Positions 1 to 64,000 of a stretch of DNA of 64,000 bases are shown here, in pieces. The first letter of the stretch is position 1, and each line of letters starts with the position of its first letter. The DNA comes from Litorilituus sp. (GTDB lineage Bacteria; Pseudomonadota; Gammaproteobacteria; Enterobacterales; Alteromonadaceae), in assembly GCA_030754235.1 (NCBI GenBank), contig JASMAS010000070.1, positions 124,001-188,000 of the forward strand, in the 5' to 3' direction. The translations under genes were made by a program, and so were the position numbers. The notes below the pieces were generated by a model. That model was not told where the DNA came from. It searched no databases and was given only the letters and a program-made list of their open reading frames with translations.

Positions 1-157
1 ATCTAGCCAGAGTATCTTGCAACATAGTCGTATCATTAACTAATGGATGAAACTGCTTGGGAAATTGTGCTCGCGAAAGCGGCCAAAGGCGAGTGCCGTT
101 TCCCCCGCACAAGATGACAGGGGATATACTTCCTTGATCTAGCTCTTCAAAGTTCAT
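1..157 (-). CDS. manC: Mannose-1-phosphate guanylyltransferase, N-terminal fragment (runs off the left edge)
   Basis: Reverse-strand translation from the ATG whose complement is at 155-157 gives 52 residues and stays open to the window edge. It contains VILCGGNGTRLWPLSR followed by PKQF, the nucleotide-binding signature at the N terminus of ManC/CpsB/AlgA-type GDP-mannose pyrophosphorylases. The family makes GDP-mannose from mannose-1-phosphate and GTP in the cytoplasm, and many members carry a C-terminal phosphomannose isomerase domain, which cannot be seen here. A leader of about ten residues precedes the core, slightly longer than usual. The position beside the exopolysaccharide locus suggests it supplies mannose or a GDP-mannose-derived sugar. 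The family call is secure; ManC versus bifunctional CpsB cannot be settled from this fragment. Confidence 0.9.
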   Translation of the reverse strand, partial: MNFEELDQGSISPVILCGGNGTRLWPLSRAQFPKQFHPLVNDTTMLQDTLAR

Positions 158-334
158 GGTTATTCAATTAATAAAATTGTATTAATAAGCTTAAGGTAAG
201 ATGATAAAGCATTAAACATAAATTTAAAATGCAGTAAAACAACCATTGCCTACATAAAGCCAATAATAAGTTGTATATTTATAGACTTTTTTAAGCAACT
301 TCACCTAAGTAGCGACAAATTAAAAGGAAAAAAC

Positions 335-1225
335 ATGTTTAACTATGAAGAAGCATTCTCTCGAAATATCGGCTGGGTCACAAAAGAGGAACAACAAAAA
401 TTAAGAGCTACAAAAGTTGCTATTGGTGGATTAGGTGGCGTTGGTGGTGACCATACCATTGTCTTAACTCGACTGGGTATTGGAAATTTTAACATTTCAG
501 ATCTCGATGATTATGACGTTGCCAACTTCAATAGACAGGCAGGTGCAAACATGTCAACACTAGGTAAAGGTAAGTCAGCAGTCATGGAAGAAACCATCAA
601 AGGCATCAACCCTGAAGCCAATGTAAAAAACTTCGACAACGGTATTGATGAAGAAAATTTAGAAGAGTTTCTAGATGACGTTGATATCTACGTAGATAGT
701 CTAGATATCTTTTGTTTAGATATACGCCGCCAGGTATTTCGTCGTTGTTACGAAAAAGGTATTCCAACAATAACAGCTGCCCCTATGGGTATGGGAACAG
801 CATTTTTAGTGTTTATGCCTGGTAAAATGTCATTTGATGAATACTTCGCCATCGTAGATCCAACAGCTAATACAAGTGAAGCAGAAAAAGAATTAATCTT
901 TAATGACAATATCATACGCTTTGTAATCGGTGTTTCCCCTTCTGTGCAACAAAGACACTATTTAGTTGAACGCTCTTCTGTGAACTTTCTTAAAAAGAAA
1001 GTGCCCTCTACGTGTATGGGCATTTCGTTAGCCGCTGGCACACTATGTACTAATGTTTTAAAACTCATTCTTAAACGTGGAGACGTAATTCATGCTCCGC
1101 ACGGCTTACACTTTGATGCCTATAGAAATAAATTAATAAAAACATGGAGACCATGGGGAAATAGAAATCCAATTCAAAAATACATGTTTTGGCGCGTTAA
1201 ACAGCTCCTAAAAGATAATCGCTAA
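335..1225 (+). CDS. ThiF/MoeB/HesA-family (E1-like) adenylyltransferase of unknown substrate
   Basis: This 296-residue protein has a Rossmann nucleotide-binding loop GGLGGVGG at residues 31-38 and an acidic strand followed by DYDVANFNRQ, which matches the E1-family motif with the conserved Asn-x-x-Arg-Gln that contacts ATP. ThiF/MoeB enzymes adenylate the C terminus of a ubiquitin-like sulfur carrier or another carboxylate. The paired CxxC zinc motifs of MoeB/ThiF are not evident; single cysteines sit in STCMG and GTLCT. No sulfur-carrier protein or thiazole/molybdopterin gene is nearby, so a role in thiamine or Moco synthesis is not supported. The start is backed by an AAGGA-type site just upstream of the ATG. 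The gene stands alone on its strand between manC and a PEP-CTERM gene and ends at a strong hairpin. The substrate is unknown; a role in modifying a locus product is only a guess. Confidence 0.8.
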   Translation: MFNYEEAFSRNIGWVTKEEQQKLRATKVAIGGLGGVGGDHTIVLTRLGIGNFNISDLDDYDVANFNRQAGANMSTLGKGKSAVMEETIKGINPEANVKNFDNGIDEENLEEFLDDVDIYVDSLDIFCLDIRRQVFRRCYEKGIPTITAAPMGMGTAFLVFMPGKMSFDEYFAIVDPTANTSEAEKELIFNDNIIRFVIGVSPSVQQRHYLVERSSVNFLKKKVPSTCMGISLAAGTLCTNVLKLILKRGDVIHAPHGLHFDAYRNKLIKTWRPWGNRNPIQKYMFWRVKQLLKDNR

Positions 1226-1251
1226 GTGTATAGCTGTTAATAGTTGAGAGC

Positions 1252-1277
1252 AAAAAACCGCCAATAGACGGTTTTTT
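1252..1277. terminator. Bidirectional rho-independent terminator
   Basis: AAAAAACCG (1252-1260) and CGGTTTTTT (1269-1277) form a 9-bp stem around an 8-base loop. It starts 26 bases after the ThiF-like stop codon. Because the arms are A-rich and T-rich, it can serve that gene on the plus strand and also the PEP-CTERM gene that ends at 1305 on the minus strand. Confidence 0.8.
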
Positions 1278-1304
1278 GTGTGCTACAAGGTAGTTTTATT
1301 AAAA

Positions 1305-2159
1305 TTATGACTTACGACAACGTGCGCCAGCAAAGCCTAATAAACCTAAACCTAAACCTAAAATAGCAATTGAAGTAGGCTCTGGAACATTTATAGATAA
1401 GCCACCCTTATGCTGTGCAGCAACAACACCAACACCATTGTTAAATACGACATTGGTTATATTAACAGGAAGACCTGGAAGGCCACCATCAACTGTTTGA
1501 CTAGATGATAACCTTACATCACCAAGTGCTGCCCAGTCAGCTAGAGACTTTATATTACCTAAATGATTAATTTCAAAAATGGTGTCTGCATCATGATCAA
1601 AATTACTTACCGTACCATTAAACACTTGCTTCTGTTGTCCCACTGAGTTGTCTGGACCACCGTAGGTTAAATCAACATCAAATAAGGCGTTAAATCCAGC
1701 AGTTAAACCACTTCCATTTGCAGCTGCAAAAACACCAAATTCAATAGTTCCAGAAGTGTATATAAAATCTGAACCATTGTATGTACCCGTTAAATCATTA
1801 AAAGAAAAAGTGAATAAATAATCAGTGCCATAACCTTCTATTTGAGGGAATTGGTTAGGAGTAAAACCATTAACATGATTATAAACAATACTACCGTGAT
1901 CTCCTCCTGTTAAAGGGAATCCTGCGCTATCAAAACCATTTGCACCAAAACCACCTACAGAGTGAATAGTATCTCCAGCACTCAGAACATTATCATTGTT
2001 GGTGTCAGCTATTAATGATTGCGAATTATAAGCAAAAGCCATTTCCAAAATAGTATTCCCTTCGCTATCTCCCCATGGCGCATCCCAAGAAATTGAATCG
2101 GCCATAACATTTGCACTACAAGTAGCAGCAAATGCCGCTGCAAAAAAAAATTTTTTCAT
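1305..2159 (-). CDS. PEP-CTERM sorting-domain protein (probable exosortase substrate 1)
   Basis: This 284-residue protein has an N-terminal signal peptide (MKKFFFAAAFAATCSANVMA, cleavage near residue 20) and a C-terminal tripartite tag: VPEP, a hydrophobic helix rich in Gly/Leu/Ala, then a basic end (ARCRKS). That is the PEP-CTERM signal recognised by exosortases, so it is expected to cross the inner membrane, be cut at the tag and reach the outer surface or matrix. Residues 52-63 (DTNNDNVLSAGD) follow the spacing of a calcium-binding EF-hand/dockerin-like loop. The middle is Gly/Asn-rich and is not assigned to a domain. The ATG has a good AGGGAGA ribosome site. It is monocistronic and has a sigma-54 promoter with an upstream box shared with the other PEP-CTERM gene of the window. 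Confidence 0.88.
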   Translation of the reverse strand: MKKFFFAAAFAATCSANVMADSISWDAPWGDSEGNTILEMAFAYNSQSLIADTNNDNVLSAGDTIHSVGGFGANGFDSAGFPLTGGDHGSIVYNHVNGFTPNQFPQIEGYGTDYLFTFSFNDLTGTYNGSDFIYTSGTIEFGVFAAANGSGLTAGFNALFDVDLTYGGPDNSVGQQKQVFNGTVSNFDHDADTIFEINHLGNIKSLADWAALGDVRLSSSQTVDGGLPGLPVNITNVVFNNGVGVVAAQHKGGLSINVPEPTSIAILGLGLGLLGFAGARCRKS

Positions 2160-2194
2160 TTGATTTTTCTCCCTTTGTTAGTATACAAGCATAA

Positions 2195-2210
2195 TGCATT
2201 ACACGTGCCA
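2195..2210 (-). promoter_or_regulatory. Sigma-54 (-24/-12) promoter of PEP-CTERM gene 1
   Basis: Read on the minus strand the site is TGGCACGTGTAATGCA. It matches the sigma-54 consensus TGGCACG-N4-TTGC[A/T] at all but one base, with GG and GC separated by ten bases. Transcription would start near 2184, about 25 bases before the start codon. The window encodes a sigma-54-type activator, PrsR. Confidence 0.85.
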
Positions 2211-2271
2211 AAAACATAACCACTTGTTATAAAAGAAATTAAAATCACTACCACTTAGTACTTAGTTAAAG

Positions 2272-2291
2272 GTGTAAAAAAAGCTGTCACT
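2272..2291 (-). promoter_or_regulatory. Candidate PrsR-binding upstream box of PEP-CTERM gene 1
   Basis: On the minus strand the pattern is AGTG-N5-TTTTTTTACAC. The same pattern occurs at 39576-39595 upstream of the second PEP-CTERM gene. Counted from the -24 GG of each promoter to the near edge of the box, the distance is 63 bases in both. Activators of this class bind sites at about this distance, often as dyads; AGTG and ACAC form an imperfect one. Assigning it to PrsR is inference. Confidence 0.55.
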
Positions 2292-2319
2292 GTAGGCTTC
2301 CCTCTATATGATCTGTTAT

Positions 2320-5082
2320 TCACATTGATTTAATACGTTCAATCCTTTCAACGAGTTCTTTATCTAATCGTTTTACATTTATTTGAATAACCACCTCTTG
2401 AGCTTGCTTAATTTTCATATTAGCCACTAATGATTCAGCATAGTCTACTTTGTAGCTAGCTTTGTTCGAATTAATTTGCATAGCTTTTTGTAAAGGCTTA
2501 ATTGACTGTGTTTTTTGACCACTAGCTAACAATATTTGACCATAAGTATTTAGCACGCTAGCTTGCTGTGGTGCTTTAGATAGTGCTGCTTTAGCATTTT
2601 CAAGCGCTTTAATGTTATCTCCTTGCTTTAAATACTCCCAAGCCAGATTATTTAGGATGACAAAGTGATTATTAGTTTGATTAGCTAAGCTTTTGTATAT
2701 TGCTATCGTTTTTTTAGGCTGGATATCACTATATAAACTTGCTTTTTCTAATAATAACCTAAAAGATAAAGATCTGGTGTTTTCAAGGTTTTCAAGTAAA
2801 GCAAATGCCTTATCATGTTCGTTCGTCATACGAAGCGATTTTAATAATTCTAATAAAACTTGTTCGCTTGGCTGCTTGTTATACACTTGCAGTAAAGTTA
2901 AAGCTGAGGCATTATATCTTCTCTCTTTAAAAGCAATTTTTCCCTGCAACGTTAGCACATTAATATCATTTTTCTCTATTTCATTTAATTGTTTAATCAC
3001 TTCCTTCGCGGCATTTACATTATTATTTTTTATATATAATTTGATCAGCGCAACTTTATAAGTTAAAGCTTGAGGCAATAGCTCAATTGCTTGTTTCTGA
3101 ATTTCTATGGCTTCTTGAAAGTTCTTCTTTAAATTATATATATTTGCTTTTACTGCATAAGCAACCACAGTGCTTGGGCTTATTGCTATCACGTGATCTA
3201 AAACGACTATAGCTTCATCATATTTTTTTTCATTAACATAAACATTAGCTTGTAATAACAAAAATTTAATATTATCAGGAAAAGACTTTAAAGATTTTTG
3301 TAATAATTTATGAGCGTCACTAAATTTTCTATTGGCGATATACAACTCTAACAAAACTATATTATTCAACTCACTTGTTGATTCTTCGGCATACTCACCA
3401 ACAAAATAATTTTCAATTTCAGACTGTACTTCTGGATGAGTTGATAACTTCAATAACTCTGTAATAGCGGGAATATGGTCATTATTTATAGACAAAACAC
3501 GAAAGTAATATTCAACACTTTTTTCAAGCATCTTTTCATTTTCGCTAATACTAGCTAAATTAATTAGTGCTCCAACATGGTTCTCATTTATAGCCAAAAC
3601 CTCAAAAAAATACTTTTTAGCTTTCACTAGATTTTTTTGTCTATAATGAATAATGCCTCTTAGACTATAGGAGAGTTCAATATTTTCCTTTTCAAGGCCT
3701 TTAGCAACATAGATAGCTTCATCATACTTTTCATCTGAAATTAACTTAGTAACTAATAATGTTGTGGCTGCATCTAAATTTGGATCTTTTTCTAATGCGC
3801 GTTTAAAAAAGTCAATTGAAGAATCATCTCCACTTAACAACTTAATGACACCTTGTTTATATATAATATGAGAATTTTCTGGATCAACTAACGCAGCTTT
3901 TTCCATCAATGTATTTGCTTCATCTTTATCACCTTGTTTTAAAAACAGCATTGCTGAAGTGTAAAGTAACCGAGTATCTAATTCATCTAGCGAAGCCTCT
4001 GATAATTCTTGAAAAAATTCTTCTTTATATCCTAGTTGTAACCGAATTGAAGCAAGTAGTTGCTTAGCTGGGTGTTTATAGGATAATCGTTCTTTAATGG
4101 CAACAAGGTGCATATGTGCTGATTCTATTTGGCCTAACTGATACGAACTAACGCCTGCAACTAAATGAGCCAAAGGTAAGTTTGAATTATTTATTAATGC
4201 CATTTCAGCATATTTTTTGGCTTCGACATGATTTTTTTCTGCGAATTTTACTTGCGCTTTTATTTGATTTAACCATGCGTGCTTAGGGTTTATTTGAAGT
4301 AAAAAATCTGCTTGTTTTTCAGCTTCTGTAAACTGCCCATCCCGTATTAACGCTTCTGAAAATAACATTCTAGTTTTATGTTCGTGCTGATAAGTTTGTA
4401 AATAATCATTTAAGACTATAGCCGCTTCTGATGCTTGCTGTATACCGAACAAAACTTGAGCTTTAAGCAGTTTTGCCTCAGGAAAACTAGGGAAGGATGT
4501 AGACAACTCCTCAAGAGTTTCTAACGCAGAGTCGCTGTCTTTTATTAATGTAGCCATGTAGGCTTTACTTAGAATCAAAAAAGGTGAATCTATTTTGTAT
4601 GCGGTCACTTTTTCAAATAGCTCTTTTGCCTCGGTTAGCGAGCCTTGTTCAACATAAACCATCGCTAAATACGTCATGACTAATACGTCAAGTTTTTTAG
4701 ACATTGCCGATTGTTTAACTAAGAGTTCCTCTAAAGCAGCGCTATCGTGTAACTTAAAATAAACCTGAGCAAGCAAGGGAATAAATAGCTTTTGATCATA
4801 ATGAAATTGTTTTACTACTCTAGTCAACTCTTTTTCAGCAGCCAACCAATTACCTTGTTGGGCATAAGCTTTTCCTAACAGAAAACGCCCATCAGCATTT
4901 GTTGAATCATTTTTCAATAAATTTTTAAGGTTAATAATTGCCTCGGTATTTTTACCTTGTTGTAAAAATGCCGAGGCACTATTTAAATATTCTTCTGAGG
5001 TTTGATCTTTGCTACAACCGGATACCCCTCCAGATAAAACGGCAAAAACAAATATGGGTAAGATTTTTTTTTTATAATTCAT
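2320..5082 (-). CDS. prsT: XrtA/PEP-CTERM-system TPR-repeat lipoprotein, PrsT type (copy 1)
   Basis: This 920-residue protein has a lipoprotein signal peptide with lipobox LSGGVSGC (Cys near residue 23). Tandem tetratricopeptide repeats fill almost all the rest, for example motifs such as NTEAIINLKNLLKND, EAKYAEMAL-like helices and GDNIKALENAKAALSKAP. Length and architecture match the PrsT family, which accompanies exosortase A loci; its molecular role is not established but it is thought to be a periplasmic or envelope scaffold. It is transcribed divergently from xrtA with about 200 bases between them. The ATG is preceded by AAAGGAATTAAG, a good ribosome site. A second protein of this type lies at 39691-42498, and only this copy has a clear lipobox. 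Confidence 0.85.
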   Translation of the reverse strand: MNYKKKILPIFVFAVLSGGVSGCSKDQTSEEYLNSASAFLQQGKNTEAIINLKNLLKNDSTNADGRFLLGKAYAQQGNWLAAEKELTRVVKQFHYDQKLFIPLLAQVYFKLHDSAALEELLVKQSAMSKKLDVLVMTYLAMVYVEQGSLTEAKELFEKVTAYKIDSPFLILSKAYMATLIKDSDSALETLEELSTSFPSFPEAKLLKAQVLFGIQQASEAAIVLNDYLQTYQHEHKTRMLFSEALIRDGQFTEAEKQADFLLQINPKHAWLNQIKAQVKFAEKNHVEAKKYAEMALINNSNLPLAHLVAGVSSYQLGQIESAHMHLVAIKERLSYKHPAKQLLASIRLQLGYKEEFFQELSEASLDELDTRLLYTSAMLFLKQGDKDEANTLMEKAALVDPENSHIIYKQGVIKLLSGDDSSIDFFKRALEKDPNLDAATTLLVTKLISDEKYDEAIYVAKGLEKENIELSYSLRGIIHYRQKNLVKAKKYFFEVLAINENHVGALINLASISENEKMLEKSVEYYFRVLSINNDHIPAITELLKLSTHPEVQSEIENYFVGEYAEESTSELNNIVLLELYIANRKFSDAHKLLQKSLKSFPDNIKFLLLQANVYVNEKKYDEAIVVLDHVIAISPSTVVAYAVKANIYNLKKNFQEAIEIQKQAIELLPQALTYKVALIKLYIKNNNVNAAKEVIKQLNEIEKNDINVLTLQGKIAFKERRYNASALTLLQVYNKQPSEQVLLELLKSLRMTNEHDKAFALLENLENTRSLSFRLLLEKASLYSDIQPKKTIAIYKSLANQTNNHFVILNNLAWEYLKQGDNIKALENAKAALSKAPQQASVLNTYGQILLASGQKTQSIKPLQKAMQINSNKASYKVDYAESLVANMKIKQAQEVVIQINVKRLDKELVERIERIKSM

Positions 5083-5280
5083 CTTAATTCCTTTGAAGAT
5101 ATATTAACTAAAGTATCAATTTTAAAATCACTTTATTAACGACAATAACATAAAAATGTATATAATTAGTATTATGTTGGTGTTAATTGCAAATCAGATT
5201 CACTACAACCTGATAATATTCCATCAGCGTAAAAATATAGCCTAGCTTACATAAAAAATAATATCATCAGGGTTATTACT

Positions 5281-6621
5281 TTGAATATAAAAAAAATGGA
5301 CTCGAACATATTTAAACACCCTTTTGTTCCATTTATCTCTGTACTATTAATAACAACACTTGTTGCCCTGTTGAATATCCCTGTTATGTATACACTATGG
5401 CAATATAGTTTTGATGATGGTACCTATTCACATGCCTATTTAATTCCGGTTATCGTAGTGTATTTATTTTATGCCATAACAAAGTCAGAGCAAGTAAACT
5501 TTCGAAAGTGCCTTTCTAAGCCTGCCTTATTACTCTTTTTACTAAGTGCTTATTTCTTATTTATAACAAGCACAGCTCAGATTAGTTTGCTTTATTGGTT
5601 AGCTACGATTTTACTCGTTTGCTCAGCCATTAACTTTGTTTTCAACAGTAATTTTAAAATCATATTTTCATCATTATATTTTATCTTTTTGATTCCCTTA
5701 TGGGGTGTATTAACTATTCCTCTACAGTCCATTTCAGTTGTAGCAGTAAATGCTCTTATGGGGCTCACCACTATTCCTGTTTATGTTGAACAGCAATTTG
5801 TACAAATTCCTTCAGGTACTTTTGAAATAGCCGGTGGCTGCAGTGGTTTACGCTACTTGTTAACGTCATTAGCAATCAGCTCTTTGTATTGCTTCTTATA
5901 TTTTCGTACGATAAAAAATATAGCGATATTCATTTTGGTTGCCATTTTTGGCGCACTATTAACTAATTGGCTAAGAATAGTGGGATTAATTATCATTGGG
6001 CATCAAACAGAGATGACTAGCCCATTAATGGAAGACCACAACATGTTTGGTTGGTATCTATACGCTCCTTTCATGTTGTTGTTATTTATATTTGGCGGAC
6101 GCCTTGCCGACAAAGAAGGCGCTATCAATATAAATAAAGTGAACACAAACACCTCTCCAGTTAACAAACCTAACTGGCCGTTAACGACGGTTCTTCTATG
6201 TGTGTTATTATTTTCTTCTACCTCATTACAGTTATCCTCAACGACTACGCCTAAAATGAGAACAATTGAAACAACCGTTCAACCGATGATTTATAATTTT
6301 TCCCATCTACAAATCATTACTGATAATGCTCTAATAACTCACTTAGAATATAGTTTTAATGGCAGAAACTTAGAATCAAAACCGACTTTTTTTGCAAATA
6401 GTTTTATTCCGGAAAATTGGCATGTGATATCAGCGAATACAAACAACGAAAATCAAGAGTTAATTGTAAAAAATGGTGACAAAACTGCAAAAATCATTGT
6501 TAGCTATCAAATATCTGGTTCAAAGTTTGGTAGCTCATCAAAATTTAAGCTTGAGAGGCTTAAACGCGCTGCTATTGGAATAAATGAAACTAAGTTACAT
6601 TGGCAATTTCAATTACAATAA
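5281..6621 (+). CDS. xrtA: Exosortase A-type transpeptidase with EpsI-like C-terminal domain
   Basis: This 446-residue inner-membrane protein has about eight transmembrane helices over residues 1-280. The exosortase catalytic residues are all visible: Cys187 in AGGCSGLRY, Arg232 in NWLRIVG and His253 in MEDHNMFGW. The last 150 residues, after one more helix (TTVLLCVLLFSSTSL), form a soluble domain resembling EpsI, which is often fused to XrtA. The enzyme is expected to cleave the PEP-CTERM tag of exported proteins and may transfer them to a glycolipid or polysaccharide carrier. The reading frame begins at TTG (5281) with AGGG about eight bases upstream; the first in-frame ATG (5296) has no ribosome site, so the TTG is preferred. 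Its substrates in the window are the genes at 1305 and 38573. Confidence 0.9.
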   Translation: MNIKKMDSNIFKHPFVPFISVLLITTLVALLNIPVMYTLWQYSFDDGTYSHAYLIPVIVVYLFYAITKSEQVNFRKCLSKPALLLFLLSAYFLFITSTAQISLLYWLATILLVCSAINFVFNSNFKIIFSSLYFIFLIPLWGVLTIPLQSISVVAVNALMGLTTIPVYVEQQFVQIPSGTFEIAGGCSGLRYLLTSLAISSLYCFLYFRTIKNIAIFILVAIFGALLTNWLRIVGLIIIGHQTEMTSPLMEDHNMFGWYLYAPFMLLLFIFGGRLADKEGAININKVNTNTSPVNKPNWPLTTVLLCVLLFSSTSLQLSSTTTPKMRTIETTVQPMIYNFSHLQIITDNALITHLEYSFNGRNLESKPTFFANSFIPENWHVISANTNNENQELIVKNGDKTAKIIVSYQISGSKFGSSSKFKLERLKRAAIGINETKLHWQFQLQ

Positions 6622-6958
6622 ATAATATTTACATGGCCGATGGTGTTGATGATCAATTCAGCTCACAACTATTGCCAATAATAAATTTATTAAAAGGTCG
6701 GCTACCTTAAGTGAGTCAGCACCATCAAAAGTATGAGCTATGGCATAACAAATGTAAGCCATAATATAGGGTTTATTGATCTTTCATGTTTAAATTTTGT
6801 TCGGATTAAATGCTTTTTGATCGCGGCGCTAGGAAAGCAGCATAATCGTTCTATGTAAATTCCTCTCAACAAAGAAAAATAAGCATTTAAACGAATCCGA
6901 AGGACAGCGTTTATTCGTCATGTCTACTGCAAAAATAATCAGTAAAGTTCAACAGTTC
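6622..6958. other. Intergenic region of 337 bases, no convincing gene
   Basis: This gap lies between the converging xrtA and the toroid-protein gene. It contains an interrupted inverted repeat (6800-6901, listed separately) and a weaker dyad (GATGGTG near 6639, CACCATC near 6720). A 25-codon frame at 6633-6710 has no ribosome site or recognisable product and is not called. No promoter or terminator was evident. Confidence 0.6.
6800..6901. repeat. Interrupted inverted repeat
   Basis: The left arm TTCGGATTAAATGCTT (6800-6815) pairs with the right arm 6881-6901, which reads AAGCATTTAAACGAATCCGAA. The reverse complement of the right arm equals the left arm with five extra bases inserted in the middle. 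The 65 bases between the arms carry no gene. The form resembles a small non-coding mobile element (MITE) or a dispersed intergenic repeat, but only one copy is in the window, no target-site duplication was established, and it could instead fold in RNA. Confidence 0.6.
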
Positions 6959-8470
6959 CTAGTCCACCTCAAGTAATAGAAAGTCAGCTAACCAAGGTAA
7001 ATCACTTGTTGAAGAAAACATCCAGTTAAAGCGTCTTGGCGGAGTAATGGTCCAGTAGTGTTCTCTCCCCTGCTTTACTTTAGTACGTTCTAATTCTGCT
7101 TTACATTGCTGTACAAATACAGAAAATAATTCTTTTAATAAAATATCACTGCGTTTTTTGATGTAAACTGACTTCCCTAGCAAAGCAGCTACATCACAGG
7201 TATGTTGGTAATCTGACCATTGATCATGATTTTCATATCTTGAGTTTTGTAATATTGCAAGGTACTTGGGTATGACAATACGATCTACCTTTTCATCTCC
7301 CCAGTATATACCATAATTAAGTACAAAATCGCCAAAAGCATCGATAAGAGAAGCGGCTCTAACATCTCCAGTTAAACGATAGAATCGCCATAATGCATCG
7401 CTAAGAAGTGCCATCATCCATGGAGAACATGTTGGCGAACTCCCTCCTTGCCCCTCATGTGATTGAAGGGTATGTTGAGGACAGCCTACTAAACTCCAAT
7501 TATTGACGGGATTAAAAGTCATTTCCACCGTAGCATCAATTATTTGATTAATTCGGCTAAAGGCAGAGCGATCACCTGTGACTTCCCAGTAAGATATTGC
7601 CGTATTTAAAGCCGCTGCTTGATTACGCTCAGTCCAGAACCCACGTTCGAGATCATATTCAGGCTCCCACATCAAAGAATTTTGATATATGTTGGTTAAT
7701 GCCTCTTTGGCTTTAATATTACCACTTAAAAAATAACTATATAATAAGCCTTTAGGCATTAAGTATTTCACATCATTTTTATCAATGAGTTTAAAAAGAC
7801 CACTTCCATCAATATTATTGATGTAAAAGTTTGCTAAATCATCACCTCGACTTAACCATTTCTTATTACCCGATACAATAAATAATTGATAAATAGCTTG
7901 AGGCTTGTCATAAAGCCATTGAGCTGCCCTAGTCATTGGGTAGCCCATCTTAGATAGGGCTTTTTGATCTGTAATAAAGTGAGCATAACTTGATAATGCT
8001 TGGGTATACCAGTTAGATGTTTCATCTTGTGCGCTTGGATGTAATAAAACTGACTGAGCTAACCAATTAGAAGAAGGGAAAACAAGGGTTGTACCTTGAT
8101 GTAAATTCAACTTGGGGTCTTCGTCTTTGATACCACCATCCCCCCATTTAAGCTCTAATGATAAATCATCACCAGGTAAGTGGTTTACTTCAAGCAATAG
8201 TAGTCTAATATATTTTTTTTCTGTGAATGTTGGCCATTGATTGAGTATCTTATATTTGATATCAATGGGGATATTCATTTCAGTTAGCTGTATATTTGAA
8301 TCAATAGAGATTAAATGATTTGGAACAGGTAATAGAAGCTGTGACTTCTTATCACTTAAAGATACTTTAAATGTTATAGGTTCTTTCGCACTTGATTTCG
8401 CACTTGATAACGGAGAGGAAAAAATTGCGATGATGGAAATAATTAAACAGTAGTATACATTCACATTCAA
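6959..8470 (-). CDS. Secreted RIFT-barrel/alpha-toroid-like protein, possible polysaccharide lyase or hydrolase (short form)
   Basis: This 503-residue protein of unknown function has a signal peptide (hydrophobic residues 5-24). Residues about 30-130 look like a beta-rich N-terminal domain. Residues about 145-500 are helical and carry motifs shared with the 1351-residue protein at 24206-28261: Trp-x-Tyr-Asp-x-Pro-x-AIYQL, GFWTERNQAAA, SHEGQGG, CSPWMMALL and PPRRFNW followed by an STSD stretch. Conserved Glu, His and aromatic residues in those motifs would suit a glycan-binding cleft of an (alpha/alpha)n toroid, as in PcRGLX/YetA-type rhamnogalacturonan lyases; that link is inference from architecture. 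The start is a TTG at 8470, with GAGG upstream inside the preceding gene, overlapping its stop by three bases. Translational coupling with the EEP-family gene is likely. Confidence 0.65.
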   Translation of the reverse strand: MNVNVYYCLIISIIAIFSSPLSSAKSSAKEPITFKVSLSDKKSQLLLPVPNHLISIDSNIQLTEMNIPIDIKYKILNQWPTFTEKKYIRLLLLEVNHLPGDDLSLELKWGDGGIKDEDPKLNLHQGTTLVFPSSNWLAQSVLLHPSAQDETSNWYTQALSSYAHFITDQKALSKMGYPMTRAAQWLYDKPQAIYQLFIVSGNKKWLSRGDDLANFYINNIDGSGLFKLIDKNDVKYLMPKGLLYSYFLSGNIKAKEALTNIYQNSLMWEPEYDLERGFWTERNQAAALNTAISYWEVTGDRSAFSRINQIIDATVEMTFNPVNNWSLVGCPQHTLQSHEGQGGSSPTCSPWMMALLSDALWRFYRLTGDVRAASLIDAFGDFVLNYGIYWGDEKVDRIVIPKYLAILQNSRYENHDQWSDYQHTCDVAALLGKSVYIKKRSDILLKELFSVFVQQCKAELERTKVKQGREHYWTITPPRRFNWMFSSTSDLPWLADFLLLEVD

Positions 8471-9471
8471 TGAAAAACCTCTAATGTTGCCATCACAGGT
8501 CGGTGGTCTCCGCCAAGAGAATCCAAAACCTCAACGTTTCTAGCCGTTATATTTTTAGAGTAAATAATATGATCAATACGAAAACTAAATAGTGGCATAC
8601 CCTGCCAGTCAATATATTTAGTATGATTGAATCCAAACCCGCTTTCATTTAGTGCATTAGTCAACCATGAAAAATTATTTTTATAGATAGGATCGTCATC
8701 TGGCATATTAAAGTCACCCGCAATGACTACATTTTTTTTAGCTCTAATGGTATCGCCAACAAGTGAAGCTTCTATCTGGCGATTTTCGGCCTTATTTTTA
8801 GCCTTAAAACTTAAACTTCTAGATTTAATAATATCCAATAAAATCTCTCTAGGTGTTTCAAAGTGAACATTAGATAGGTTAATTTGATTGCCATTAACTG
8901 TTAATTGATATGACATAGCAAAGTGTCCATAACCATTAAGCATAGCCCTACTTAATGAAGCTACTCGTTCAAAAGGGTATTTGCTAAGTAGACACAAACC
9001 TGCTTCACAATCTATATAGGTATAGTTGCTTTGTAGGTCTTTAACGGCATTAATTCTAATTTCTTGTAAAAGCAATAAGTCTGGGTGATAGTACTTCACG
9101 ACTTGTTTCAGCTTGGATAATTTACTACCTTCACCCATATTTACTGTCACAAGTTTAATAGACGTTGACTCTCCCTCTTGGAAGCCAACAATATCAGGTA
9201 ATTGAAAATCTAAATACATTAATGAAATATAAAATAATAATGGCAAAGTATATCGTTGAAATAGACTGAGGAATCGCCAAAGCATTGACAATATAATAAT
9301 GAAGGAAAATAACCACCAGCGAGGAGCAAAAATAATCAGCTGTTCAAGTATCAGCATTGCATCGTTTTGTGCCCACAAAGGTAAACTAAAAACGACTGCA
9401 CTTGCTAAAAAACTAACACAATAAACAAATACTGTAAATTTTTTAAGCCTATTTCCGATAGATTTTAGCAT
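8467..9471 (-). CDS. Membrane-anchored endonuclease/exonuclease/phosphatase (EEP)-family protein
   Basis: This 334-residue protein has three N-terminal membrane helices (residues about 10-95) and then an EEP domain. Recognisable motifs are LVTVNMGEGSKLSKL at the first strand, LLLLQEIRI with the metal-binding Glu, SNVHFETP, VIAGDFNMPDDD with the catalytic Asp/Asn, and GGDHRPVMATLEV with the terminal Asp-His pair. The family comprises metal-dependent phosphodiesterases acting on nucleic acids, lipids or inositol phosphates; the domain here probably faces the periplasm, as in the membrane-linked EEP proteins common beside exosortase loci. The specific substrate is unknown. Its start overlaps the 3' end of the upstream glycosyltransferase by 23 bases, and its stop overlaps the next gene, so the three form one operon. 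Confidence 0.82.
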   Translation of the reverse strand: MLKSIGNRLKKFTVFVYCVSFLASAVVFSLPLWAQNDAMLILEQLIIFAPRWWLFSFIIILSMLWRFLSLFQRYTLPLLFYISLMYLDFQLPDIVGFQEGESTSIKLVTVNMGEGSKLSKLKQVVKYYHPDLLLLQEIRINAVKDLQSNYTYIDCEAGLCLLSKYPFERVASLSRAMLNGYGHFAMSYQLTVNGNQINLSNVHFETPREILLDIIKSRSLSFKAKNKAENRQIEASLVGDTIRAKKNVVIAGDFNMPDDDPIYKNNFSWLTNALNESGFGFNHTKYIDWQGMPLFSFRIDHIIYSKNITARNVEVLDSLGGDHRPVMATLEVFH

Positions 9472-10522
9472 ATTTTTTGACCACAGTTGCTAAAGAAAAG
9501 CGCTCCATCACATACTTTTGGGCTGCTAACCCAAAGGCGGTAATTTGTTCAAAATTTTCATTAAGGTGCTGAATCAACTTTGCTAGCTGGTTATGATCAT
9601 CATAATCCACCAGCCAGCCGTTCTCATTATTTTTAACAAGCTTTGAATTGCCGCCGACATCTGTAGCAATAACAGGCTTACCATAAGCCATGGCCTCCAT
9701 GATCACCAAAGACAAACCTTCAGTTTCCGAGGTGACAACCAAACAATCAAATGATGGATAAATTTTTTCTCTGTCGGTAACCATGCCATAAAAACGGATA
9801 CTACTTTGAGATAAATTTTCACTAGCAAAGGAGCGAAGTACCTCTTCACACTCACCATCACCAAATATATGCAACTCTATCTGAGATTGAATCTCCTGCG
9901 GGAGTATAGACACAGCGTTAAGCAAAGATACTTGGTGCTTTAAGGGAACAAGACGACCTACGCTACCAAGATGTAGTTTAGTATCGCTGTCTTTGTTCAG
10001 CGTTTTATCTGCACTCGGTAATAAAACACCATTATCTATAACACTCATCGGTATATCGCGCCACGGATAATTTCGTCTAAATATGTCAAATGCCTCCTGC
10101 GAAACAAAAGACATTGCGGTGATATGATGCCTAAAATTATTATGTACTTTTTGCCAAGCAGATGAATTATTCTCAGCAGCACCATGGCGTGTATAAATAC
10201 ACTGTTTTGTGCCAATAACTTTCATTACGATGGACAACGGCTTTAAAGCATAAGCAGTATGAATATGAATAACATCATATTTTCTCAACACTTTTAACAG
10301 GGTAAACTGACCAATTAAAGAAGCAACTTTTTGTATAGTATAAACCTGAATCTCTTTGCTTTTTGCAACACTAACTAAAGCATCTTCAGTAGTTCCAAAT
10401 GAGAGAATGGCAACGCTGAACCCCTGAGAAAACTGCTCTTCCCCTAAATCAATCACAAACCGCTCAGCGCCGCCTACATTTAAACTACTGAGCACATGAA
10501 GAACCTTAAGCTTATTTCCCAT
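9449..10522 (-). CDS. GT4-family glycosyltransferase
   Basis: This is a GT-B fold glycosyltransferase of about 357 residues. The N-terminal donor/acceptor half starts KVLHVLSSLNVGGAERFV, and the C-terminal half has SVGRLVPLKHQ and EGLSLVIMEAMAYGKPVIA followed by DVGG, the donor-binding E-x7-E region of family GT4. It would add a hexose or aminosugar to the lipid-linked repeat unit in the cytoplasm. The open frame extends upstream to 10600, but those 26 extra residues are hydrophobic and poorly placed. The ATG at 10522 has TTGAG just upstream and begins directly at the canonical N terminus, so it is preferred. It is first in an operon with the EEP-family and toroid genes. Sugar specificity cannot be read from sequence. 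Confidence 0.88.
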   Translation of the reverse strand: MGNKLKVLHVLSSLNVGGAERFVIDLGEEQFSQGFSVAILSFGTTEDALVSVAKSKEIQVYTIQKVASLIGQFTLLKVLRKYDVIHIHTAYALKPLSIVMKVIGTKQCIYTRHGAAENNSSAWQKVHNNFRHHITAMSFVSQEAFDIFRRNYPWRDIPMSVIDNGVLLPSADKTLNKDSDTKLHLGSVGRLVPLKHQVSLLNAVSILPQEIQSQIELHIFGDGECEEVLRSFASENLSQSSIRFYGMVTDREKIYPSFDCLVVTSETEGLSLVIMEAMAYGKPVIATDVGGNSKLVKNNENGWLVDYDDHNQLAKLIQHLNENFEQITAFGLAAQKYVMERFSLATVVKKYAKIYRK

Positions 10523-10783
10523 AATCTCAATTATCATATTTGTAGATGTAATAACAAATATCTTAATTGAGATGGTCATAATAATATAGATAAGATTCAT
10601 TATTTGTCGTATTGCGCGACATTTTCAACTGACAATAGTGTATCCTTGTTACTATTTATCAACTGATTAAATAATATTAAAATATATATGTTAAAAACAA
10701 GCCAATACAGAAAAAAAGAATAAAGAGCGCATTATAGACTACAGAAGCATTAATTTAATTAACGACTTTCAAGGACTAGCACT

Positions 10784-11854
10784 TTGACTTCAAACATTTC
10801 TTGGGAAATCATTGAAACTATTGATGAATTAATAACTTACGAGCATCAATGGAGGGCGCTTTCACAAAAATCCCCTGATGGATTTTTTACATCGCCTGAC
10901 TGGATACTAAAATGGATTAAAGTTTTCTGGCAAGAAGATTGGCAACTGAGTGTGATTTTAGGGTTGGTCGATAATAAATTATCAATCTTTGCTCCACTCT
11001 ATACCCAAACGAAAATGACTTTAGGCATCAAACAAACAGTATTACTTCCTCTTGGACAAGGAGAAATAGAATCAGCCGAGGTAGCCTCAGAATTTCAAGA
11101 TATATTGGTATCTACCCGGAGTGATGATTTATATGTGTTAATTGCCTCAAAAATTAACAATTTAACCTATGATATGATGACTTGGCGTGCTGTTTCCTCA
11201 ACAGCTAATTTACTCAATATATTAAAATATATACCGACTTCTAAAGTGGCGGTTGAAGGAACACGTTATACAATCAATAAGACAAGTTCTATCAAGTATT
11301 CTCCAAGTAAAAATAATCGATATAAATGGAATAAATGCCAAAAACAATTATTGAAAAATAATGCTCATTTTTTTTGGGCTGATAAAAATCAACTTAACAA
11401 ATACTGGCTAAAACTAAAAGAATTACATACAAATAGGTGGCGATTAAAAAGCAAAAGAGGAGCTTTTACCGAGCCCAGCTTTAACGCTTTCCATACAAAA
11501 TTAATAGCTTTAGAGCACTGTAAAATCAGCGTTTTAACAGTTGAAGGAAAAATGGCTGCGATTAATTATTATATAGTCGATAATGGCTGTTTATACTTCT
11601 ATCAAAGCGGCTGGGAAAATAACTACTCTTCTTTTTCTCCGGGGTTTGCATTGCACATGTGGAGTATTGAAAATACCAAGTTAGATTATTACGACTTTAT
11701 GATGGGAAATAAAAAACAAAGCTACAAGAGCCGTTATGGGTGTAACCACCTAGACGACATGTATAATGTAAAAGTAACCAACAGCCCAATTAAATATCTC
11801 ATAAGTAAACTGATAAATAAAATAACCCTTTTAATAAATCATAAACAAAGTTAA
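10784..11854 (+). CDS. GNAT/FemAB-like acyltransferase of the exopolysaccharide locus
   Basis: This 356-residue soluble protein resembles the Acetyltransf_6 (BioF2/CelD/FemAB-like) proteins that recur in exosortase and cellulose loci. Supporting stretches are the N-terminal WRALSQKSPDGFFTSPDW, the middle LHTNRWRLKSKRGAF and the C-terminal YYIVDNGCLYFYQSGW followed by DFMMGNKKQSYKSRYG, a typical end of the GNAT-like second half. The role would be acyl or aminoacyl transfer to a polysaccharide precursor or a protein; the acceptor is unknown. It begins at TTG (10784) with AAGGA eight bases upstream. The O-antigen ligase-like gene starts six bases after its stop, suggesting a joint transcript. 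Confidence 0.75.
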   Translation: MTSNISWEIIETIDELITYEHQWRALSQKSPDGFFTSPDWILKWIKVFWQEDWQLSVILGLVDNKLSIFAPLYTQTKMTLGIKQTVLLPLGQGEIESAEVASEFQDILVSTRSDDLYVLIASKINNLTYDMMTWRAVSSTANLLNILKYIPTSKVAVEGTRYTINKTSSIKYSPSKNNRYKWNKCQKQLLKNNAHFFWADKNQLNKYWLKLKELHTNRWRLKSKRGAFTEPSFNAFHTKLIALEHCKISVLTVEGKMAAINYYIVDNGCLYFYQSGWENNYSSFSPGFALHMWSIENTKLDYYDFMMGNKKQSYKSRYGCNHLDDMYNVKVTNSPIKYLISKLINKITLLINHKQS

Positions 11855-11860
11855 CTATTT

Positions 11861-13168
11861 ATGCCGCATCATTTACCTGAAATTGAAGATAAAAACTCTA
11901 CTTTCGCCTTCTTTTTTCTAATACTTTACACTGTTATGGTCTTTATTCGCCCACATCAAATGTTGCCAAATACGCTCGAATGGCCATTAGTTAAGTATTT
12001 TGCAATCATTTGTCTAATTGGTGTATTACTAGGTCAACGCCCGTTAAAAATTCACCCACAGCACTGGATGTTATTTTTACTTACACCATTAATAATTATT
12101 TCAGGTTTTGTCAACGGCTCTGGCATGTGGGGAATAAGTCAAGCCAATGCATTTCTCGCTGCGTCAATAATACCATTATTTTTATTTAGCAACTGCATTT
12201 CAAACATTCAACGCCAACATTGGTTGATGATTATTTGTTTAATCGCAACATTATGCATAGTGCATAATGGGCATGTACAACAAACCGACTTGTATTGGGA
12301 AGGTTGGGCATTGGACACTAAAGCGTATGCTTTATTTGGTACAGATGCCAGAAGAATTACCTATCTCGGTTTTTTTAGTGACCCTAATGATATTGGAATG
12401 TTCCTAGTGATGAACATCCCTTTTGTCTTGTATTTTTATAGCAAAGGAAATGCCTTTACTAAAATAGTGATGTTAATTATTTTAGCTTGCATACTATATG
12501 GCGTTTACATTACACATTCTAGAGGTACAGCACTGGGGGTTTTTACACTAATTGCAAGCTATTACTTTGTCGTTAAGGCCGGAAGGAAAATGTTCATCTT
12601 TGGGTTATCATGTATTCCAATCGCCATTTTGCTGCTTGTAGCTCTGCAAGGTAAAATAGATGATTCTGCTTCTGGTAGACTAGAAGCTTGGTATGCTGGA
12701 ATTCTAATGTTGATATCCTATCCCCTTGGAATAGGCAAAGGAGCTTTTGTAGACTATCACGGTTTAACAGCCCATAATTCCTATATTCTAGTTGCAGGTG
12801 AACTTGGTATTATAGGTTACTCTTTATGGGGTGGAGCAGTATTTTTTACACTTATCTCTGGTTTCTTTTTCATTAGAAAGGCAAAGGTTATAACTGACTT
12901 ATCCGAAACACAAAAAAATGAACTATTAATAAATCAAACACTATTCTTTTCTATGGCCGGATTTATGATTACGTCATTCTTTTTAAGCCGTTCATACACT
13001 GTTTTACTTTTTATTTTTATGGGGATGACTATTGCATCACATTATAGGGTAATAAAAGTATTGCCAGAGCTTGCCTGTTATTTTGATAAGGCATTAGCTA
13101 TAAAGTGTACACTATATTCATGGTCTATTATTTTTGTTGTCTATGCAGCATTGAAAATAACACTTTAG
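11861..13168 (+). CDS. O-antigen ligase/polymerase-like membrane protein (exosortase-associated O-glycosylation ligase type)
   Basis: This 435-residue protein has about ten to twelve membrane helices and a large periplasmic loop near residues 135-180 (QQTDLYWEGWALDTKAYALF), with THSRGTALG and a helix-flanked AHNSYILVAGELGIIG. The last motif, with a His-Asn and downstream Glu, is the hallmark of the WaaL/Wzy superfamily. The N terminus (VMVFIRPHQMLP) is typical of the putative O-glycosylation ligase family linked to exosortase A. It would polymerise the exopolysaccharide repeat unit, or transfer glycan to protein, on the periplasmic side. Sequence does not discriminate between the two. It follows the GNAT-like gene closely; no strong ribosome site is visible, so translation may be coupled. 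Confidence 0.85.
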   Translation: MPHHLPEIEDKNSTFAFFFLILYTVMVFIRPHQMLPNTLEWPLVKYFAIICLIGVLLGQRPLKIHPQHWMLFLLTPLIIISGFVNGSGMWGISQANAFLAASIIPLFLFSNCISNIQRQHWLMIICLIATLCIVHNGHVQQTDLYWEGWALDTKAYALFGTDARRITYLGFFSDPNDIGMFLVMNIPFVLYFYSKGNAFTKIVMLIILACILYGVYITHSRGTALGVFTLIASYYFVVKAGRKMFIFGLSCIPIAILLLVALQGKIDDSASGRLEAWYAGILMLISYPLGIGKGAFVDYHGLTAHNSYILVAGELGIIGYSLWGGAVFFTLISGFFFIRKAKVITDLSETQKNELLINQTLFFSMAGFMITSFFLSRSYTVLLFIFMGMTIASHYRVIKVLPELACYFDKALAIKCTLYSWSIIFVVYAALKITL

Positions 13169-13273
13169 CAGCCAATGTGACAAGAAACATCAAAGAACCA
13201 CCCCACTAGTAACTCTCTAGTATATTAGTTAAGATAAATTATTCTTTTTAACGGCTCTTTTAAAGGTTTTGCA

Positions 13274-14398
13274 ATGGAACTGATGTTCTTTATTTGTGCA
13301 GCTTCATTTATTTATAGTTTCATTGGATACCCATTAATAATAGGTTTACTAGCACGTAAAAATGGAACTCCAGATCTACTACATAATCGCCTCCCAGAGC
13401 TGACTGTTATTTTATGTGTTTATAATGCATCACCGTTATTATCATTCAGAATAAAAAATATTTTAGAGAGTGATTACCCAACAGAAAAAATTAATATTCT
13501 CGTCGTTTCTGATGGTTCAACGGATGGTCCAGAACATATAGTAGACTCGTTAAACAACCCATTAGTCAAGTTAATTCATTACTCAAAAAATCAAGGGAAG
13601 TCTTTTGCTCTTAATCAAGGGTTACGAGCTGTAGAAACAGACTTAGTGGCTTTTACAGATATCAGACAACGATTTGACAAACATGCCTTAATGCAATTAT
13701 CTTCTCACTTTTTAGACCCTAAAACGGCAGCAGTGACAGGAAATTTACATATAATCACAGATGAAAATAATACAGAAGATGATCCTGGTCTATACTGGAA
13801 ATATGAAAAATGGATAAGAGAAAAAGAAAGTGACTTCAAGTCTATGCTTGGTGTAACGGGGGCTATTTACATGGCAAGGCGGAATTTAATCCCCGAAATT
13901 CCAACAGATATTATATTAGATGATATGTATATTCCTCTGACCATGGTCAACGCTGGTTATCATATAAAATTTGAAAATAAGGCAATAGCCTATGATGTCA
14001 GCTCATCTACAACAGCTGAAGAATTTCATCGCAAGGTTCGCACACTCGCCGGAAATTTTCAGCTTATCTCATATATGCCATGGTTATTATCCCCCCGAAA
14101 AAACCCGCTTTTTTTTCAATTCGTATCTCATAAAGTGATGCGTCTAATCATGCCTTATTGCCTAATTGCTTTGCTTGTTAGTAGCTATCTGATTAACACA
14201 ACGAATTTCTTTTTATTGTTTTTATTACAAATACTCTTTTACCTTTACACTGCGATTGCTTACATCGCAGCGATAAACAACATAAAGATGCCCTTTTCTT
14301 CAGTTTTTATTAGTTTTTGTAGTTTGCATATAGCCTCATTTTTAGCCGGTTGGAAATACAAATTCAGTGACACAAAAACTTTATGGAAAAAACATTAA
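13274..14398 (+). CDS. GT2-family membrane glycosyltransferase
   Basis: This 374-residue protein has an N-terminal membrane helix, a GT-A catalytic domain and about three C-terminal helices (residues 285-360). The GT2 motifs are TVILCVYNAS, VVSDGSTDGP with the nucleotide-binding Asp, a DxR-type metal site in AFTDIRQRFD, and DDMYIPL followed by RKVRT in place of the QxxRW seen in processive synthases. The domain belongs with exopolysaccharide chain- or repeat-unit-building transferases on the inner membrane. The start has AAAGG upstream. It converges with the flippase gene, with 48 bases between stop codons and no clear terminator. Donor sugar is unknown. Confidence 0.87.
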   Translation: MELMFFICAASFIYSFIGYPLIIGLLARKNGTPDLLHNRLPELTVILCVYNASPLLSFRIKNILESDYPTEKINILVVSDGSTDGPEHIVDSLNNPLVKLIHYSKNQGKSFALNQGLRAVETDLVAFTDIRQRFDKHALMQLSSHFLDPKTAAVTGNLHIITDENNTEDDPGLYWKYEKWIREKESDFKSMLGVTGAIYMARRNLIPEIPTDIILDDMYIPLTMVNAGYHIKFENKAIAYDVSSSTTAEEFHRKVRTLAGNFQLISYMPWLLSPRKNPLFFQFVSHKVMRLIMPYCLIALLVSSYLINTTNFFLLFLLQILFYLYTAIAYIAAINNIKMPFSSVFISFCSLHIASFLAGWKYKFSDTKTLWKKH

Positions 14399-14446
14399 AT
14401 AATTAGCGGCATGCGCTCCTGTTAATACCCCCAAAAATTGCAAACA

Positions 14447-15961
14447 TTATTGCTTCATTAGCATACATTTTAACTTCAAATAAAACTGATAAATAGTATC
14501 TTTATCAATAAATAGACAAACATTAGCTACTATAATTATTGGTGAAAATACAAAAAACAATAGAAGTAAATTGCCCCAAGTACTAATAATATACTGTTCA
14601 ATAAGTTGCTGACCACACAACCCTACACTGTAAGTTAAAACGATCGCCATAATCAATTGTTTGATTATGGGTTTTATATTGAGATCATTATATTTCTTGA
14701 CAAGCATTAGGCTTAATACGACATCGGATAAGAAAAAACTAATACTTGTCGAAATTGCAATTCCAATGAGCCCTATTTGATTAGCTAAAATGATAGATAA
14801 TATGATATTAAACATTGCCCCAAACATACTGACAAACGAGAGATATTTGTGGTTAGCTTGTGCAAAAAGCAAGTCCCTGATAGATTGAAAAACAGCGCGA
14901 CATAAATATGAAAATATAAGTACATTCAAAATTGCAATAGATTGCACAAACTCTTTACCTACCCATAACTGTACAAAAATTTCACTAAAAACAAACAATA
15001 ACGAATACAACGTAGAATATACCATGATATTTATCGAGGTTACCTTTAAGAACGTTTCTCCCATATTTTGATTCTTAGCTGCCATTTGATTAAATATTGG
15101 CAAAAAAATGCCACTTACCGACATGGTAAAGCCCTCCACCAGTGCAGCTAACCTATTTGCGATACCAAAAACTGGCACTAAAGATAACTCGAATAATTTT
15201 GTAACGAGTATTGGATCAGACTTACTATTAATCGTCTTAGCCACTCCGCTAGCAATTACATGTTTAGAAAAATGAAAAAGACTTTTAAATTCATTAAAAG
15301 ATGCATAACTAATAGAAAAATTAAGTGATGGTAACAATCGTTTTACGCAAACAATCTTTAAGATATTACTTAAAAAGTCAGCTATCAAGGTTGCCGTGAC
15401 AGCACCATAAATATTCAAATCTACGAGCAAATAGTAGACAAGAACAGCTTTAACAATAGCATTTAAAGAAGAGATTTTAGCATCGATATCATACCTGAGT
15501 AGACATGCAAAAAAACTATTGAAAGAGCACATAATAAAATCCCATAGTACTTTTATACAAAGTAAACTCAGTGATAAAGTAAACACTTCAAAACGGGAAT
15601 TGCTTATGTCTAAGATCTGAGGGTTGTAAGCTAACGATAATAACCCAACGATTGCTACACAACCCAACACTGAGAAAAGTAAAATACTCGTTGAAAATAC
15701 TCGATTGAGACTATCAGTACTTTTACTTTCTAATGCCCACGTGATATGGCGTTGAACTGCTGAAGGGAACCCTAAATTTATAATATTAAACCAACCCAAC
15801 ATTGATAGAATCAGTAACCACAACCCATAGTTTTCATTGCCTAATGTAGTAATCAGAAACGGGGTTAACAGTAGTGAAGTCACAACTGTTATGATATTCT
15901 CTAAAAAACGAAAAAAAGAGCTTGAAAATAGCTTACGCAACATGGAAAGAGTTAACCCCAC
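14447..15961 (-). CDS. Oligosaccharide flippase (Wzx-like, MOP superfamily)
   Basis: This 504-residue protein is almost entirely membrane-embedded, with about 14 predicted helices from LENIITVVTSLLLTPFLITTLGNENYGLW onward; that opening, with the Gly-x-x-x-Tyr-Gly-x-Trp motif, is characteristic of the polysaccharide biosynthesis/MATE-like Wzx family. It would flip the undecaprenyl-linked repeat unit to the periplasm, upstream of the Wzy-like protein. It is the only gene between 10.8 and 24.2 kb on the minus strand and sits alone between the GT2 and acyltransferase genes. The sequence lacks any feature specifying the glycan. Confidence 0.9.
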   Translation of the reverse strand: MGLTLSMLRKLFSSSFFRFLENIITVVTSLLLTPFLITTLGNENYGLWLLILSMLGWFNIINLGFPSAVQRHITWALESKSTDSLNRVFSTSILLFSVLGCVAIVGLLSLAYNPQILDISNSRFEVFTLSLSLLCIKVLWDFIMCSFNSFFACLLRYDIDAKISSLNAIVKAVLVYYLLVDLNIYGAVTATLIADFLSNILKIVCVKRLLPSLNFSISYASFNEFKSLFHFSKHVIASGVAKTINSKSDPILVTKLFELSLVPVFGIANRLAALVEGFTMSVSGIFLPIFNQMAAKNQNMGETFLKVTSINIMVYSTLYSLLFVFSEIFVQLWVGKEFVQSIAILNVLIFSYLCRAVFQSIRDLLFAQANHKYLSFVSMFGAMFNIILSIILANQIGLIGIAISTSISFFLSDVVLSLMLVKKYNDLNIKPIIKQLIMAIVLTYSVGLCGQQLIEQYIISTWGNLLLLFFVFSPIIIVANVCLFIDKDTIYQFYLKLKCMLMKQ

Positions 15962-16046
15962 TATGTGGTTTATTTATAAAGTTATCGAGCTTGGTTAGTA
16001 TGACATAGACTCTGTTCTGTTAAAATCAAACAAATAGGATTCTAAA

Positions 16047-18050
16047 TTGAATTATAGAAGCGACATAGATGGACTAAGAACAATCGCGGTTTTTCTGGTT
16101 ATATTAAATCATGTCGGTTTTAGTCTTTTTTCTGGTGGCTTTGTCGGCGTTGATGTGTTTTTTGTCATCTCAGGCTTCCTGATCACGACTATTATCTATT
16201 CGGCACTTAAAAAAAACAACTTCAGTATGTCTTGGTTTTTGGGTCGCAGAATAAAGCGCTTAATGCCTGTTTTACTTTTTGTTATTTTTATCACTACCCT
16301 AGTTTTTTCTTTGTTAATGTTGCCCCAAGATTTGGTAAAATACTACCGTAGTGTTATTTGGGTTGTATCTTACATAGGAAACTTTTTCTTTTGGCGAGAA
16401 TATGGCGGTTACTTTGATGGAGGCTCCCTCGAAGCACCATTGTTACATACTTGGTCACTCGCAGTAGAAGAGCAATATTACTTTATTTGGCCTCTTATGC
16501 TTATTGTAGCCTACCGCTATTTAGGCCATAAAGGCACAATTATTACCTCCCTTCTTGCCTGCTTTGCCGCTATAATGTTTTCTCAGTGGGGTACAGAAGT
16601 AACTATCGGCGCCGCCTATTATTTATTACCTACACGCTTTTTCGAATTACTGGTTGGCTCCTGCCTTGCGCTTAGCTGGCAGCATTTGCCTCGATTTAAC
16701 CAGATAACCAATCATGCTCTATCCTGTTTTGGACTCATCTTAATAATTGGCAGCGCTTTGTTGCTAGATAAAAATTCTTCATTTCCGGGCTACAATGCCT
16801 TATATCCGGTTATTGGTACTGCACTTATCATTTTTTCTACGACCGGTATTATCAATAGGTTATTATCACTTAAGCCTATGGTGTTTACTGGCAATATATC
16901 CTACTCTCTCTACCTGTGGCATTGGCCAATATTAGTTATATTCCACTACACAGCAATTGAATTAAACTTGGTAAATCAGTTCCTTGTAATAGCAGCTATT
17001 TATGTTATCTCAATCTTATCTTGGAAATATATTGAACAACCCGGTCGCCATATTAACGCTAAAAGCTTCAAACCCATCTTTGTAAAATTTTATGCTATGC
17101 CAAGTATAGCATTGATAATGTTAGCACTATTAGGTGTTAACTTTGATGGTTATAAATCGAGATTTAGCAATGAGATACTTACCATGGACACAGCGTTTAA
17201 TGCTCATTCAAGTAAGACCAGGAAATTATGCCATTCCTCCTATCGCCAAAGTACAGAGTTACCCAAAGAGCAGTGCATTTTTGGTAGCGTAGAACAACAA
17301 AAAAAAGCCGAAGTATTTATATTTGGTGATTCTCATGCGAACCATCTTATTCCATTTATTCAGACATTGACCGATGATGCAAACCTTAGAGGCCAAGATT
17401 ATACTTTAGATCGCTGCCTCCCCATATTTAATCTGAAGTGGGGTTCAAATCTCCATAAAGCAGGCTTATGTGAAAAGAGAAATAAGCTAGCTCTTGAGCA
17501 CATCAAAACTCAAGCATTCAACTATGTAGTGCTTGCTGCGTCTTGGCCAGATTTCGGTACACGACGTATATTTACTGATCAACGTATTGAGCAACAAGCT
17601 GAAGTTGAACAAATATTCCAAAGCCAATTGTTTGCAACTCTAGAAGTTATCATTCAAGCAGGTGCTATACCTATTATCATAACGGATACTCCAACATTAG
17701 GGGGTAAAAGCCCTAAATGCATGATAAAGAACACTGTATTTAATAGTGGAGTAGACTGCAGTTTCCAGCATAACGAAAATAAGTTGATCAATGCTACTAT
17801 TGCAAAGCTAACAGGTAAATATCCTGACTTAATTACTATTGAGCCCCATAAAATGATGTGCAATGATGACAACTGTACGATGGAAATAAATGGTATTCCT
17901 CTTTATAGAGATGATGATCATTTGAATGAAGTCGGCTCTGCACTACTTGGTAAAATATACTTAAAACGTAAAGGAAGCCCTTTTACAGCAACAATAGCGA
18001 AAGGTGCTAAAACAACTGAACATAAAATCATACCGCCAAGCGCAATCTAA
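16047..18050 (+). CDS. OatA-like O-acyltransferase (acyltransferase-3 plus SGNH domain)
   Basis: This 667-residue protein starts YRSDIDGLRTIAVFLVILNH, the acyltransferase-3 signature with the catalytic His, continues through about ten helices (FFVISGFLITTII, LLHTWSLAVEEQYY), and ends in a periplasmic SGNH domain. In that domain FGDSHANH is the Ser motif and DDDHLNEVG supplies the Asp/His pair. Such two-part proteins move acetyl groups across the inner membrane onto polysaccharides. It most likely acetylates the exopolysaccharide; lipopolysaccharide is an alternative acceptor. Translation begins at TTG 16047 with TAGGA about eight bases upstream. It is followed closely by the CapK-like gene. 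Confidence 0.88.
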   Translation: MNYRSDIDGLRTIAVFLVILNHVGFSLFSGGFVGVDVFFVISGFLITTIIYSALKKNNFSMSWFLGRRIKRLMPVLLFVIFITTLVFSLLMLPQDLVKYYRSVIWVVSYIGNFFFWREYGGYFDGGSLEAPLLHTWSLAVEEQYYFIWPLMLIVAYRYLGHKGTIITSLLACFAAIMFSQWGTEVTIGAAYYLLPTRFFELLVGSCLALSWQHLPRFNQITNHALSCFGLILIIGSALLLDKNSSFPGYNALYPVIGTALIIFSTTGIINRLLSLKPMVFTGNISYSLYLWHWPILVIFHYTAIELNLVNQFLVIAAIYVISILSWKYIEQPGRHINAKSFKPIFVKFYAMPSIALIMLALLGVNFDGYKSRFSNEILTMDTAFNAHSSKTRKLCHSSYRQSTELPKEQCIFGSVEQQKKAEVFIFGDSHANHLIPFIQTLTDDANLRGQDYTLDRCLPIFNLKWGSNLHKAGLCEKRNKLALEHIKTQAFNYVVLAASWPDFGTRRIFTDQRIEQQAEVEQIFQSQLFATLEVIIQAGAIPIIITDTPTLGGKSPKCMIKNTVFNSGVDCSFQHNENKLINATIAKLTGKYPDLITIEPHKMMCNDDNCTMEINGIPLYRDDDHLNEVGSALLGKIYLKRKGSPFTATIAKGAKTTEHKIIPPSAI

Positions 18051-18065
18051 GCCTAAGGAAAGATC

Positions 18066-19412
18066 ATGTCTTTGTATCCAACCCTCTTTCGTAAGTTACT
18101 TATGCCCGCCTACGAAATAGTCAAAGGAAAAGGCCTGTTAAAGTATATTGATGAATATCAGGGTCATTTAAACTGGGACAGAGCTCAGTTAGAATCACAT
18201 CAATGGATGGCGCTAACTAAATTACTACATCATGCTTACACCACAACCTCTTTTTATCATGATACTTGGAGTAAGGTCGGAATCTCCGACATAAGAGAGA
18301 TAAAAAACCTCAATGATTTTTACCAGCTACCATTAATAACAAAAAATGATATTCAGCTACATTATAATGACTTAATTTCAAATAAATTCACCGGTAATAT
18401 TCGAAAATCCACAGGTGGTTCAACAGGTCAACCCTTCCACTTCGAATACAATATAGAGAGCAATACCCGAAGAGAAGCCGTCATGTGGCGAGGATATGGC
18501 TGGTTAGGTGCTGGGTTAGGGGAAAAAACTTTATACCTGTGGGGAGCAGATGTCGGTGAAAAATCAGTATTAAAGTCTATTAAGAATAATCTTTATCATG
18601 GTTTTTATAACCGTAAAATACTTAATTCATTCGCCATGAATAAAGACAACATGCGTAACTATACTAATGAGGTTAATAAATTTAAGCCAACCGCCCTAGT
18701 CTCATATGTAAATCCATTATTTGAATTGGCCAAATTTATTATTGAGCACAAAATAAACATTTACCAACCCATGACAATTTTAACTGGAGCAGAACCTTTA
18801 TATCCTCATCAACGAGATATCATTAAACAAGCCTTTAATTGCCCAGTTTACGATACCTTTGGCTGTCGAGAATTTATGCTGATGTCAGCCGAATGTCAGC
18901 AAGAACAAAACCTCCATATAAATGCTGATCATTTAGTCGTTGAAACAATAAACGCGCAAGGTCAGTCCATTACTAGTCAGTCTGGGGATTTAGCCATAAC
19001 TGACTTATATAACTACGGCATGCCTTTGATACGTTATTTAAATGGAGACAGAGCAACACTTATAGAGTCAGCATGCTCGTGCGGAAACCCTCTTCCGATA
19101 ATGCAAAGTGTTGATGGCCGAAAGCTAGATATTATCAAAACCCCGTCAGGTAAAACTATTCCTGGAGAGTTATTTCCTCACTTATTTAAAGAGTTTAATG
19201 CTATTCATCGCTTTCAAATACGTCAATCTAAAATAGATAGTTTAGACATTTTAATAGTCGAAAACTCACCCTTAGATGAAGCCACTAAAACTAAAATTCT
19301 TTCGGAAATCAATAAGTATGCTCAACAAGAGCTATCGATAAAGTTTTCTGTGGTAACTAATATTCCGCTTACAGTAAGTGGCAAACACAGAGTTACAATT
19401 TGTGAAATCTAA
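18066..19412 (+). CDS. CapK/PaaK-like adenylate-forming enzyme
   Basis: This 448-residue protein belongs to the phenylacetate-CoA ligase-like branch of the adenylating superfamily. The phosphate-binding loop is RKSTGGSTGQPFHF, the adenine region is YDTFGCREFMLMSAE, and a conserved Asp-binding motif follows as GDLAITDLYNYGMPLIRY-like sequence. A cysteine-rich patch (ESACSCGNPLP) is typical of this subgroup. In capsule loci CapK homologues are thought to activate a carboxylic acid for attachment to a glycan, but the substrate has not been defined. Its start has AAGGAAAGATC. It follows the acyltransferase by 15 bases and overlaps the next gene, which suggests one operon for decorating the polymer. 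Confidence 0.82.
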   Translation: MSLYPTLFRKLLMPAYEIVKGKGLLKYIDEYQGHLNWDRAQLESHQWMALTKLLHHAYTTTSFYHDTWSKVGISDIREIKNLNDFYQLPLITKNDIQLHYNDLISNKFTGNIRKSTGGSTGQPFHFEYNIESNTRREAVMWRGYGWLGAGLGEKTLYLWGADVGEKSVLKSIKNNLYHGFYNRKILNSFAMNKDNMRNYTNEVNKFKPTALVSYVNPLFELAKFIIEHKINIYQPMTILTGAEPLYPHQRDIIKQAFNCPVYDTFGCREFMLMSAECQQEQNLHINADHLVVETINAQGQSITSQSGDLAITDLYNYGMPLIRYLNGDRATLIESACSCGNPLPIMQSVDGRKLDIIKTPSGKTIPGELFPHLFKEFNAIHRFQIRQSKIDSLDILIVENSPLDEATKTKILSEINKYAQQELSIKFSVVTNIPLTVSGKHRVTICEI

Positions 19413-20532
19413 CAAAAAAAAGCTAACGATTATTACCAACCTCTACCCATTACCATGGGAGTTGAATCGTGCAACCTTCAATAAACAACAATTTGACCAA
19501 CTTGACGATAGTTTCGATATTGCAATATTAATCCCCGTGGCCTTTATGGTATGGCTTAAACATAGAAAAGATATTAAGCAATCAACTAAAAAGAGATATG
19601 TGCCCTATTTTTATCTACCTAAATTTGGTCGTCGCTTTTATAGTATTTTTTTATTTTTATCCATTTTATTGCATTCGGGATTTTGGCTTAAAAAACGAGC
19701 AAACGATATCTTATTTGCTAGTTGGGCATTTCCAGAGGCTGTTGCAACTAAATGGCTAAGTCAGCTATTCAACTGCCAATTTTTCTTCAAAGTTCATGGT
19801 ACTGATATCAACATTCACGGAAAAATCCCTGAAAAAGCAAAACAAATTCTTAGCGCCTCTGAACATGCATCTGGTATTGTCAGTGTGTCTGAAGCACTAA
19901 AAGATGAAATGATAGAGATGGGCATTGACGGAAAAAAAGTTCAAGTAATTTACAATGGTGTAAATCACCAACTCTTTGGTGCTATTGAACAGCAAACGCA
20001 ACAAGAGGATTACATTCTTTTTGTAGGAAACTTAAAACGTGAAAAAGGCGTCTTTGAGTTAATAAATGGTTTTGCCGCGATTCAGCAAAAAGTTACCAAT
20101 ATCCGACTAAAAATTGCAGGCCCAGGCGGCCTAAAAGGTCAACTAGAACGAGAAACGAAGCAACTTAGCATCAGTGATAAAGTCGATTTTCTTGGAGCTG
20201 TTAATCATCAAGACATTAGTCTACTGATGAAAAACGCCACCTTAATTGCCTTGCCAAGTTACAACGAAGGTGTACCCAATGTACTACTTGAAGCGATGGC
20301 ATGTGGTAAACCAGTGCTAGCAACTAAAGTTGGTGGCATACCTGAAGTTGTTAAACCGGGGGTTTGTGGTATCTTAATAGCCCCTAAATCGGAGCAACAA
20401 GTCGCTATCGGGTTAACCAAAGTCTTGTCACAAAGCTGGTCAGCCAATGAAATTGAAAAACATAGCCAGCAATTTTCATGGCAAAAAAATAAGCAAGAAT
20501 TAATCGAATTATTATCAAGTACACCTAAGTAA
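19402..20532 (+). CDS. GT4-family glycosyltransferase
   Basis: This 376-residue GT-B glycosyltransferase has KKKLTIITNLYPLPWE at the N terminus, FFKVHGTDINIHG in the first domain, FVGNLKREKGVFELINGF at the start of the donor domain and PSYNEGVPNVLLEAMACGKP, the GT4 E-x7-E donor site, followed by KVGGIPEVV. It would extend the lipid-linked repeat unit. The frame is open from a GTG at 19378, but the GTG at 19402 starts directly at the family N terminus and shortens the overlap with the CapK-like gene to 11 bases; the choice is tentative because neither site is strong. The donor sugar is unknown. Confidence 0.87.
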   Translation: MKSNKKKLTIITNLYPLPWELNRATFNKQQFDQLDDSFDIAILIPVAFMVWLKHRKDIKQSTKKRYVPYFYLPKFGRRFYSIFLFLSILLHSGFWLKKRANDILFASWAFPEAVATKWLSQLFNCQFFFKVHGTDINIHGKIPEKAKQILSASEHASGIVSVSEALKDEMIEMGIDGKKVQVIYNGVNHQLFGAIEQQTQQEDYILFVGNLKREKGVFELINGFAAIQQKVTNIRLKIAGPGGLKGQLERETKQLSISDKVDFLGAVNHQDISLLMKNATLIALPSYNEGVPNVLLEAMACGKPVLATKVGGIPEVVKPGVCGILIAPKSEQQVAIGLTKVLSQSWSANEIEKHSQQFSWQKNKQELIELLSSTPK

Positions 20533-20666
20533 TTAATATGATAACTTTAAAAAGTTAAGGTAAAATCTTTCTCAACAATAGCTATGCACAGACTTTTTTC
20601 ATCATATATCGCTATTCATTAGCGTAAAAATTCTATGAACTATTTGAAAGAAACACCTAAAAAATA

Positions 20667-20686
20667 TTGCTCACTTTACAGAGCAA
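20667..20686. other. Small stem-loop in intergenic DNA
   Basis: TTGCTC and GAGCAA enclose an eight-base loop in the 272-base gap between two glycosyltransferase genes. A second perfect short dyad (TAACTTT, AA, AAAGTTA) lies at 20542-20557, just after the stop codon of the first. Neither has a following T-run strong enough to call a terminator. Confidence 0.3.
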
Positions 20687-20804
20687 CCTATTGTTAATAG
20701 TGAGATATTATTTCATGATAATAGAAGATGAATAGAAATCCTAAGTATACTGATTCCTAAATGGCTATCTAAAGCCTAAAGACTCAAAGCATTGGAGTTA
20801 TAAA

Positions 20805-21998
20805 ATGAATATTCTTTTTCACCATAGAACCCGAGGGAAAGGCGCTGAAGGTGTACACATTCGTGGCGTCACTAAGGGATTAAGAGACCTTGGTCATAAA
20901 GTAAGTATTTTGTCATTGCCTGGCGCAGAGCCTGAGAGTCAGCCATTAAACAAGCAAAACATCTCCAACAAAAGTGCTCAGGCTGAATCGGCAAAGCCCA
21001 AAAAGAGCTTATTGGCTTCATTAACCCATTTAACTAAATATACCCCTGAATTTATTTTTGAATTTATCGAGCTTGCTTTTAACTTGTTATCCTTATTTCG
21101 TCTTAATAATGCCGTAAAACAGGAAAATTCAGACATTATTTATGAACGGTACTCTTTATTTTTAATTGCGTCAGTCTGGTGGGCAAAAAGAAATAACATG
21201 CCGATCATACTCGAAGTTAACGACTCTAGCTTAGTGCATCGAGTTCGCAAGTTACACTTTGTCTCTTTAGCCAAAAAACTCGAACGATGGATTTTTAAGA
21301 ATGCCACGGGGTTAGTTTTTATATCAAGTGAGTTTCAACAAATTGCTCAGCAGGAATTTGGCGAGATAGCTCCCTCGATTGTCTCTCCAAATGCTGCAGA
21401 TCTTGATGCCTTTGTTCTAGATGATGCTAAAGCAGTGCAACTTCGACAAGCACTAAATATTGAGGATAAGGTGGTTATTGGTTATGTTGGTGCATTTGTG
21501 CATTGGCATGGCATTGACTGGTTTGTTGATATGATAGTTGATAAGCTCAAGGATAACCCAGAAATTGTGCTGTTATTAATTGGTGATGGTGTAAGTTACC
21601 AACCAATTAAAAATCGTGTTTTACAAGCTGATGTGCAAAGCCAAGTCATATTAACCGGTAGGGTAGATCATACTGAGGTGAGTACTTATTTATCTGCAAT
21701 GGATTTCGGTATACTTCCTGACTCAAATAATTATGGCTCTCCTATGAAATTATTTGAATTTATGGCAATGGCAAAAGGCATGGTTGCACCTAATTTTACC
21801 CCAATTACAGAAGTCGTTAAAGACAATGAAACAAGCTGGTTATTTCCAGCAAATGACCGTCGAGCTTGTATCGAAAAAACATTAGCAATTGCCAAAGATA
21901 AAATCGCTCAACAACGAGTTGGTATCAACGCTCGCACTTTCATTGAAAAAGAACGTCAATGGAAACATAATGCTGAACAATTGTTATCGCTAATTTAA
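20805..21998 (+). CDS. GT4-family glycosyltransferase
   Basis: This 397-residue protein opens MNILFHHRTRGKGAEGVHIRG, an N-terminal signature often annotated as a sugar transferase of exosortase loci. The C-terminal GT-B half has VIGYVGAFVHWHGID and DSNNYGSPMKLFEFMAMAKG followed by TEVV, in which the E-x7-E acid pair is altered to K-x-F-E-F-x-A. This ending occurs in GT4 members with SPMKLFEYMA motifs. It would add one sugar to the repeat unit. The ATG is preceded by TTGGAG. It leads a three-gene operon with the two deacetylase-like genes; the gap to the next is 32 bases. Confidence 0.87.
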   Translation: MNILFHHRTRGKGAEGVHIRGVTKGLRDLGHKVSILSLPGAEPESQPLNKQNISNKSAQAESAKPKKSLLASLTHLTKYTPEFIFEFIELAFNLLSLFRLNNAVKQENSDIIYERYSLFLIASVWWAKRNNMPIILEVNDSSLVHRVRKLHFVSLAKKLERWIFKNATGLVFISSEFQQIAQQEFGEIAPSIVSPNAADLDAFVLDDAKAVQLRQALNIEDKVVIGYVGAFVHWHGIDWFVDMIVDKLKDNPEIVLLLIGDGVSYQPIKNRVLQADVQSQVILTGRVDHTEVSTYLSAMDFGILPDSNNYGSPMKLFEFMAMAKGMVAPNFTPITEVVKDNETSWLFPANDRRACIEKTLAIAKDKIAQQRVGINARTFIEKERQWKHNAEQLLSLI

Positions 21999-22030
21999 TC
22001 AAATTGAAACATATTTAAGGAATAAAAAAA

Positions 22031-23215
22031 ATGTTAGTGACATTTCTTATTTTAGCTATTGTAACGATATTTTCTATTAATCTGATCATTCGGAAAAAGC
22101 AGATGCATTTATGGCTAGGGCATTATTTAAAGCGAAAATTAATGCAGCCTAAAGTCAACAAAACAAAACACATTATGTTTTGTTTTGTTGATCACTATGA
22201 GCCAATGTGGGGTAAAAATATTTCTTATGAACAAGAATGTGCACGAGTTGATCGTTGGTATCAAGATTACCCAAAAGTTGCAATGAAATTCAAAGATGCA
22301 GACGGATGCTACCCTAAACATACTTTTTTTTATCCTGAAGAAGAATATAGAAAAGAACATCTAGATAAAATTACAGAGTTGTGTCAGCAAGGATTAGGAG
22401 AAATTGAAATACACCTACATCATGATAATGATACTAGTGAAAATTTAAGGAATACACTAGAAGGCTTTACAGAGCTACTACATGAAAATCATGGTGCATT
22501 TATGAGAGATATGACAACTGGAAAGTTGCAATATACTTTTATTCATGGAAATTGGTGCCTCGATAATAGCCGTCCCGATGGAAAATGGTGTGGTGTGAAC
22601 GATGAGCTTATTGTTCTAAAGGAAACAGGGTGTTATGCCGATTTTACCTTTCCTTCGGCGCCAAGCGACACTCAACCCGCTTATGCTAACGAAATTTACT
22701 ATGCTAAAGATGATCCTCTAAAACCCAAGTCTCACAACAAAGGGAGGTTAGTTGAAGTTGGCGGTAAAACATGGGGAGATATAATGCTAATCACAGGGCC
22801 TTTGGGCTTAAACTGGAAGCATCGTAAAAAGGGAATTTTTCCACAGATAGAAAACAGTGATATTAGAGGCGCAATGCCACCAACAAATGAACGAGTAGAT
22901 TTATGGGTCGACAGTGCCATATCAGTAAAAGGAAAGCCTGATTGGCTGTTTATTAAAATTCATACCCACGGTACTCAAGAGCAAGATACTGATACATTAC
23001 TGGGTAAACCTTTTGAAGAAATGAACCAATATTTATTAGACAAATATAATGACGGCAAAAATTACATTATGCACTTTGTCTCTGCTAGAGAGATGTATAA
23101 TATCGTTAAAGCTGCAGAGCAAGGTAAAACCGGCAACCCTAATACTTATAGAGATTATAAAATCCCTCCCTCAAAATACCGTAACAAACTAACTCAAAGA
23201 GAATCAGTAGAGTAA
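22031..23215 (+). CDS. Membrane-anchored deacetylase-fold (NodB-like) protein, function unproven
   Basis: This 394-residue protein has one N-terminal membrane helix (residues 2-18) and then a domain that resembles a divergent polysaccharide deacetylase barrel. Candidate motifs are FCFVDHYEPMW in place of the TFDDG strand, EIEIHLHHDND for the His-x-x-x-His metal site, FIHGNWCLDNS and IKIHTHG near the end as the last His motif. None is exact, so enzymatic activity is inferred from pattern and position. The likely role is removal of N-acetyl groups from the exopolysaccharide, or binding of it, at the inner-membrane surface. The start has AAGGAATAAA. Its stop overlaps the ATG of the next gene by one base. 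Confidence 0.6.
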   Translation: MLVTFLILAIVTIFSINLIIRKKQMHLWLGHYLKRKLMQPKVNKTKHIMFCFVDHYEPMWGKNISYEQECARVDRWYQDYPKVAMKFKDADGCYPKHTFFYPEEEYRKEHLDKITELCQQGLGEIEIHLHHDNDTSENLRNTLEGFTELLHENHGAFMRDMTTGKLQYTFIHGNWCLDNSRPDGKWCGVNDELIVLKETGCYADFTFPSAPSDTQPAYANEIYYAKDDPLKPKSHNKGRLVEVGGKTWGDIMLITGPLGLNWKHRKKGIFPQIENSDIRGAMPPTNERVDLWVDSAISVKGKPDWLFIKIHTHGTQEQDTDTLLGKPFEEMNQYLLDKYNDGKNYIMHFVSAREMYNIVKAAEQGKTGNPNTYRDYKIPPSKYRNKLTQRESVE

Positions 23216-24201
23216 TGGGGTTATTTAACAAAATACTGAGTTCAAATCCACTATTGTGGCACTTTAAACCAAACGGTTTATATTGCTTTAATTACCATAG
23301 AATTGGGGACCCAAACTTTACCTCATACGATCCCAACGTTTTTAGTTGTACCGAAGAATTATTTGAACAGCACATAACGTTTTATAAATCAAACTTTGAT
23401 ATTATTAGTATTGAAGAATTAGACAAAATATCAACCTCATCGACAAAGTTTAACCATAAATTTGCCATTATTACATTTGATGATGGCTATATCGACAATT
23501 ACCAACTAGCATACCCTTTATTAAAGTCACACCAAACCCCCGCAGTATTTTTTATCGCTACAGACTTCATTGACAAGGATATTCTCCCGTGGTGGGATGA
23601 AATTGCATACTTGGTGAAAACCAGTAACCAAAAAACGATTCAACTGCCTGGTTGGAGTAAAGCTATCACTATTTCCTCGTCGACTATGAGTCACTCAATT
23701 AAAGAAGTTTTACACACGATAAAACTCGATGCAGCTCAAAGCATGCCAGAAAAAATAACAATGCTGAAGAGGGCACTAAAGATAGACGAACATTATCAAA
23801 CGCCTCACGAAAATTTATTTGTCAGTTGGGATATGTTAAGAGAAATGAAAAACAACGGGATGTCTATTGGCTCCCAATCATGCTCGCATCAAATTATGTC
23901 TCATTTACCACAAAGCAAACAAAGAGATGAAGCACACCTTTCAAAACAAAGAATCCAGCAAGAATTGGCAGAGAGTATTTCAAGCTTTGCTTACCCTGTC
24001 GGTGGAAAAAACGCCTTTAGCTTAACAACAGAAAAAATACTTTGTGATACGGGCTATGCATTTGGTTTTTCATTCATCCCAGGGATTAATCGAATGATAA
24101 ATAGCAATAAATATCGCTTAAAGCGTTTTTCAATTGATAATAATTGCTCTATTACTCAGCTAAAAAAACAAATAAATAAAGCAATAATCCAATTAAAATA
24201 A
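23215..24201 (+). CDS. Polysaccharide deacetylase-family protein (NodB domain)
   Basis: This 328-residue protein carries a NodB-type core: YCFNYHRIGDP at the start, IITFDDGYIDNYQLAYPLL with the metal-binding and catalytic Asp pair (near residues 86-87), SIGSQSCSHQIMSHLP as the His-x-x-x-His metal motif, and FAYPVGG as the arginine-less third motif. No signal peptide is evident, so it may act on lipid-linked or nucleotide-linked sugar in the cytoplasm, or be exported by an unrecognised signal. It is translationally coupled (TAATG) to the gene upstream. It converges with the long gene at 24206, with only four bases between stop codons. Substrate is inferred from context. Confidence 0.85.
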   Translation: MGLFNKILSSNPLLWHFKPNGLYCFNYHRIGDPNFTSYDPNVFSCTEELFEQHITFYKSNFDIISIEELDKISTSSTKFNHKFAIITFDDGYIDNYQLAYPLLKSHQTPAVFFIATDFIDKDILPWWDEIAYLVKTSNQKTIQLPGWSKAITISSSTMSHSIKEVLHTIKLDAAQSMPEKITMLKRALKIDEHYQTPHENLFVSWDMLREMKNNGMSIGSQSCSHQIMSHLPQSKQRDEAHLSKQRIQQELAESISSFAYPVGGKNAFSLTTEKILCDTGYAFGFSFIPGINRMINSNKYRLKRFSIDNNCSITQLKKQINKAIIQLK

Positions 24202-24205
24202 TCAG

Positions 24206-27200
24206 TTACTGATTGATACAAGGTTTAAAGAAAAAATCTACACTTGATGTGCCAGTATTTCCTGCTTTATCTTTAGCAACAACAGTTAGATGCTGCATCT
24301 CATCATTGTGCTCCTCTTGATAAAGGGTAATAATTTCATCATCCGCTAATGCTTCAGTCCAGATCGCTATATCATCTAATAAACCGTGAAAATTCTTGTT
24401 ATACATATCAGGGTGATTCATCGCCTTAGCAAGCGTATATTGTTTATCTGAATTTAACGGCCATGAAATGTTGCCGTCGATAAGCAGTTCTGACGTCACT
24501 AGCGTGCCATTAATAAAAATATCTACTTGCTTATTTTGCTTTCTAACCACTACATGCTGCCATTGTTCTAAAGATATTGAATGGCTCGGCGTTTGAATAA
24601 CATTACCCCCATTCAGGTTTTTTGTATTAGTGCCCGACGACCAAGTGATCGCTAAAGCATTGTTGTTTTCATGGTTATTAGCTCCTAATGAAATTGCCCA
24701 ACCAAATTCATAACCAATATATCCCCAGTCTTGAGACATTAGCATACCCTCATCAGTATAAGGATTTAGCCAGAAAGACACCGTAACATCATTATTAATG
24801 CCTAAATTAGCCACTGAAAAGTCAACATAATCTTCTAATCCATCAAAATGAAGGCTAGTTCTTTCTTCATCCATATGCCAGCTAGCACCAACCAGAGTAC
24901 CAATTAAACTTTTTTGATCGGTACTTGTAATTATCTCCTTCTCTTCATTGAGAGGAATATGCGCTTTTGCATAAAAAGTAGCCGTTGTTTCTAATATTTC
25001 AACGGATTCACACATGGGTTTAGCGATAGATTTATCATTTAAGGATAGCGTACATGTACGAATGCTAAAATCATCTTCAACTTCATATTCAACTGACACT
25101 GAATTACAATATTCTTTTTGATTTTCGGGCGATGTTATTTTAACGTCAGGCGCGATAATATCTGGATTTTTCGCCTCCACAGAAATACGTTCGACTGCTT
25201 CACTTCCAAAAACATCTCTAGCCTCAATTAATAGCTCATGAGTTCCTGGGGCTAGCGCATCAAATTGCACGTCTAATTGATAAGGGACTTCATTAAATGT
25301 GCCTAATTTTTCACCGTCTAGTGAGAAATCAACTTCAAAAACCCCATCCGCATCCTCCACCGTGACAAGAATGGTTTTAATGCCATCAATTATTTCAAAA
25401 TTAATAGGTGAAATAACATCAATGCTTGGCGGGGAATTCGGTGCTATGGGAGAGATAGATAACCAATTGCTTTGTACTTTAAATGTTTGCTCACCATTAT
25501 CCCAAAGATTAACCCAAGGCAAGCAATCATCCAAAGAATCACCTTCATCACAATAACTGGCCTCTGCAAAAGATAAAATATTACCTATTGGTCTATTTTT
25601 TCTTTGTAAGGCAGGTAAATTTTTTACCAATACTGTAAAACTGAAGTTCGCTAACTCTTCATTCGCAGCAAGGGTTTCAACATACCAAATAATTTCACCC
25701 GTTTTATTAACTCCTGATTGATTGATTGAAATAACTTCTAACAAACCTTCAGGACTCTTCATTGGAGTACTAGCCTTGATGACAATATTCTTTGCGGTAG
25801 TGTTTCCTAAGTTTTTCAGCTTAAATTTAAACTCTATTTCATCACCGGGCTTGAAGCTTTCAAGGTCAATATTTTCTTGTGTTAGTGAAAGTAAAGGTGC
25901 TGCTTTTTTATATATAGGTAACGAAGTTTTATTGCCCAATAAAAAATCACTATTAGATGTTGTATTGAACCACCAGTTAAACTTTCGAGGTGGAGATAAT
26001 CGATATGACGATAGAACATCACTTGGTGCTGAAGCTCTTATCCAGGAAGGAATATTTTGAATAAAAGCAGTATGGTACAGTCGTGAAATTGTTCTTAAAT
26101 AGCTTTCATTACATTGTCTTAAGGAGCATGAATAAAAATATGCCGAACTAAAAATTTTGATTACATCTATTCCATGCTCCAAATCCTTTGCACCAACACC
26201 ACCATGCTCTTTTTCGGTTAAATCTAGTCCCGCCAAATAATAGGGAACAAAAAAACTATCCTTTTCTTGATACCCTTTCCATTCATATAAACCAACACCG
26301 TCTTGCTGAAAAAAATCAGCTAGTTTCATAACAAAATCTGCTACGTTATTACTCTCAATATGAATACCATAACGTTCTACTGCATCAATTAATAAAACAG
26401 ACATCCATGGGCTTGCTATGAATTGCTGCCCCCCTTCACCATGTGATGCTGAAGTATGCATTAAAGCACCAGTTTTTGGCACTCCATCCACTGGTTCAGT
26501 TTGCATTTTCAATATGTTTTGGAAAGTAATATTAGCTTTTTGTTTATATAAAATATCTCCGGTTATCTCATATGCAGTGACATAACCTTTTAGCTGGAAT
26601 GCAGCATGTCGTTCTGTCCAGAAATTCGTTGTTAATTTGTATTCACTATCAAAAGAATCCCAAGCAGATATCATGCTTTTAATTTTATCTGGAATTCTTT
26701 CATCGCCTAAAAGAATATAATTACTAACTAACCCTTCCCCGTAGCTATATTTCATATCATCTGAAGGCTTTAATGAAAAATAGCCTCCATCATTGATATG
26801 TTGTTGGTAAAATTGTGCGGCTCGGTGAGCTGCTCTTAAGTACTTAAATTTTCCTGTCCGAAATGCTAATTGATAAATAGTCATTGCTCGATCAAATAAC
26901 CATGCAGCATAGCTTTCACGATGTGGAATTAAGTTCCCCTCTATAACTCTTGGATCAACATGATTTATGGCCGTATCACCAAACAAGTTAAAAGCGATAT
27001 CGTACGCAGAAAAGTCAGGGTGGCTATTTAAAGGTAATAAACGTGTTTTTATAACACAGTCACCATACCAACTAGGCTGAAATATGGCATACGCCTGAGG
27101 TTCATATACTGCATCACTTGCAGGGTATTCATCATCATCAACTAAGACCCATAAAGATCGAACTGGCTCCATAGTTAAGTCTTCAATGCTTCTGTTGACT

Positions 27201-28261
27201 CCCCACTCTAGAGTCAACTCTCTAGCAAGCGGTAAACCAAATTCATTCGCCGGAAATTCAAGCTCTAGCTGGACTAAGACAGACCGTATACTTGTGCCAT
27301 GTTCATTAATATTTTGCCAGGTCATATTTTCTTGAACTGCAATCGCGACTTCGTTATTGTTTTCATCGAGAATTCTAAATTCCTTAGGGCTATTTATATA
27401 GTCCTTTGGAAACGGGATACCAAAAGAGACTTTAGTCAACATGTCTGCTGTTACACTTTCAATTGGCGAGATAGAAAATTGAGTCTTCCCATATTTAAGT
27501 ATTTCAGGATGAAAGCTACCCACTTCCCTTTGTTGTGATACCATTGTTTCAAATGAAAACTGAAAACTATCTAGTGTATCTTGAGAAGCTGGTTTTGAAG
27601 CTATATTCACAACATATTCGCTCGAGTAATCCAAGGGAGTACTCGGTATAAAGGTTATTTGTTTTTCATTAACTGTCAGCTTACCTTGTATAAGATCATC
27701 TAAACCCAATTTCGTCAATGTAAAAACTACATTACTACTATGAATTTCGCGAGACAACTCTATTGTTATCGGAGTATTAATGTCAATATTAGACTCGTTG
27801 TCAGCTGGAAAGGTTTGTTTGACGTTTAGCTCTGCATCGGCAATAGTGGTAAAAGTCCAGCTATATTCTTTTTTATCTGTAGGCGAAGCACCATATTCTA
27901 ATATTACCTGATAGGTTTTATTATTGTGCAGCGGTTGAGTTGGTGTGAACTGTAGACTATCAGCTTGATTCACTAGGTTACCCGTAATCGTTATATTATT
28001 TTCAGGTAACACTACTTGTAAATAGGTATGATGAGTAGTGATTTCAGTACTAAATTTAACCTCAATAAATGAGTTCTTATCTACGTCAACTTGTGCGATT
28101 AATGGTACATGACTTAATACTGACAATTCGGCAACAGGTGGCGTTTGTATCGGAGTAGCTTCATTGCCACTGCCTCCACAACTACTGAGGAACAGGACAA
28201 ATAAAGTAAAATAAATAGCTCGAAAAAAAGAAAAAATCACACTCAAAACCCTAGATGACAT
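24206..28261 (-). CDS. Multidomain surface lipoprotein with Ig-like, RIFT/toroid-like and LamG domains
   Basis: This 1351-residue protein has a lipoprotein signal ending LSSCGG. Two SbsA-type Ig-like modules follow (residues about 45-140 and 145-240). Residues about 250-360 resemble an N-terminal RIFT-barrel domain (TKVSFGIPFPKDY ... ELTLEWG). Residues about 390-790 form a helical region sharing FWTERHAAF, ASHGEGG, ASPWMSVLL, PPRKFNWWF and NSDFLLG motifs with the 503-residue protein at 6959. A CARDB/DUF11-like beta domain, two Ig-like modules (VISPINF, VKITSPENQ) and a C-terminal LamG/concanavalin-like domain (FDGLEDYVDF, GLLDDIAIW) complete it. The plan is that of a secreted, glycan-binding polysaccharide lyase or hydrolase, perhaps trimming the polymer made here. 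No catalytic residue is proved. The ATG lies too close to its AGGG; the GTG seven codons in is a possible alternative start. Confidence 0.72.
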   Translation of the reverse strand: MSSRVLSVIFSFFRAIYFTLFVLFLSSCGGSGNEATPIQTPPVAELSVLSHVPLIAQVDVDKNSFIEVKFSTEITTHHTYLQVVLPENNITITGNLVNQADSLQFTPTQPLHNNKTYQVILEYGASPTDKKEYSWTFTTIADAELNVKQTFPADNESNIDINTPITIELSREIHSSNVVFTLTKLGLDDLIQGKLTVNEKQITFIPSTPLDYSSEYVVNIASKPASQDTLDSFQFSFETMVSQQREVGSFHPEILKYGKTQFSISPIESVTADMLTKVSFGIPFPKDYINSPKEFRILDENNNEVAIAVQENMTWQNINEHGTSIRSVLVQLELEFPANEFGLPLARELTLEWGVNRSIEDLTMEPVRSLWVLVDDDEYPASDAVYEPQAYAIFQPSWYGDCVIKTRLLPLNSHPDFSAYDIAFNLFGDTAINHVDPRVIEGNLIPHRESYAAWLFDRAMTIYQLAFRTGKFKYLRAAHRAAQFYQQHINDGGYFSLKPSDDMKYSYGEGLVSNYILLGDERIPDKIKSMISAWDSFDSEYKLTTNFWTERHAAFQLKGYVTAYEITGDILYKQKANITFQNILKMQTEPVDGVPKTGALMHTSASHGEGGQQFIASPWMSVLLIDAVERYGIHIESNNVADFVMKLADFFQQDGVGLYEWKGYQEKDSFFVPYYLAGLDLTEKEHGGVGAKDLEHGIDVIKIFSSAYFYSCSLRQCNESYLRTISRLYHTAFIQNIPSWIRASAPSDVLSSYRLSPPRKFNWWFNTTSNSDFLLGNKTSLPIYKKAAPLLSLTQENIDLESFKPGDEIEFKFKLKNLGNTTAKNIVIKASTPMKSPEGLLEVISINQSGVNKTGEIIWYVETLAANEELANFSFTVLVKNLPALQRKNRPIGNILSFAEASYCDEGDSLDDCLPWVNLWDNGEQTFKVQSNWLSISPIAPNSPPSIDVISPINFEIIDGIKTILVTVEDADGVFEVDFSLDGEKLGTFNEVPYQLDVQFDALAPGTHELLIEARDVFGSEAVERISVEAKNPDIIAPDVKITSPENQKEYCNSVSVEYEVEDDFSIRTCTLSLNDKSIAKPMCESVEILETTATFYAKAHIPLNEEKEIITSTDQKSLIGTLVGASWHMDEERTSLHFDGLEDYVDFSVANLGINNDVTVSFWLNPYTDEGMLMSQDWGYIGYEFGWAISLGANNHENNNALAITWSSGTNTKNLNGGNVIQTPSHSISLEQWQHVVVRKQNKQVDIFINGTLVTSELLIDGNISWPLNSDKQYTLAKAMNHPDMYNKNFHGLLDDIAIWTEALADDEIITLYQEEHNDEMQHLTVVAKDKAGNTGTSSVDFFFKPCINQ

Positions 28262-28312
28262 CCCTAAACAACATTACAAAGGCGGCTTTATAGTATCTAC
28301 ATTTTGTATAAT

Positions 28313-28340
28313 ACCAATTACATTAATTAATGTAATTGGT
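28313..28340. repeat. Perfect 28-bp palindrome, possible terminator or dispersed repeat
   Basis: ACCAATTACATTAA (28313-28326) is followed at once by its exact reverse complement. It lies between the stop codon of the sugar transferase (28359) and the start of the long lipoprotein gene (28261), both on the minus strand. RNA from either strand would form a long hairpin, but the stem is AT-rich and no T-run follows on the minus strand. Similar palindromes are familiar as intergenic repeats in related marine genomes; that comparison is from memory and was not tested. Confidence 0.7.
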
Positions 28341-28358
28341 TTAAAATATTACAGTTAA

Positions 28359-29762
28359 CTAACGCCCTTTCCCAAACAACACTATTTCAACAGTTCTCAC
28401 CAGTATAAGCAAATCCAGCATAAAGCTGCGATGTTTAATATAATAAAGATCAAATTTTAACTTTTCTAATGAGTCTTCCTCCGTTGCACCATAAGGATAT
28501 TTCAATTGCGCCCAACCCGTTAAACCTGGCTTAACATTATGGCGCTCATTATAATAAGGAATATTTTTTATTAAACTTTGTACAAACTCAGGCCGCTCTG
28601 GTCTTGGGCCAACAAAACCCATATCACCGCGAAGTACATTATACATTTGTGGTAACTCATCAATACGGTATTTACGCAACGTATTACCAATTTTAGTAAT
28701 ACGAGGATCGTGTTCACTGGCCATTTGTGCGCCCAATTTTTCGGCGTCTAATCGCATACTTCGAAACTTAATAATATTAAAAGGCTCACCATCTAAACCG
28801 ACACGTTCTTGTAAATAAAAAACTGGTGCCTTGATACCTTCATCAAGCTTCATTAAAACAATGGTAATTAACATGATAGGCCAAGTAAGAATAAATAAAA
28901 CCAATGCCATGCTAGCATTGAAAATCCAATCAAGAGTGTTACGAAGATCATTTAAAGAAACAAAGCCATTAGAATAAATAACCCAACTTGGATAAATTAG
29001 ATTAACGGCTATTTGTCCTGTTTCTCGTTCGATAAAGTCGATAATTTCTGTAATTTCAATACCGCGAATTTTACAGGCAAACAGTTCGTCTATTGGTAGG
29101 TTATTACGGCGTTCATCGCTCGCGACGACAATTTCATTAATATTATTTTCGATGGCATAATTAACTAGTGAACCTTCAAGTTCTATACGTGTTTCACGTT
29201 GAATGCCTTCTTCTAGATCACCGTCCATAATAATATAACCATGCACAGAAAAATTTTGTCTGTCTACGTCTCTGCGCATTCTTCTTTCTATTATCGAGGC
29301 TCTTTTTCCAGTTCCAAGCACGAGCACTATGCGTTTATTAAAACCAAAGAAATCAATTTGAAAAGTAACACAACGAAATAAACTAACAAGAATAAAGCTC
29401 ACCAATGAAGCAATAGCTATTATCTCAATAGGTAAGGCATACTCTCCATAAAGAGGATTTATGATTGTGTTCAAGAAAAAGGCAACGGCAATACACATTA
29501 GTACACGACGAATAACACCTCGCATATTCACGCGCAACTTAGAGTTATATAAACCTAGGGCTAGCGAGGAAAGCTGACTAAGCAATGAAAAAACTAATGC
29601 ATAAATAAACACATAGTTATCGGGGATGCTGTTAGTGTCAAAAATAGAAAAAAAGCTATTAGCATATATCGCTATGGGTAATGAGCAAAAGAACAAAAAA
29701 AACTCAATTAATATTAGCGACTGACTGGCAACGGATAAATCACCAAACTTGGGGCTAGACAT
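28359..29762 (-). CDS. Undecaprenyl-phosphate sugar phosphotransferase (EpsB/WcaJ type)
   Basis: This 467-residue polyisoprenyl-phosphate glycosylphosphotransferase has four N-terminal membrane helices, a Rossmann-like CoA-binding-type domain (VLVLGTGKRASIIERR, about residues 145-260), a fifth helix (ALVLFILTWPIMLITIV) and the catalytic domain. The catalytic domain shows VFYLQERVGLDGEPFNIIKF, KIGNTLRKYRIDELPQMYNV, GFVGPRPERPEF and KPGLTGWAQLKYPYG. It transfers a sugar-phosphate from UDP-sugar to undecaprenyl phosphate, the first step of repeat-unit assembly. The length and N-terminal part fit the EpsH1/XrtA-associated family. The frame starts upstream at TTG 29780, but the ATG at 29762 has GAGAGG about ten bases before it and is preferred. 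Confidence 0.92.
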   Translation of the reverse strand: MSSPKFGDLSVASQSLILIEFFLFFCSLPIAIYANSFFSIFDTNSIPDNYVFIYALVFSLLSQLSSLALGLYNSKLRVNMRGVIRRVLMCIAVAFFLNTIINPLYGEYALPIEIIAIASLVSFILVSLFRCVTFQIDFFGFNKRIVLVLGTGKRASIIERRMRRDVDRQNFSVHGYIIMDGDLEEGIQRETRIELEGSLVNYAIENNINEIVVASDERRNNLPIDELFACKIRGIEITEIIDFIERETGQIAVNLIYPSWVIYSNGFVSLNDLRNTLDWIFNASMALVLFILTWPIMLITIVLMKLDEGIKAPVFYLQERVGLDGEPFNIIKFRSMRLDAEKLGAQMASEHDPRITKIGNTLRKYRIDELPQMYNVLRGDMGFVGPRPERPEFVQSLIKNIPYYNERHNVKPGLTGWAQLKYPYGATEEDSLEKLKFDLYYIKHRSFMLDLLILVRTVEIVLFGKGR

Positions 29763-29861
29763 ATAAAAATCGCCTCTCAATATGGATAAAAGTGAAAATT
29801 TCCCTATACATAAGACTACCTTTGAATTTCAATCTTATAAAGCTGATTTTACTGACAAAAA

Positions 29862-30884
29862 TTACTTGAAAAAATTAATATACCACGGCATCGCTTTTTC
29901 TACACCGTCATAAAAATTATACTTGGGCTCGTAACCTAAGTTAACTTTTGCTTTAGAGATATCAGCTTGAGAATGGCGGACATCTCCTGATCTAAAGTCA
30001 CGATAAATAGGTTCATTATCTACCAGCACATGGTTATTAGTTAAGGTAGTTTTGATGGTGTCAAATAAGGTATTTAATGTTGTTCTATCACCAACAGCAA
30101 CATTATAAACTTGATCTTTGACATTTTCTTCTGCTGTAGCACTGAGTAAGTTCATTTGAATAACATTTTCAATAAAACAAAAATCTCTACTCGTTTCACC
30201 ATCTCCATTAATAAATAGCGATTCATTATTGATCATTGCTGAAGTCCATTTGGGAATAACGGCTGCATAAGCCCCCTTTGGATCTTGGCGTTTACCAAAA
30301 ACATTAAAATAACGCAGACCAATAACATTAAAGTCATATGTTTTCGCAAATACGCTTGCATACAATTCATTTACATATTTAGTAACAGCATAAGGAGATA
30401 AGGGGTGACCTATATTTTCTTCTACTTTAGGCAAAGCAGGGTGATCACCATAGGTTGAACTGGACGCTGCGTAAGTAAAACTTGATACGCCTTGTTCCTT
30501 TGCTGCCGTTAGCATATTTAAAAAACCAGTTATATTGGCTGAATTAGTCAGAATAGGGTTAGCGATTGATCTTGGTACTGACCCTAAAGCAGCTTGATGC
30601 AATACATAATCAATATCACTTACCGCCTTGACACAAGTGTCATAATGACGAATATCACCTTCAATAAAACTAAATTTTTGCCATTGCTCTACAGAAACAG
30701 ATTGTTGCACTTCATCTAAATTATGCTGATGGCCTGTCTCAAAGTTATCTAACCCTATTACTTTCTGATTTAGCAGTAACAAGGCTTCAAGTAAATTGGA
30801 GCCAATAAACCCGGCCACTCCTGTAATCAACCATATTTTAGGCGAGGTCGTTAATTGTTGTTTAACTTCGTTATAACGTGACAT
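29862..30884 (-). CDS. wbpP: UDP-N-acetylhexosamine C4-epimerase (WbpP/TviC type)
   Basis: This 340-residue extended short-chain dehydrogenase has the NAD-binding motif [14 protein letters not shown] (near residues 22-35), a Ser-Ser-Ser-Tyr-Gly catalytic segment [11 protein letters not shown], a YxxxK pair in [13 protein letters not shown], and [14 protein letters not shown]. These motifs match the WbpP/TviC/Gne family. It probably interconverts UDP-GlcNAc and UDP-GalNAc, or the corresponding uronic acids, in the cytoplasm. It sits about 50 bases after a nucleotide-sugar dehydrogenase of the WbpO/TviB type, the standard pairing for UDP-GalNAcA. The start has GAGAA upstream. The specificity is inferred from family and pairing; glucose-type epimerisation is less likely. 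Confidence 0.87.
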
Positions 30885-30933
30885 GTATTTTCTCTATTCT
30901 TTAACTCGTAAATGACCTTTAATACCACAAAAT

Positions 30934-32208
30934 TTATAAGCGCATATCAACCTTGCTTTTATCTAATAAGTATTTTAAATCGTAAAGTACATGATTTTCT
31001 TTACCTAACGCCTTAATATTATCTTCTCCTAATTCTTTAAACTCTCTATGCGCCACAGCTAATATAATGGCATCATATTTACCTTTTTTAGGGCTTTGTA
31101 TTAAAGACAAATTATATTCAGCCGCTGCTTCCTCATAAGAGCACCATGGGTCAGTAACATCAACATGGATATTATATTCATTTAGCTCTGTAATAATATC
31201 GGTAACCTTAGTATTACGTAAATCAGGACAATTTTCTTTAAAGGTAAGCCCCATCACTAAAACATTTGCACCATCAACTTGAATTTTATTCTTAAGCATT
31301 TGTTTTACTAGTTGAGAAACAACATAAGTGCCCATACCGTCATTTAATCTTCGACCAGCAAGAATCATCTCTGGGTGATAACCAACAGATTGCGCTTTAT
31401 GTGTTAAATAATAAGGGTCAACACCTATACAGTGTCCTCCAACTAAGCCGGGACGAAATGGAAGAAAATTCCATTTTGTCCCGGCCGCTTCTAGCACTTC
31501 TAAAGTATCAATATTCAATTTATTAAAAATAATAGAAAGCTCATTGATTAAGGCTATATTTACATCACGTTGAGTATTTTCAATAACCTTAGCGGCTTCT
31601 GCAACTTTAATAGAGCTTGCCTTATGTGTTCCAGCAATAATAATTGATTTATATAGTTGATCAACAATCTCCGCTATTTCAGGAGTTGAACCAGACGTTA
31701 CTTTTAAGATATTTGTAACTCGATGGGCTTTGTCGCCCGGATTAATACGTTCAGGAGAATAACCTGCAAAGAACTCTTTATTGAATACTAAACCTGACGC
31801 TTGCTCCACAACAGGTATACATTCTTCTTCGGTAGCTCCAGGGTAAACAGTTGATTCATATATAATAACATCTGTTTTATTAATAACTGAACCTAGCATT
31901 TTGCTTGCCTTTATTAATGGCGTTAAATCAGGTTGTTTGTGGTTGTCGATGGGTGTAGGTACGGTAACAATATAAACATTAGCTTGTTTCAATTCATCCG
32001 TATTACATGAAAACTGTAAATACTCCGCACTAGCCAGTTCATTATCACTTACCTCTAATGTACTATCGCTGCCTGCGTTTAATTCAACAATACGCTCTAA
32101 ATTAATATCAAAACCAATCGTTTGATATTTTTTCCCAAACTCTACGGCTAAAGGTAAACCGACGTAGCCCAAACCAATGATTGCTATTTTTTTATTTGAT
32201 AAATCCAT
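30934..32208 (-). CDS. wbpO: UDP-N-acetylhexosamine 6-dehydrogenase (WbpO/TviB type)
   Basis: This 424-residue UDP-glucose/GlcNAc dehydrogenase-superfamily protein has the N-terminal NAD motif [36 protein letters not shown], and the catalytic cysteine in [18 protein letters not shown] (Cys near residue 258). The C-terminal UDP-binding domain contains [18 protein letters not shown]. It oxidises the C6 of a UDP-N-acetylhexosamine twice to the uronic acid, using two NAD. The ENCPDLRN form is typical of WbpO/TviB rather than of UDP-glucose dehydrogenases. With the downstream epimerase it should deliver UDP-GalNAcA, which makes the predicted polymer acidic. It starts 260 bases from the divergent export-lipoprotein gene. 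Confidence 0.88.
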
Positions 32209-32467
32209 CTTTTGTAGCTTATTTAATATGAGTTCAAAATAATTACCATATTACATGGCAACAAATCCACAACTGAGCCGGTATAACACATTTGACCCCA
32301 CCACCATGATAACAGCGCAGCTTTACAAAATACATATAATTAACTTAATAGAAACCTTAATGTGGTGATATGCTTTTACTGATTAAAATAAGTGCACCCA
32401 ATAAAAAAATACCATACAATCATTCATTCAATCGCAAAATAATTTTTGATGCAAAAAGGTATTAACC

Positions 32468-33103
32468 ATGGATATAAATTTTACCAAAGCACTAAAGGTG
32501 GTATCAGCTTTGCTTTTAGCACAAATCATTTCTGCTTGTTCGTCAAATACTTTACCTACCGCAACACTTCACCCCTCCAATACTGAAGACATCAATTCTT
32601 ACAAATATCTTATTGGTGCAGGTGATGTATTAAATATATTTGTTTGGCGTAATCCCGAAGTTTCAGGCTCATTTAGAGTGCGACCAGATGGCATGATTAC
32701 AACTTCACTTGTTGAAGATATTGAAGTGGCAGGAAAAACACCAACCGAATTAGCACGTTCAATTGAAGGAATTCTAGCAACTTACTTACGAGAGCCCATT
32801 GTTACTGTAACGGTCAATAGTTTTGTTGGCCCATTTAGTGAGCAAATCCGTGTTATTGGTGAGGCCACACAACCACAAGCGATTAATTATACACAGCATA
32901 TGACGTTGTTGGATGTAATGATACAAGTAGGCGGTTTGACTGAATTTGCTAGTGGCAACGACGCAGTATTAGTGAGAATAGAAAATGGCAAACAAAAACA
33001 ATACGACATTATGATTGACCAATTATTAAAAAATGGTGAAATTAACGCTAATGTTGACATGCTTCCTGGCGACATCATTATTATTCCAGAAGCTTGGTTT
33101 TAA
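32468..33103 (+). CDS. Polysaccharide export outer-membrane lipoprotein (Wza/OPX family)
   Basis: This 211-residue protein has a lipoprotein signal (lipobox LAQIISAC, Cys near residue 24) followed by a Poly_export domain beginning YLIGAGDVLNIFVWRNPEVSGSFRVRPDG and an SLBB domain (QIRVIGEATQPQAINY ... MTLLDVMIQVGGLTEFASGN). It ends at a DMLPGDIIIIPEAWF tail. It is the short OPX form found with exosortase A loci and lacks the C-terminal helical ring of classical Wza, so it probably works with the beta-barrel protein made at 35776. It would form the periplasmic and outer-membrane export conduit. Start has AAAAAGG upstream, slightly far. It is the first of a five-gene export operon. Confidence 0.9.
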   Translation: MDINFTKALKVVSALLLAQIISACSSNTLPTATLHPSNTEDINSYKYLIGAGDVLNIFVWRNPEVSGSFRVRPDGMITTSLVEDIEVAGKTPTELARSIEGILATYLREPIVTVTVNSFVGPFSEQIRVIGEATQPQAINYTQHMTLLDVMIQVGGLTEFASGNDAVLVRIENGKQKQYDIMIDQLLKNGEINANVDMLPGDIIIIPEAWF

Positions 33104-33300
33104 GTTTAAATACGAGAATCAATTTTATTCTGCATCAATCTCTAGGAAAACCGTTTGTTGTCTCTACATTATTGGATTGGCAGGCGATAAATAACGCAGA
33201 TAAAGACTGCACCACACATTAATAGGTTTATAAGGGGTGATTTAGCACCCTGCGTAATAGGTTAGAGTTTGTTATAACAAGTTAAAGGCTAAGGTTTAGA

Positions 33301-34893
33301 ATGCAAGATTTATTTGATGATCTTATCGATTATTTAAAAGGTATCTGGATAAAACGTCGCTATATTATTATCGCTACTTGGCTGATATGTCCTATCGGCT
33401 GGTTAGCCGTGTCTATGATGCCTGATGTCTACGAATCACAAGCACGTGTTTATGCAGATACTCAATCCATTTTAGCCCCCTTACTTAAAGGTTTAACAGT
33501 TGAAACCAACACTGATTCACAAATAGCTTTGATGGTAAAAACATTATTAAGTCGTCCAAATTTAGAACGAATTTCAAGAATGACGGATCTTGATATTAGA
33601 GCAAATACCCCTAAAGAATATGAAGAAATTATAAAAGAGCTCAGAGAAAACATTCTTATAAAAAAAACAGGTGGTCGTAGACAAAACATTTTTACCATTT
33701 CTTTTGAAGATGAAACCCCTGATATGGCCAAAAATGTTGTGCAATCAGTCTTAACTGTATTTATTGAAAATACACTCGGTGAAAACCGCACAGATGCAGA
33801 CTCAGCGCAAAAATTCCTTAAAACTCAAATAGCTGAATATGAAAACAGACTTGCCAGTGCTGAAGCTCGCCTTACGGATTTTAAACAAAAATATGCAAAC
33901 ATGTTGCCTGACCAGTATGGTGGTTATTATAACAAGCTCAATATTGCCAAAGAACAGTTACAAATTATAGAGCTGAGTTTACGTGAAGCTAAAACTCAGC
34001 TTCAATCAGCAAAATCACAATTAAATGCAGCACCCACTGATTCAAATAGTGCTCAAAATAAAATACAAACCTCTAACTCAATTAAAACCAGCTATGATGA
34101 TCGTATAGCTGAATTGGAAATAACTTTAGACTCTTTATTATTAAGGTACACAGATAAATATCCTGACGTTGTTGAGGCTAAAAATCGATTGGCACACCTA
34201 GAAAAACAACGAACTAAAGAAATCGATGATTACTTAAGTTCAACTAGTAGCAATGACGGTGGTTCACTCATATCTAGCCAAAACCCTGTGATACAACAAC
34301 TGCAAATTCAAGTTAATCAATATGAGAATCAAGTTGCCTCGATTACAGTTAGAGCAGAGGATTATCGCCTAAAAGTAAAAGAACTAGAAAATAAAATTCA
34401 CGTATTACCAGAAATTGAAGCAGAGCTCGTTGCTCTTAACCGCGGCTATAAAATCACTAAACAGAAGTATGAGGAGCTATTAAATCGTCAAGAAACAGCC
34501 TTATTAGCACAACAAGCAGATGAAACAACCAATAAAATTCAATTTAAGGTAATAGACCCACCTAGGGCACCTGCAGAGCCCTCTGGTCCTAAGAGAATAC
34601 TATACTTTATACTTATTACCTTTGTTGGCTTTGGTGCAGGCATAGGTCTATCATTATTATTTAGTCAATTATCACCTGTGGTAACATCAACCACACAGTT
34701 ATCAAAAGCAACCGGGGTACCTATTTTTGGTATGGTATCCGCCAATGAAAATTTAGGTTTACAAAAATGGCATAAAAAGAAAACGATTTTTTTTATTATT
34801 TCTAACCTTTTTCTGGTGATGATTTTAATAATATTTATTGGTTATTTTTTATTTCCCAACGCCATTCAAGCACCATTACAAAGGATATTTTAG
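33301..34893 (+). CDS. Polysaccharide chain-length determinant (Wzz/PCP family, XrtA-associated)
   Basis: This 530-residue inner-membrane protein has a first helix at about residues 22-40, a Wzz-type N-terminal domain (SMMPDVYESQARVYADTQS), a long coiled-coil region (residues about 165-390, for instance EQLQIIELSLREAKTQLQSAKS) and a closing Wzz C-terminal segment (VIDPPRAPAEPSGPKRILYFILITFVG). The final residues contain a second helix. The length and shape match the XrtA-locus chain-length protein; the kinase domain of bacterial tyrosine kinases is a separate protein, the next gene. It controls polymer length and links the polymerase to the export conduit. The start has AAGGTTTAGA. The kinase gene starts two bases after its stop. 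Confidence 0.9.
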   Translation: MQDLFDDLIDYLKGIWIKRRYIIIATWLICPIGWLAVSMMPDVYESQARVYADTQSILAPLLKGLTVETNTDSQIALMVKTLLSRPNLERISRMTDLDIRANTPKEYEEIIKELRENILIKKTGGRRQNIFTISFEDETPDMAKNVVQSVLTVFIENTLGENRTDADSAQKFLKTQIAEYENRLASAEARLTDFKQKYANMLPDQYGGYYNKLNIAKEQLQIIELSLREAKTQLQSAKSQLNAAPTDSNSAQNKIQTSNSIKTSYDDRIAELEITLDSLLLRYTDKYPDVVEAKNRLAHLEKQRTKEIDDYLSSTSSNDGGSLISSQNPVIQQLQIQVNQYENQVASITVRAEDYRLKVKELENKIHVLPEIEAELVALNRGYKITKQKYEELLNRQETALLAQQADETTNKIQFKVIDPPRAPAEPSGPKRILYFILITFVGFGAGIGLSLLFSQLSPVVTSTTQLSKATGVPIFGMVSANENLGLQKWHKKKTIFFIISNLFLVMILIIFIGYFLFPNAIQAPLQRIF

Positions 34894-34895
34894 CC

Positions 34896-35816
34896 ATGAG
34901 CACAATAGAAAAGGCTTTGGCCAAAAAGAAATTAGCTAAAAAAGAAGGGGGAACACAAGAAGTACCTCATCATATACAACCTAGTGGTGAGGGTAAAACA
35001 TCGCAGTTAACTTCTCCAAAACAAGCTGATGGTGCATCTGAACATAACCTCGCTGCTGCTGAATATACATCCACAAAAGACACTATTTTGTTAAATGGCG
35101 AACACTTGACTGCCAAAGGCTTTATATACACGTCTAAAAGTGCTCATCATATTCAAGAAGAATTCAGACATATAAAACGTAAATTATTAAACAATGCTTT
35201 TGGCCCAACCGCTAAAACATTAAAACATAGTAATTTAGTGATGGTGAGTAGCTCTAACCCAAATGAAGGTAAAACCTTTATTTCAATAAACCTTGCCTTG
35301 AGTATTGCCCTTGAACAAGATAAGACGGTATTACTCATAGATGCCGATGTATTAAGGCCGAGCATACACAGAGAATTAGAATTCAAAAGCAAACAAGGTT
35401 TGCTTGAATATTTACTTGATGAAGTACCATCAATCGCTGATGTAATTTATAACACCAATGTACCTAATTTAAAACTGATACCTGCGGGTAAAGCACACCA
35501 TTTAACTAATGAATTATTAGCAAGCATTAAGATGAAAACCTTGGCTGAAGAATTAGCAGAGCGCTATCCTGATCGTATTGTCATTTTTGACTGCCCTCCA
35601 ATCTTGGGCGTTACAGAAACCCCGGTACTGTCTAGTTTAGTGGGTCAAGCAATTGTGGTGGTTGAAGAATCAAAATCAAAAATAGAAAATGTAAAAAAGG
35701 CGGTCGCACAACTTGATGAAGACATTGCTGTTGGTTTCGTGATGAATAAAACCATTAGATCGAAAAAGGATACATATGGCTACTACGGCTACGGTTATGG
35801 TAAGAAAACACAATAA
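34896..35816 (+). CDS. Tyrosine autokinase of the exopolysaccharide locus (BY-kinase)
   Basis: This 306-residue protein has an intrinsically disordered N terminus, then a Walker A loop SSSNPNEGKTFISINLA (near residues 112-130), Walker A' LLIDADVLRPSIHREL and Walker B IVIFDCPPILGV. The tail, YGYYGYGYGKKTQ, is the tyrosine cluster that autophosphorylates in BY-kinases. It acts in the cytoplasm on the inner-membrane chain-length protein, with cycles of tail phosphorylation needed for export. It is encoded two bases after the chain-length gene. Its 3' end overlaps the next gene by 41 bases, so the codons for the tyrosine cluster also encode the start of the outer-membrane protein in another frame. 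Confidence 0.9.
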   Translation: MSTIEKALAKKKLAKKEGGTQEVPHHIQPSGEGKTSQLTSPKQADGASEHNLAAAEYTSTKDTILLNGEHLTAKGFIYTSKSAHHIQEEFRHIKRKLLNNAFGPTAKTLKHSNLVMVSSSNPNEGKTFISINLALSIALEQDKTVLLIDADVLRPSIHRELEFKSKQGLLEYLLDEVPSIADVIYNTNVPNLKLIPAGKAHHLTNELLASIKMKTLAEELAERYPDRIVIFDCPPILGVTETPVLSSLVGQAIVVVEESKSKIENVKKAVAQLDEDIAVGFVMNKTIRSKKDTYGYYGYGYGKKTQ

Positions 35817-37365
35817 GAAACAGTTAACGCTAGTAATTCCCTTGTTTTTCGCTCCTTATATGGCTTTGGCAGGCAAGTGGACTTTTGAGCCTAGCTTAGG
35901 TTTAACTGAAACTTATAGTAACAATGTTGAATTCACACCTGGCAACCACCAATCAAGTATAGTCAGCCAACTTATGGCGAGTATAGACACAAAGTTTACC
36001 TCCCGTGAAATGGACTTTTCTCTATCAGGCACAGAAACCTACGCCATATATAGTCACAATAGTGATGCAAATGGCGACTTTCAAACAGGTGACTTTAAGG
36101 GCTCTATCTTTTTATGGCCTAACGGCCCCACCTTTATTACTAGCTCAAATTTGACCAATATTAGTAAGAATAGAGCTAAAAACGCTCTTGCTGATCTAGT
36201 CTCCGGGAATACAATCCAAAAAAAATCACATAGTACTGGCTTTCAATACCAAAGCTTCCATAGTAGCTATAACTTTAATGGTAGTGTTATTTATAGCCTC
36301 GTTGACACTGAAGATAACGTTGGCGAAAGCAAAGGCTATACAGCAATAGTTAACACTGAAAATGGTAATGCTGCTCGTCATGTTTTTTGGCAACTGAACG
36401 GCCAATTTTCAGAGAAAGAAAATAAAGAAGCGTCAGGTAGAAAGTATGCTATTGAAGCAGGTATTGGTGTTATCACCTCATTTAAGTTAAATCCGTTTTT
36501 GCGCTATTTTGATGAAGATATATCCGGTAATGTAATAGGCGCAAAGCAAACAACCACACGCTCTTGGGGGCCAGCCATTCGCTGGTTAGTCTCAGATCAT
36601 TTTTATATGGATATTTCACATAATTATGTAGCGGATAAAGCCGCGAATGATGACTATGTTGCAACAAATATCAATTGGCAGCCATCACAACGAACATCAC
36701 TAAAAGCCGGTTATAGTCAGCGTTTTTTTGGAGACGCATACAATCTTGATTTACAGCACAGAACAAGGCGTTTAAGTAATACGATAAGCTATAACGAAAT
36801 TATAGAAGTATTTGATAGAAACACTTATAAAAAAGTCGATAGAGGCCTATTTTGGTGCCCTATTGATGTGACGATCGACAATATTTCACAGTGTTTTGTT
36901 CAGGCAGAGCAGCCTGAAGGGGAATATAAATTAGGCACTTTTTTTACTTTAGAGCCTGTTGAGAATAATGAATTTTCACTAAATAAGCGTTTTGCATGGC
37001 AATCTAAGTTACAACTTTCCAGAACCACGTTTGCATTTAATACCACAGCCACAAGGCGTGAGAGCATAGTCTCTAAAAGAATTGATGATATCTTAAGTGC
37101 TGCGTTAACTATTAATCGAAAAATAAGTGGTCGTAGTAGTCTGACATTTTTAGCCAAATTTGATTACAATCACTTTAATAAAGATAGTATAGATGGTGAT
37201 AACCAAAAAGATCACTATAGAACTTTTTCAGCCACATATACCAAAAAATTAGCGTCATCCTTATCTACTCACTTCACTGTTCAGCATACCGATAGAAATT
37301 CAAATAATGCTCAATATAGTTATGATGAAGTGCGCACTCTTATTAATATTACAAAAGATTTTTAA
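35776..37365 (+). CDS. Outer-membrane beta-barrel protein of PEP-CTERM loci
   Basis: This 529-residue protein has a signal peptide (TLVIPLFFAPYMALAG, cleavage about residue 33) and a barrel-like sequence with alternating hydrophobic and aromatic residues (FEPSLGLTETYSNNVEF, LTFLAKFDYNHFN, SSLSTHFTVQHTDR). The start and length match the PEP-CTERM-associated outer-membrane protein family (TIGR03016 type). It is the likely export pore for the exopolysaccharide, partnering the short OPX lipoprotein. The ATG at 35776 has AAAGG five to six bases upstream, inside the kinase gene; an ATG at 35800 (MVRKHNKK) would give a shorter signal but lacks a ribosome site. The 41-base overlap with the kinase implies coupled translation. 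Confidence 0.85.
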   Translation: MATTATVMVRKHNKKQLTLVIPLFFAPYMALAGKWTFEPSLGLTETYSNNVEFTPGNHQSSIVSQLMASIDTKFTSREMDFSLSGTETYAIYSHNSDANGDFQTGDFKGSIFLWPNGPTFITSSNLTNISKNRAKNALADLVSGNTIQKKSHSTGFQYQSFHSSYNFNGSVIYSLVDTEDNVGESKGYTAIVNTENGNAARHVFWQLNGQFSEKENKEASGRKYAIEAGIGVITSFKLNPFLRYFDEDISGNVIGAKQTTTRSWGPAIRWLVSDHFYMDISHNYVADKAANDDYVATNINWQPSQRTSLKAGYSQRFFGDAYNLDLQHRTRRLSNTISYNEIIEVFDRNTYKKVDRGLFWCPIDVTIDNISQCFVQAEQPEGEYKLGTFFTLEPVENNEFSLNKRFAWQSKLQLSRTTFAFNTTATRRESIVSKRIDDILSAALTINRKISGRSSLTFLAKFDYNHFNKDSIDGDNQKDHYRTFSATYTKKLASSLSTHFTVQHTDRNSNNAQYSYDEVRTLINITKDF

Positions 37366-37366
37366 T

Positions 37367-38416
37367 ATGTACGAAAGTTACTACGGTTTTATCGAACGCC
37401 CCTTTCAATTAAGCCCGGACCCACGGTTTTTCTTTGCGACTAAACACCATCAACGAGCGCTTTCTTATTTGCAATATGGCTTAGATCAAGGGGAAGGATT
37501 TATTGTTATCACCGGTCCTATTGGTACCGGAAAAACTACCATTGCTAGAAATCTACTGTCATCCATTGGCGATGAAAATATAGTTGCGGCGCAGCTTGTA
37601 ACTACAAAACTATCACCTAGTGAATTACTAGAACTAGTTGCTGCTGAGTTTAAAATCCCCTTAAAAGGCACGAGTAAAGCAGATGTTTTAGGTAGTATAG
37701 AGAGTTTTTTAATTGTTTTACACAAGCAAGGTAAACGCGCTTTATTACTCGTTGATGAAGCGCAAAACTTGCCTATTGAAACCATTGAAGAGTTACGCAT
37801 GCTGTCTAATTTCCAGCTTGATGACAAACCGCTTATTCAGAGCTTTTTACTAGGCCAAGAAGAATTAAAAGATATCATCCAAGCCCCTAACATGGAGCAA
37901 TTTAGACAGCGAATTATAGCCTCCGCCCATTTGCAACCATTAAACGTTGAAGAAGTAAAAAACTATATAAACCACCGCCTACAACAGGCTGGCTATGAAA
38001 AAGTGTCTTTATTTACTGATACTGCTATTGAAACAATTCATGAAAAAACACTTGGTGTGCCTCGCAAAATCAATATTTTCGTTGACCGTTTATTACTTTT
38101 TGGTTTTTTAGAAGAGCTTAGTCACTTTACTATGGATGCTATAAATGAAGTAGCCGAAGAAATGTCTGCTGAATTAACAGGCTCCCTTAGTTCAAAAATA
38201 CTTGAAAATAACCAACCCAATTGCCCCGTAACACAACAAAAATTGAACAACTCAAGTGAAAATATTGAAAACATCAAAGATGTATTAAGGGATGTTGAAG
38301 ATATTTTAGAAAGTCAAATTAAGCAAAAAATCAAAATGGTGCGCTATGTAGACAAGTTGCTTAAACAGAAGAACCGAGAATATGCGCAGGAGCAACTAGA
38401 AGATAAAACAAAATAA
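37367..38416 (+). CDS. ExeA-like AAA+ ATPase of XrtA/PEP-CTERM loci
   Basis: This 349-residue protein starts MYESYYGFIERPFQLSPDPRFFF, the standard opening of the ExeA/general-secretion-type ATPase family linked with exosortases (TIGR03015 type). It has Walker A GPIGTGKTTIARNLL, Walker B ALLLVDEAQNL, sensor motifs around ELRMLSNFQLD, and HLQPLNVEEVKNYINHRLQQ in the lid. A coiled C-terminal tail runs over the last 60 residues. It probably helps assemble the export or exosortase machinery. The open frame extends 60 bases upstream into the outer-membrane gene, but the ATG at 37367 begins exactly at the family N terminus, one base after that gene's stop. It is last in the export operon. Confidence 0.9.
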   Translation: MYESYYGFIERPFQLSPDPRFFFATKHHQRALSYLQYGLDQGEGFIVITGPIGTGKTTIARNLLSSIGDENIVAAQLVTTKLSPSELLELVAAEFKIPLKGTSKADVLGSIESFLIVLHKQGKRALLLVDEAQNLPIETIEELRMLSNFQLDDKPLIQSFLLGQEELKDIIQAPNMEQFRQRIIASAHLQPLNVEEVKNYINHRLQQAGYEKVSLFTDTAIETIHEKTLGVPRKINIFVDRLLLFGFLEELSHFTMDAINEVAEEMSAELTGSLSSKILENNQPNCPVTQQKLNNSSENIENIKDVLRDVEDILESQIKQKIKMVRYVDKLLKQKNREYAQEQLEDKTK

Positions 38417-38572
38417 ATTAAAGTATTAATTAAGCAAAATACTGGTCATTCGCCTGAAAAACAATAGATTTGTCGTGGAATACACATTTTATGAGCGGTA
38501 TTTCACCAATGACAAGCCGAGGATGAGATTGACTCAGCTTTAACATCATTAAATAGTTAAACTGTTTTAGCA

Positions 38573-39460
38573 CTAACCTTGCTTTTCTCGAGCAGCAAAA
38601 AAGCCAAACCCAGCCAATAACATTAGCATTAATGTACTAGGTTCTGGCACAGGTGTTGGCGGATTAGGTGATGTAAAGTTGGTTACCACTTCAATAATAT
38701 CATTGGCACAACTCATCGCCCAACGAAGAGCAATTTGCTCAGCCCCCATTAAAGCAGTACCTGAAATATCAAAAGTCATTGTGAGCAGCTTCTCACTAAC
38801 ATCAGTACTCCAAGTTCCATTTGGGTTGGATACTTGATCAGCGGTACTTTTAACATCAACAATTTGCCAACCTCTAACACCGGAGCCCCTTAACTGGCTT
38901 GAGGTATTTACATCAAGGTGATAACCACCATTTACATCTGTTACATTCCCTGATGTCTCAATAGCTCTGAGTGTTCCTGCTGTCTGAGCATAATCATTTG
39001 TTGAGTTTCTCTGATGTAGGTTAGCTAAATCTAACCCTAAATCAAACGCATACTCCCATTTATTGGTTCCTGCACTATAAGAGTTTTCATTACAACCACG
39101 AGCATTTACATTAGTGCCATTGGTGGCACTAGTACTGGTACATGTATCAGCCATTTGATAATTATTGGCATCCATCAAAAACAAATCGCCCAGTTTAAAG
39201 TAACTATCATAGCCAATAAAGTTCGAGTTCACTTCTACTGTTAATATACCTTGATCAGATTTGTCAATCTTCATCCAGTGAGTATCATAATTGGCTGCAG
39301 TATCATTTGGACGATAATCATCGTTATTGTAGGAATTATACCTTGCGCCAACATAGCTATCTTCTAATTGACCTGTCGTAACTGTTCCCGCATAACTTGC
39401 TGCGGAGAGCATCACTGTTGACAAAATATACATAACACTAATTTTATTGACAAACTTCAT
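38573..39460 (-). CDS. PEP-CTERM sorting-domain protein (probable exosortase substrate 2)
   Basis: This 295-residue protein has a signal peptide (MKFVNKISVMYILSTVMLSA, then ASYAG) and a C-terminal VPEPSTLMLMLLAGFGFFAA tag with a basic end, so it is a probable XrtA substrate. The body contains a Cys pair (DTCTSTSATNG ... RGCNENS), and DTHWMKIDK and SNFIGYDSYFKLGDLF segments; it is not matched to a named domain. The frame is open another 150 bases upstream, but those residues are hydrophobic and lack a ribosome site. The ATG at 39460 has GGAAG five bases upstream. Sigma-54 promoter 39499-39514 lies 38 bases upstream of that ATG, supporting this start. It is divergent from the second PrsT-type gene and converges with the ATPase gene. 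Confidence 0.88.
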   Translation of the reverse strand: MKFVNKISVMYILSTVMLSAASYAGTVTTGQLEDSYVGARYNSYNNDDYRPNDTAANYDTHWMKIDKSDQGILTVEVNSNFIGYDSYFKLGDLFLMDANNYQMADTCTSTSATNGTNVNARGCNENSYSAGTNKWEYAFDLGLDLANLHQRNSTNDYAQTAGTLRAIETSGNVTDVNGGYHLDVNTSSQLRGSGVRGWQIVDVKSTADQVSNPNGTWSTDVSEKLLTMTFDISGTALMGAEQIALRWAMSCANDIIEVVTNFTSPNPPTPVPEPSTLMLMLLAGFGFFAAREKQG

Positions 39461-39498
39461 AAAGACTTCCGAAAAACTTACTCTCAATACTGAAAAAA

Positions 39499-39514
39499 AG
39501 CAAATATCAAGCCA
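39499..39514 (-). promoter_or_regulatory. Sigma-54 (-24/-12) promoter of PEP-CTERM gene 2
   Basis: On the minus strand it reads TGGCTTGATATTTGCT. GG and GC are separated by ten bases and TTGCT matches the -12 consensus exactly. Transcription would start near 39488, about 28 bases before the chosen start codon, the same geometry as the promoter at 2195-2210. Confidence 0.85.
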
Positions 39515-39575
39515 ACATAATAAGTAGCTGATTTTAAATGCTATATTTACTGTTGCAACAAACAAAAATAGAATA

Positions 39576-39595
39576 GTGTAAAAAAAACCAACACT
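39576..39595 (-). promoter_or_regulatory. Candidate PrsR-binding upstream box of PEP-CTERM gene 2
   Basis: On the minus strand this is AGTG-N5-TTTTTTTACAC, with a further base pair completing a symmetric AGTGT/ACACT dyad. It starts 63 bases from the -24 GG, exactly the spacing of the box at 2272-2291. It also lies in the 230-base gap with the divergent PrsT-type gene, so it could act on both. The regulator is inferred. Confidence 0.55.
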
Positions 39596-39690
39596 TTCTG
39601 GTGCTAAATTCAAGATTTTTAGTATATTACTTAACGTTTAATTTTAATAGTGCAATAATAATTAGACCTAATGTTTACACAACCTTAACT

Positions 39691-42498
39691 ATGATCAATA
39701 CGTTAAAATATTCTTTATTACTCTTTAGCCTGTCTTTGCATTTTGTATTAATGGCCAATACAGCCTATGAAGATGCCTTGAAAAGCTTTCATCAAAAAGA
39801 ATATGATGAAACGATCATTTATTTAAAAAATGCACTTAAAGAAGATATTGATCATATCCCTTCCCGTCTACTACTCTCAGAAACCTTAATTGCTCAAGGT
39901 AAAGGCGAAATGGCTGAAACCGAATTATATGATCTGCAAGCACGCGGTGTAAATTTCAATCAAGTTGTTGCCTTACTTGCACAATCGTTAATATTACAAA
40001 ATAAATATAAACAGGTATTAGATATTGCCACACCCGGTTATCGCGGGAACGCCATTGAAAGCCAGATTTTTTTTGCAAGAGGCCAAGCCTATTTAGGGTT
40101 AAATCAACTACGACAAGCTGAGCAATCCTTCAATGATGCCCTCAATATTGAATCAGACTTCCAACTCGCAATGCTGGGTATTGCACAAGTTGCGATGAAC
40201 CAAAACAAACTTAACAAAGCGAATCAATTTATTGTTAAAGCTTTAGACTCATACGAACCGCTAATTAATGCGTGGATAATGAAATCAACATTACTTCAAA
40301 TCCAAGGACTACATGACCAAGCACTGACCACGATTAATACAGCATTGAAAAAAGAGCCTGGCAACTTACAAGCCAAGCTAAATAGAGCATCTTTATATAT
40401 TGCTAATCAAGAGTGGCCTGCCGCCGCACAAGATTTAGATTTTATTTTAACGAAAATTGAACAAGAGCCCAGAGCAAAATATTTACGAGCAATCGTGAGT
40501 GCCAAGTTAGGTAACATTGAAGATAGCAGGGCTAAACTAAATGAAGTGATTGGCACCTTAAATTCCATACCTGATTCGGTAATGATGCAAAACCCTAGCT
40601 ACCTATTTTTAGCTGGAGTGACTAACTATAATTCAGGTAATTTAGAAGATGCTCGTCACTACTTTCAAAATTACTTAACCATTAAAGAAAACGATTTTAA
40701 TAGCTTGAGGTATATTGCCATTATCGAACTCCAGCAAGGAAAGCCCGAGAACGCTAAAAATATATTAACCAAAGCGAATGTTTATTACCCTGACAGTCCA
40801 GCATTATTATCGTTACTTGGCATTGCGCTGATGGATTTAAAAAAAATAGAACAAGCAAAATACTATTTCGAAAGGGTTGTTAACTTATCTCCAGGCTATA
40901 ATAACCAAGCATTAAGTAACTTAGCACAAAGTCAGATTATCTCAGGCGATTATTCTCAAGCAATTAACAACCTATTAGATGCCAAGCAAGATGATAGCAA
41001 TAACACATCGATAAGCTTACTTCTGGTTGAAGCTTATTTAAAAACCAAACAATATGACAAAGCCAAAGCATTGACAAAAACCTTACTTGAAACACAACCT
41101 GACAGCAGTTACTTCAATCAACAACATGGTGTTGCTCTTGGGTTTTCTGGTGACATCAAAGGTGCTAGATATGCCTTTGAGCAAGCGATTAAGCTACAAC
41201 CAACAAACAGTCAAGCAATAATACACTTAGCAAGAATGGAGCTGATTGAAAACGGCCCTCAAGTAGCTATAACTCTGTTAGAAAAAATAATCACTGAGCA
41301 ACCTGAAAATATAGGATTAATTGTTGAACTCGCTGATACTTATATGAAGAGCAACAATACAGAAAAGGCACTGACTTTATATCAACAAGCTTTCGACTTT
41401 GATAACCAAAATTTATTTACCTTAACTAAGTTAGTCGACTTTTACTTTGTTACTAACCAACATGACAAAACTGAAAGAATTTTAGTGGCCTTTTTGCAGA
41501 AGCACCCTAAAAACAGTGAAATAAAAATAAAACTTGCTCACTTATACAATCAATTCAATCAACCTTTAAAAGCAATAAAGACTTTAGAGTCTGCTGTAAT
41601 GGATTCACCCGATCGCACCCAGACTTATATGTTGTTAGCTCAAGCACAACTTAAAATAGAACAAAGAGATGCTGCAATAAAGTCTTTAAATAAAGCAATG
41701 GCTTGGGATGAAAAGCGTATTGAACCACTATTGATGTTATTCCCTATTGCTTTATCAAAAAAAGATTATGCTAGAGCGGAGCAGGTAATTTACACAATTA
41801 ATAAGCTCATTCCAGAGCAAGACGTTGTTGATGTGCTTTCTGCACAACTGTTTGAGTCAAAAAAAGCATATCAAAAGGCAGAACAAAGTTATCGAAGGGG
41901 ATTAAAAAAGCACCCTAGCAGAAAATCTACCTTGGGTTTATTTAACACCTTAAATAAACAAGAGAAATACCATCAAGCCCAACAATTAATCCAACAATGG
42001 CTCATAAAAAATCCCAAAGATGTATTAGTAGAAATAGCACTGGCTGAGAGTTTCATCCTTCAAAAAGAATTAACGAAAGCTTTAGATTTTTATCATTCAT
42101 TAATCAAAAAATATAAACGAATGCCTATTTTATTGAACAATGCAGCCAATGTTGCATTACAACTAGAGCAAGCTTCTTTAGCTGAAAACCTTGCTAAAGA
42201 AGCTTATGAAAAAGCGCCTAAAAATGCTAACATTATAGATACTTACGCTTGGATAATAGCTCAACACAAAGATAGAATTAAAGCCATTACTCTGTTTCGA
42301 CAAGCACTTGTTTTAGACTTTAATAATGCTGAAGTAAAATATCACTTAGCTTTAACGTTAAAACAAGAGCAACGAGACCGAGAAGCGTATAAGTTACTCT
42401 CTGATTCAGTAAAGTCAGAACAAATGTTTGCCGATAAAAATAAAGCGATACAGCTAATTAAAAAGTGGAAAAAAGAAAAGTATGACACAAATAAATAA
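39691..42498 (+). CDS. prsT: XrtA/PEP-CTERM-system TPR-repeat protein, PrsT type (copy 2)
   Basis: This 935-residue protein has a signal-like N terminus (MINTLKYSLLLFSLSLHFVLMA) and then about twenty tetratricopeptide repeats from YEDALKSFHQKEYDETIIYLKNALKED to the end. PrsT-family features include the opening repeat followed by DHIPSRLLLSETLIAQGK and the late YEKAPKNANIIDTYAW, near-identical in position to NTYGQILLASGQ in the first copy. No lipobox Cys is visible, unlike copy 1. The frame is open from 39601, but the 30 extra residues are not signal-like; the ATG at 39691 is chosen on that basis. It is convergent with prsR, 36 bases away, matching the usual PrsK-PrsR-PrsT neighbourhood. Function is unproven; an envelope scaffold for PEP-CTERM sorting is likely. 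Confidence 0.85.
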   Translation: MINTLKYSLLLFSLSLHFVLMANTAYEDALKSFHQKEYDETIIYLKNALKEDIDHIPSRLLLSETLIAQGKGEMAETELYDLQARGVNFNQVVALLAQSLILQNKYKQVLDIATPGYRGNAIESQIFFARGQAYLGLNQLRQAEQSFNDALNIESDFQLAMLGIAQVAMNQNKLNKANQFIVKALDSYEPLINAWIMKSTLLQIQGLHDQALTTINTALKKEPGNLQAKLNRASLYIANQEWPAAAQDLDFILTKIEQEPRAKYLRAIVSAKLGNIEDSRAKLNEVIGTLNSIPDSVMMQNPSYLFLAGVTNYNSGNLEDARHYFQNYLTIKENDFNSLRYIAIIELQQGKPENAKNILTKANVYYPDSPALLSLLGIALMDLKKIEQAKYYFERVVNLSPGYNNQALSNLAQSQIISGDYSQAINNLLDAKQDDSNNTSISLLLVEAYLKTKQYDKAKALTKTLLETQPDSSYFNQQHGVALGFSGDIKGARYAFEQAIKLQPTNSQAIIHLARMELIENGPQVAITLLEKIITEQPENIGLIVELADTYMKSNNTEKALTLYQQAFDFDNQNLFTLTKLVDFYFVTNQHDKTERILVAFLQKHPKNSEIKIKLAHLYNQFNQPLKAIKTLESAVMDSPDRTQTYMLLAQAQLKIEQRDAAIKSLNKAMAWDEKRIEPLLMLFPIALSKKDYARAEQVIYTINKLIPEQDVVDVLSAQLFESKKAYQKAEQSYRRGLKKHPSRKSTLGLFNTLNKQEKYHQAQQLIQQWLIKNPKDVLVEIALAESFILQKELTKALDFYHSLIKKYKRMPILLNNAANVALQLEQASLAENLAKEAYEKAPKNANIIDTYAWIIAQHKDRIKAITLFRQALVLDFNNAEVKYHLALTLKQEQRDREAYKLLSDSVKSEQMFADKNKAIQLIKKWKKEKYDTNK

Positions 42499-42534
42499 CC
42501 ACAAGTTCTAGAACAAGTAATATAAGCAAACGGG

Positions 42535-43884
42535 TTAATTATTAATACTCAATTCATATTTCTCAATTAATGAGTACAACGTTGGTCTAGTAACCCCTAA
42601 AAGATCCGCTGTTTTTGACATGTTCCCTTCAGATAAGGAGTAGGCTTTTTGAATGGCGATTGATTCCGCTTTTTCACGTACTGTGCGCAGGTTTAATGAC
42701 AGCTCATAGCGAGTACCATCATGATCATAAAAACCTAAATCAAACGCTGTAACTTGCCCCCCCGTGCTCATGACAACCGATGATTTAACCTTGTTTTGTA
42801 ATTCACGAATATTACCAGGCCATTGATGCGCTCTAATAGCACTCTTAGCGTCATCAGAGAATGACTTAGCATTGCTTTTATATTCGTTGGCATATATTTG
42901 TAAGAAATATTGCGCTAATATTAACACGTCTTCATCACGGTCACGCAGCGGTGGAATATTTAGGGTGATTTCACTGACCCGATAGAATAAATCTTCTCTA
43001 AACGCTTTATTAGCAACCATTTCTTCAAGGTTCTGATTGGTTGCACAAATAACCCGAACGTTCACTGGGATTTCTTCTCTGCCGCCCAAACGCTCAATCA
43101 CTTTTTCTTGTAAAAACCGTAATAACTTGGCTTGTAAATTAAACGGCATATCACCAATTTCATCAAGAAAAAGTGTGCCGCCTTCGGCACACTCTATTTT
43201 ACCTTTAGTGGCTTTATGAGCACCAGTGAACGCACCTTTTTCAAAGCCAAATAATTCACTTTCTAATAAGTTTTCAGGAATGGAAGCACAATTAATGGCA
43301 ATAAAAGGCTTATTAGTGCGATCACTGGCAAGGTGAACGGCCTTTGCGGTGACCTCTTTACCTGTTCCACTTTCTCCTAACAGTAACACTGTAATATTAG
43401 TAGGAGCAATGCGTTTAACCATAGTACGACAACGCTCAATGGCTGAACTATTTCCAATAATGCCAATATTACTATCAGTTACCGATCGCATATTGCGATT
43501 TTCACTTTCAATCTTTGCTAAGGTTAACGCGCGAGAGAGAATGACATTGATCACTTCAACATCAATAGGTTTTTGATAAAAATCATAAGCCCCCATTGAA
43601 ATCGCTTTTAGTGCATTAGCTCTATCTTCATTACCCGTAATAACAATCACTTTGGTATGCGGTGCTATGGCTAATATTTCTTCTAATGCTTTTAACCCTT
43701 CGCTTGCATTAGCAGCATCAGGGGGAAGGCCTAAATCTAAGGTAACGACTTTAGGCTCATGACGTCGAATTGCTGCAATAGCAGATTCTCTATCACCTGC
43801 TAATACTGGGGTATAATCAGATAAACTCCATTTAAGTTGTTTTTGAATCCCTTTGTCATCATCAACTATTAATACTTTTTCCAT
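42535..43884 (-). CDS. prsR: Sigma-54-dependent response regulator PrsR
   Basis: This 449-residue NtrC-type regulator has a receiver domain (LIVDDDKGIQ, phospho-acceptor Asp in VVTLDLGLPP near residue 51), a sigma-54-interaction AAA+ domain (Walker A LLLGESGTGKEVTAKAVH, the GAFTGA loop in FEKGAFTGAHKATKG, Walker B GGTLFLDEIGDMP) and a Fis-type helix-turn-helix (NMSKTADLLGVTRPTLYSLI). The sequence and neighbours fit PrsR of PEP-CTERM systems. It is expected to bind upstream boxes and open sigma-54 promoters of PEP-CTERM genes; two such promoters are in the window. It lies downstream of the kinase gene prsK with a 116-base gap and probably shares its transcript. Confidence 0.92.
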   Translation of the reverse strand: MEKVLIVDDDKGIQKQLKWSLSDYTPVLAGDRESAIAAIRRHEPKVVTLDLGLPPDAANASEGLKALEEILAIAPHTKVIVITGNEDRANALKAISMGAYDFYQKPIDVEVINVILSRALTLAKIESENRNMRSVTDSNIGIIGNSSAIERCRTMVKRIAPTNITVLLLGESGTGKEVTAKAVHLASDRTNKPFIAINCASIPENLLESELFGFEKGAFTGAHKATKGKIECAEGGTLFLDEIGDMPFNLQAKLLRFLQEKVIERLGGREEIPVNVRVICATNQNLEEMVANKAFREDLFYRVSEITLNIPPLRDRDEDVLILAQYFLQIYANEYKSNAKSFSDDAKSAIRAHQWPGNIRELQNKVKSSVVMSTGGQVTAFDLGFYDHDGTRYELSLNLRTVREKAESIAIQKAYSLSEGNMSKTADLLGVTRPTLYSLIEKYELSINN

Positions 43885-44000
43885 TACCGATAATCCTAAT
43901 TGTTTTTGCCAGAATAAATTTCGCCCGATAACATTGACACCGCTATAAGCTAAATATTTAAAGCGTATTTTATTGCGCCATTATCAGGCTAAAATCAAGC

Positions 44001-46028
44001 CTACGTAGGTAAACTAATAATCATTTTGGTACCTTGCCCTTCAGTACTTTCAACCATTAAATTACCGGCAACACGTTCAAAAAACTGTCTTGCTTCAAAA
44101 ACACCTATGCCCATGCCTGCATTACCTTTCGTTGTATCAAAAGGTTTAAAAAGTCGGGTTTTAATAAAGTTTTCTGACATTCCACAGCCATTATCACTGA
44201 CAATAATCTCAATATTTTTCTGTTTAGTCATTATGGATACTTTCACTTGTCCATCAGCAGCAGATGCCTCTTGAGCATTCTGAATTAAGTGGTTCATTAC
44301 TGAAAAAAAACGTTCATCATCAATGGTTGCTAAACACTGTTCTGTAGCACTTAAAACCACCTCAGGGTTAGTTACGTTTCGCTGCGCGATGACTTTTTTA
44401 ATAATATCACCAAGATCAACCCTTTTACTAGCTGATTGCGCAATTTGCTTATTTCTAAGTTGCCTTAAGACTTTAGCCAAACGTGCCGTTGCTGACTCAA
44501 CCGTATCAAAAACATCATCAACAAATTCAGGGTTATTACGGTGTTGTATTGCATTAGCCGTGATAAGGTCTAATTGAGCCTGAATATTTTTTAAATCATG
44601 AACTAAAAAGGCCGACATTTGATTAAAGGCATCAAATTGCTTGGATTCGGCCAATTTATCATTTGCTTCATTGAGTGAGATAAAGTTGCCTAATTGCTTT
44701 GCAATAGCAAATAATAAATCCCTATCTTCCCAATTAAGTTTCTTATGCTCATTAGAGTTAGCTAAAATAAAAAAACCATAAAACGCTTTGCCAATAAAAA
44801 TAGGGACTAGAATATTTATTCCTAAAGCACGCCAGCTATTAGTATGTATAAAGAGGCTAGGGTATGATAGCGGATCTTGACTGTATTCATTGATATCAAT
44901 AATCCAGCCTTTATTTTTCGTGAAGTGTTCAAGTAAAACTAGGTCTTTTTCAAATGAACTATTCCAGTCTAAACCACAGAGGTATTGACTGGTAAATTTA
45001 TGCTTGCCATTAGCCTTTAAAATAGCACCGCCTGTAGCCCCAACCTTAGACATCATTATAGCTAATGACATTTGATAATAATTTTCAGCGCTTGCTGTTT
45101 CTATTTTGCCAATAAGCTCTAACCACTCTTCTCGATATTCATATTTATTGGCAAAAAAGTTTTTTGATATAAACACTTTAACTTGCCGTCGAACCGCTTC
45201 TGTCATTAACAACACGGCTAGCACTATGCTACCAAGAATAAAAAAACCAAAACTAACGAATTGCCCCCACTCACCTCCAAGGTAATTAATCAGATAACCA
45301 GCTACCGCCATCAACAACAAATATAGTCCAGCAATCATCAACATAGAGCTATAAAAGACGACTCCACGAGAGACAAATATACGTACTGAGCCTTCCCTGA
45401 AGCGCCTAATACTGATCAATAGCAAAGGAACAGCTATTGCGGATAAGTAACCTCGTACATACCAGAAGTTAAATTCAATACTACCAACCATTGATGCTTG
45501 TGCAAATAGTACAAAATCAAAAACATTAATGCTGCCCAAAGCTAGAACAAGCGGGGTTACCGAACTTTTCATCTCAACAGTAGCACTTCGATAAATCTGT
45601 TCTAACAACACTAAGCTGGCTAAATTGAGCATTACAAAAAATAAAAACAGATATTTATTTGAGTAATCTAGGCTATGGCTGATTCCCCAACATGCCGCAA
45701 TAGTAAGAAGTCCATAAAGTGAGTACTTGCGAACATTCTTGTTTTTAACAATAGTTAGCATGCCTACTTTGTCAAGATTAAAACTAAAAATTAACATGGA
45801 AAAAGCCGCTAATTTGACAGCATCAGCTAACATCGCCCATTGTAAAGAAAATCCAACAGTGATTTGCAAGGTAGCAATTACATTTGCGATCCCTGCGGTC
45901 ATGGCACTAAATAACATCCACTTGGCAATATTAGATTGATTATGGGCAGCTAGAATAAGTAAAAAAAATATAATATAAGCAATGCTAGCAAAGCTATAGC
46001 CCCAAATACCTACTGTATACATTTCCAT
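44001..46028 (-). CDS. prsK: XrtA/PEP-CTERM-system sensor histidine kinase PrsK
   Basis: This 675-residue membrane kinase has eight or nine N-terminal helices (residues about 1-290), a GAF-like domain (residues about 320-460), a dimerisation/phospho-acceptor helix with the His in AFLVHDLKNIQAQLDL, and an ATP-binding domain with NHLIQNAQEA (N box), IVSDNGCGMSENF (G1), FKPFDTTKGNAGMGIGVF (F and G2) and STEGQGTKMIISLP. This layout is that of PrsK. It would phosphorylate PrsR in response to an unknown membrane or redox signal. The open frame extends 141 bases upstream into the RND gene; ATG 46028 (MEMYTVGIWGYS) starts just before the first helix and clears that gene, so it is preferred. Confidence 0.9.
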   Translation of the reverse strand: MEMYTVGIWGYSFASIAYIIFFLLILAAHNQSNIAKWMLFSAMTAGIANVIATLQITVGFSLQWAMLADAVKLAAFSMLIFSFNLDKVGMLTIVKNKNVRKYSLYGLLTIAACWGISHSLDYSNKYLFLFFVMLNLASLVLLEQIYRSATVEMKSSVTPLVLALGSINVFDFVLFAQASMVGSIEFNFWYVRGYLSAIAVPLLLISIRRFREGSVRIFVSRGVVFYSSMLMIAGLYLLLMAVAGYLINYLGGEWGQFVSFGFFILGSIVLAVLLMTEAVRRQVKVFISKNFFANKYEYREEWLELIGKIETASAENYYQMSLAIMMSKVGATGGAILKANGKHKFTSQYLCGLDWNSSFEKDLVLLEHFTKNKGWIIDINEYSQDPLSYPSLFIHTNSWRALGINILVPIFIGKAFYGFFILANSNEHKKLNWEDRDLLFAIAKQLGNFISLNEANDKLAESKQFDAFNQMSAFLVHDLKNIQAQLDLITANAIQHRNNPEFVDDVFDTVESATARLAKVLRQLRNKQIAQSASKRVDLGDIIKKVIAQRNVTNPEVVLSATEQCLATIDDERFFSVMNHLIQNAQEASAADGQVKVSIMTKQKNIEIIVSDNGCGMSENFIKTRLFKPFDTTKGNAGMGIGVFEARQFFERVAGNLMVESTEGQGTKMIISLPT

Positions 46029-46036
46029 AAATATCT

Positions 46037-49000
46037 TTATTTTTCCTGAGTAAGGTTGGGGTGAATTGTAAAGCAAGTAAATAGCTCTGTTAATACCGGT
46101 ACCAATAGAAAGCTTGAAAGTGCTGACACACACAAGCCTGAAATAAGTACTACCCCCAGAGGTTGCCATAACGCACCACCATACAAGGTTAAAGGAATTA
46201 ACCCACCAATGGTTGTTAATGTTGTCAATAATATTGGCGTAAAACGCGTGGCACTAGCACAGAGTATAGATTGCTGTTTAGCTAAACCTTTTGCTAGGTT
46301 TCTATTGGCAGTATCAATTAACATAATAGCGTTATTCACTACAATGCCAAATAAACTAATTAAGCCAATAAACGCCATCATCGAAAAAGATAAATCTGTG
46401 GCATATAAGCCAATAACCGAGCCGGCCATAGCAAAAGGAATTGAACTAAAAATAATCAGCGGCTGTAAGAAAGACTTAAATTGCAATACTAAAATAGCAA
46501 AAATACCTATGGCTGTTATCAACATAATTTGCGTCAAGCCTGCAAATGATTCTTGCCTAGACTCTTCTTCACCGCCTAAACTGTAATACATTCCCGCCGG
46601 TAAATTATATTGTTCGACATAATTAACAAACTCTTTCGTTAGCGCATTAACCGAATAATTTTTATCAGCATCTGCAGAAACTTTTGCCATACGTAATTTT
46701 TGATAATGAAAATAATCCGTTTGACCTTTTTGCAGTCGAACATTAACCACTTGTAATAGCGGTATTTGTTGATCCGTTAAGCTAGTTACATAAATATCCG
46801 ATAAGGTATCAATGTCAGCATTTTTATTACGCACTAAAATAGGGTAATTTTCACCATTTTGGTCATTAAAACGGCCAACATAAGTCCCGGTTAAAATAGA
46901 CTGAATAGTATTATCTAAGGTGTTAATATCAAGGTTCGACATACCCGCTTTATCATAATCAATTTGTAAACTTAATTCGGTATTAGCGACACCGATAGGG
47001 TTATTAATATTAATAGTACCCTGTGTTTCCGACATTTTTGCTGCCAAATCATTTGCTACACGCTCTAGATCTGCTAGTGACTCAGAAATCAAACGAATCG
47101 CAATAGGTTGGTCAGTAACGGGCCCTTGAGTAAATTCCTTCACGGTTATTTTTGCTTGTGGCCAGTTAGCAAACTCATGGCGTAACGATTTAACTAACAT
47201 TGTCATTTTTTGCTGATCAAACGTCTTTAATATTACTAATACTTGACCATATCTAGCCACACCGCGCTTTGGAATTTCGTTATAATAAATACGTGGATTA
47301 GAGTTACCGACATTAAGCGCAACTTTTGCGACAAGTTCCTGCTGCTCAATTACGTGAGTCATTTTTTGCATAACGCTACTTGTATAAGCTAAAGAAGAGT
47401 TAGGTGCTGTTTCAACATCAACCAAAATCATCGGTTTTTCGGCCTTAGGAAATAAACTTAAACCTACTTGAGAAAAAAGAGACAACATCGCGAATAAGCT
47501 TATTAAAGCAATAGCAATAACTAGCCATTTTACCTTGAAAAGTTTGTTGAGCGCAGGTGCATAGATTTTTTCAGCAAAATCGTTTAAATAGTATTGTAGC
47601 GTCTTTGTTCTTGAGGCTTTACCACTAAAACTTTTGCTTGCCAATAAAGGTAATAAGGTGAGCGATAACAGTAATGAAGCTAATAATACTAGCACTACAG
47701 TCACAGGCATTGAGCGAATAAAATCCCCCGTATCACTTGCCAACATGAGCATAGGTAAAAAAGCTAACATGGTTGTAACAGTACCACTGATAGACGCCCA
47801 TGCTACTTGCTTTGTTCCTTCTATGGCGGCCTCAGAAATATTGCTTGTGCGTGCTTTTTCTCGATGAATACTTTCAGTAACCACAATAGCATCGTCAACT
47901 AAAAGGCCTAAAGCAATGATTAATCCCACTATAGACATTTGCTGTAACCCGAAACCCGCAAAGTCTAACCAACCCATAGCAATTAGAAAAGACAAGGGAA
48001 TAGCGATAATCACCACAAAGGATTCTCTAAGCCCTAAAAACAATAACGATAAAACACCAACCAACACAACCCCCTGCCAAAGGTTGTTAAAAAAACCATT
48101 AACCCGAACTTCTACACTGTCGGCTTGTTCAAATAAAACCTCCATTTTTACTGCTGAAGGAATTGTTTTTTTGAATAACTCTATTTCTCGTTGAATGGCT
48201 TGAGTCAATGAAAAAATATTCGTATTAGATCGTTGCTCTACCGTAATAAAAACCACCGGTTTTTTATCAAAATAGGTTAAATAGTTAGCCTCTTGGCTAG
48301 CAAAGCTCACCTTCGCCACATCTTTTAAGCGAATAACAAAGTCATCATGAGAAACAATGATAGTATTTTCTAATTGCGATAATTTTTCAAAGTTGCCACT
48401 GGTTTTCACATTAAAACGGCGAGTGTCAGCATCAACAAACCCCGGGGTAATATTAACCGCACGCCCTTGTAAAATGTGGGTAACATCAGAAATAGAAATA
48501 TGGTGATACTTAAGTAAATTGACATCAAAATCGACTGCCACCACTTGTTGTGGATACCCCCATATATCAGCTTTTTTAACCGCCTCTATTGTCTCTAGCC
48601 GCTTTTCTAAAAGCTTAGCATAAAACTCCATTTGCTTATAATCTGTAGGCTCAGTCCATAATGCCAATTGAATAATAGCCACAGCTGTAGGCGTTGCTTT
48701 TAACACCAGTAAATCTTGTACGCCATCTGGCAATGACGGCTTCACTGAAGAAACGGCTAGTTGCACTTGGTTAAATGCTAATTCAGGATCTGAACCATAA
48801 TGAAAAGCCACTTCAAGGCTAGCGCCACCATTTTTGATTTGCGCCTCTATGGTTTTAATATTATCAATGTCAGCAAATTCTTCTTCTAACGGGTCAACCA
48901 CCAAGGTTTCAATATCCTTTGGAGATGCTCCCGGATAAACAACTTCTATCACGGTAATAGGGATATCAAATTGTGGGTCTTCACTGCGCGGCATATTAAA

Positions 49001-49087
49001 ATAGGAAACAATACCAACAAGCACTAATAAAGCGACAATTGTCAGAGTAAATTGTGCATTGTTGATCGCTAAGTTGGGTAACTTCAT
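46037..49087 (-). CDS. RND-family efflux permease (inner-membrane pump)
   Basis: This 1016-residue protein has the AcrB/MexF-like plan: an N-terminal helix, two large periplasmic loops (residues about 35-330 and 560-860) and two sets of five or six helices. The N terminus MKLPNLAINNAQFTLTIVALLVLVG and PQFDIPITVIEVVYPGASPKDIETLVVDP are typical, as is the helix 4 GLIIALGLLVDDAIVVTES with the paired Asp residues of the proton relay. It exports hydrophobic compounds, or metals, across the envelope together with the adaptor encoded next to it. No outer-membrane TolC-type gene is in the window. The stop is 8 bases before the chosen prsK start. Substrate cannot be predicted. Confidence 0.92.
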   Translation of the reverse strand: MKLPNLAINNAQFTLTIVALLVLVGIVSYFNMPRSEDPQFDIPITVIEVVYPGASPKDIETLVVDPLEEEFADIDNIKTIEAQIKNGGASLEVAFHYGSDPELAFNQVQLAVSSVKPSLPDGVQDLLVLKATPTAVAIIQLALWTEPTDYKQMEFYAKLLEKRLETIEAVKKADIWGYPQQVVAVDFDVNLLKYHHISISDVTHILQGRAVNITPGFVDADTRRFNVKTSGNFEKLSQLENTIIVSHDDFVIRLKDVAKVSFASQEANYLTYFDKKPVVFITVEQRSNTNIFSLTQAIQREIELFKKTIPSAVKMEVLFEQADSVEVRVNGFFNNLWQGVVLVGVLSLLFLGLRESFVVIIAIPLSFLIAMGWLDFAGFGLQQMSIVGLIIALGLLVDDAIVVTESIHREKARTSNISEAAIEGTKQVAWASISGTVTTMLAFLPMLMLASDTGDFIRSMPVTVVLVLLASLLLSLTLLPLLASKSFSGKASRTKTLQYYLNDFAEKIYAPALNKLFKVKWLVIAIALISLFAMLSLFSQVGLSLFPKAEKPMILVDVETAPNSSLAYTSSVMQKMTHVIEQQELVAKVALNVGNSNPRIYYNEIPKRGVARYGQVLVILKTFDQQKMTMLVKSLRHEFANWPQAKITVKEFTQGPVTDQPIAIRLISESLADLERVANDLAAKMSETQGTININNPIGVANTELSLQIDYDKAGMSNLDINTLDNTIQSILTGTYVGRFNDQNGENYPILVRNKNADIDTLSDIYVTSLTDQQIPLLQVVNVRLQKGQTDYFHYQKLRMAKVSADADKNYSVNALTKEFVNYVEQYNLPAGMYYSLGGEEESRQESFAGLTQIMLITAIGIFAILVLQFKSFLQPLIIFSSIPFAMAGSVIGLYATDLSFSMMAFIGLISLFGIVVNNAIMLIDTANRNLAKGLAKQQSILCASATRFTPILLTTLTTIGGLIPLTLYGGALWQPLGVVLISGLCVSALSSFLLVPVLTELFTCFTIHPNLTQEK

Positions 49088-49111
49088 TATTAATTACTTT
49101 TTAGTAGAAAA

Positions 49112-50143
49112 TCATGGAAGCTTACTCCACCCACGGGTAACAACATCAATTACTGGTGAGCTCTTTTCAGCGGTTAGATAAACAAAGTCATTATCTATTT
49201 TATAGATACTATAACTTTCTTGTTGGTGGCGATTATTTTTTTCAACTAAAATTAATGCTTCGCCCTGTTCATTGACAGCATTAAGTGCGGCTATGGGCAA
49301 ACGATAAATAAAATCCTGACTTTGTGTATGGATGAGTGTTTTAACCAGCTGCCCAACAAGAAATGGCTTAACAAACTGCTCATCAGACAAAGCAATTTCA
49401 ATAGTAAATAAGTGATTTCTATTATCCGCTACAGCAGGAATTTTACTGATACGGCCGTTAACCATCCCTTTAGACCCTAAACTTACTTTAACGTCTTGAT
49501 TTAAGTGCACCAAAGAAATTTCTTCGCTAGTTAACGCCACTTTGGCAATATAGTTTTTCGACAAGGTTGCCACTCTTAATGCGCCCACACCCGGCGACTG
49601 TAATTCACCCAAATCAGTATTTCGAGCGATAACAACACCATCAAAAGGCGCAATTATTTGTGCTTTTTCTACATTATAAAAAGCCACTCTGTAAGCGGCT
49701 CTTGTAGTGTCGACAGCAGTTCGTGCATCATCTAACTCACGTTTTGAGCTCAATTTTTTAGCATATAAGGCTTTGATACGGCTCACATTGCGCTTTGCTT
49801 GCAATAACTTAGCGTAATTTGCATTTTTATTCGCAAGTAGCTCCTCGGTACCTAAGGCGGCTAGTAATTGCTTTGCTTTAAAAGTATCACCCTCATCAAC
49901 ATTGAGTTGCGTTAAAAAACCAGCGGTTTTAAAAGAAAGATTGACCACCCTTGAAAAATCAATCGTTCCTGTTCGGTTTATCACTTGCGTATAAGGCTCG
50001 GGAGTCATTTGAGATAGTTGATAACTCTCATCTGCCCTATTGTTGGCATAAGTAACCGCGCTAAGACAAAACAAAAGACCTGTACAGAATAAATGGTGTA
50101 ATTTGGCTTTGGAAAAATGAAATTGGAGAAAATAACTTTTCAT
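49112..50143 (-). CDS. RND efflux periplasmic adaptor (membrane-fusion protein)
   Basis: This 343-residue protein has a signal peptide (LFCTGLLFCLSAVTYA), a biotinyl-lipoyl-like first half (GFLTQLNVDEGDTFKAKQLLAALG), an alpha-hairpin (LLQAKRNVSRIKALYAKKLS), and a beta domain with APFDGVVIARNTDLGELQSPG, the classic HlyD/AcrA motif. It bridges the inner-membrane pump to an outer-membrane channel. It is upstream of the permease gene, 24 bases away, so they form one operon. The frame is open to 50203, but the first ATG consistent with the signal peptide is at 50143; no strong ribosome site is seen for either. It ends before tRNA-Arg, which is transcribed in the opposite direction. Confidence 0.88.
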   Translation of the reverse strand: MKSYFLQFHFSKAKLHHLFCTGLLFCLSAVTYANNRADESYQLSQMTPEPYTQVINRTGTIDFSRVVNLSFKTAGFLTQLNVDEGDTFKAKQLLAALGTEELLANKNANYAKLLQAKRNVSRIKALYAKKLSSKRELDDARTAVDTTRAAYRVAFYNVEKAQIIAPFDGVVIARNTDLGELQSPGVGALRVATLSKNYIAKVALTSEEISLVHLNQDVKVSLGSKGMVNGRISKIPAVADNRNHLFTIEIALSDEQFVKPFLVGQLVKTLIHTQSQDFIYRLPIAALNAVNEQGEALILVEKNNRHQQESYSIYKIDNDFVYLTAEKSSPVIDVVTRGWSKLP

Positions 50144-50282
50144 CACGATAACTAATAACTTATTGAATAGGCAGTTAGAGATAGTAGGCAGTTTTATCAA
50201 CAATGTACATTATTATTGTTTGGCTTTAGGACTATCACTTGTTCAAGTAGCCATCTTATATTAATTTATTCGCACTCTTAAC

Positions 50283-50309
50283 TAGACAAATATTCTTATA
50301 AACTATAGT
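50283..50309 (+). promoter_or_regulatory. Candidate sigma-70 promoter of tRNA-Arg
   Basis: TAGACA (50283-50288) and TATAGT (50304-50309) are separated by 15 bases, two short of ideal, and are followed by GCGCGG, a discriminator typical of stable RNA genes. The tRNA begins about 30 bases downstream. Confidence 0.4.
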
Positions 50310-50339
50310 ATTTGCGCGGTTTCAAACAAGTTAAGTGAA

Positions 50340-50416
50340 GCACCCTTAGCTCAGCTGGATAGAGCGTCGCCCTCCGGAGGCGAAGGCCGCAGGTTCGACT
50401 CCTGCAGGGTGCGCCA
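50340..50416 (+). tRNA. tRNA-Arg (anticodon CCG)
   Basis: This 77-base cloverleaf has acceptor arms GCACCCT and AGGGTGC, D-loop AGCTCAGCTGGATAGAGC, an anticodon loop CTCCGGA flanked by TCGCC/GGCGA giving anticodon CCG, the T-arm GGTTCGACTCC, and an encoded 3' CCA. It closely resembles the enterobacterial argX-type tRNA-Arg(CCG). It reads CGG codons. A T-run follows immediately. It stands alone, converges with the diguanylate cyclase gene and is a possible site for integrases, although none is seen. Confidence 0.97.
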
Positions 50417-50472
50417 TTTTTATGGTAATCTGCCTAAATATTAGCCGCTTATGCTATTTGGTCTTTAAGATG

Positions 50473-51732
50473 CTATTCATGCTCTTCTGCACCCGAAATA
50501 ACAATTTGATTACGACCTTGCTCTTTAGCTATATACAAAGCACTATCTGCTTCACTCATTTGCTTAGAAAGCTCTTCTGTACTGTCAAACACCACACCAA
50601 TACTCAGCGTAAATGATAGCTGATTACCACCTGCGGGTATACTTGAAACACCAATCTCTCGGCGAAAATCATCGAGTTTATTATAGAGTTGGTCACTATC
50701 AAGACCATGCAATAATACAGCAAACTCTTCTCCTCCCAAGCGCGCTGTTAGCCCTGAGCTAAAGTGTTTACGCATATACAATGCTAGAATTTTTAAAACT
50801 TGATCACCCACATCATGGCCATATTCATCATTTACTTTTTTGAAATAATCTATATCAAGCATAGCTAAACAATAAGGCACCTTACGCTTACTGTATTCCA
50901 CAATCCGTTGGTTAGCATGACGAAAAAAAGCACGTCTATTTGATAATTCTGTAAGGTAATCAGTATTGGCTGCATGCTGAATTTGGGCAATATTATTTAA
51001 ACTTTCTATATTTTGGGTAATACGACAATAAAATTCTTCTGGGCAAAAAGGTTTACGTAAAAAATCATCTGCACCGTTTTTGATAAAGCGCGCTGAGTGA
51101 ATACCGTTTTCTGCCCCCGAAATACCAATAATAGCCAACTGTTCTCGCGTATAATTTTTACGAAGCTCATTCGTTAGTTCAATACCATTCATTTCGGGCA
51201 TTTCTAAGTCAGTAATAACCATCTTGATATTTTTATATTGCTGTATTCTTTCCAATGCTTGCACGCCATTATTGGCAACAAAAACGGTAAAATTACGTCG
51301 TTTCAATAACTCAACAATATGATTACGTGCTGACGATGAGTCATCAACCACTAAAATAGCATTATTTTCATTGGTTTGCTGCCAGTGTAAAACCCGTTTC
51401 AAATACAAGAAAGCTTGGCTGTTTTCTTTAGGAATATAATCAATAACAGGTTGGGCGAGTATTTTTTGCCTTGTTTCATCATCCATTTTTCCTGTCATAA
51501 CAACACTTGGAATACCATGAGATAAAACACAAGCAATAGCTTCCCCATCGTTTGCATCAGGTAAGGCATAATCAACTGTAGCGGCAAAAAAACCAGTGTC
51601 CCCTGAAAGGATCTCTTCTAGCTCAGCTAAGCTTGTTGCCAATACAACCTCATAGCCTAATGATTGCGCAATTTGCTTAATAACTGTAGCAATGGGTTTG
51701 CTATCTTCTACCACTAATAATTTTTGTACCAT
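50473..51732 (-). CDS. Diguanylate cyclase with tandem receiver domains
   Basis: This 419-residue protein has a first receiver domain (LLVVEDSKPIATVIKQIAQSLG, phospho-acceptor Asp in AATVDYALPDANDG), a second (AILVVDDSSSARNHIVELLKRR, Asp in VITDLEMPEMNGIE) and a GGDEF domain (TDYLTELSNRRAFF, LDIDYFKKVNDEYGHDVGD, LTARLGGEEFAVLL). The active-site loop is intact as GGEEF, so it should make cyclic di-GMP. No RxxD inhibitory site is obvious. Its placement next to an exopolysaccharide locus is suggestive but it is separated by an RND operon and a tRNA. It lies 21 bases after the uvrD stop on the same strand, so it may share that operon's transcript. Confidence 0.92.
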   Translation of the reverse strand: MVQKLLVVEDSKPIATVIKQIAQSLGYEVVLATSLAELEEILSGDTGFFAATVDYALPDANDGEAIACVLSHGIPSVVMTGKMDDETRQKILAQPVIDYIPKENSQAFLYLKRVLHWQQTNENNAILVVDDSSSARNHIVELLKRRNFTVFVANNGVQALERIQQYKNIKMVITDLEMPEMNGIELTNELRKNYTREQLAIIGISGAENGIHSARFIKNGADDFLRKPFCPEEFYCRITQNIESLNNIAQIQHAANTDYLTELSNRRAFFRHANQRIVEYSKRKVPYCLAMLDIDYFKKVNDEYGHDVGDQVLKILALYMRKHFSSGLTARLGGEEFAVLLHGLDSDQLYNKLDDFRREIGVSSIPAGGNQLSFTLSIGVVFDSTEELSKQMSEADSALYIAKEQGRNQIVISGAEEHE

Positions 51733-51753
51733 ATTGTCCGCCTTATAATGTTT

Positions 51754-53940
51754 TTAAACAGCTTGTAAATTAGCGTATTCAACGACTAACCACTTACTGC
51801 CGACATCAACAAAATTTACTTGTATTCGAGCTTGAGCACTACTACCTTCATAATTGAGTACTACACCTTCACCAAATTTAGCATGCTTAACTTGCTGACC
51901 TAACTTAAAGCCACTGTTAGCAAACGTATCTAAAGTAAAGGTATTAGAAAATTTACCTGCTGCTTTAGGTTTGCTTACCTGACTTTTCATGCGTATTTCA
52001 TCAACACATGCCTCTGGCAATTCTTGTAAAAACCGGCTGGCTTTATGGAATTTTTCCTGTCCATAAATACGACGACTTTCTGCATGACATAAGTATAGCT
52101 TGCTCATAGCTCTTGTCATGCCAACATAACACAAACGTCGCTCTTCTTCTAAACGGCCAATTTCTTCTACCGACTGCTGAGATGGAAACATCCCCTCTTC
52201 TAGACCCGCAATAAAAACCAATGGAAACTCTAACCCCTTTGCTGAATGCATTGTCATCAGTTGTACGGCACTTTCAAACTCTTCCGCTTGAGCTTCACCT
52301 GCCTCTAACGCAGCATGGGTTAAAAAGGCTGTTAAAGGTGTTAACTCTTCTTGCTGATCTTGTTCTAATAATGGTTCGCTTTCAAAGGTTTGGCAGGCAC
52401 TAACTAGCTCATTTAAATTTTCTATGCGCTGCTCTGCCCTTTCACCTTTTTCAGCTTGATACATTGCTTTTAAGCCAGAATGCTGAATAACAAGATTAGC
52501 TTTTTGATCAAGATCTAAATTGGTTGAATCATCTTCTAATTGGTCAATTAAATTAATAAAATGATTAATTGTTTTAGCGCTTCGTCCTTTTAACAACTCA
52601 GCTTGTAGCATACGCTGGCAGGCTTGCCACAAAGTCACTTGCATGCTTTTAGCCGCATCACGCACTATCGAAACCGTTTGATTGCCAATGCCTCTGGTTG
52701 GTGTATTAATTATACGTTCAAAAGCAGCATCATCATCTCGATTATTAATGAGACGCATATAAGCTAGCGCATCTTTGATTTCTTGGCGTTCGAAAAAACG
52801 CTGACCACCGTAAATACGATAAGGTAACTGCCCTTGTAATAAGGCTTCCTCTAATAAGCGTGATTGTGCATTAGAACGATATAGAATCGCCACTTGGTCT
52901 AATTTACCACCGTCATCACGCCACTGCTTGATTCTTCCGGCAATAAAACGTGCTTCATCTATCTCATTAAAGGCGGTATAAATAGAGATTTTCTCACCCG
53001 CCTTATCGTCAGTCCAAAGCTCTTTACCTAAACGGTTATTGTTATTGTTGATCAGTTGGTTAGCGGCATTTAATATGTTGGCCGTTGAACGATAATTTTG
53101 CTCTAAACGAATAGTTTTACTGTGCTCAAATTCACGGGTAAAACGCTCAATATTTTCAATACGTGCACCACGCCAACCATAAATAGACTGATCATCATCG
53201 CCCACAATCATCACTTTAGACTGTGCTTGCCCTAACATGGTTAACCACGCATATTGAATGGCATTGGTATCTTGAAATTCATCTACTAAAATATGAGCGA
53301 AACGTTGCTGGTAATGTGCTAATAATTCAGGATTATTAAGCCATAACTCATGGGCTCGCAGCAATAATTCCGCAAAATCAACTAAACCAGCACGATCGCA
53401 AGTTTCTTGATAGGCTTGATACACTTTAACAAACAATGCCTCACTAGGATCAAACTGGGCGTCAATGTGTTGCGGCCTTAAGCCTTCATCTTTTTTACCA
53501 TTGATATACCAAACAAACTGTTTTGCTGGCCATTTTTTCTCATCGAGCTCTAGTGAACGAATAATTCGTTTGATTAAGCGTAATTGATCATCACTATCAA
53601 GCACCTGAAAGCTTTGAGGTAATTTAGCCTCTTGAAAATGCATACGCAATAAGCGATGTGCTAAACCATGGAAAGTACCAATCCACATACCATGGGTATT
53701 ACCGCCAACCGTTTGCTCAACTCTGGCGCGCATTTCTGCTGCTGCTTTATTGGTAAAGGTCACGGCCAAAATGGAATGAGGAGCAGCCTTTTCGACTTTC
53801 ATCAACCACGCAATACGTTGCACTAGCACACGTGTTTTTCCCGAGCCTGCACCAGCAAGTACCAGCATATTTTGTAATGGCGCTGCAACAACTTCACGTT
53901 GTTTATCATTGAGGGAGTCGAGTAATTCAGAAACGTCCAT
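51754..53940 (-). CDS. uvrD: DNA helicase II UvrD
   Basis: This 728-residue superfamily 1A helicase opens MDVSELLDSLNDKQREVVAA with the Q motif, then Walker A VLAGAGSGKTRVLVQRI, motif II LVDEFQDTNAIQYAWL, motif III VGDDDQSIYGWRGA, motif IV LEQNYRST, motif V LMTMHSAKGLEF and motif VI VGMTRAMSKLYL. The length and order match UvrD rather than Rep; the C-terminal Tudor-like end (GQQVKHAKFGEGVVLNYEG) fits too. It unwinds DNA in nucleotide excision and mismatch repair. It is downstream of yigB, as in enterics, with a 100-base gap that holds a weak terminator. Confidence 0.96.
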   Translation of the reverse strand: MDVSELLDSLNDKQREVVAAPLQNMLVLAGAGSGKTRVLVQRIAWLMKVEKAAPHSILAVTFTNKAAAEMRARVEQTVGGNTHGMWIGTFHGLAHRLLRMHFQEAKLPQSFQVLDSDDQLRLIKRIIRSLELDEKKWPAKQFVWYINGKKDEGLRPQHIDAQFDPSEALFVKVYQAYQETCDRAGLVDFAELLLRAHELWLNNPELLAHYQQRFAHILVDEFQDTNAIQYAWLTMLGQAQSKVMIVGDDDQSIYGWRGARIENIERFTREFEHSKTIRLEQNYRSTANILNAANQLINNNNNRLGKELWTDDKAGEKISIYTAFNEIDEARFIAGRIKQWRDDGGKLDQVAILYRSNAQSRLLEEALLQGQLPYRIYGGQRFFERQEIKDALAYMRLINNRDDDAAFERIINTPTRGIGNQTVSIVRDAAKSMQVTLWQACQRMLQAELLKGRSAKTINHFINLIDQLEDDSTNLDLDQKANLVIQHSGLKAMYQAEKGERAEQRIENLNELVSACQTFESEPLLEQDQQEELTPLTAFLTHAALEAGEAQAEEFESAVQLMTMHSAKGLEFPLVFIAGLEEGMFPSQQSVEEIGRLEEERRLCYVGMTRAMSKLYLCHAESRRIYGQEKFHKASRFLQELPEACVDEIRMKSQVSKPKAAGKFSNTFTLDTFANSGFKLGQQVKHAKFGEGVVLNYEGSSAQARIQVNFVDVGSKWLVVEYANLQAV

Positions 53941-54001
53941 TGGAGAAACCTTATCAAATTTTATCTGCTAAATGGTTATTAACATTTGCTAGTATAACCG
54001 C

Positions 54002-54024
54002 AAAAAAACTGTTTTTATATACAG
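54002..54024 (-). terminator. Weak rho-independent terminator after the yigB-like gene
   Basis: On the minus strand CTGT and ACAG pair around an eight-base loop and are followed by seven T residues. The stem is only four base pairs, so termination is likely partial. It lies just after the HAD gene and before uvrD. Confidence 0.35.
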
Positions 54025-54042
54025 CCTTTGTTTTTAGCTCGA

Positions 54043-54792
54043 TTAGGAAGTGAGTAATTCATTAAGTTGGCTAATTTGTGATAACTCTATATGCGGCAAG
54101 ATATTTATCGGCTTACCAACATCATAGCAAGACAACCAAGCCGCCTGACAACCTGCATTTAGTGCACCTTGAATATCTGATTGCCCACAATCACCTACAT
54201 GCAAAAGTTGTTTTGGCTCTATAGCTAACTGTTTACAGGCCAGTTCAAACATATCTGCTGCGGGTTTTTGTCTTAATAACTCACCATTTTTCTGCCAACC
54301 TGCGTGATAAATATATTGAAAAAACTGATCGATACCTAAAGCTTTGGTATCCACGTTACCGTTGCTAATGGCCACCAAAGGAAAGCACTGACTTAACTGA
54401 GATAACAATCTTATACTGGACTCCGGCACAGAAAAACCACTACGCAAACAAATAAAGTAATCAAGCGCCGCTTGTGCCATGTTGGCCGCAGTTTGAGGGC
54501 TATAACCTAACGCCTCTATGCCCAATTGATAAGCAACAAAGCGAATCCTAACAACATCATGCTTTAATTCAGGCTGTTTAGTAATAGCTTGTTTACGAAA
54601 ATAAAACCAAAATTTATGAGTAAAACCATCATGGTTTTTGGGTAACGTATGAAGCTTGTCACCTAGTGTTTGAGAAAAATAGGCGATCATTTTTTTTTCA
54701 ATGGCCACCATAATCGGTTTATTGCTATATAAGTTATCATCTAAGTCAAAACTAATAGCCTTAATCGGTGATAAACGGCGATAAAATTTCAC
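54043..54792 (-). CDS. yigB: HAD-superfamily phosphatase, YigB type
   Basis: This 249-residue HAD-IA hydrolase has motif I ISFDLDDNLYSNKP (nucleophile and acid/base Asp), a helical cap, motif II VAISNGN, motif III Lys in LRQKPAADMFELA, and motif IV HVGDCGQSDIQGALNAG. It occupies the YigB position in the dapF-uvrD gene order and has similar length, so it is probably the FMN/5-amino-6-(5-phosphoribitylamino)uracil phosphatase type. Its start lies 16 bases from the DUF484 stop. In enterics xerC is usually between these two genes, but there is no room for it here. Confidence 0.85.
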   Translation of the reverse strand: MKFYRRLSPIKAISFDLDDNLYSNKPIMVAIEKKMIAYFSQTLGDKLHTLPKNHDGFTHKFWFYFRKQAITKQPELKHDVVRIRFVAYQLGIEALGYSPQTAANMAQAALDYFICLRSGFSVPESSIRLLSQLSQCFPLVAISNGNVDTKALGIDQFFQYIYHAGWQKNGELLRQKPAADMFELACKQLAIEPKQLLHVGDCGQSDIQGALNAGCQAAWLSCYDVGKPINILPHIELSQISQLNELLTS

Positions 54793-54807
54793 GTACTTAG
54801 CTCTTTG

Positions 54808-55494
54808 TTAGAGTGATAACTGTTGCTGAAGGAGCTTAGCGACTAGGCGTTTAAACTGATTTAATAACAACGTGTCCATGCGAGGATCAAAGTGATGGGC
54901 ATCCTCACTACTAATCGCGATAAAACCGAGCTCTTGATTTTCATGGACTAATTTTATTAAAACGACTGAGCCAGTATTACTTTGATTAAAAATTAGTTGT
55001 TGCTCACTTTGTTGCAAACGACCAAAATAATAAGCATTGTTAGTCAATCTATTTTGCATCACACCTAAACAGTCATTGGTGGCAAGACTGTCATGTTTGA
55101 TATCAACGTCTTTCACCAACCACAGTTTAAAGGCAGATAAAGATAATAATTTAGTTGTCGCTTGCGCTAAACAATCAAGTAACTCTTCGGTCGATTGACA
55201 ATCAATTAAACGAATGTATAAGTCGCTATACAACATGAATAAATTTTCATTATGACTAGCAACTGACATTAACTGGGTAATTTCATCTTCCAAGCTATGC
55301 ACTTTTTGTCTGAGCTGTTGCTGTTGCCTTTCAACTAAAGACACTGTACCTCGATATGTATCTGATAATCTTAAAGCCGTGATTAACTCGCTATTACGCT
55401 CAAAAAAGTCAGGGTTATCTTGTAAAAAAGTAGCTACTAACTCATCGGTTAGCGGTAGGTCATCAGTATTTACTATTGTTTGTTTTCTCGTCAT
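54808..55494 (-). CDS. DUF484 family protein (YigA-like)
   Basis: This 228-residue protein has the DUF484 opening LPLTDELVATFLQDNPDFFERNSELITALRL, a coiled segment (LVERQQQQLRQKVHSLEDEITQL, residues about 53-80) and a C-terminal GAF-like domain (residues about 95-220). The family is found beside dapF in many gammaproteobacteria; its function is not established, although a sensory or cofactor-binding role is implied by the GAF-like part. The start has AGAAG upstream. It is followed closely by the yigB gene and lies 35 bases after dapF, forming an operon. Confidence 0.88.
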   Translation of the reverse strand: MTRKQTIVNTDDLPLTDELVATFLQDNPDFFERNSELITALRLSDTYRGTVSLVERQQQQLRQKVHSLEDEITQLMSVASHNENLFMLYSDLYIRLIDCQSTEELLDCLAQATTKLLSLSAFKLWLVKDVDIKHDSLATNDCLGVMQNRLTNNAYYFGRLQQSEQQLIFNQSNTGSVVLIKLVHENQELGFIAISSEDAHHFDPRMDTLLLNQFKRLVAKLLQQQLSL

Positions 55495-55529
55495 TAAAAT
55501 TCTTCTTTATGTATTTTATTTATTGGTAG

Positions 55530-56360
55530 TTAAATAGATATTTGCCCGTCAAAAACATGCTCTGCAGGGCCTGACATTTTCACTGGATGACCAGGGCCTT
55601 TCCAATAAATTCTTAATTTACCACCAGGTAGTTCAACGGTTACTTGTCTTCCCAGTTTTTTTTGTATTTGACCAACAACCACGGCGGCACATGCGCCACT
55701 ACCACAGGCAAGCGTTTCTGCACTGCCGCGCTCATAAACCCTCAACTTGATTTGGTTAGTAGCTACAATTTCCATAAAACCAACATTCGCATGCTTTGGA
55801 AAACGCTCATGTAACGAGAGCTCTTTACCTAAACGCTCAACGGGCGCAATTAACACATCATCTACCGTCACAACACAGTGTGGATTTCCCAATGAAACAG
55901 CACCACAAAGCACGGTTTCTGTTTCACTACGTAAAATATATGTGCCTTCTGTTTTTTGTGCAGTAAAGGGGATTTTACTCGGCTCTAATTGCGGTACAGG
56001 CATAGTCACTGAAATATTACCATCGCGCTCTACATAGAGCGTCATTTTTCCAGACGCGGTAGAGACTCTAATTTTATTTTTTGTGCATAAGCCCTTCATA
56101 CGAACAAAACGGGCAAAACATCGAGCCCCATTACCGCATTGACTCACTTCACTGCCGTCAGCATTAAATATACGATAATGAAAGTCTAAGTCGGGATCAT
56201 AGGGCGGTTCAACAATTAGGAGCTGATCAAAACCGATACCAAAATTTCTGTCGGCTAATTTGGCAATTTGATCATTAGACAAAAACACATTTTGAGTGAC
56301 ATTGTCTAACATCATAAAGTCATTACCTAAACCGTGCATCTTAGAAAAATTAACTAGCAT
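55530..56360 (-). CDS. dapF: Diaminopimelate epimerase
   Basis: This 276-residue enzyme begins [20 protein letters not shown], with the N-terminal half catalytic cysteine in [13 protein letters not shown] (near residue 75) and the second in [14 protein letters not shown] (near residue 219). The phosphate-like binding motifs GLGNDF and GSGA are also present. It interconverts LL- and meso-diaminopimelate, the precursor of lysine and peptidoglycan, in the cytoplasm. Its ATG overlaps the stop of lptM (TAATG), so it is translated in the lptM-dapF-DUF484-yigB operon. Confidence 0.97.
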
Positions 56361-56536
56361 TATGGTGACTTCTTCTTTGTACTTTCATCGGCTTTTTCAG
56401 GCTTTTCTTCTAGCATAGGTTGTGTTTTTTCAGCCTCTTTAGGATGATATAAATCTCCTTTGGCGCCACAGGAAGACACCAGCGGTATCATTGATAGAGA
56501 GAATAGGAAAAATAAAATACGTTTAATATTGTTCAT
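56360..56536 (-). CDS. lptM: LptM lipoprotein (YifL-type), LPS translocon maturation factor
   Basis: This is a 58-residue gene on the minus strand from the ATG complementary to 56534-56536. The protein has a basic start, a hydrophobic core ([14 protein letters not shown]), a lipobox SSC at Cys23 and the LptM signature [10 protein letters not shown] just after it. The rest is a charged tail rich in Lys and Glu. LptM is an outer-membrane lipoprotein that assists oxidative maturation of LptD in E. coli. Its stop overlaps the dapF start by one base, a conserved arrangement, and cyaY is divergent upstream as in enterics. The identification rests on the N-terminal motif and synteny, and both agree. 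Confidence 0.9.
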
Positions 56537-56705
56537 CTTTTACTCATGATGTGTTGTTTTCGTCATGAAAGTCGTTTAAATCAAGTTTTTTAACCCAACT
56601 AAATTGGTTTAAAGACCTATATAATTGCTATTATACGCATATGTTTATCAACAATTATACAAACAATGTTAAGCTATGCTTGATAAAGTTTTAAAAGGAT
56701 AAACA

Positions 56706-57026
56706 ATGAACGATAGCCAATACAACTTACTTGCAGATGAATTATTACTTGCCGTTGAAGAGGCAATTGAAGATTGTGGTGTAGATATTGATTATGAAGG
56801 TGCCAGTGGTCTATTAACACTCGCCTTTAAAAATAACACCAAAATAATTCTCAATAAACAAGCACCATTACAAGAAGTATGGGTTGCAACAAAATACAAT
56901 GGTCATCATTTTGCCTTTGCTCATGCACAATGGATAGATAAACGTGGCGGCGATGAATTTTGGCAATTCTTATCAACTGCCGTAAGCAAACAAGCTGAAA
57001 CTGAAATTACACTTTTAGCAGAATAA
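56706..57026 (+). CDS. cyaY: Frataxin homologue CyaY
   Basis: This 106-residue acidic protein matches CyaY throughout: YNLLADELLLAVEEAIEDCG at the N terminus with the acidic first helix, DIDYEGASGLLTLAFKNNTKIILNKQAPLQEVWVATKYNGHHF in the sheet, and WIDKRGGDEFWQFLS at the C terminus. It binds iron and modulates iron-sulfur cluster assembly by IscS. It is divergent from lptM and is immediately followed by hemC, which starts 25 bases after its stop. The start has AAAAGGAT upstream. Confidence 0.96.
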   Translation: MNDSQYNLLADELLLAVEEAIEDCGVDIDYEGASGLLTLAFKNNTKIILNKQAPLQEVWVATKYNGHHFAFAHAQWIDKRGGDEFWQFLSTAVSKQAETEITLLAE

Positions 57027-57050
57027 ATGACTCCCTTGGGAACAAGACAC

Positions 57051-57998
57051 ATGACAACAGTACGAATAGCCACACGTAAAAGCGCACTAGCATTATGGCA
57101 AGCAGAATATGTAAAAGCACAATTAGAGCACTTTCATCCGAATATTAACGTTGTGCTAGTCCCCATGACAACCAAGGGTGATGTTATTTTAGATACACCA
57201 TTAGCTAAAGTAGGTGGTAAAGGCCTGTTTGTCAAAGAGCTTGAAGTCGCTATGCTAGAAAATCGTGCCGATATTGCGGTGCATTCAATGAAAGACGTGC
57301 CAGTAGATTTTCCACAAGGACTTGGTTTAGAAGTGGTTTGCCCACGTGAAGATCCTCGAGATGCTTTTGTTTCCAATGCCTTTGCTAAGCTTTGTGATTT
57401 ACCTGAAGGTGCTGTAGTTGGTACATCAAGCTTACGCCGCCAATGCCAATTAAAAGCAAAGCGTCCTGATTTAATCATTAAAGACTTACGTGGTAACGTA
57501 AATACTCGCCTTAGAAAGCTCGATGAAGGCCAATACGATGCCATTATTTTAGCATCTGCAGGTCTTATTCGCTTAGCAATGGCTGAACGCATTGCTGAAT
57601 TTATAGAACCTGAAGAGATGCTGCCAGCTAACGGGCAAGGTGCTGTTGGTATTGAGTGTCGCACTGATGATGACAGCATTAAGATGTTATTAGCGCCACT
57701 TGAATGTATGACCACTCGCTATAGAGTCTTAACGGAGCGTGCCATGAACAAAGCACTTGAAGGCGGCTGCCAAGTGCCTATTGCAAGCTACAGTATTGTT
57801 TCAGAAGATGGCAATGAAATCCACCTACGTGGCCTAGTAGGCGCTATTAATGGTAGTAAATTAATTGAAAGCGAAATAAGCGGCCCCGTTGAGCAAGGTG
57901 AAGCACTAGGTAACATACTCGCACAAGAGCTATTGAGTCTCGGAGCCGACAAAATACTAAAAGAGGTTTATGCACAAACCAATGCTGACAACCAATAA
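57051..57998 (+). CDS. hemC: Hydroxymethylbilane synthase (porphobilinogen deaminase)
   Basis: This 315-residue enzyme starts [20 protein letters not shown], contains [13 protein letters not shown] with the active-site Asp (near residue 84), [16 protein letters not shown] and [19 protein letters not shown] with substrate-binding Arg residues, and [10 protein letters not shown] carrying the cofactor Cys (near residue 242). It polymerises four porphobilinogens into hydroxymethylbilane, using a dipyrromethane cofactor. The open frame reaches back to 57027, but the ATG at 57051 has GGGAAC upstream and begins at the family N terminus. It overlaps hemD by 29 bases. Confidence 0.97.
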
Positions 57999-58767
57999 TG
58001 TCAACAAGCTTAATGTATTAATTACGCGCCCTGAAAAAAAAGCACAACAGCTTGCCTTGTCACTACAACAACAAGGCATACTGTGTGTTAACCAACCCCT
58101 ATTTGATTACCATCCGCTGGCAAATGCCAACCAATGCAAAAGTGTATTAACACAAGTTGATATCGTTATTTTTGTTAGTGTTGCTGCCGTTGAATTTGCC
58201 AACAAAGTCCTATCAGCAGGCAATTGGCAATATCAACATATTTTTGCCGTAGGAAGAGCCACTCAAAAAGCACTTGAGCAACTAGGGATCAAAAAAGTTC
58301 ATGTGCCAAGGCAAGAAAGTAGCGAAGGTTTACTCGCTCTCCCTTTACTCAATGATAAATTAAGCCAACAACAAGTAACTATTGTACGTGGCAATGGTGG
58401 TCGTGAGCATTTAGCTGACACCATCACTAGTCGTGGCGCCAGTGTTAACTACCTTGAAAGCTATCAACGAGTTTGGCGAACATTGCCCAAAGATATCAGT
58501 AAACAATGGTATGAACAGGAAATAAATTGTATTGTCATTACCAGTAACGCTATATTAACAAAGCTTGCAGAAATATTAGCAATATTCGATCCCTCAAGCA
58601 CTGATACAGCCACTCTTCACTGGCTAAATAATTGCACTTGGTTGGTTGTCAGCACACGCATCGCTAAAACAGCAAAGCGATTAGGGTTTAAGCATGTGTT
58701 CACAAGTTCAGGTGCTAGCGATGAACAAATTTGTTTAGCATTAACAACGCTGTCCAGTAATAATTAA
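57970..58767 (+). CDS. hemD: Uroporphyrinogen-III synthase
   Basis: This 265-residue protein has the two-domain HemD pattern: [20 protein letters not shown] at the start, [12 protein letters not shown] and [15 protein letters not shown] in the first half, [15 protein letters not shown] and SYQRVWRT in the hinge region, [15 protein letters not shown] and [28 protein letters not shown] in the second. It closes hydroxymethylbilane with D-ring inversion. The ATG has AAGAGG three to four bases upstream. The overlap with hemC suggests coupled translation. It leads to hemX, 26 bases further on. Confidence 0.94.
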
Positions 58768-58793
58768 AAACGCATTCAAAACGGAATGAGAAG

Positions 58794-60050
58794 ATGACCG
58801 AAAAAAAAACGCCATTAGTTGAACAAAAAGCCAAAATTCCCGAGGCGGACACCTGCACAAATAAGGTCCATGATAAATCCAACGCAATCAAAAAAGAGCT
58901 CCCTACAAAACATCACAGAGCTAAAAGCAACAAACTCGCTATTGTGGCTATCATCATTTCACTCGCGGCACCAATCGGGCATCATGCTTGGCAAACACAT
59001 CAAAAACAGCAACTTACAGAGGAGATGACAGAAAAAATCAGCCAGAAAAGTACTGAAGTGCTTAGCCAAGTACAGGCTAAGCTGCAAAAAAAAATGACAC
59101 AACAACAAAATAATTTCAACAAACAGCTACGCGAAGTTAAAGAGCAAACGGAGAATAGCAATCAGGCTACAATCACTCAATTAACGCAAAAAATCGCTCA
59201 ACTAGATCATAGTATTCAACAGCGTCAACCCAGTGATTGGCTCACTCATGAAGCAGAGTATTTAATTAGAATTGCGGCGAGAACCTTATGGTTAGAGCAC
59301 AATACTACTGCGGCAATAGGTCTGCTCATGGATGCCGACAATCGCTTATCCGAATTAAACAATCCAACATTGTTACCTGTTAGAGAATTAATACATCAAG
59401 ACCTAAACACTCTAAAATTAATGCCTGTATTGCAAACAGATGAGGTTATTTTGTCATTGATGTCGATGGCTAAAGAAGTTAATGGCTTGCCTTTAGCGGT
59501 AGAGGAATTAGGTAAAAAACCCGAAAACAGTCAAATACTTGAACTCTCTGATGATGTGAGTGATTGGCAAAGTAATTTAAGCAAAACTTGGCGAAAATTT
59601 CTCAATGACTTTATTCGTGTTCGCCAACGCTCAGGTAACATTGAGCCACTTATTTCACCTGAACAACATAAAAATTTAAAACAAAATTTACGCCTAAAAA
59701 TCCAATTAGCGTTATGGGCAGCAAGCGAACGCAAAGGTGATATTTATCGTCAAGCTTTGGAAGATGTTGAGTTGTGGCTTCATGAGTTTTTTGCAATGAA
59801 CAAGCAACAAAATCAACAGTTCTTACAATCTTTACAACAGTTAAAAACACAAACTGTTAGTTTTAATTACACAACGAAGTTAGCCTCTTTATCAGCAATC
59901 AGAGCCGCTTTAACACCAAAAACCACACCATTAATAACAGAAAAAGCAGCCACTGAGATCAGTGTGGACGAACAAAAAAAGCTAGAGGATCTAGAACAAA
60001 ACAAAATAAAAAAAACATATGGTGATTTTAATAAAGAGGGCAATTTATGA
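58794..60050 (+). CDS. hemX: HemX, inner-membrane protein of the hem operon
   Basis: This 418-residue protein has a polar N-terminal tail, one membrane helix (LAIVAIIISLAAPIGHHAW, near residues 47-66), a long coiled coil (about residues 75-140) and a helical C-terminal half with the HemX motif LIRIAARTLWLEHNTTAAIGLLMDAD. It is often annotated as a uroporphyrinogen-III C-methyltransferase homologue, but HemX lacks the methyltransferase fold, and none is visible here. Its role in heme synthesis is not established; a scaffold for the pathway enzymes has been proposed. Its stop overlaps the hemY start by four bases (ATGA). Confidence 0.93.
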   Translation: MTEKKTPLVEQKAKIPEADTCTNKVHDKSNAIKKELPTKHHRAKSNKLAIVAIIISLAAPIGHHAWQTHQKQQLTEEMTEKISQKSTEVLSQVQAKLQKKMTQQQNNFNKQLREVKEQTENSNQATITQLTQKIAQLDHSIQQRQPSDWLTHEAEYLIRIAARTLWLEHNTTAAIGLLMDADNRLSELNNPTLLPVRELIHQDLNTLKLMPVLQTDEVILSLMSMAKEVNGLPLAVEELGKKPENSQILELSDDVSDWQSNLSKTWRKFLNDFIRVRQRSGNIEPLISPEQHKNLKQNLRLKIQLALWAASERKGDIYRQALEDVELWLHEFFAMNKQQNQQFLQSLQQLKTQTVSFNYTTKLASLSAIRAALTPKTTPLITEKAATEISVDEQKKLEDLEQNKIKKTYGDFNKEGNL

Positions 60051-61267
60051 TCCGCTTCATTGTTTTCATCGCCTTGTTCTTTGCCGTATTAGCATTAAGC
60101 CCTCTTTTACTAGAAGAGCCTGGCTATGTCTTAATCTCATTTGGACGTAGTATTTTTGAACTTACAATCTACGCAGCTATTTTTTGGCTCACTGCAATAC
60201 TACTCATAGTATTTTTGGCCTATAAATTACTCCATGGTGGTTTTAAGGTAAGTGTTAAGGCTTGGCACAAGGTTGCCTTTGCCGGAAGAAGACGTGGTAT
60301 AGCTAATTTCAATAAAGGTCTGGCTGCCTACATGCTCGAAGACTATCAGAGCGCAGAACAGTTATTTGCTAAAAGTGCCGAGCCCGCTAAACGCCAACAA
60401 AGTGCCTATTTACTAGCTGCTGCTAGTTCCGCAAAACAAAAACTCGATGCCAAGACTAACCATTATTTAGTTTTGCTGGAGCAAGAAACTGTCAAGTTTG
60501 ACAAGACTAATTTAGCAAGTCTGATTGTTAAAATAAAATTACTAATGAACCAAGCAAGAACAGAAGCTTATGAAAAATCCCGTGCTTTACTTGATGATAA
60601 TCATCAACTCATAGGGCACGATTCACGCTTATTATCGCTAGAAATAGATTTATGCTTGGTTGAAAAACGCTACCAACAGGCAGTAGATCATTTAGTGATT
60701 GCACGCAAAGATAAAACAATTTTAGATGACAAGATTCAACAATGGGAAACAACGGCATTCTATGGTGTGTTTACTGATATTATTCACCAGCAAGACCAAT
60801 CACATTTAGAGACTTATTGGCACTCTATTGCTCGTAAGGTTAAACAACGTGAATCAATTCTTTTTGCCTATTGTCAGGTACTTGCAGAGCAAAACATAAC
60901 TGAGCCATTAACTAAGTTAATCACGCCAATACTCAAAAAGCAGCCTAACACCCGTTTTCTTAAGCAACTGCGATCACTGCCAATCAAGCAGAGTGAACCG
61001 TTAATTGCGATTGTACAAAAGCATTTGCATAGTGATGCTCACAATGCAAAGTGGTTAAGTTGCTTAGGTCACTTAGCGCTGATGAGTGAGCAATGGTCAA
61101 TGGCAGTAAAAGCCTTTAGAAGTTTATTAAAGCTTGAACAAAACCAACAAGAAAAACAGTATGACCAACAAGATTTAAAAGCACTAGCTATAGCATTATC
61201 GGAAACGGGGCAATTCCAATCAGCTAATGATGTATGGTTGACAATACATGATTGTTCAAAAAGATAA
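60047..61267 (+). CDS. hemY: HemY, inner-membrane TPR protein of the hem operon
   Basis: This 406-residue protein has two N-terminal membrane helices (FIVFIALFFAVLALSPLL and AIFWLTAILLIVFLAYKLL) followed by a HemY-N domain and tetratricopeptide-like repeats (GIANFNKGLAAYMLEDYQSAEQLFAKSAE, ending ALAIALSETGQFQSANDVWL). This HemY is the gammaproteobacterial TPR protein, not the protoporphyrinogen oxidase of the same name. It may anchor a heme-pathway complex with HemX. It is the last gene of cyaY-hemCDXY and is translationally coupled to hemX. Confidence 0.93.
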   Translation: MIRFIVFIALFFAVLALSPLLLEEPGYVLISFGRSIFELTIYAAIFWLTAILLIVFLAYKLLHGGFKVSVKAWHKVAFAGRRRGIANFNKGLAAYMLEDYQSAEQLFAKSAEPAKRQQSAYLLAAASSAKQKLDAKTNHYLVLLEQETVKFDKTNLASLIVKIKLLMNQARTEAYEKSRALLDDNHQLIGHDSRLLSLEIDLCLVEKRYQQAVDHLVIARKDKTILDDKIQQWETTAFYGVFTDIIHQQDQSHLETYWHSIARKVKQRESILFAYCQVLAEQNITEPLTKLITPILKKQPNTRFLKQLRSLPIKQSEPLIAIVQKHLHSDAHNAKWLSCLGHLALMSEQWSMAVKAFRSLLKLEQNQQEKQYDQQDLKALAIALSETGQFQSANDVWLTIHDCSKR

Positions 61268-61271
61268 GATA

Positions 61272-61318
61272 TAGGGTGCACTGTTAAAAGCTTTCACCAG
61301 CAAATAAATTGCACCCTA
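61272..61318. terminator. Dyad between convergent hemY and fre, possible terminator
   Basis: TAGGGTGCA (61272-61280) and TGCACCCTA (61310-61318) are exact reverse complements, nine bases each, with 29 bases between. They lie just after the hemY stop and before the fre stop on the opposite strand, so they could end transcription in both directions. No strong T-run follows either arm and the loop is long, so intrinsic termination is unproved. Confidence 0.4.
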
Positions 61319-61339
61319 CAAAAGCAAAGTGAATGTTAG

Positions 61340-62047
61340 TTAAATAAAGGCAAATGCATCTGCATACATATGCTCTAACAATGCACCATGCTCAACAAAG
61401 TCACGGCGAATAATACTAATCATTTCAAAACGGCCTGCTAAATAAATATCATAAGACGCTAAGCTATTAATATCCTGCATAGCTGCCTGGTGAACTAAGC
61501 CTGTCTTTCCTTGCCAAGTATCATTAGCATGCTCAACTACAGGAAAAAAATTGGCGTGTGGTAACTTACCAATAGTAGCAGCCGTTTCTGCAAGCTCATA
61601 GCAGGCACTTTCATCCCTTAGTCCCCAATAAACCATGATATGTCGAGTTGTACCTACATCTGCCAAATATTCAAACATCGACTTAATATAAGAAAAACCA
61701 GTCCCACCTGCTAATAACAATAAAGGTCTTTCACTATCAAGACGCAATTGCGCATCGCCTAATGGGATCTCAATTGTGACAGCGCTATTATCTGCCTTTG
61801 CTGACTTTATACTTTCAATCACTTGCATTGGGTAACTGTCAGCAATAAAAGCACCTATTTGTAACTCAATCAAGTCACTTGTTGGTGAACTGGCAATGGA
61901 AAAAGGCCGTTTGTCTTCATCACTCATGACAAAATTTAAATATTGCCCTGCGGCAAAATCCACTTTGTCGCGTGGCTTTAATAATACCTTATAAACATGG
62001 GGTGTTAAGGGAGTTAGTGATACGATTTGACACTCTACTGTCTTCAT
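61340..62047 (-). CDS. fre: NAD(P)H-flavin reductase
   Basis: This 235-residue flavodoxin-reductase-like enzyme has CQIVSLTPLTPHVYKVLLKP at the N terminus, the flavin-binding motif RPFSIASSP (near residue 50) and the NAD-binding motif LLLLAGGTGFSYIKSMFEYL (near residue 110). It reduces free flavins with NAD(P)H. The gene sits three bases after ubiD on the same strand, a conserved pairing in gammaproteobacteria; UbiX/UbiD need reduced FMN for prenyl-FMN, so supply of reduced flavin is a plausible link. Its start is the ATG at 62047. Confidence 0.94.
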   Translation of the reverse strand: MKTVECQIVSLTPLTPHVYKVLLKPRDKVDFAAGQYLNFVMSDEDKRPFSIASSPTSDLIELQIGAFIADSYPMQVIESIKSAKADNSAVTIEIPLGDAQLRLDSERPLLLLAGGTGFSYIKSMFEYLADVGTTRHIMVYWGLRDESACYELAETAATIGKLPHANFFPVVEHANDTWQGKTGLVHQAAMQDINSLASYDIYLAGRFEMISIIRRDFVEHGALLEHMYADAFAFI

Positions 62048-62050
62048 TTA

Positions 62051-63559
62051 TTAAACCTTTGTATTATCATTTATTGCTTGGGTGATACCTAATTCATTCC
62101 AAATATCATCAACTTGATCTTTGATGGCATTATCCATCACTATGGGTTCCCCCCATTCTCTATCTGTTTCACCCGGCCATTTATTGGTAGCATCTAATCC
62201 CATTTTAGAGCCTAAGCCAGAAACAGGCGAAGCAAAATCTAAATAGTCAATAGGGGTATTTTCAATCATCACGCTATCACGACTGGGATCCATGCGTGTC
62301 GTCATTGCCCAAATCACATCTTCCCAATCTCTGGCATTGACATCATCATCACAAACAATGACAAACTTAGTATACATAAACTGACGTAAAAACGACCAAA
62401 CACCCATCATGACTCGTTTTGCATGACCTGCATATTGTTTTTTAATGGTAACAACCGCTAAACGATAAGAGCAGCCTTCAGGTGGCAGATAAAAGTCTTG
62501 AATTTCTGGAAATTGTTTTTGCAAAATGGGAACAAAAACCTCATTTAATGCTACCCCTAAAATAGCCGGTTCATCAGGCGGCCTTCCTGTATAGGTACTA
62601 TGATAAATGGGCTCTTTACGCGTGGTAATATGAGTAACGGTAAATACCGGAAAATCATCTACTTCATTATAATAACCAGTATGATCACCATAAGGCCCTT
62701 CCGGTGCCACTTCATCTGGATTGATATAACCTTCTAAGATAATCTCTGCAGTGGCTGGCACTTCTAAGTTATTACTTACCGACTTAGCCACCTCAGTTTT
62801 TGCACCACGCAACAAACCAGCAAAAGCGTATTCCGATAAGGTGTCAGGTACAGGCGTAACCGCCCCCAAAATAGTGGCAGGATCAGCACCAAGTGCGACT
62901 GAAACGGGATAGTTTTCACCTGGGTTAGTCTTTTTAAACTCTTGAAAGTCTAAAGCTCCGCCACGGTGCGATAACCAACGCATAATCACCTTGTTTTTTG
63001 ATAATACTTGTTGGCGATAAATCCCTAAGTTTTGTCGAGATTTATGAGGGCCTTTAGTGATTGTTAAACCCCAAGTGATCAAAGGTGCAACATCACCCGG
63101 CCAACAGCGTTGAATGGGTAGTTTAGTTAAATCAACCTCATCTCCTGAGCATATAACTTGCTGACAAAGCGGTTTTTTCACCGTTTTGGTTGGCATGTTA
63201 AGCACTTGCTTAAAAATAGGCAATTTACCTATGGCATCCCTAAAACCTTTAGGTGGCTCTGGTTCTTTAAGCATAGCTAAGAGCCTACCCACTTCGCGTA
63301 GAGCGCCAACATTTTCTTGCCCCATGGCAAGCGCTACTCTATCTGGTGTGCCAAAGAGGTTGGTTAATACGGGGACGTCATAGGGCTGCCCGTTTTCATC
63401 AACGGCATTTTCAAATAATAATGCAGGTCCTTTAGCACGTAAGGTTCTGTCACTGATCTCTGTCATCATTAAATGTGTTGAAATAGGTACAGTAATTCGT
63501 TTTAACTGACCTATTTTTTCTAATTGGCTGATAAAGTCTCTTAAATCATTATATTTCAT
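62051..63559 (-). CDS. ubiD: 4-hydroxy-3-polyprenylbenzoate decarboxylase
   Basis: This 502-residue UbiD-family enzyme begins [22 protein letters not shown] and contains [19 protein letters not shown] with prenyl-FMN-contacting Arg and Tyr positions, [11 protein letters not shown] with the catalytic Glu region, and [12 protein letters not shown]. The length matches E. coli UbiD closely. It decarboxylates the ubiquinone precursor with prenylated FMN as cofactor. It follows rho by a terminator and precedes fre by three bases. The start is the ATG at 63559. Confidence 0.96.
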
Positions 63560-63582
63560 ACGCCACTACCAATTTATAAACA

Positions 63583-63609
63583 AAAAACCAGCCCTAAGGG
63601 CTGGTTTTT
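63583..63609 (-). terminator. Rho-independent terminator after rho
   Basis: AAAAACCAGCCC (63583-63594), loop TAA and GGGCTGGTTTTT (63598-63609) form a perfect 12-bp stem-loop. It lies 18 bases after the rho stop codon on the minus strand; a run of T/A follows the hairpin in that direction. It separates rho from ubiD. Confidence 0.92.
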
Positions 63610-63627
63610 ATCAAGAAGATGATAAAA

Positions 63628-64000
63628 CTACTTACGCTTCATTGAATCAAAAAATTCATTGTTCGTTTTAGTCATTGCTAATTTATCAATCAAGAATTCA
63701 ATGGCACCAATTTCATCCATTTCATGAACAATTTTACGTAAGATCCACATTTTTTGTAATTCATCTGGCTTAGTAATCAACTCTTCACGACGAGTACCAC
63801 TGCGATTAATATGCATAGCTGGGAAAACGCGCTTCTCTGATACTTTACGAGACAGGTGTAACTCCATATTACCTGTACCTTTAAATTCTTCGTAGATAAC
63901 TTCATCCATTTTAGAGCCTGTTTCAACTAACGCAGTAGCAATGATGGTTAAACTACCACCTTCTTCAATGTTACGTGCTGCACCAAAAAAGCGTTTCGGA
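63628..64000 (-). CDS. rho: Transcription termination factor Rho, C-terminal part (runs off the right edge)
   Basis: Translating the minus strand from the right edge to the stop at 63628 gives about 123 residues. It includes [20 protein letters not shown], then [52 protein letters not shown], the ATPase core with the R-loop region, and the closing helix ending in EFFDSMKRK. The reading frame stays open to the window edge, so the methionine at 63909 is internal. Rho is the ring helicase that terminates transcription. A strong hairpin lies after its stop. Confidence 0.97.

Follow-up and report, generated by a model that had tools for sequence, protein, structure and literature searches.

What binds upstream of the sigma-54 promoters of the two PEP-CTERM protein genes in this DNA, and what sets its distance from them? 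The sequence-only reading had singled out a 20-bp box, AGTG-N5-TTTTTTTACAC, placed 63 bases from the -24 GG in both promoters, as a candidate operator of the response regulator PrsR. A pattern search of the window (the whole stretch of 64,000 nucleotides that was analysed) returns both copies as exact matches on the minus strand (Table 1). Measured from its promoter-proximal edge, each box is indeed 63 bases away from the first G, from 2272 to 2209 in the first (GG at 2209-2208) and from 39576 to 39513 in the second (GG at 39513-39512). The exact pattern is expected 0.01 times per 64 kb, and two copies appeared in 0 of 100 shuffles, whereas the pattern with three mismatches allowed occurs five times in the window against 6.98 expected. 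Because this relaxed pattern is at chance level, the information lies only in the exact pair. Both window boxes contain the 17-nt motif with a 3′ TTTACA (TGACAGCTTTTTTTACA and TGTTGGTTTTTTTTACA), and the box of the second promoter coincides with the PEP-CTERM box, motif 1 of Haft et al., 2006; with one further base it reads AGTGT-N11-ACACT. The whole draft genome (3.33 Mb) holds three copies of the exact pattern. The third (C60:20107) was rejected as a target: it lies within a mechanically called 613-aa ORF, with no sigma-54 site found in the next 260 bases.

Table 1. Candidate regulatory sites, and genes of the PEP-CTERM system, in the window.
Feature	Positions	Strand	Evidence
Candidate PrsR box, first promoter, AGTGACAGCTTTTTTTACAC	2272..2291	-	23.9 bits (genus model, L032); 41.1 with sigma-54 site
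Candidate PrsR box, second promoter, AGTGTTGGTTTTTTTTACAC	39576..39595	-	22.8 bits (genus model, L033); 43.9 with sigma-54 site
Sigma-54 -24/-12 element, first promoter, TGGCACGTGTAATGC	2196..2210	-	Sequence read; genus model
Sigma-54 -24/-12 element, second promoter, TGGCTTGATATTTGC	39500..39514	-	Sequence read; genus model
IHF-like site, first promoter, TAACAAGTGGTTA	2217..2229	-	8/9 consensus positions, at -20 from GG
IHF-like site, second promoter, AATCAGCTACTTA	39521..39533	-	8/9 consensus positions, at -20 from GG
PEP-CTERM protein gene, first promoter	1305..2159	-	PEP-CTERM domain over cut-off
PEP-CTERM protein gene, second promoter	38573..39460	-	PEP-CTERM domain over cut-off
prsT paralogue (TPR protein)	2320..5082	-	TIGR02917, 503.8 bits (cut-off 312.2)
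Exosortase, EpsH/Xrt family	5281..6621	+	TIGR02602, 230.7 bits, over cut-off; XrtA-specific 169.8 of 208, under
prsT paralogue, divergent from second promoter	39601..42498	+	TIGR02917, 598.3 bits (cut-off 312.2); start codon uncertain
prsR, PEP-CTERM-box response regulator	42535..43884	-	TIGR02915, 742.5 bits (cut-off 502.6)
prsK, histidine kinase	44001..46169	-	TIGR02916, 651.3 bits (cut-off 300)

A prsT gene adjoins each window box; the distance to prsR is about 40 kb for the first box and 3 kb for the second. Profile searches find PrsK, PrsR and PrsT all encoded, and the genome also carries genes for IhfA and IhfB (over cut-off), HU-beta and RpoN. The PrsR product, whose NCBI family name is ‘PEP-CTERM-box response regulator’, has the Pfam domains of a receiver, a sigma-54 AAA+ module and a Fis-type HTH, and its closest named relatives are Colwellia records with 90% identity, on which basis the window is placed in Colwellia. 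The distance from the TGC of the promoter to the ATG is 36 and 39 bases in the two window promoters. An ORF of 38573-39613 with a TTG start is an extension by the ORF caller across the second promoter, and the true start of that PEP-CTERM gene is likely the ATG at 39460. The product of the first gene is a distant relative of the flocculation protein PepA (36.8 bits, under the family cut-off of 80). Elsewhere in the window (28359-32208), an EpsB_2 gene for a PEP-CTERM-type sugar transferase adjoins relatives of two Vi polysaccharide enzymes, TviB (which passes its cut-off) and TviC (which does not), an arrangement that suggests an exopolysaccharide containing an N-acetyl-hexuronic acid. An ORF for an RND-family efflux permease (46037-49087) immediately precedes prsK on the strand that they share and overlaps the listed prsK ORF.

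The box and its promoter are not peculiar to the two window genes. A motif search upstream of PEP-CTERM genes, which the sequence-only reading had put forward as a check, finds the box together with a sigma-54 site at all four such genes recognised in this draft genome (matches at E up to 0.1, a search that variant-tail genes could escape) and at 122 of 144 genes in the genus. The genus sample, drawn from 35 Colwellia genomes with our own four genes included, represents the best-scoring part of the matches. Of 150 listed, 143 were kept and the C83 gene of this genome was added; the seven dropped were two open frames of more than 1300 aa and five short or broken frames of less than 100 aa. Scores of a two-block model, fitted on the same sequences that it scores, separate 122 genes at 33.0 bits or more from 22 at 10.3 bits or less, and none of 432 Markov-shuffled sequences exceeds 18. 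A contig end cuts four of the 22 low-scoring loci (L222, L256, L267 and L300). The genus consensus of the box is aGTGTCAGnTTwTTTTACAc. Its TGT and ACA, separated by 11 bases, form symmetric pairs in 119 to 122 of the 122 boxes; the outer two base pairs show such symmetry in 54 and 40 boxes, and the interior is asymmetric, with CAG on the far side and the T run on the near side. The window boxes differ from the consensus GTGTCAG by at least one letter, yet score 23.9 and 22.8 bits.

A strict pattern of box plus promoter gives 251 matches in 39 genus genomes compared with three for a reversed-pattern control; over 274 genomes of the class it gives 171 compared with 28, so that some of the matches are noise. 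The reading frames behind the matches were checked for their tails at 60 loci, 30 from the genus and 30 from the class. A PEP-CTERM tail is encoded in the downstream ORF at 21 of these (15 genus, 6 class), another frame follows at 22 (9 genus, 13 class), and a simple rule finds no downstream ORF at 17 (6 genus, 11 class). In four of the nine other-frame genes from the genus, the product ends in a variant tail, SEP, PNP or STPN (L319, L343, L329 and L345), and these are candidate PEP-CTERM proteins overlooked by the usual motif. The targets of box plus promoter in the genus are in the main PEP-CTERM genes; in the class sample, where the frames were crudely called and some matches are noise, they are less certainly so. 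A tandem second box is unsupported as a rule, with only two extra boxes of at least 16 bits in 144 upstream regions. One of the two (at L249), a strong box (26.9 bits), lies inverted 301 bases upstream of the main box, and perhaps marks a divergent promoter. A box-like sequence before an SDR-type dehydrogenase-like ORF (C3:15702) was set aside, with no -24/-12 element seen by eye in the following 240 bases.

Distances between box and promoter come in steps of the helical turn. In the 122 genus promoters, the model gaps, to which seven is added to obtain the distance from ACA to GG, fall at 44-47, 53-58, 65-68, 75-80 and 86, with nothing between the groups. After de-duplication by promoter similarity to 81 clusters (another rule leaves 99), the best period is 10.45 bp with R 0.843, and with the main gap class removed R is 0.76 for the remaining 27 promoters. 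The genus pattern search, which gave every gap from 48 to 78 an equal chance, places the 150 matches listed of 251 at 51-54, 60-66 and 72-75 with a single outlier at 57; their period is 10.65 with R 0.836, compared with at most 0.354 in 500 uniform draws. Among the 149 listed of the 171 class matches from 274 genomes, the gaps peak at 53, 64 and 74-75, more broadly than in the genus, and eight lie in the half-turn valleys, compared with 43 under a uniform spread; the best period is 11.15 (R 0.66). In this class list, the row of our own genome is omitted, one G297 box is counted twice and two G157 matches start with identical letters. With one match per genome (68 genomes), the period is 11.0 with R 0.55 compared with at most 0.45 in 500 uniform draws. 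The class period of 11.0 to 11.15 bp thus exceeds the 10.45 of the genus, and its R is lower. A scan of 80 loci around PrsR relatives in named genomes gave 12 matches over threshold in 10 loci (L124 to L170), with model gaps of 46, 55 to 59, 68 to 69, 76 and 80; these are too few to give a spacing test.

The fourth PEP-CTERM promoter of this genome (G000:C83, L024, 1501-1622) has a model gap of 80, about three bases off phase. Its spacer holds an 11-bp unit, AGTTTTGCTAT, in a tandem array of 3.1 copies. Two of these units make 22 bases, which is close to the difference in gap from the main class, and the repeat looks like a lengthening of the loop in near-helical steps.

The sequence-only reading had taken the sequence between box and promoter to be unconserved. 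So it seems from two sites, but a third element becomes apparent there once 122 promoters are compared. With the GG as the alignment point, spacers of the main class (81 promoters) read YAA-N4-TTGA-A/T at -33 to -21, and similar letters stand at the same place where the box sits one turn (22 promoters) or two turns (7) further away; the G at alignment position -24 is present in 56 of 81, 14 of 22 and 5 of 7 promoters of these classes. Read backward, the element resembles WATCAANNNNTTR, the consensus given for IHF (PMC5963220). Exactly at -33, at least seven of the nine consensus positions agree in 55 of the 122 promoters, at least eight in 27 and all nine in two; full matches are rare, and the T of the IHF consensus at -22 is an A in most promoters. 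When the promoters are split by gap, those with at least seven of nine for the backward form at -33 are 39 of 85, then 13 of 22 with the box one turn further and 3 of 10 with the longest gaps; in the five promoters with the shortest gaps, this form at -33 is not among the leading offsets. Allowing one base either way, the backward form is found at -33 in 70 of 122 promoters, the forward form at -20 in 35 and both in nine. One or the other orientation is present at seven of nine or better in 96 of 122, compared with a mean of 13.7 and a maximum of 25 over 300 trials with shuffled spacers. A sample of 30 matches from the class search, our own genome excluded, has either form in 17 (shuffled mean 2.4, maximum 7). 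Both window promoters carry the forward form only, the rarer orientation, at eight of nine positions. Mirror forms about one centre would fit a bending protein that binds either way round, and a DNA-bending site of IHF type likely lies between box and promoter.

That the box should be called a candidate PrsR operator is supported by its place before four of four PEP-CTERM genes here and 122 of 144 in the genus, and the designation agrees with the prediction of Haft et al., 2006. PrsR and the strict pattern occur together: among the 274 class genomes, the pattern is present in 55 of 73 with PrsR and in 26 of 201 without it, an odds ratio of 20.6 in which kinship is ignored. Eighteen of the 73 genomes with PrsR contain no match. 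Compared with a control count of 20, genomes lacking PrsR contribute 38 matches, 11 of them from two draft genomes that are 73 and 77% complete. In the genus, PrsR is found in 37 of 39 genomes, and the two others have one strict match each. One of these two (G006), which is 99% complete and has no PrsR over the cut-off, carries box plus promoter in two of its four sampled genes (L249, L302, L217 and L085). These boxes may reflect an assembly gap or another activator; the retention of two good promoters counts against a strict rule that ties the box to PrsR. Our search of the open-access literature found no report of direct binding by PrsR.

How else might these observations be explained? The likeness of the two window promoters could be a chance coincidence of low-complexity A/T sequence, and the count with three mismatches, no better than expectation, speaks for that reading. 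The rarity of the exact pair, taken together with the genus model and the pattern searches that place box and promoter before most sampled genus genes, rules it out, and we give it practically no credence. A more serious proposal is that the box is bound by another sigma-54 activator of the NtrC family and that PrsR merely travels along as a passenger of the PEP-CTERM package. NtrC-like regulators number dozens per genome (in this one, the PrsR profile finds 34 at E up to 0.001), and G006 retains its boxes with no PrsR over the cut-off. Against this stand the co-occurrence of PrsR and pattern over 274 genomes, the fit of the PrsR family to the phylogenetic profile of the motif in the text of Haft et al., 2006 (PMC1569441), and the second-hand report (PMC9012009) that PrsK-PrsR and RpoN genetically control a PEP-CTERM gene of Zoogloea resiniphila. 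We regard another activator as improbable.

Rather than an IHF site, the third element could be an A/T-rich contact for the alpha subunit of RNA polymerase (UP-like) or an intrinsic bend. The element is A/T-rich, its place counted from the expected start site is about -58 to -45, it is anchored to the promoter rather than to the box, and its position -22 is mostly A where IHF reads T. However, its letters are specific, YAA-N4-TTGA with a conserved G, and a mirrored form, WATCAA-N4-TTR, stands at the mirror place, the two orientations seldom sharing a promoter (70 and 35 of 122; both in only nine). Mirrored, letter-specific forms are expected from an asymmetric bending protein and not from an A/T run. 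We consider an UP-like contact or intrinsic bend unlikely, although it carries real weight, and prefer the IHF-like site.

The sequence statistics establish the box, the promoter, the quantised spacing, a third conserved element and the co-occurrence with PrsR. From these, we propose that the box is very probably the site through which PrsR drives the sigma-54 promoters of PEP-CTERM genes, by way of a phased tight loop that a bend of IHF type assists. PrsK would phosphorylate PrsR, and oligomers of this NtrC-type activator would bind the 17-bp TGT-N11-ACA site. Bound PrsR would then activate the sigma-54 RNA polymerase poised at the -24/-12 element, turning on the genes for PEP-CTERM surface proteins. 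The short distance between box and promoter should permit only a tight loop, which would confine PrsR to one face of the helix, so that the box could shift only by whole turns, to about 53, 64 or 74 bases from ACA to GG. IHF, bound in either orientation at a constant position ahead of the promoter, would fold this loop.

We also favour, with somewhat more than even confidence, the broader reading that PEP-CTERM promoters across the class form a rigid three-part switch, composed of a PrsR site that shifts only by whole turns, a bend by IHF that is tied to the promoter and works in either orientation, and the -24/-12 element. If so, hundreds of natural promoters would record the evolutionary lengthening of a loop in steps of about 11 bp; the genus gaps of about 53, 64, 74, 84 and 93 bases from ACA to GG would be its successive lengths, and the 11-bp tandem repeat at C83 may be one such lengthening step, caught here. 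In this large and widespread set of native enhancers and promoters, the helical rule of DNA looping stands out very cleanly, and the set makes a sharper motif available for locating the surface-protein genes of biofilms and flocs.

The box itself is already known: a prediction published in 2006 is borne out in one more genome. Haft et al., 2006 (PMC1569441) described a 17-nt motif 1 ending in TTTACA and a sigma-54 motif 2, separated by a spacer with a mean of 62.8 nt (SD 10.6, range 32 to 92). Of 167 proteobacterial PEP-CTERM genes, 99 had this arrangement upstream, motif 2 preceding the start codon by about 23 to 221 nt. They predicted PrsR as the binder and activator, and Colwellia psychrerythraea was among their source genomes (PMC1569441). 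The window promoters share this layout, with the TTTACA end, a 63-base spacer within the published range and a PEP-CTERM gene downstream. The text of that paper presents two motifs and gives the spacer as a mean and spread; the present analysis adds the quantisation, the symmetry of TGT-N11-ACA and the IHF-like element. A term search of the same text for palindrome, inverted repeat, dyad and phase finds none of them, and ‘helical’ appears there in the title of a reference alone. No report of an IHF site at PEP-CTERM promoters was found in the open-access literature. The helical-turn spacing and the IHF-like site thus seem new, although they may be in print outside that literature.

An experimental counterpart exists in pepA of Aquincola tertiaricarbonis, an RpoN1-dependent PEP-CTERM gene beside prsT whose -24/-12 element has been mapped and which, according to the authors, also has the predicted enhancer; the relevant passages give neither a PrsR footprint nor phasing (PMC9850573). 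Activators of the NtrC type are described as reaching sigma-54 polymerase by looping, often with help from IHF, and at IHF-assisted promoters the IHF site lies between enhancer and promoter, as we propose here (PMC7962754). A parallel in spacing is provided by the LuxO/qrr enhancers of Vibrio, which likewise pair an NtrC-like activator with sigma-54 and for which 61 native enhancers are reported with loop lengths in steps of about 11 bp and a sequence period of 10.45 bp (PMC4740811). There, the activator and its site are different, LuxO sites are in tandem and the loops span about 80 to 120 bp (PMC4740811). Unlike those enhancers, the PEP-CTERM promoters of the genus have one box and shorter gaps, mostly of 62 to 64 bases.
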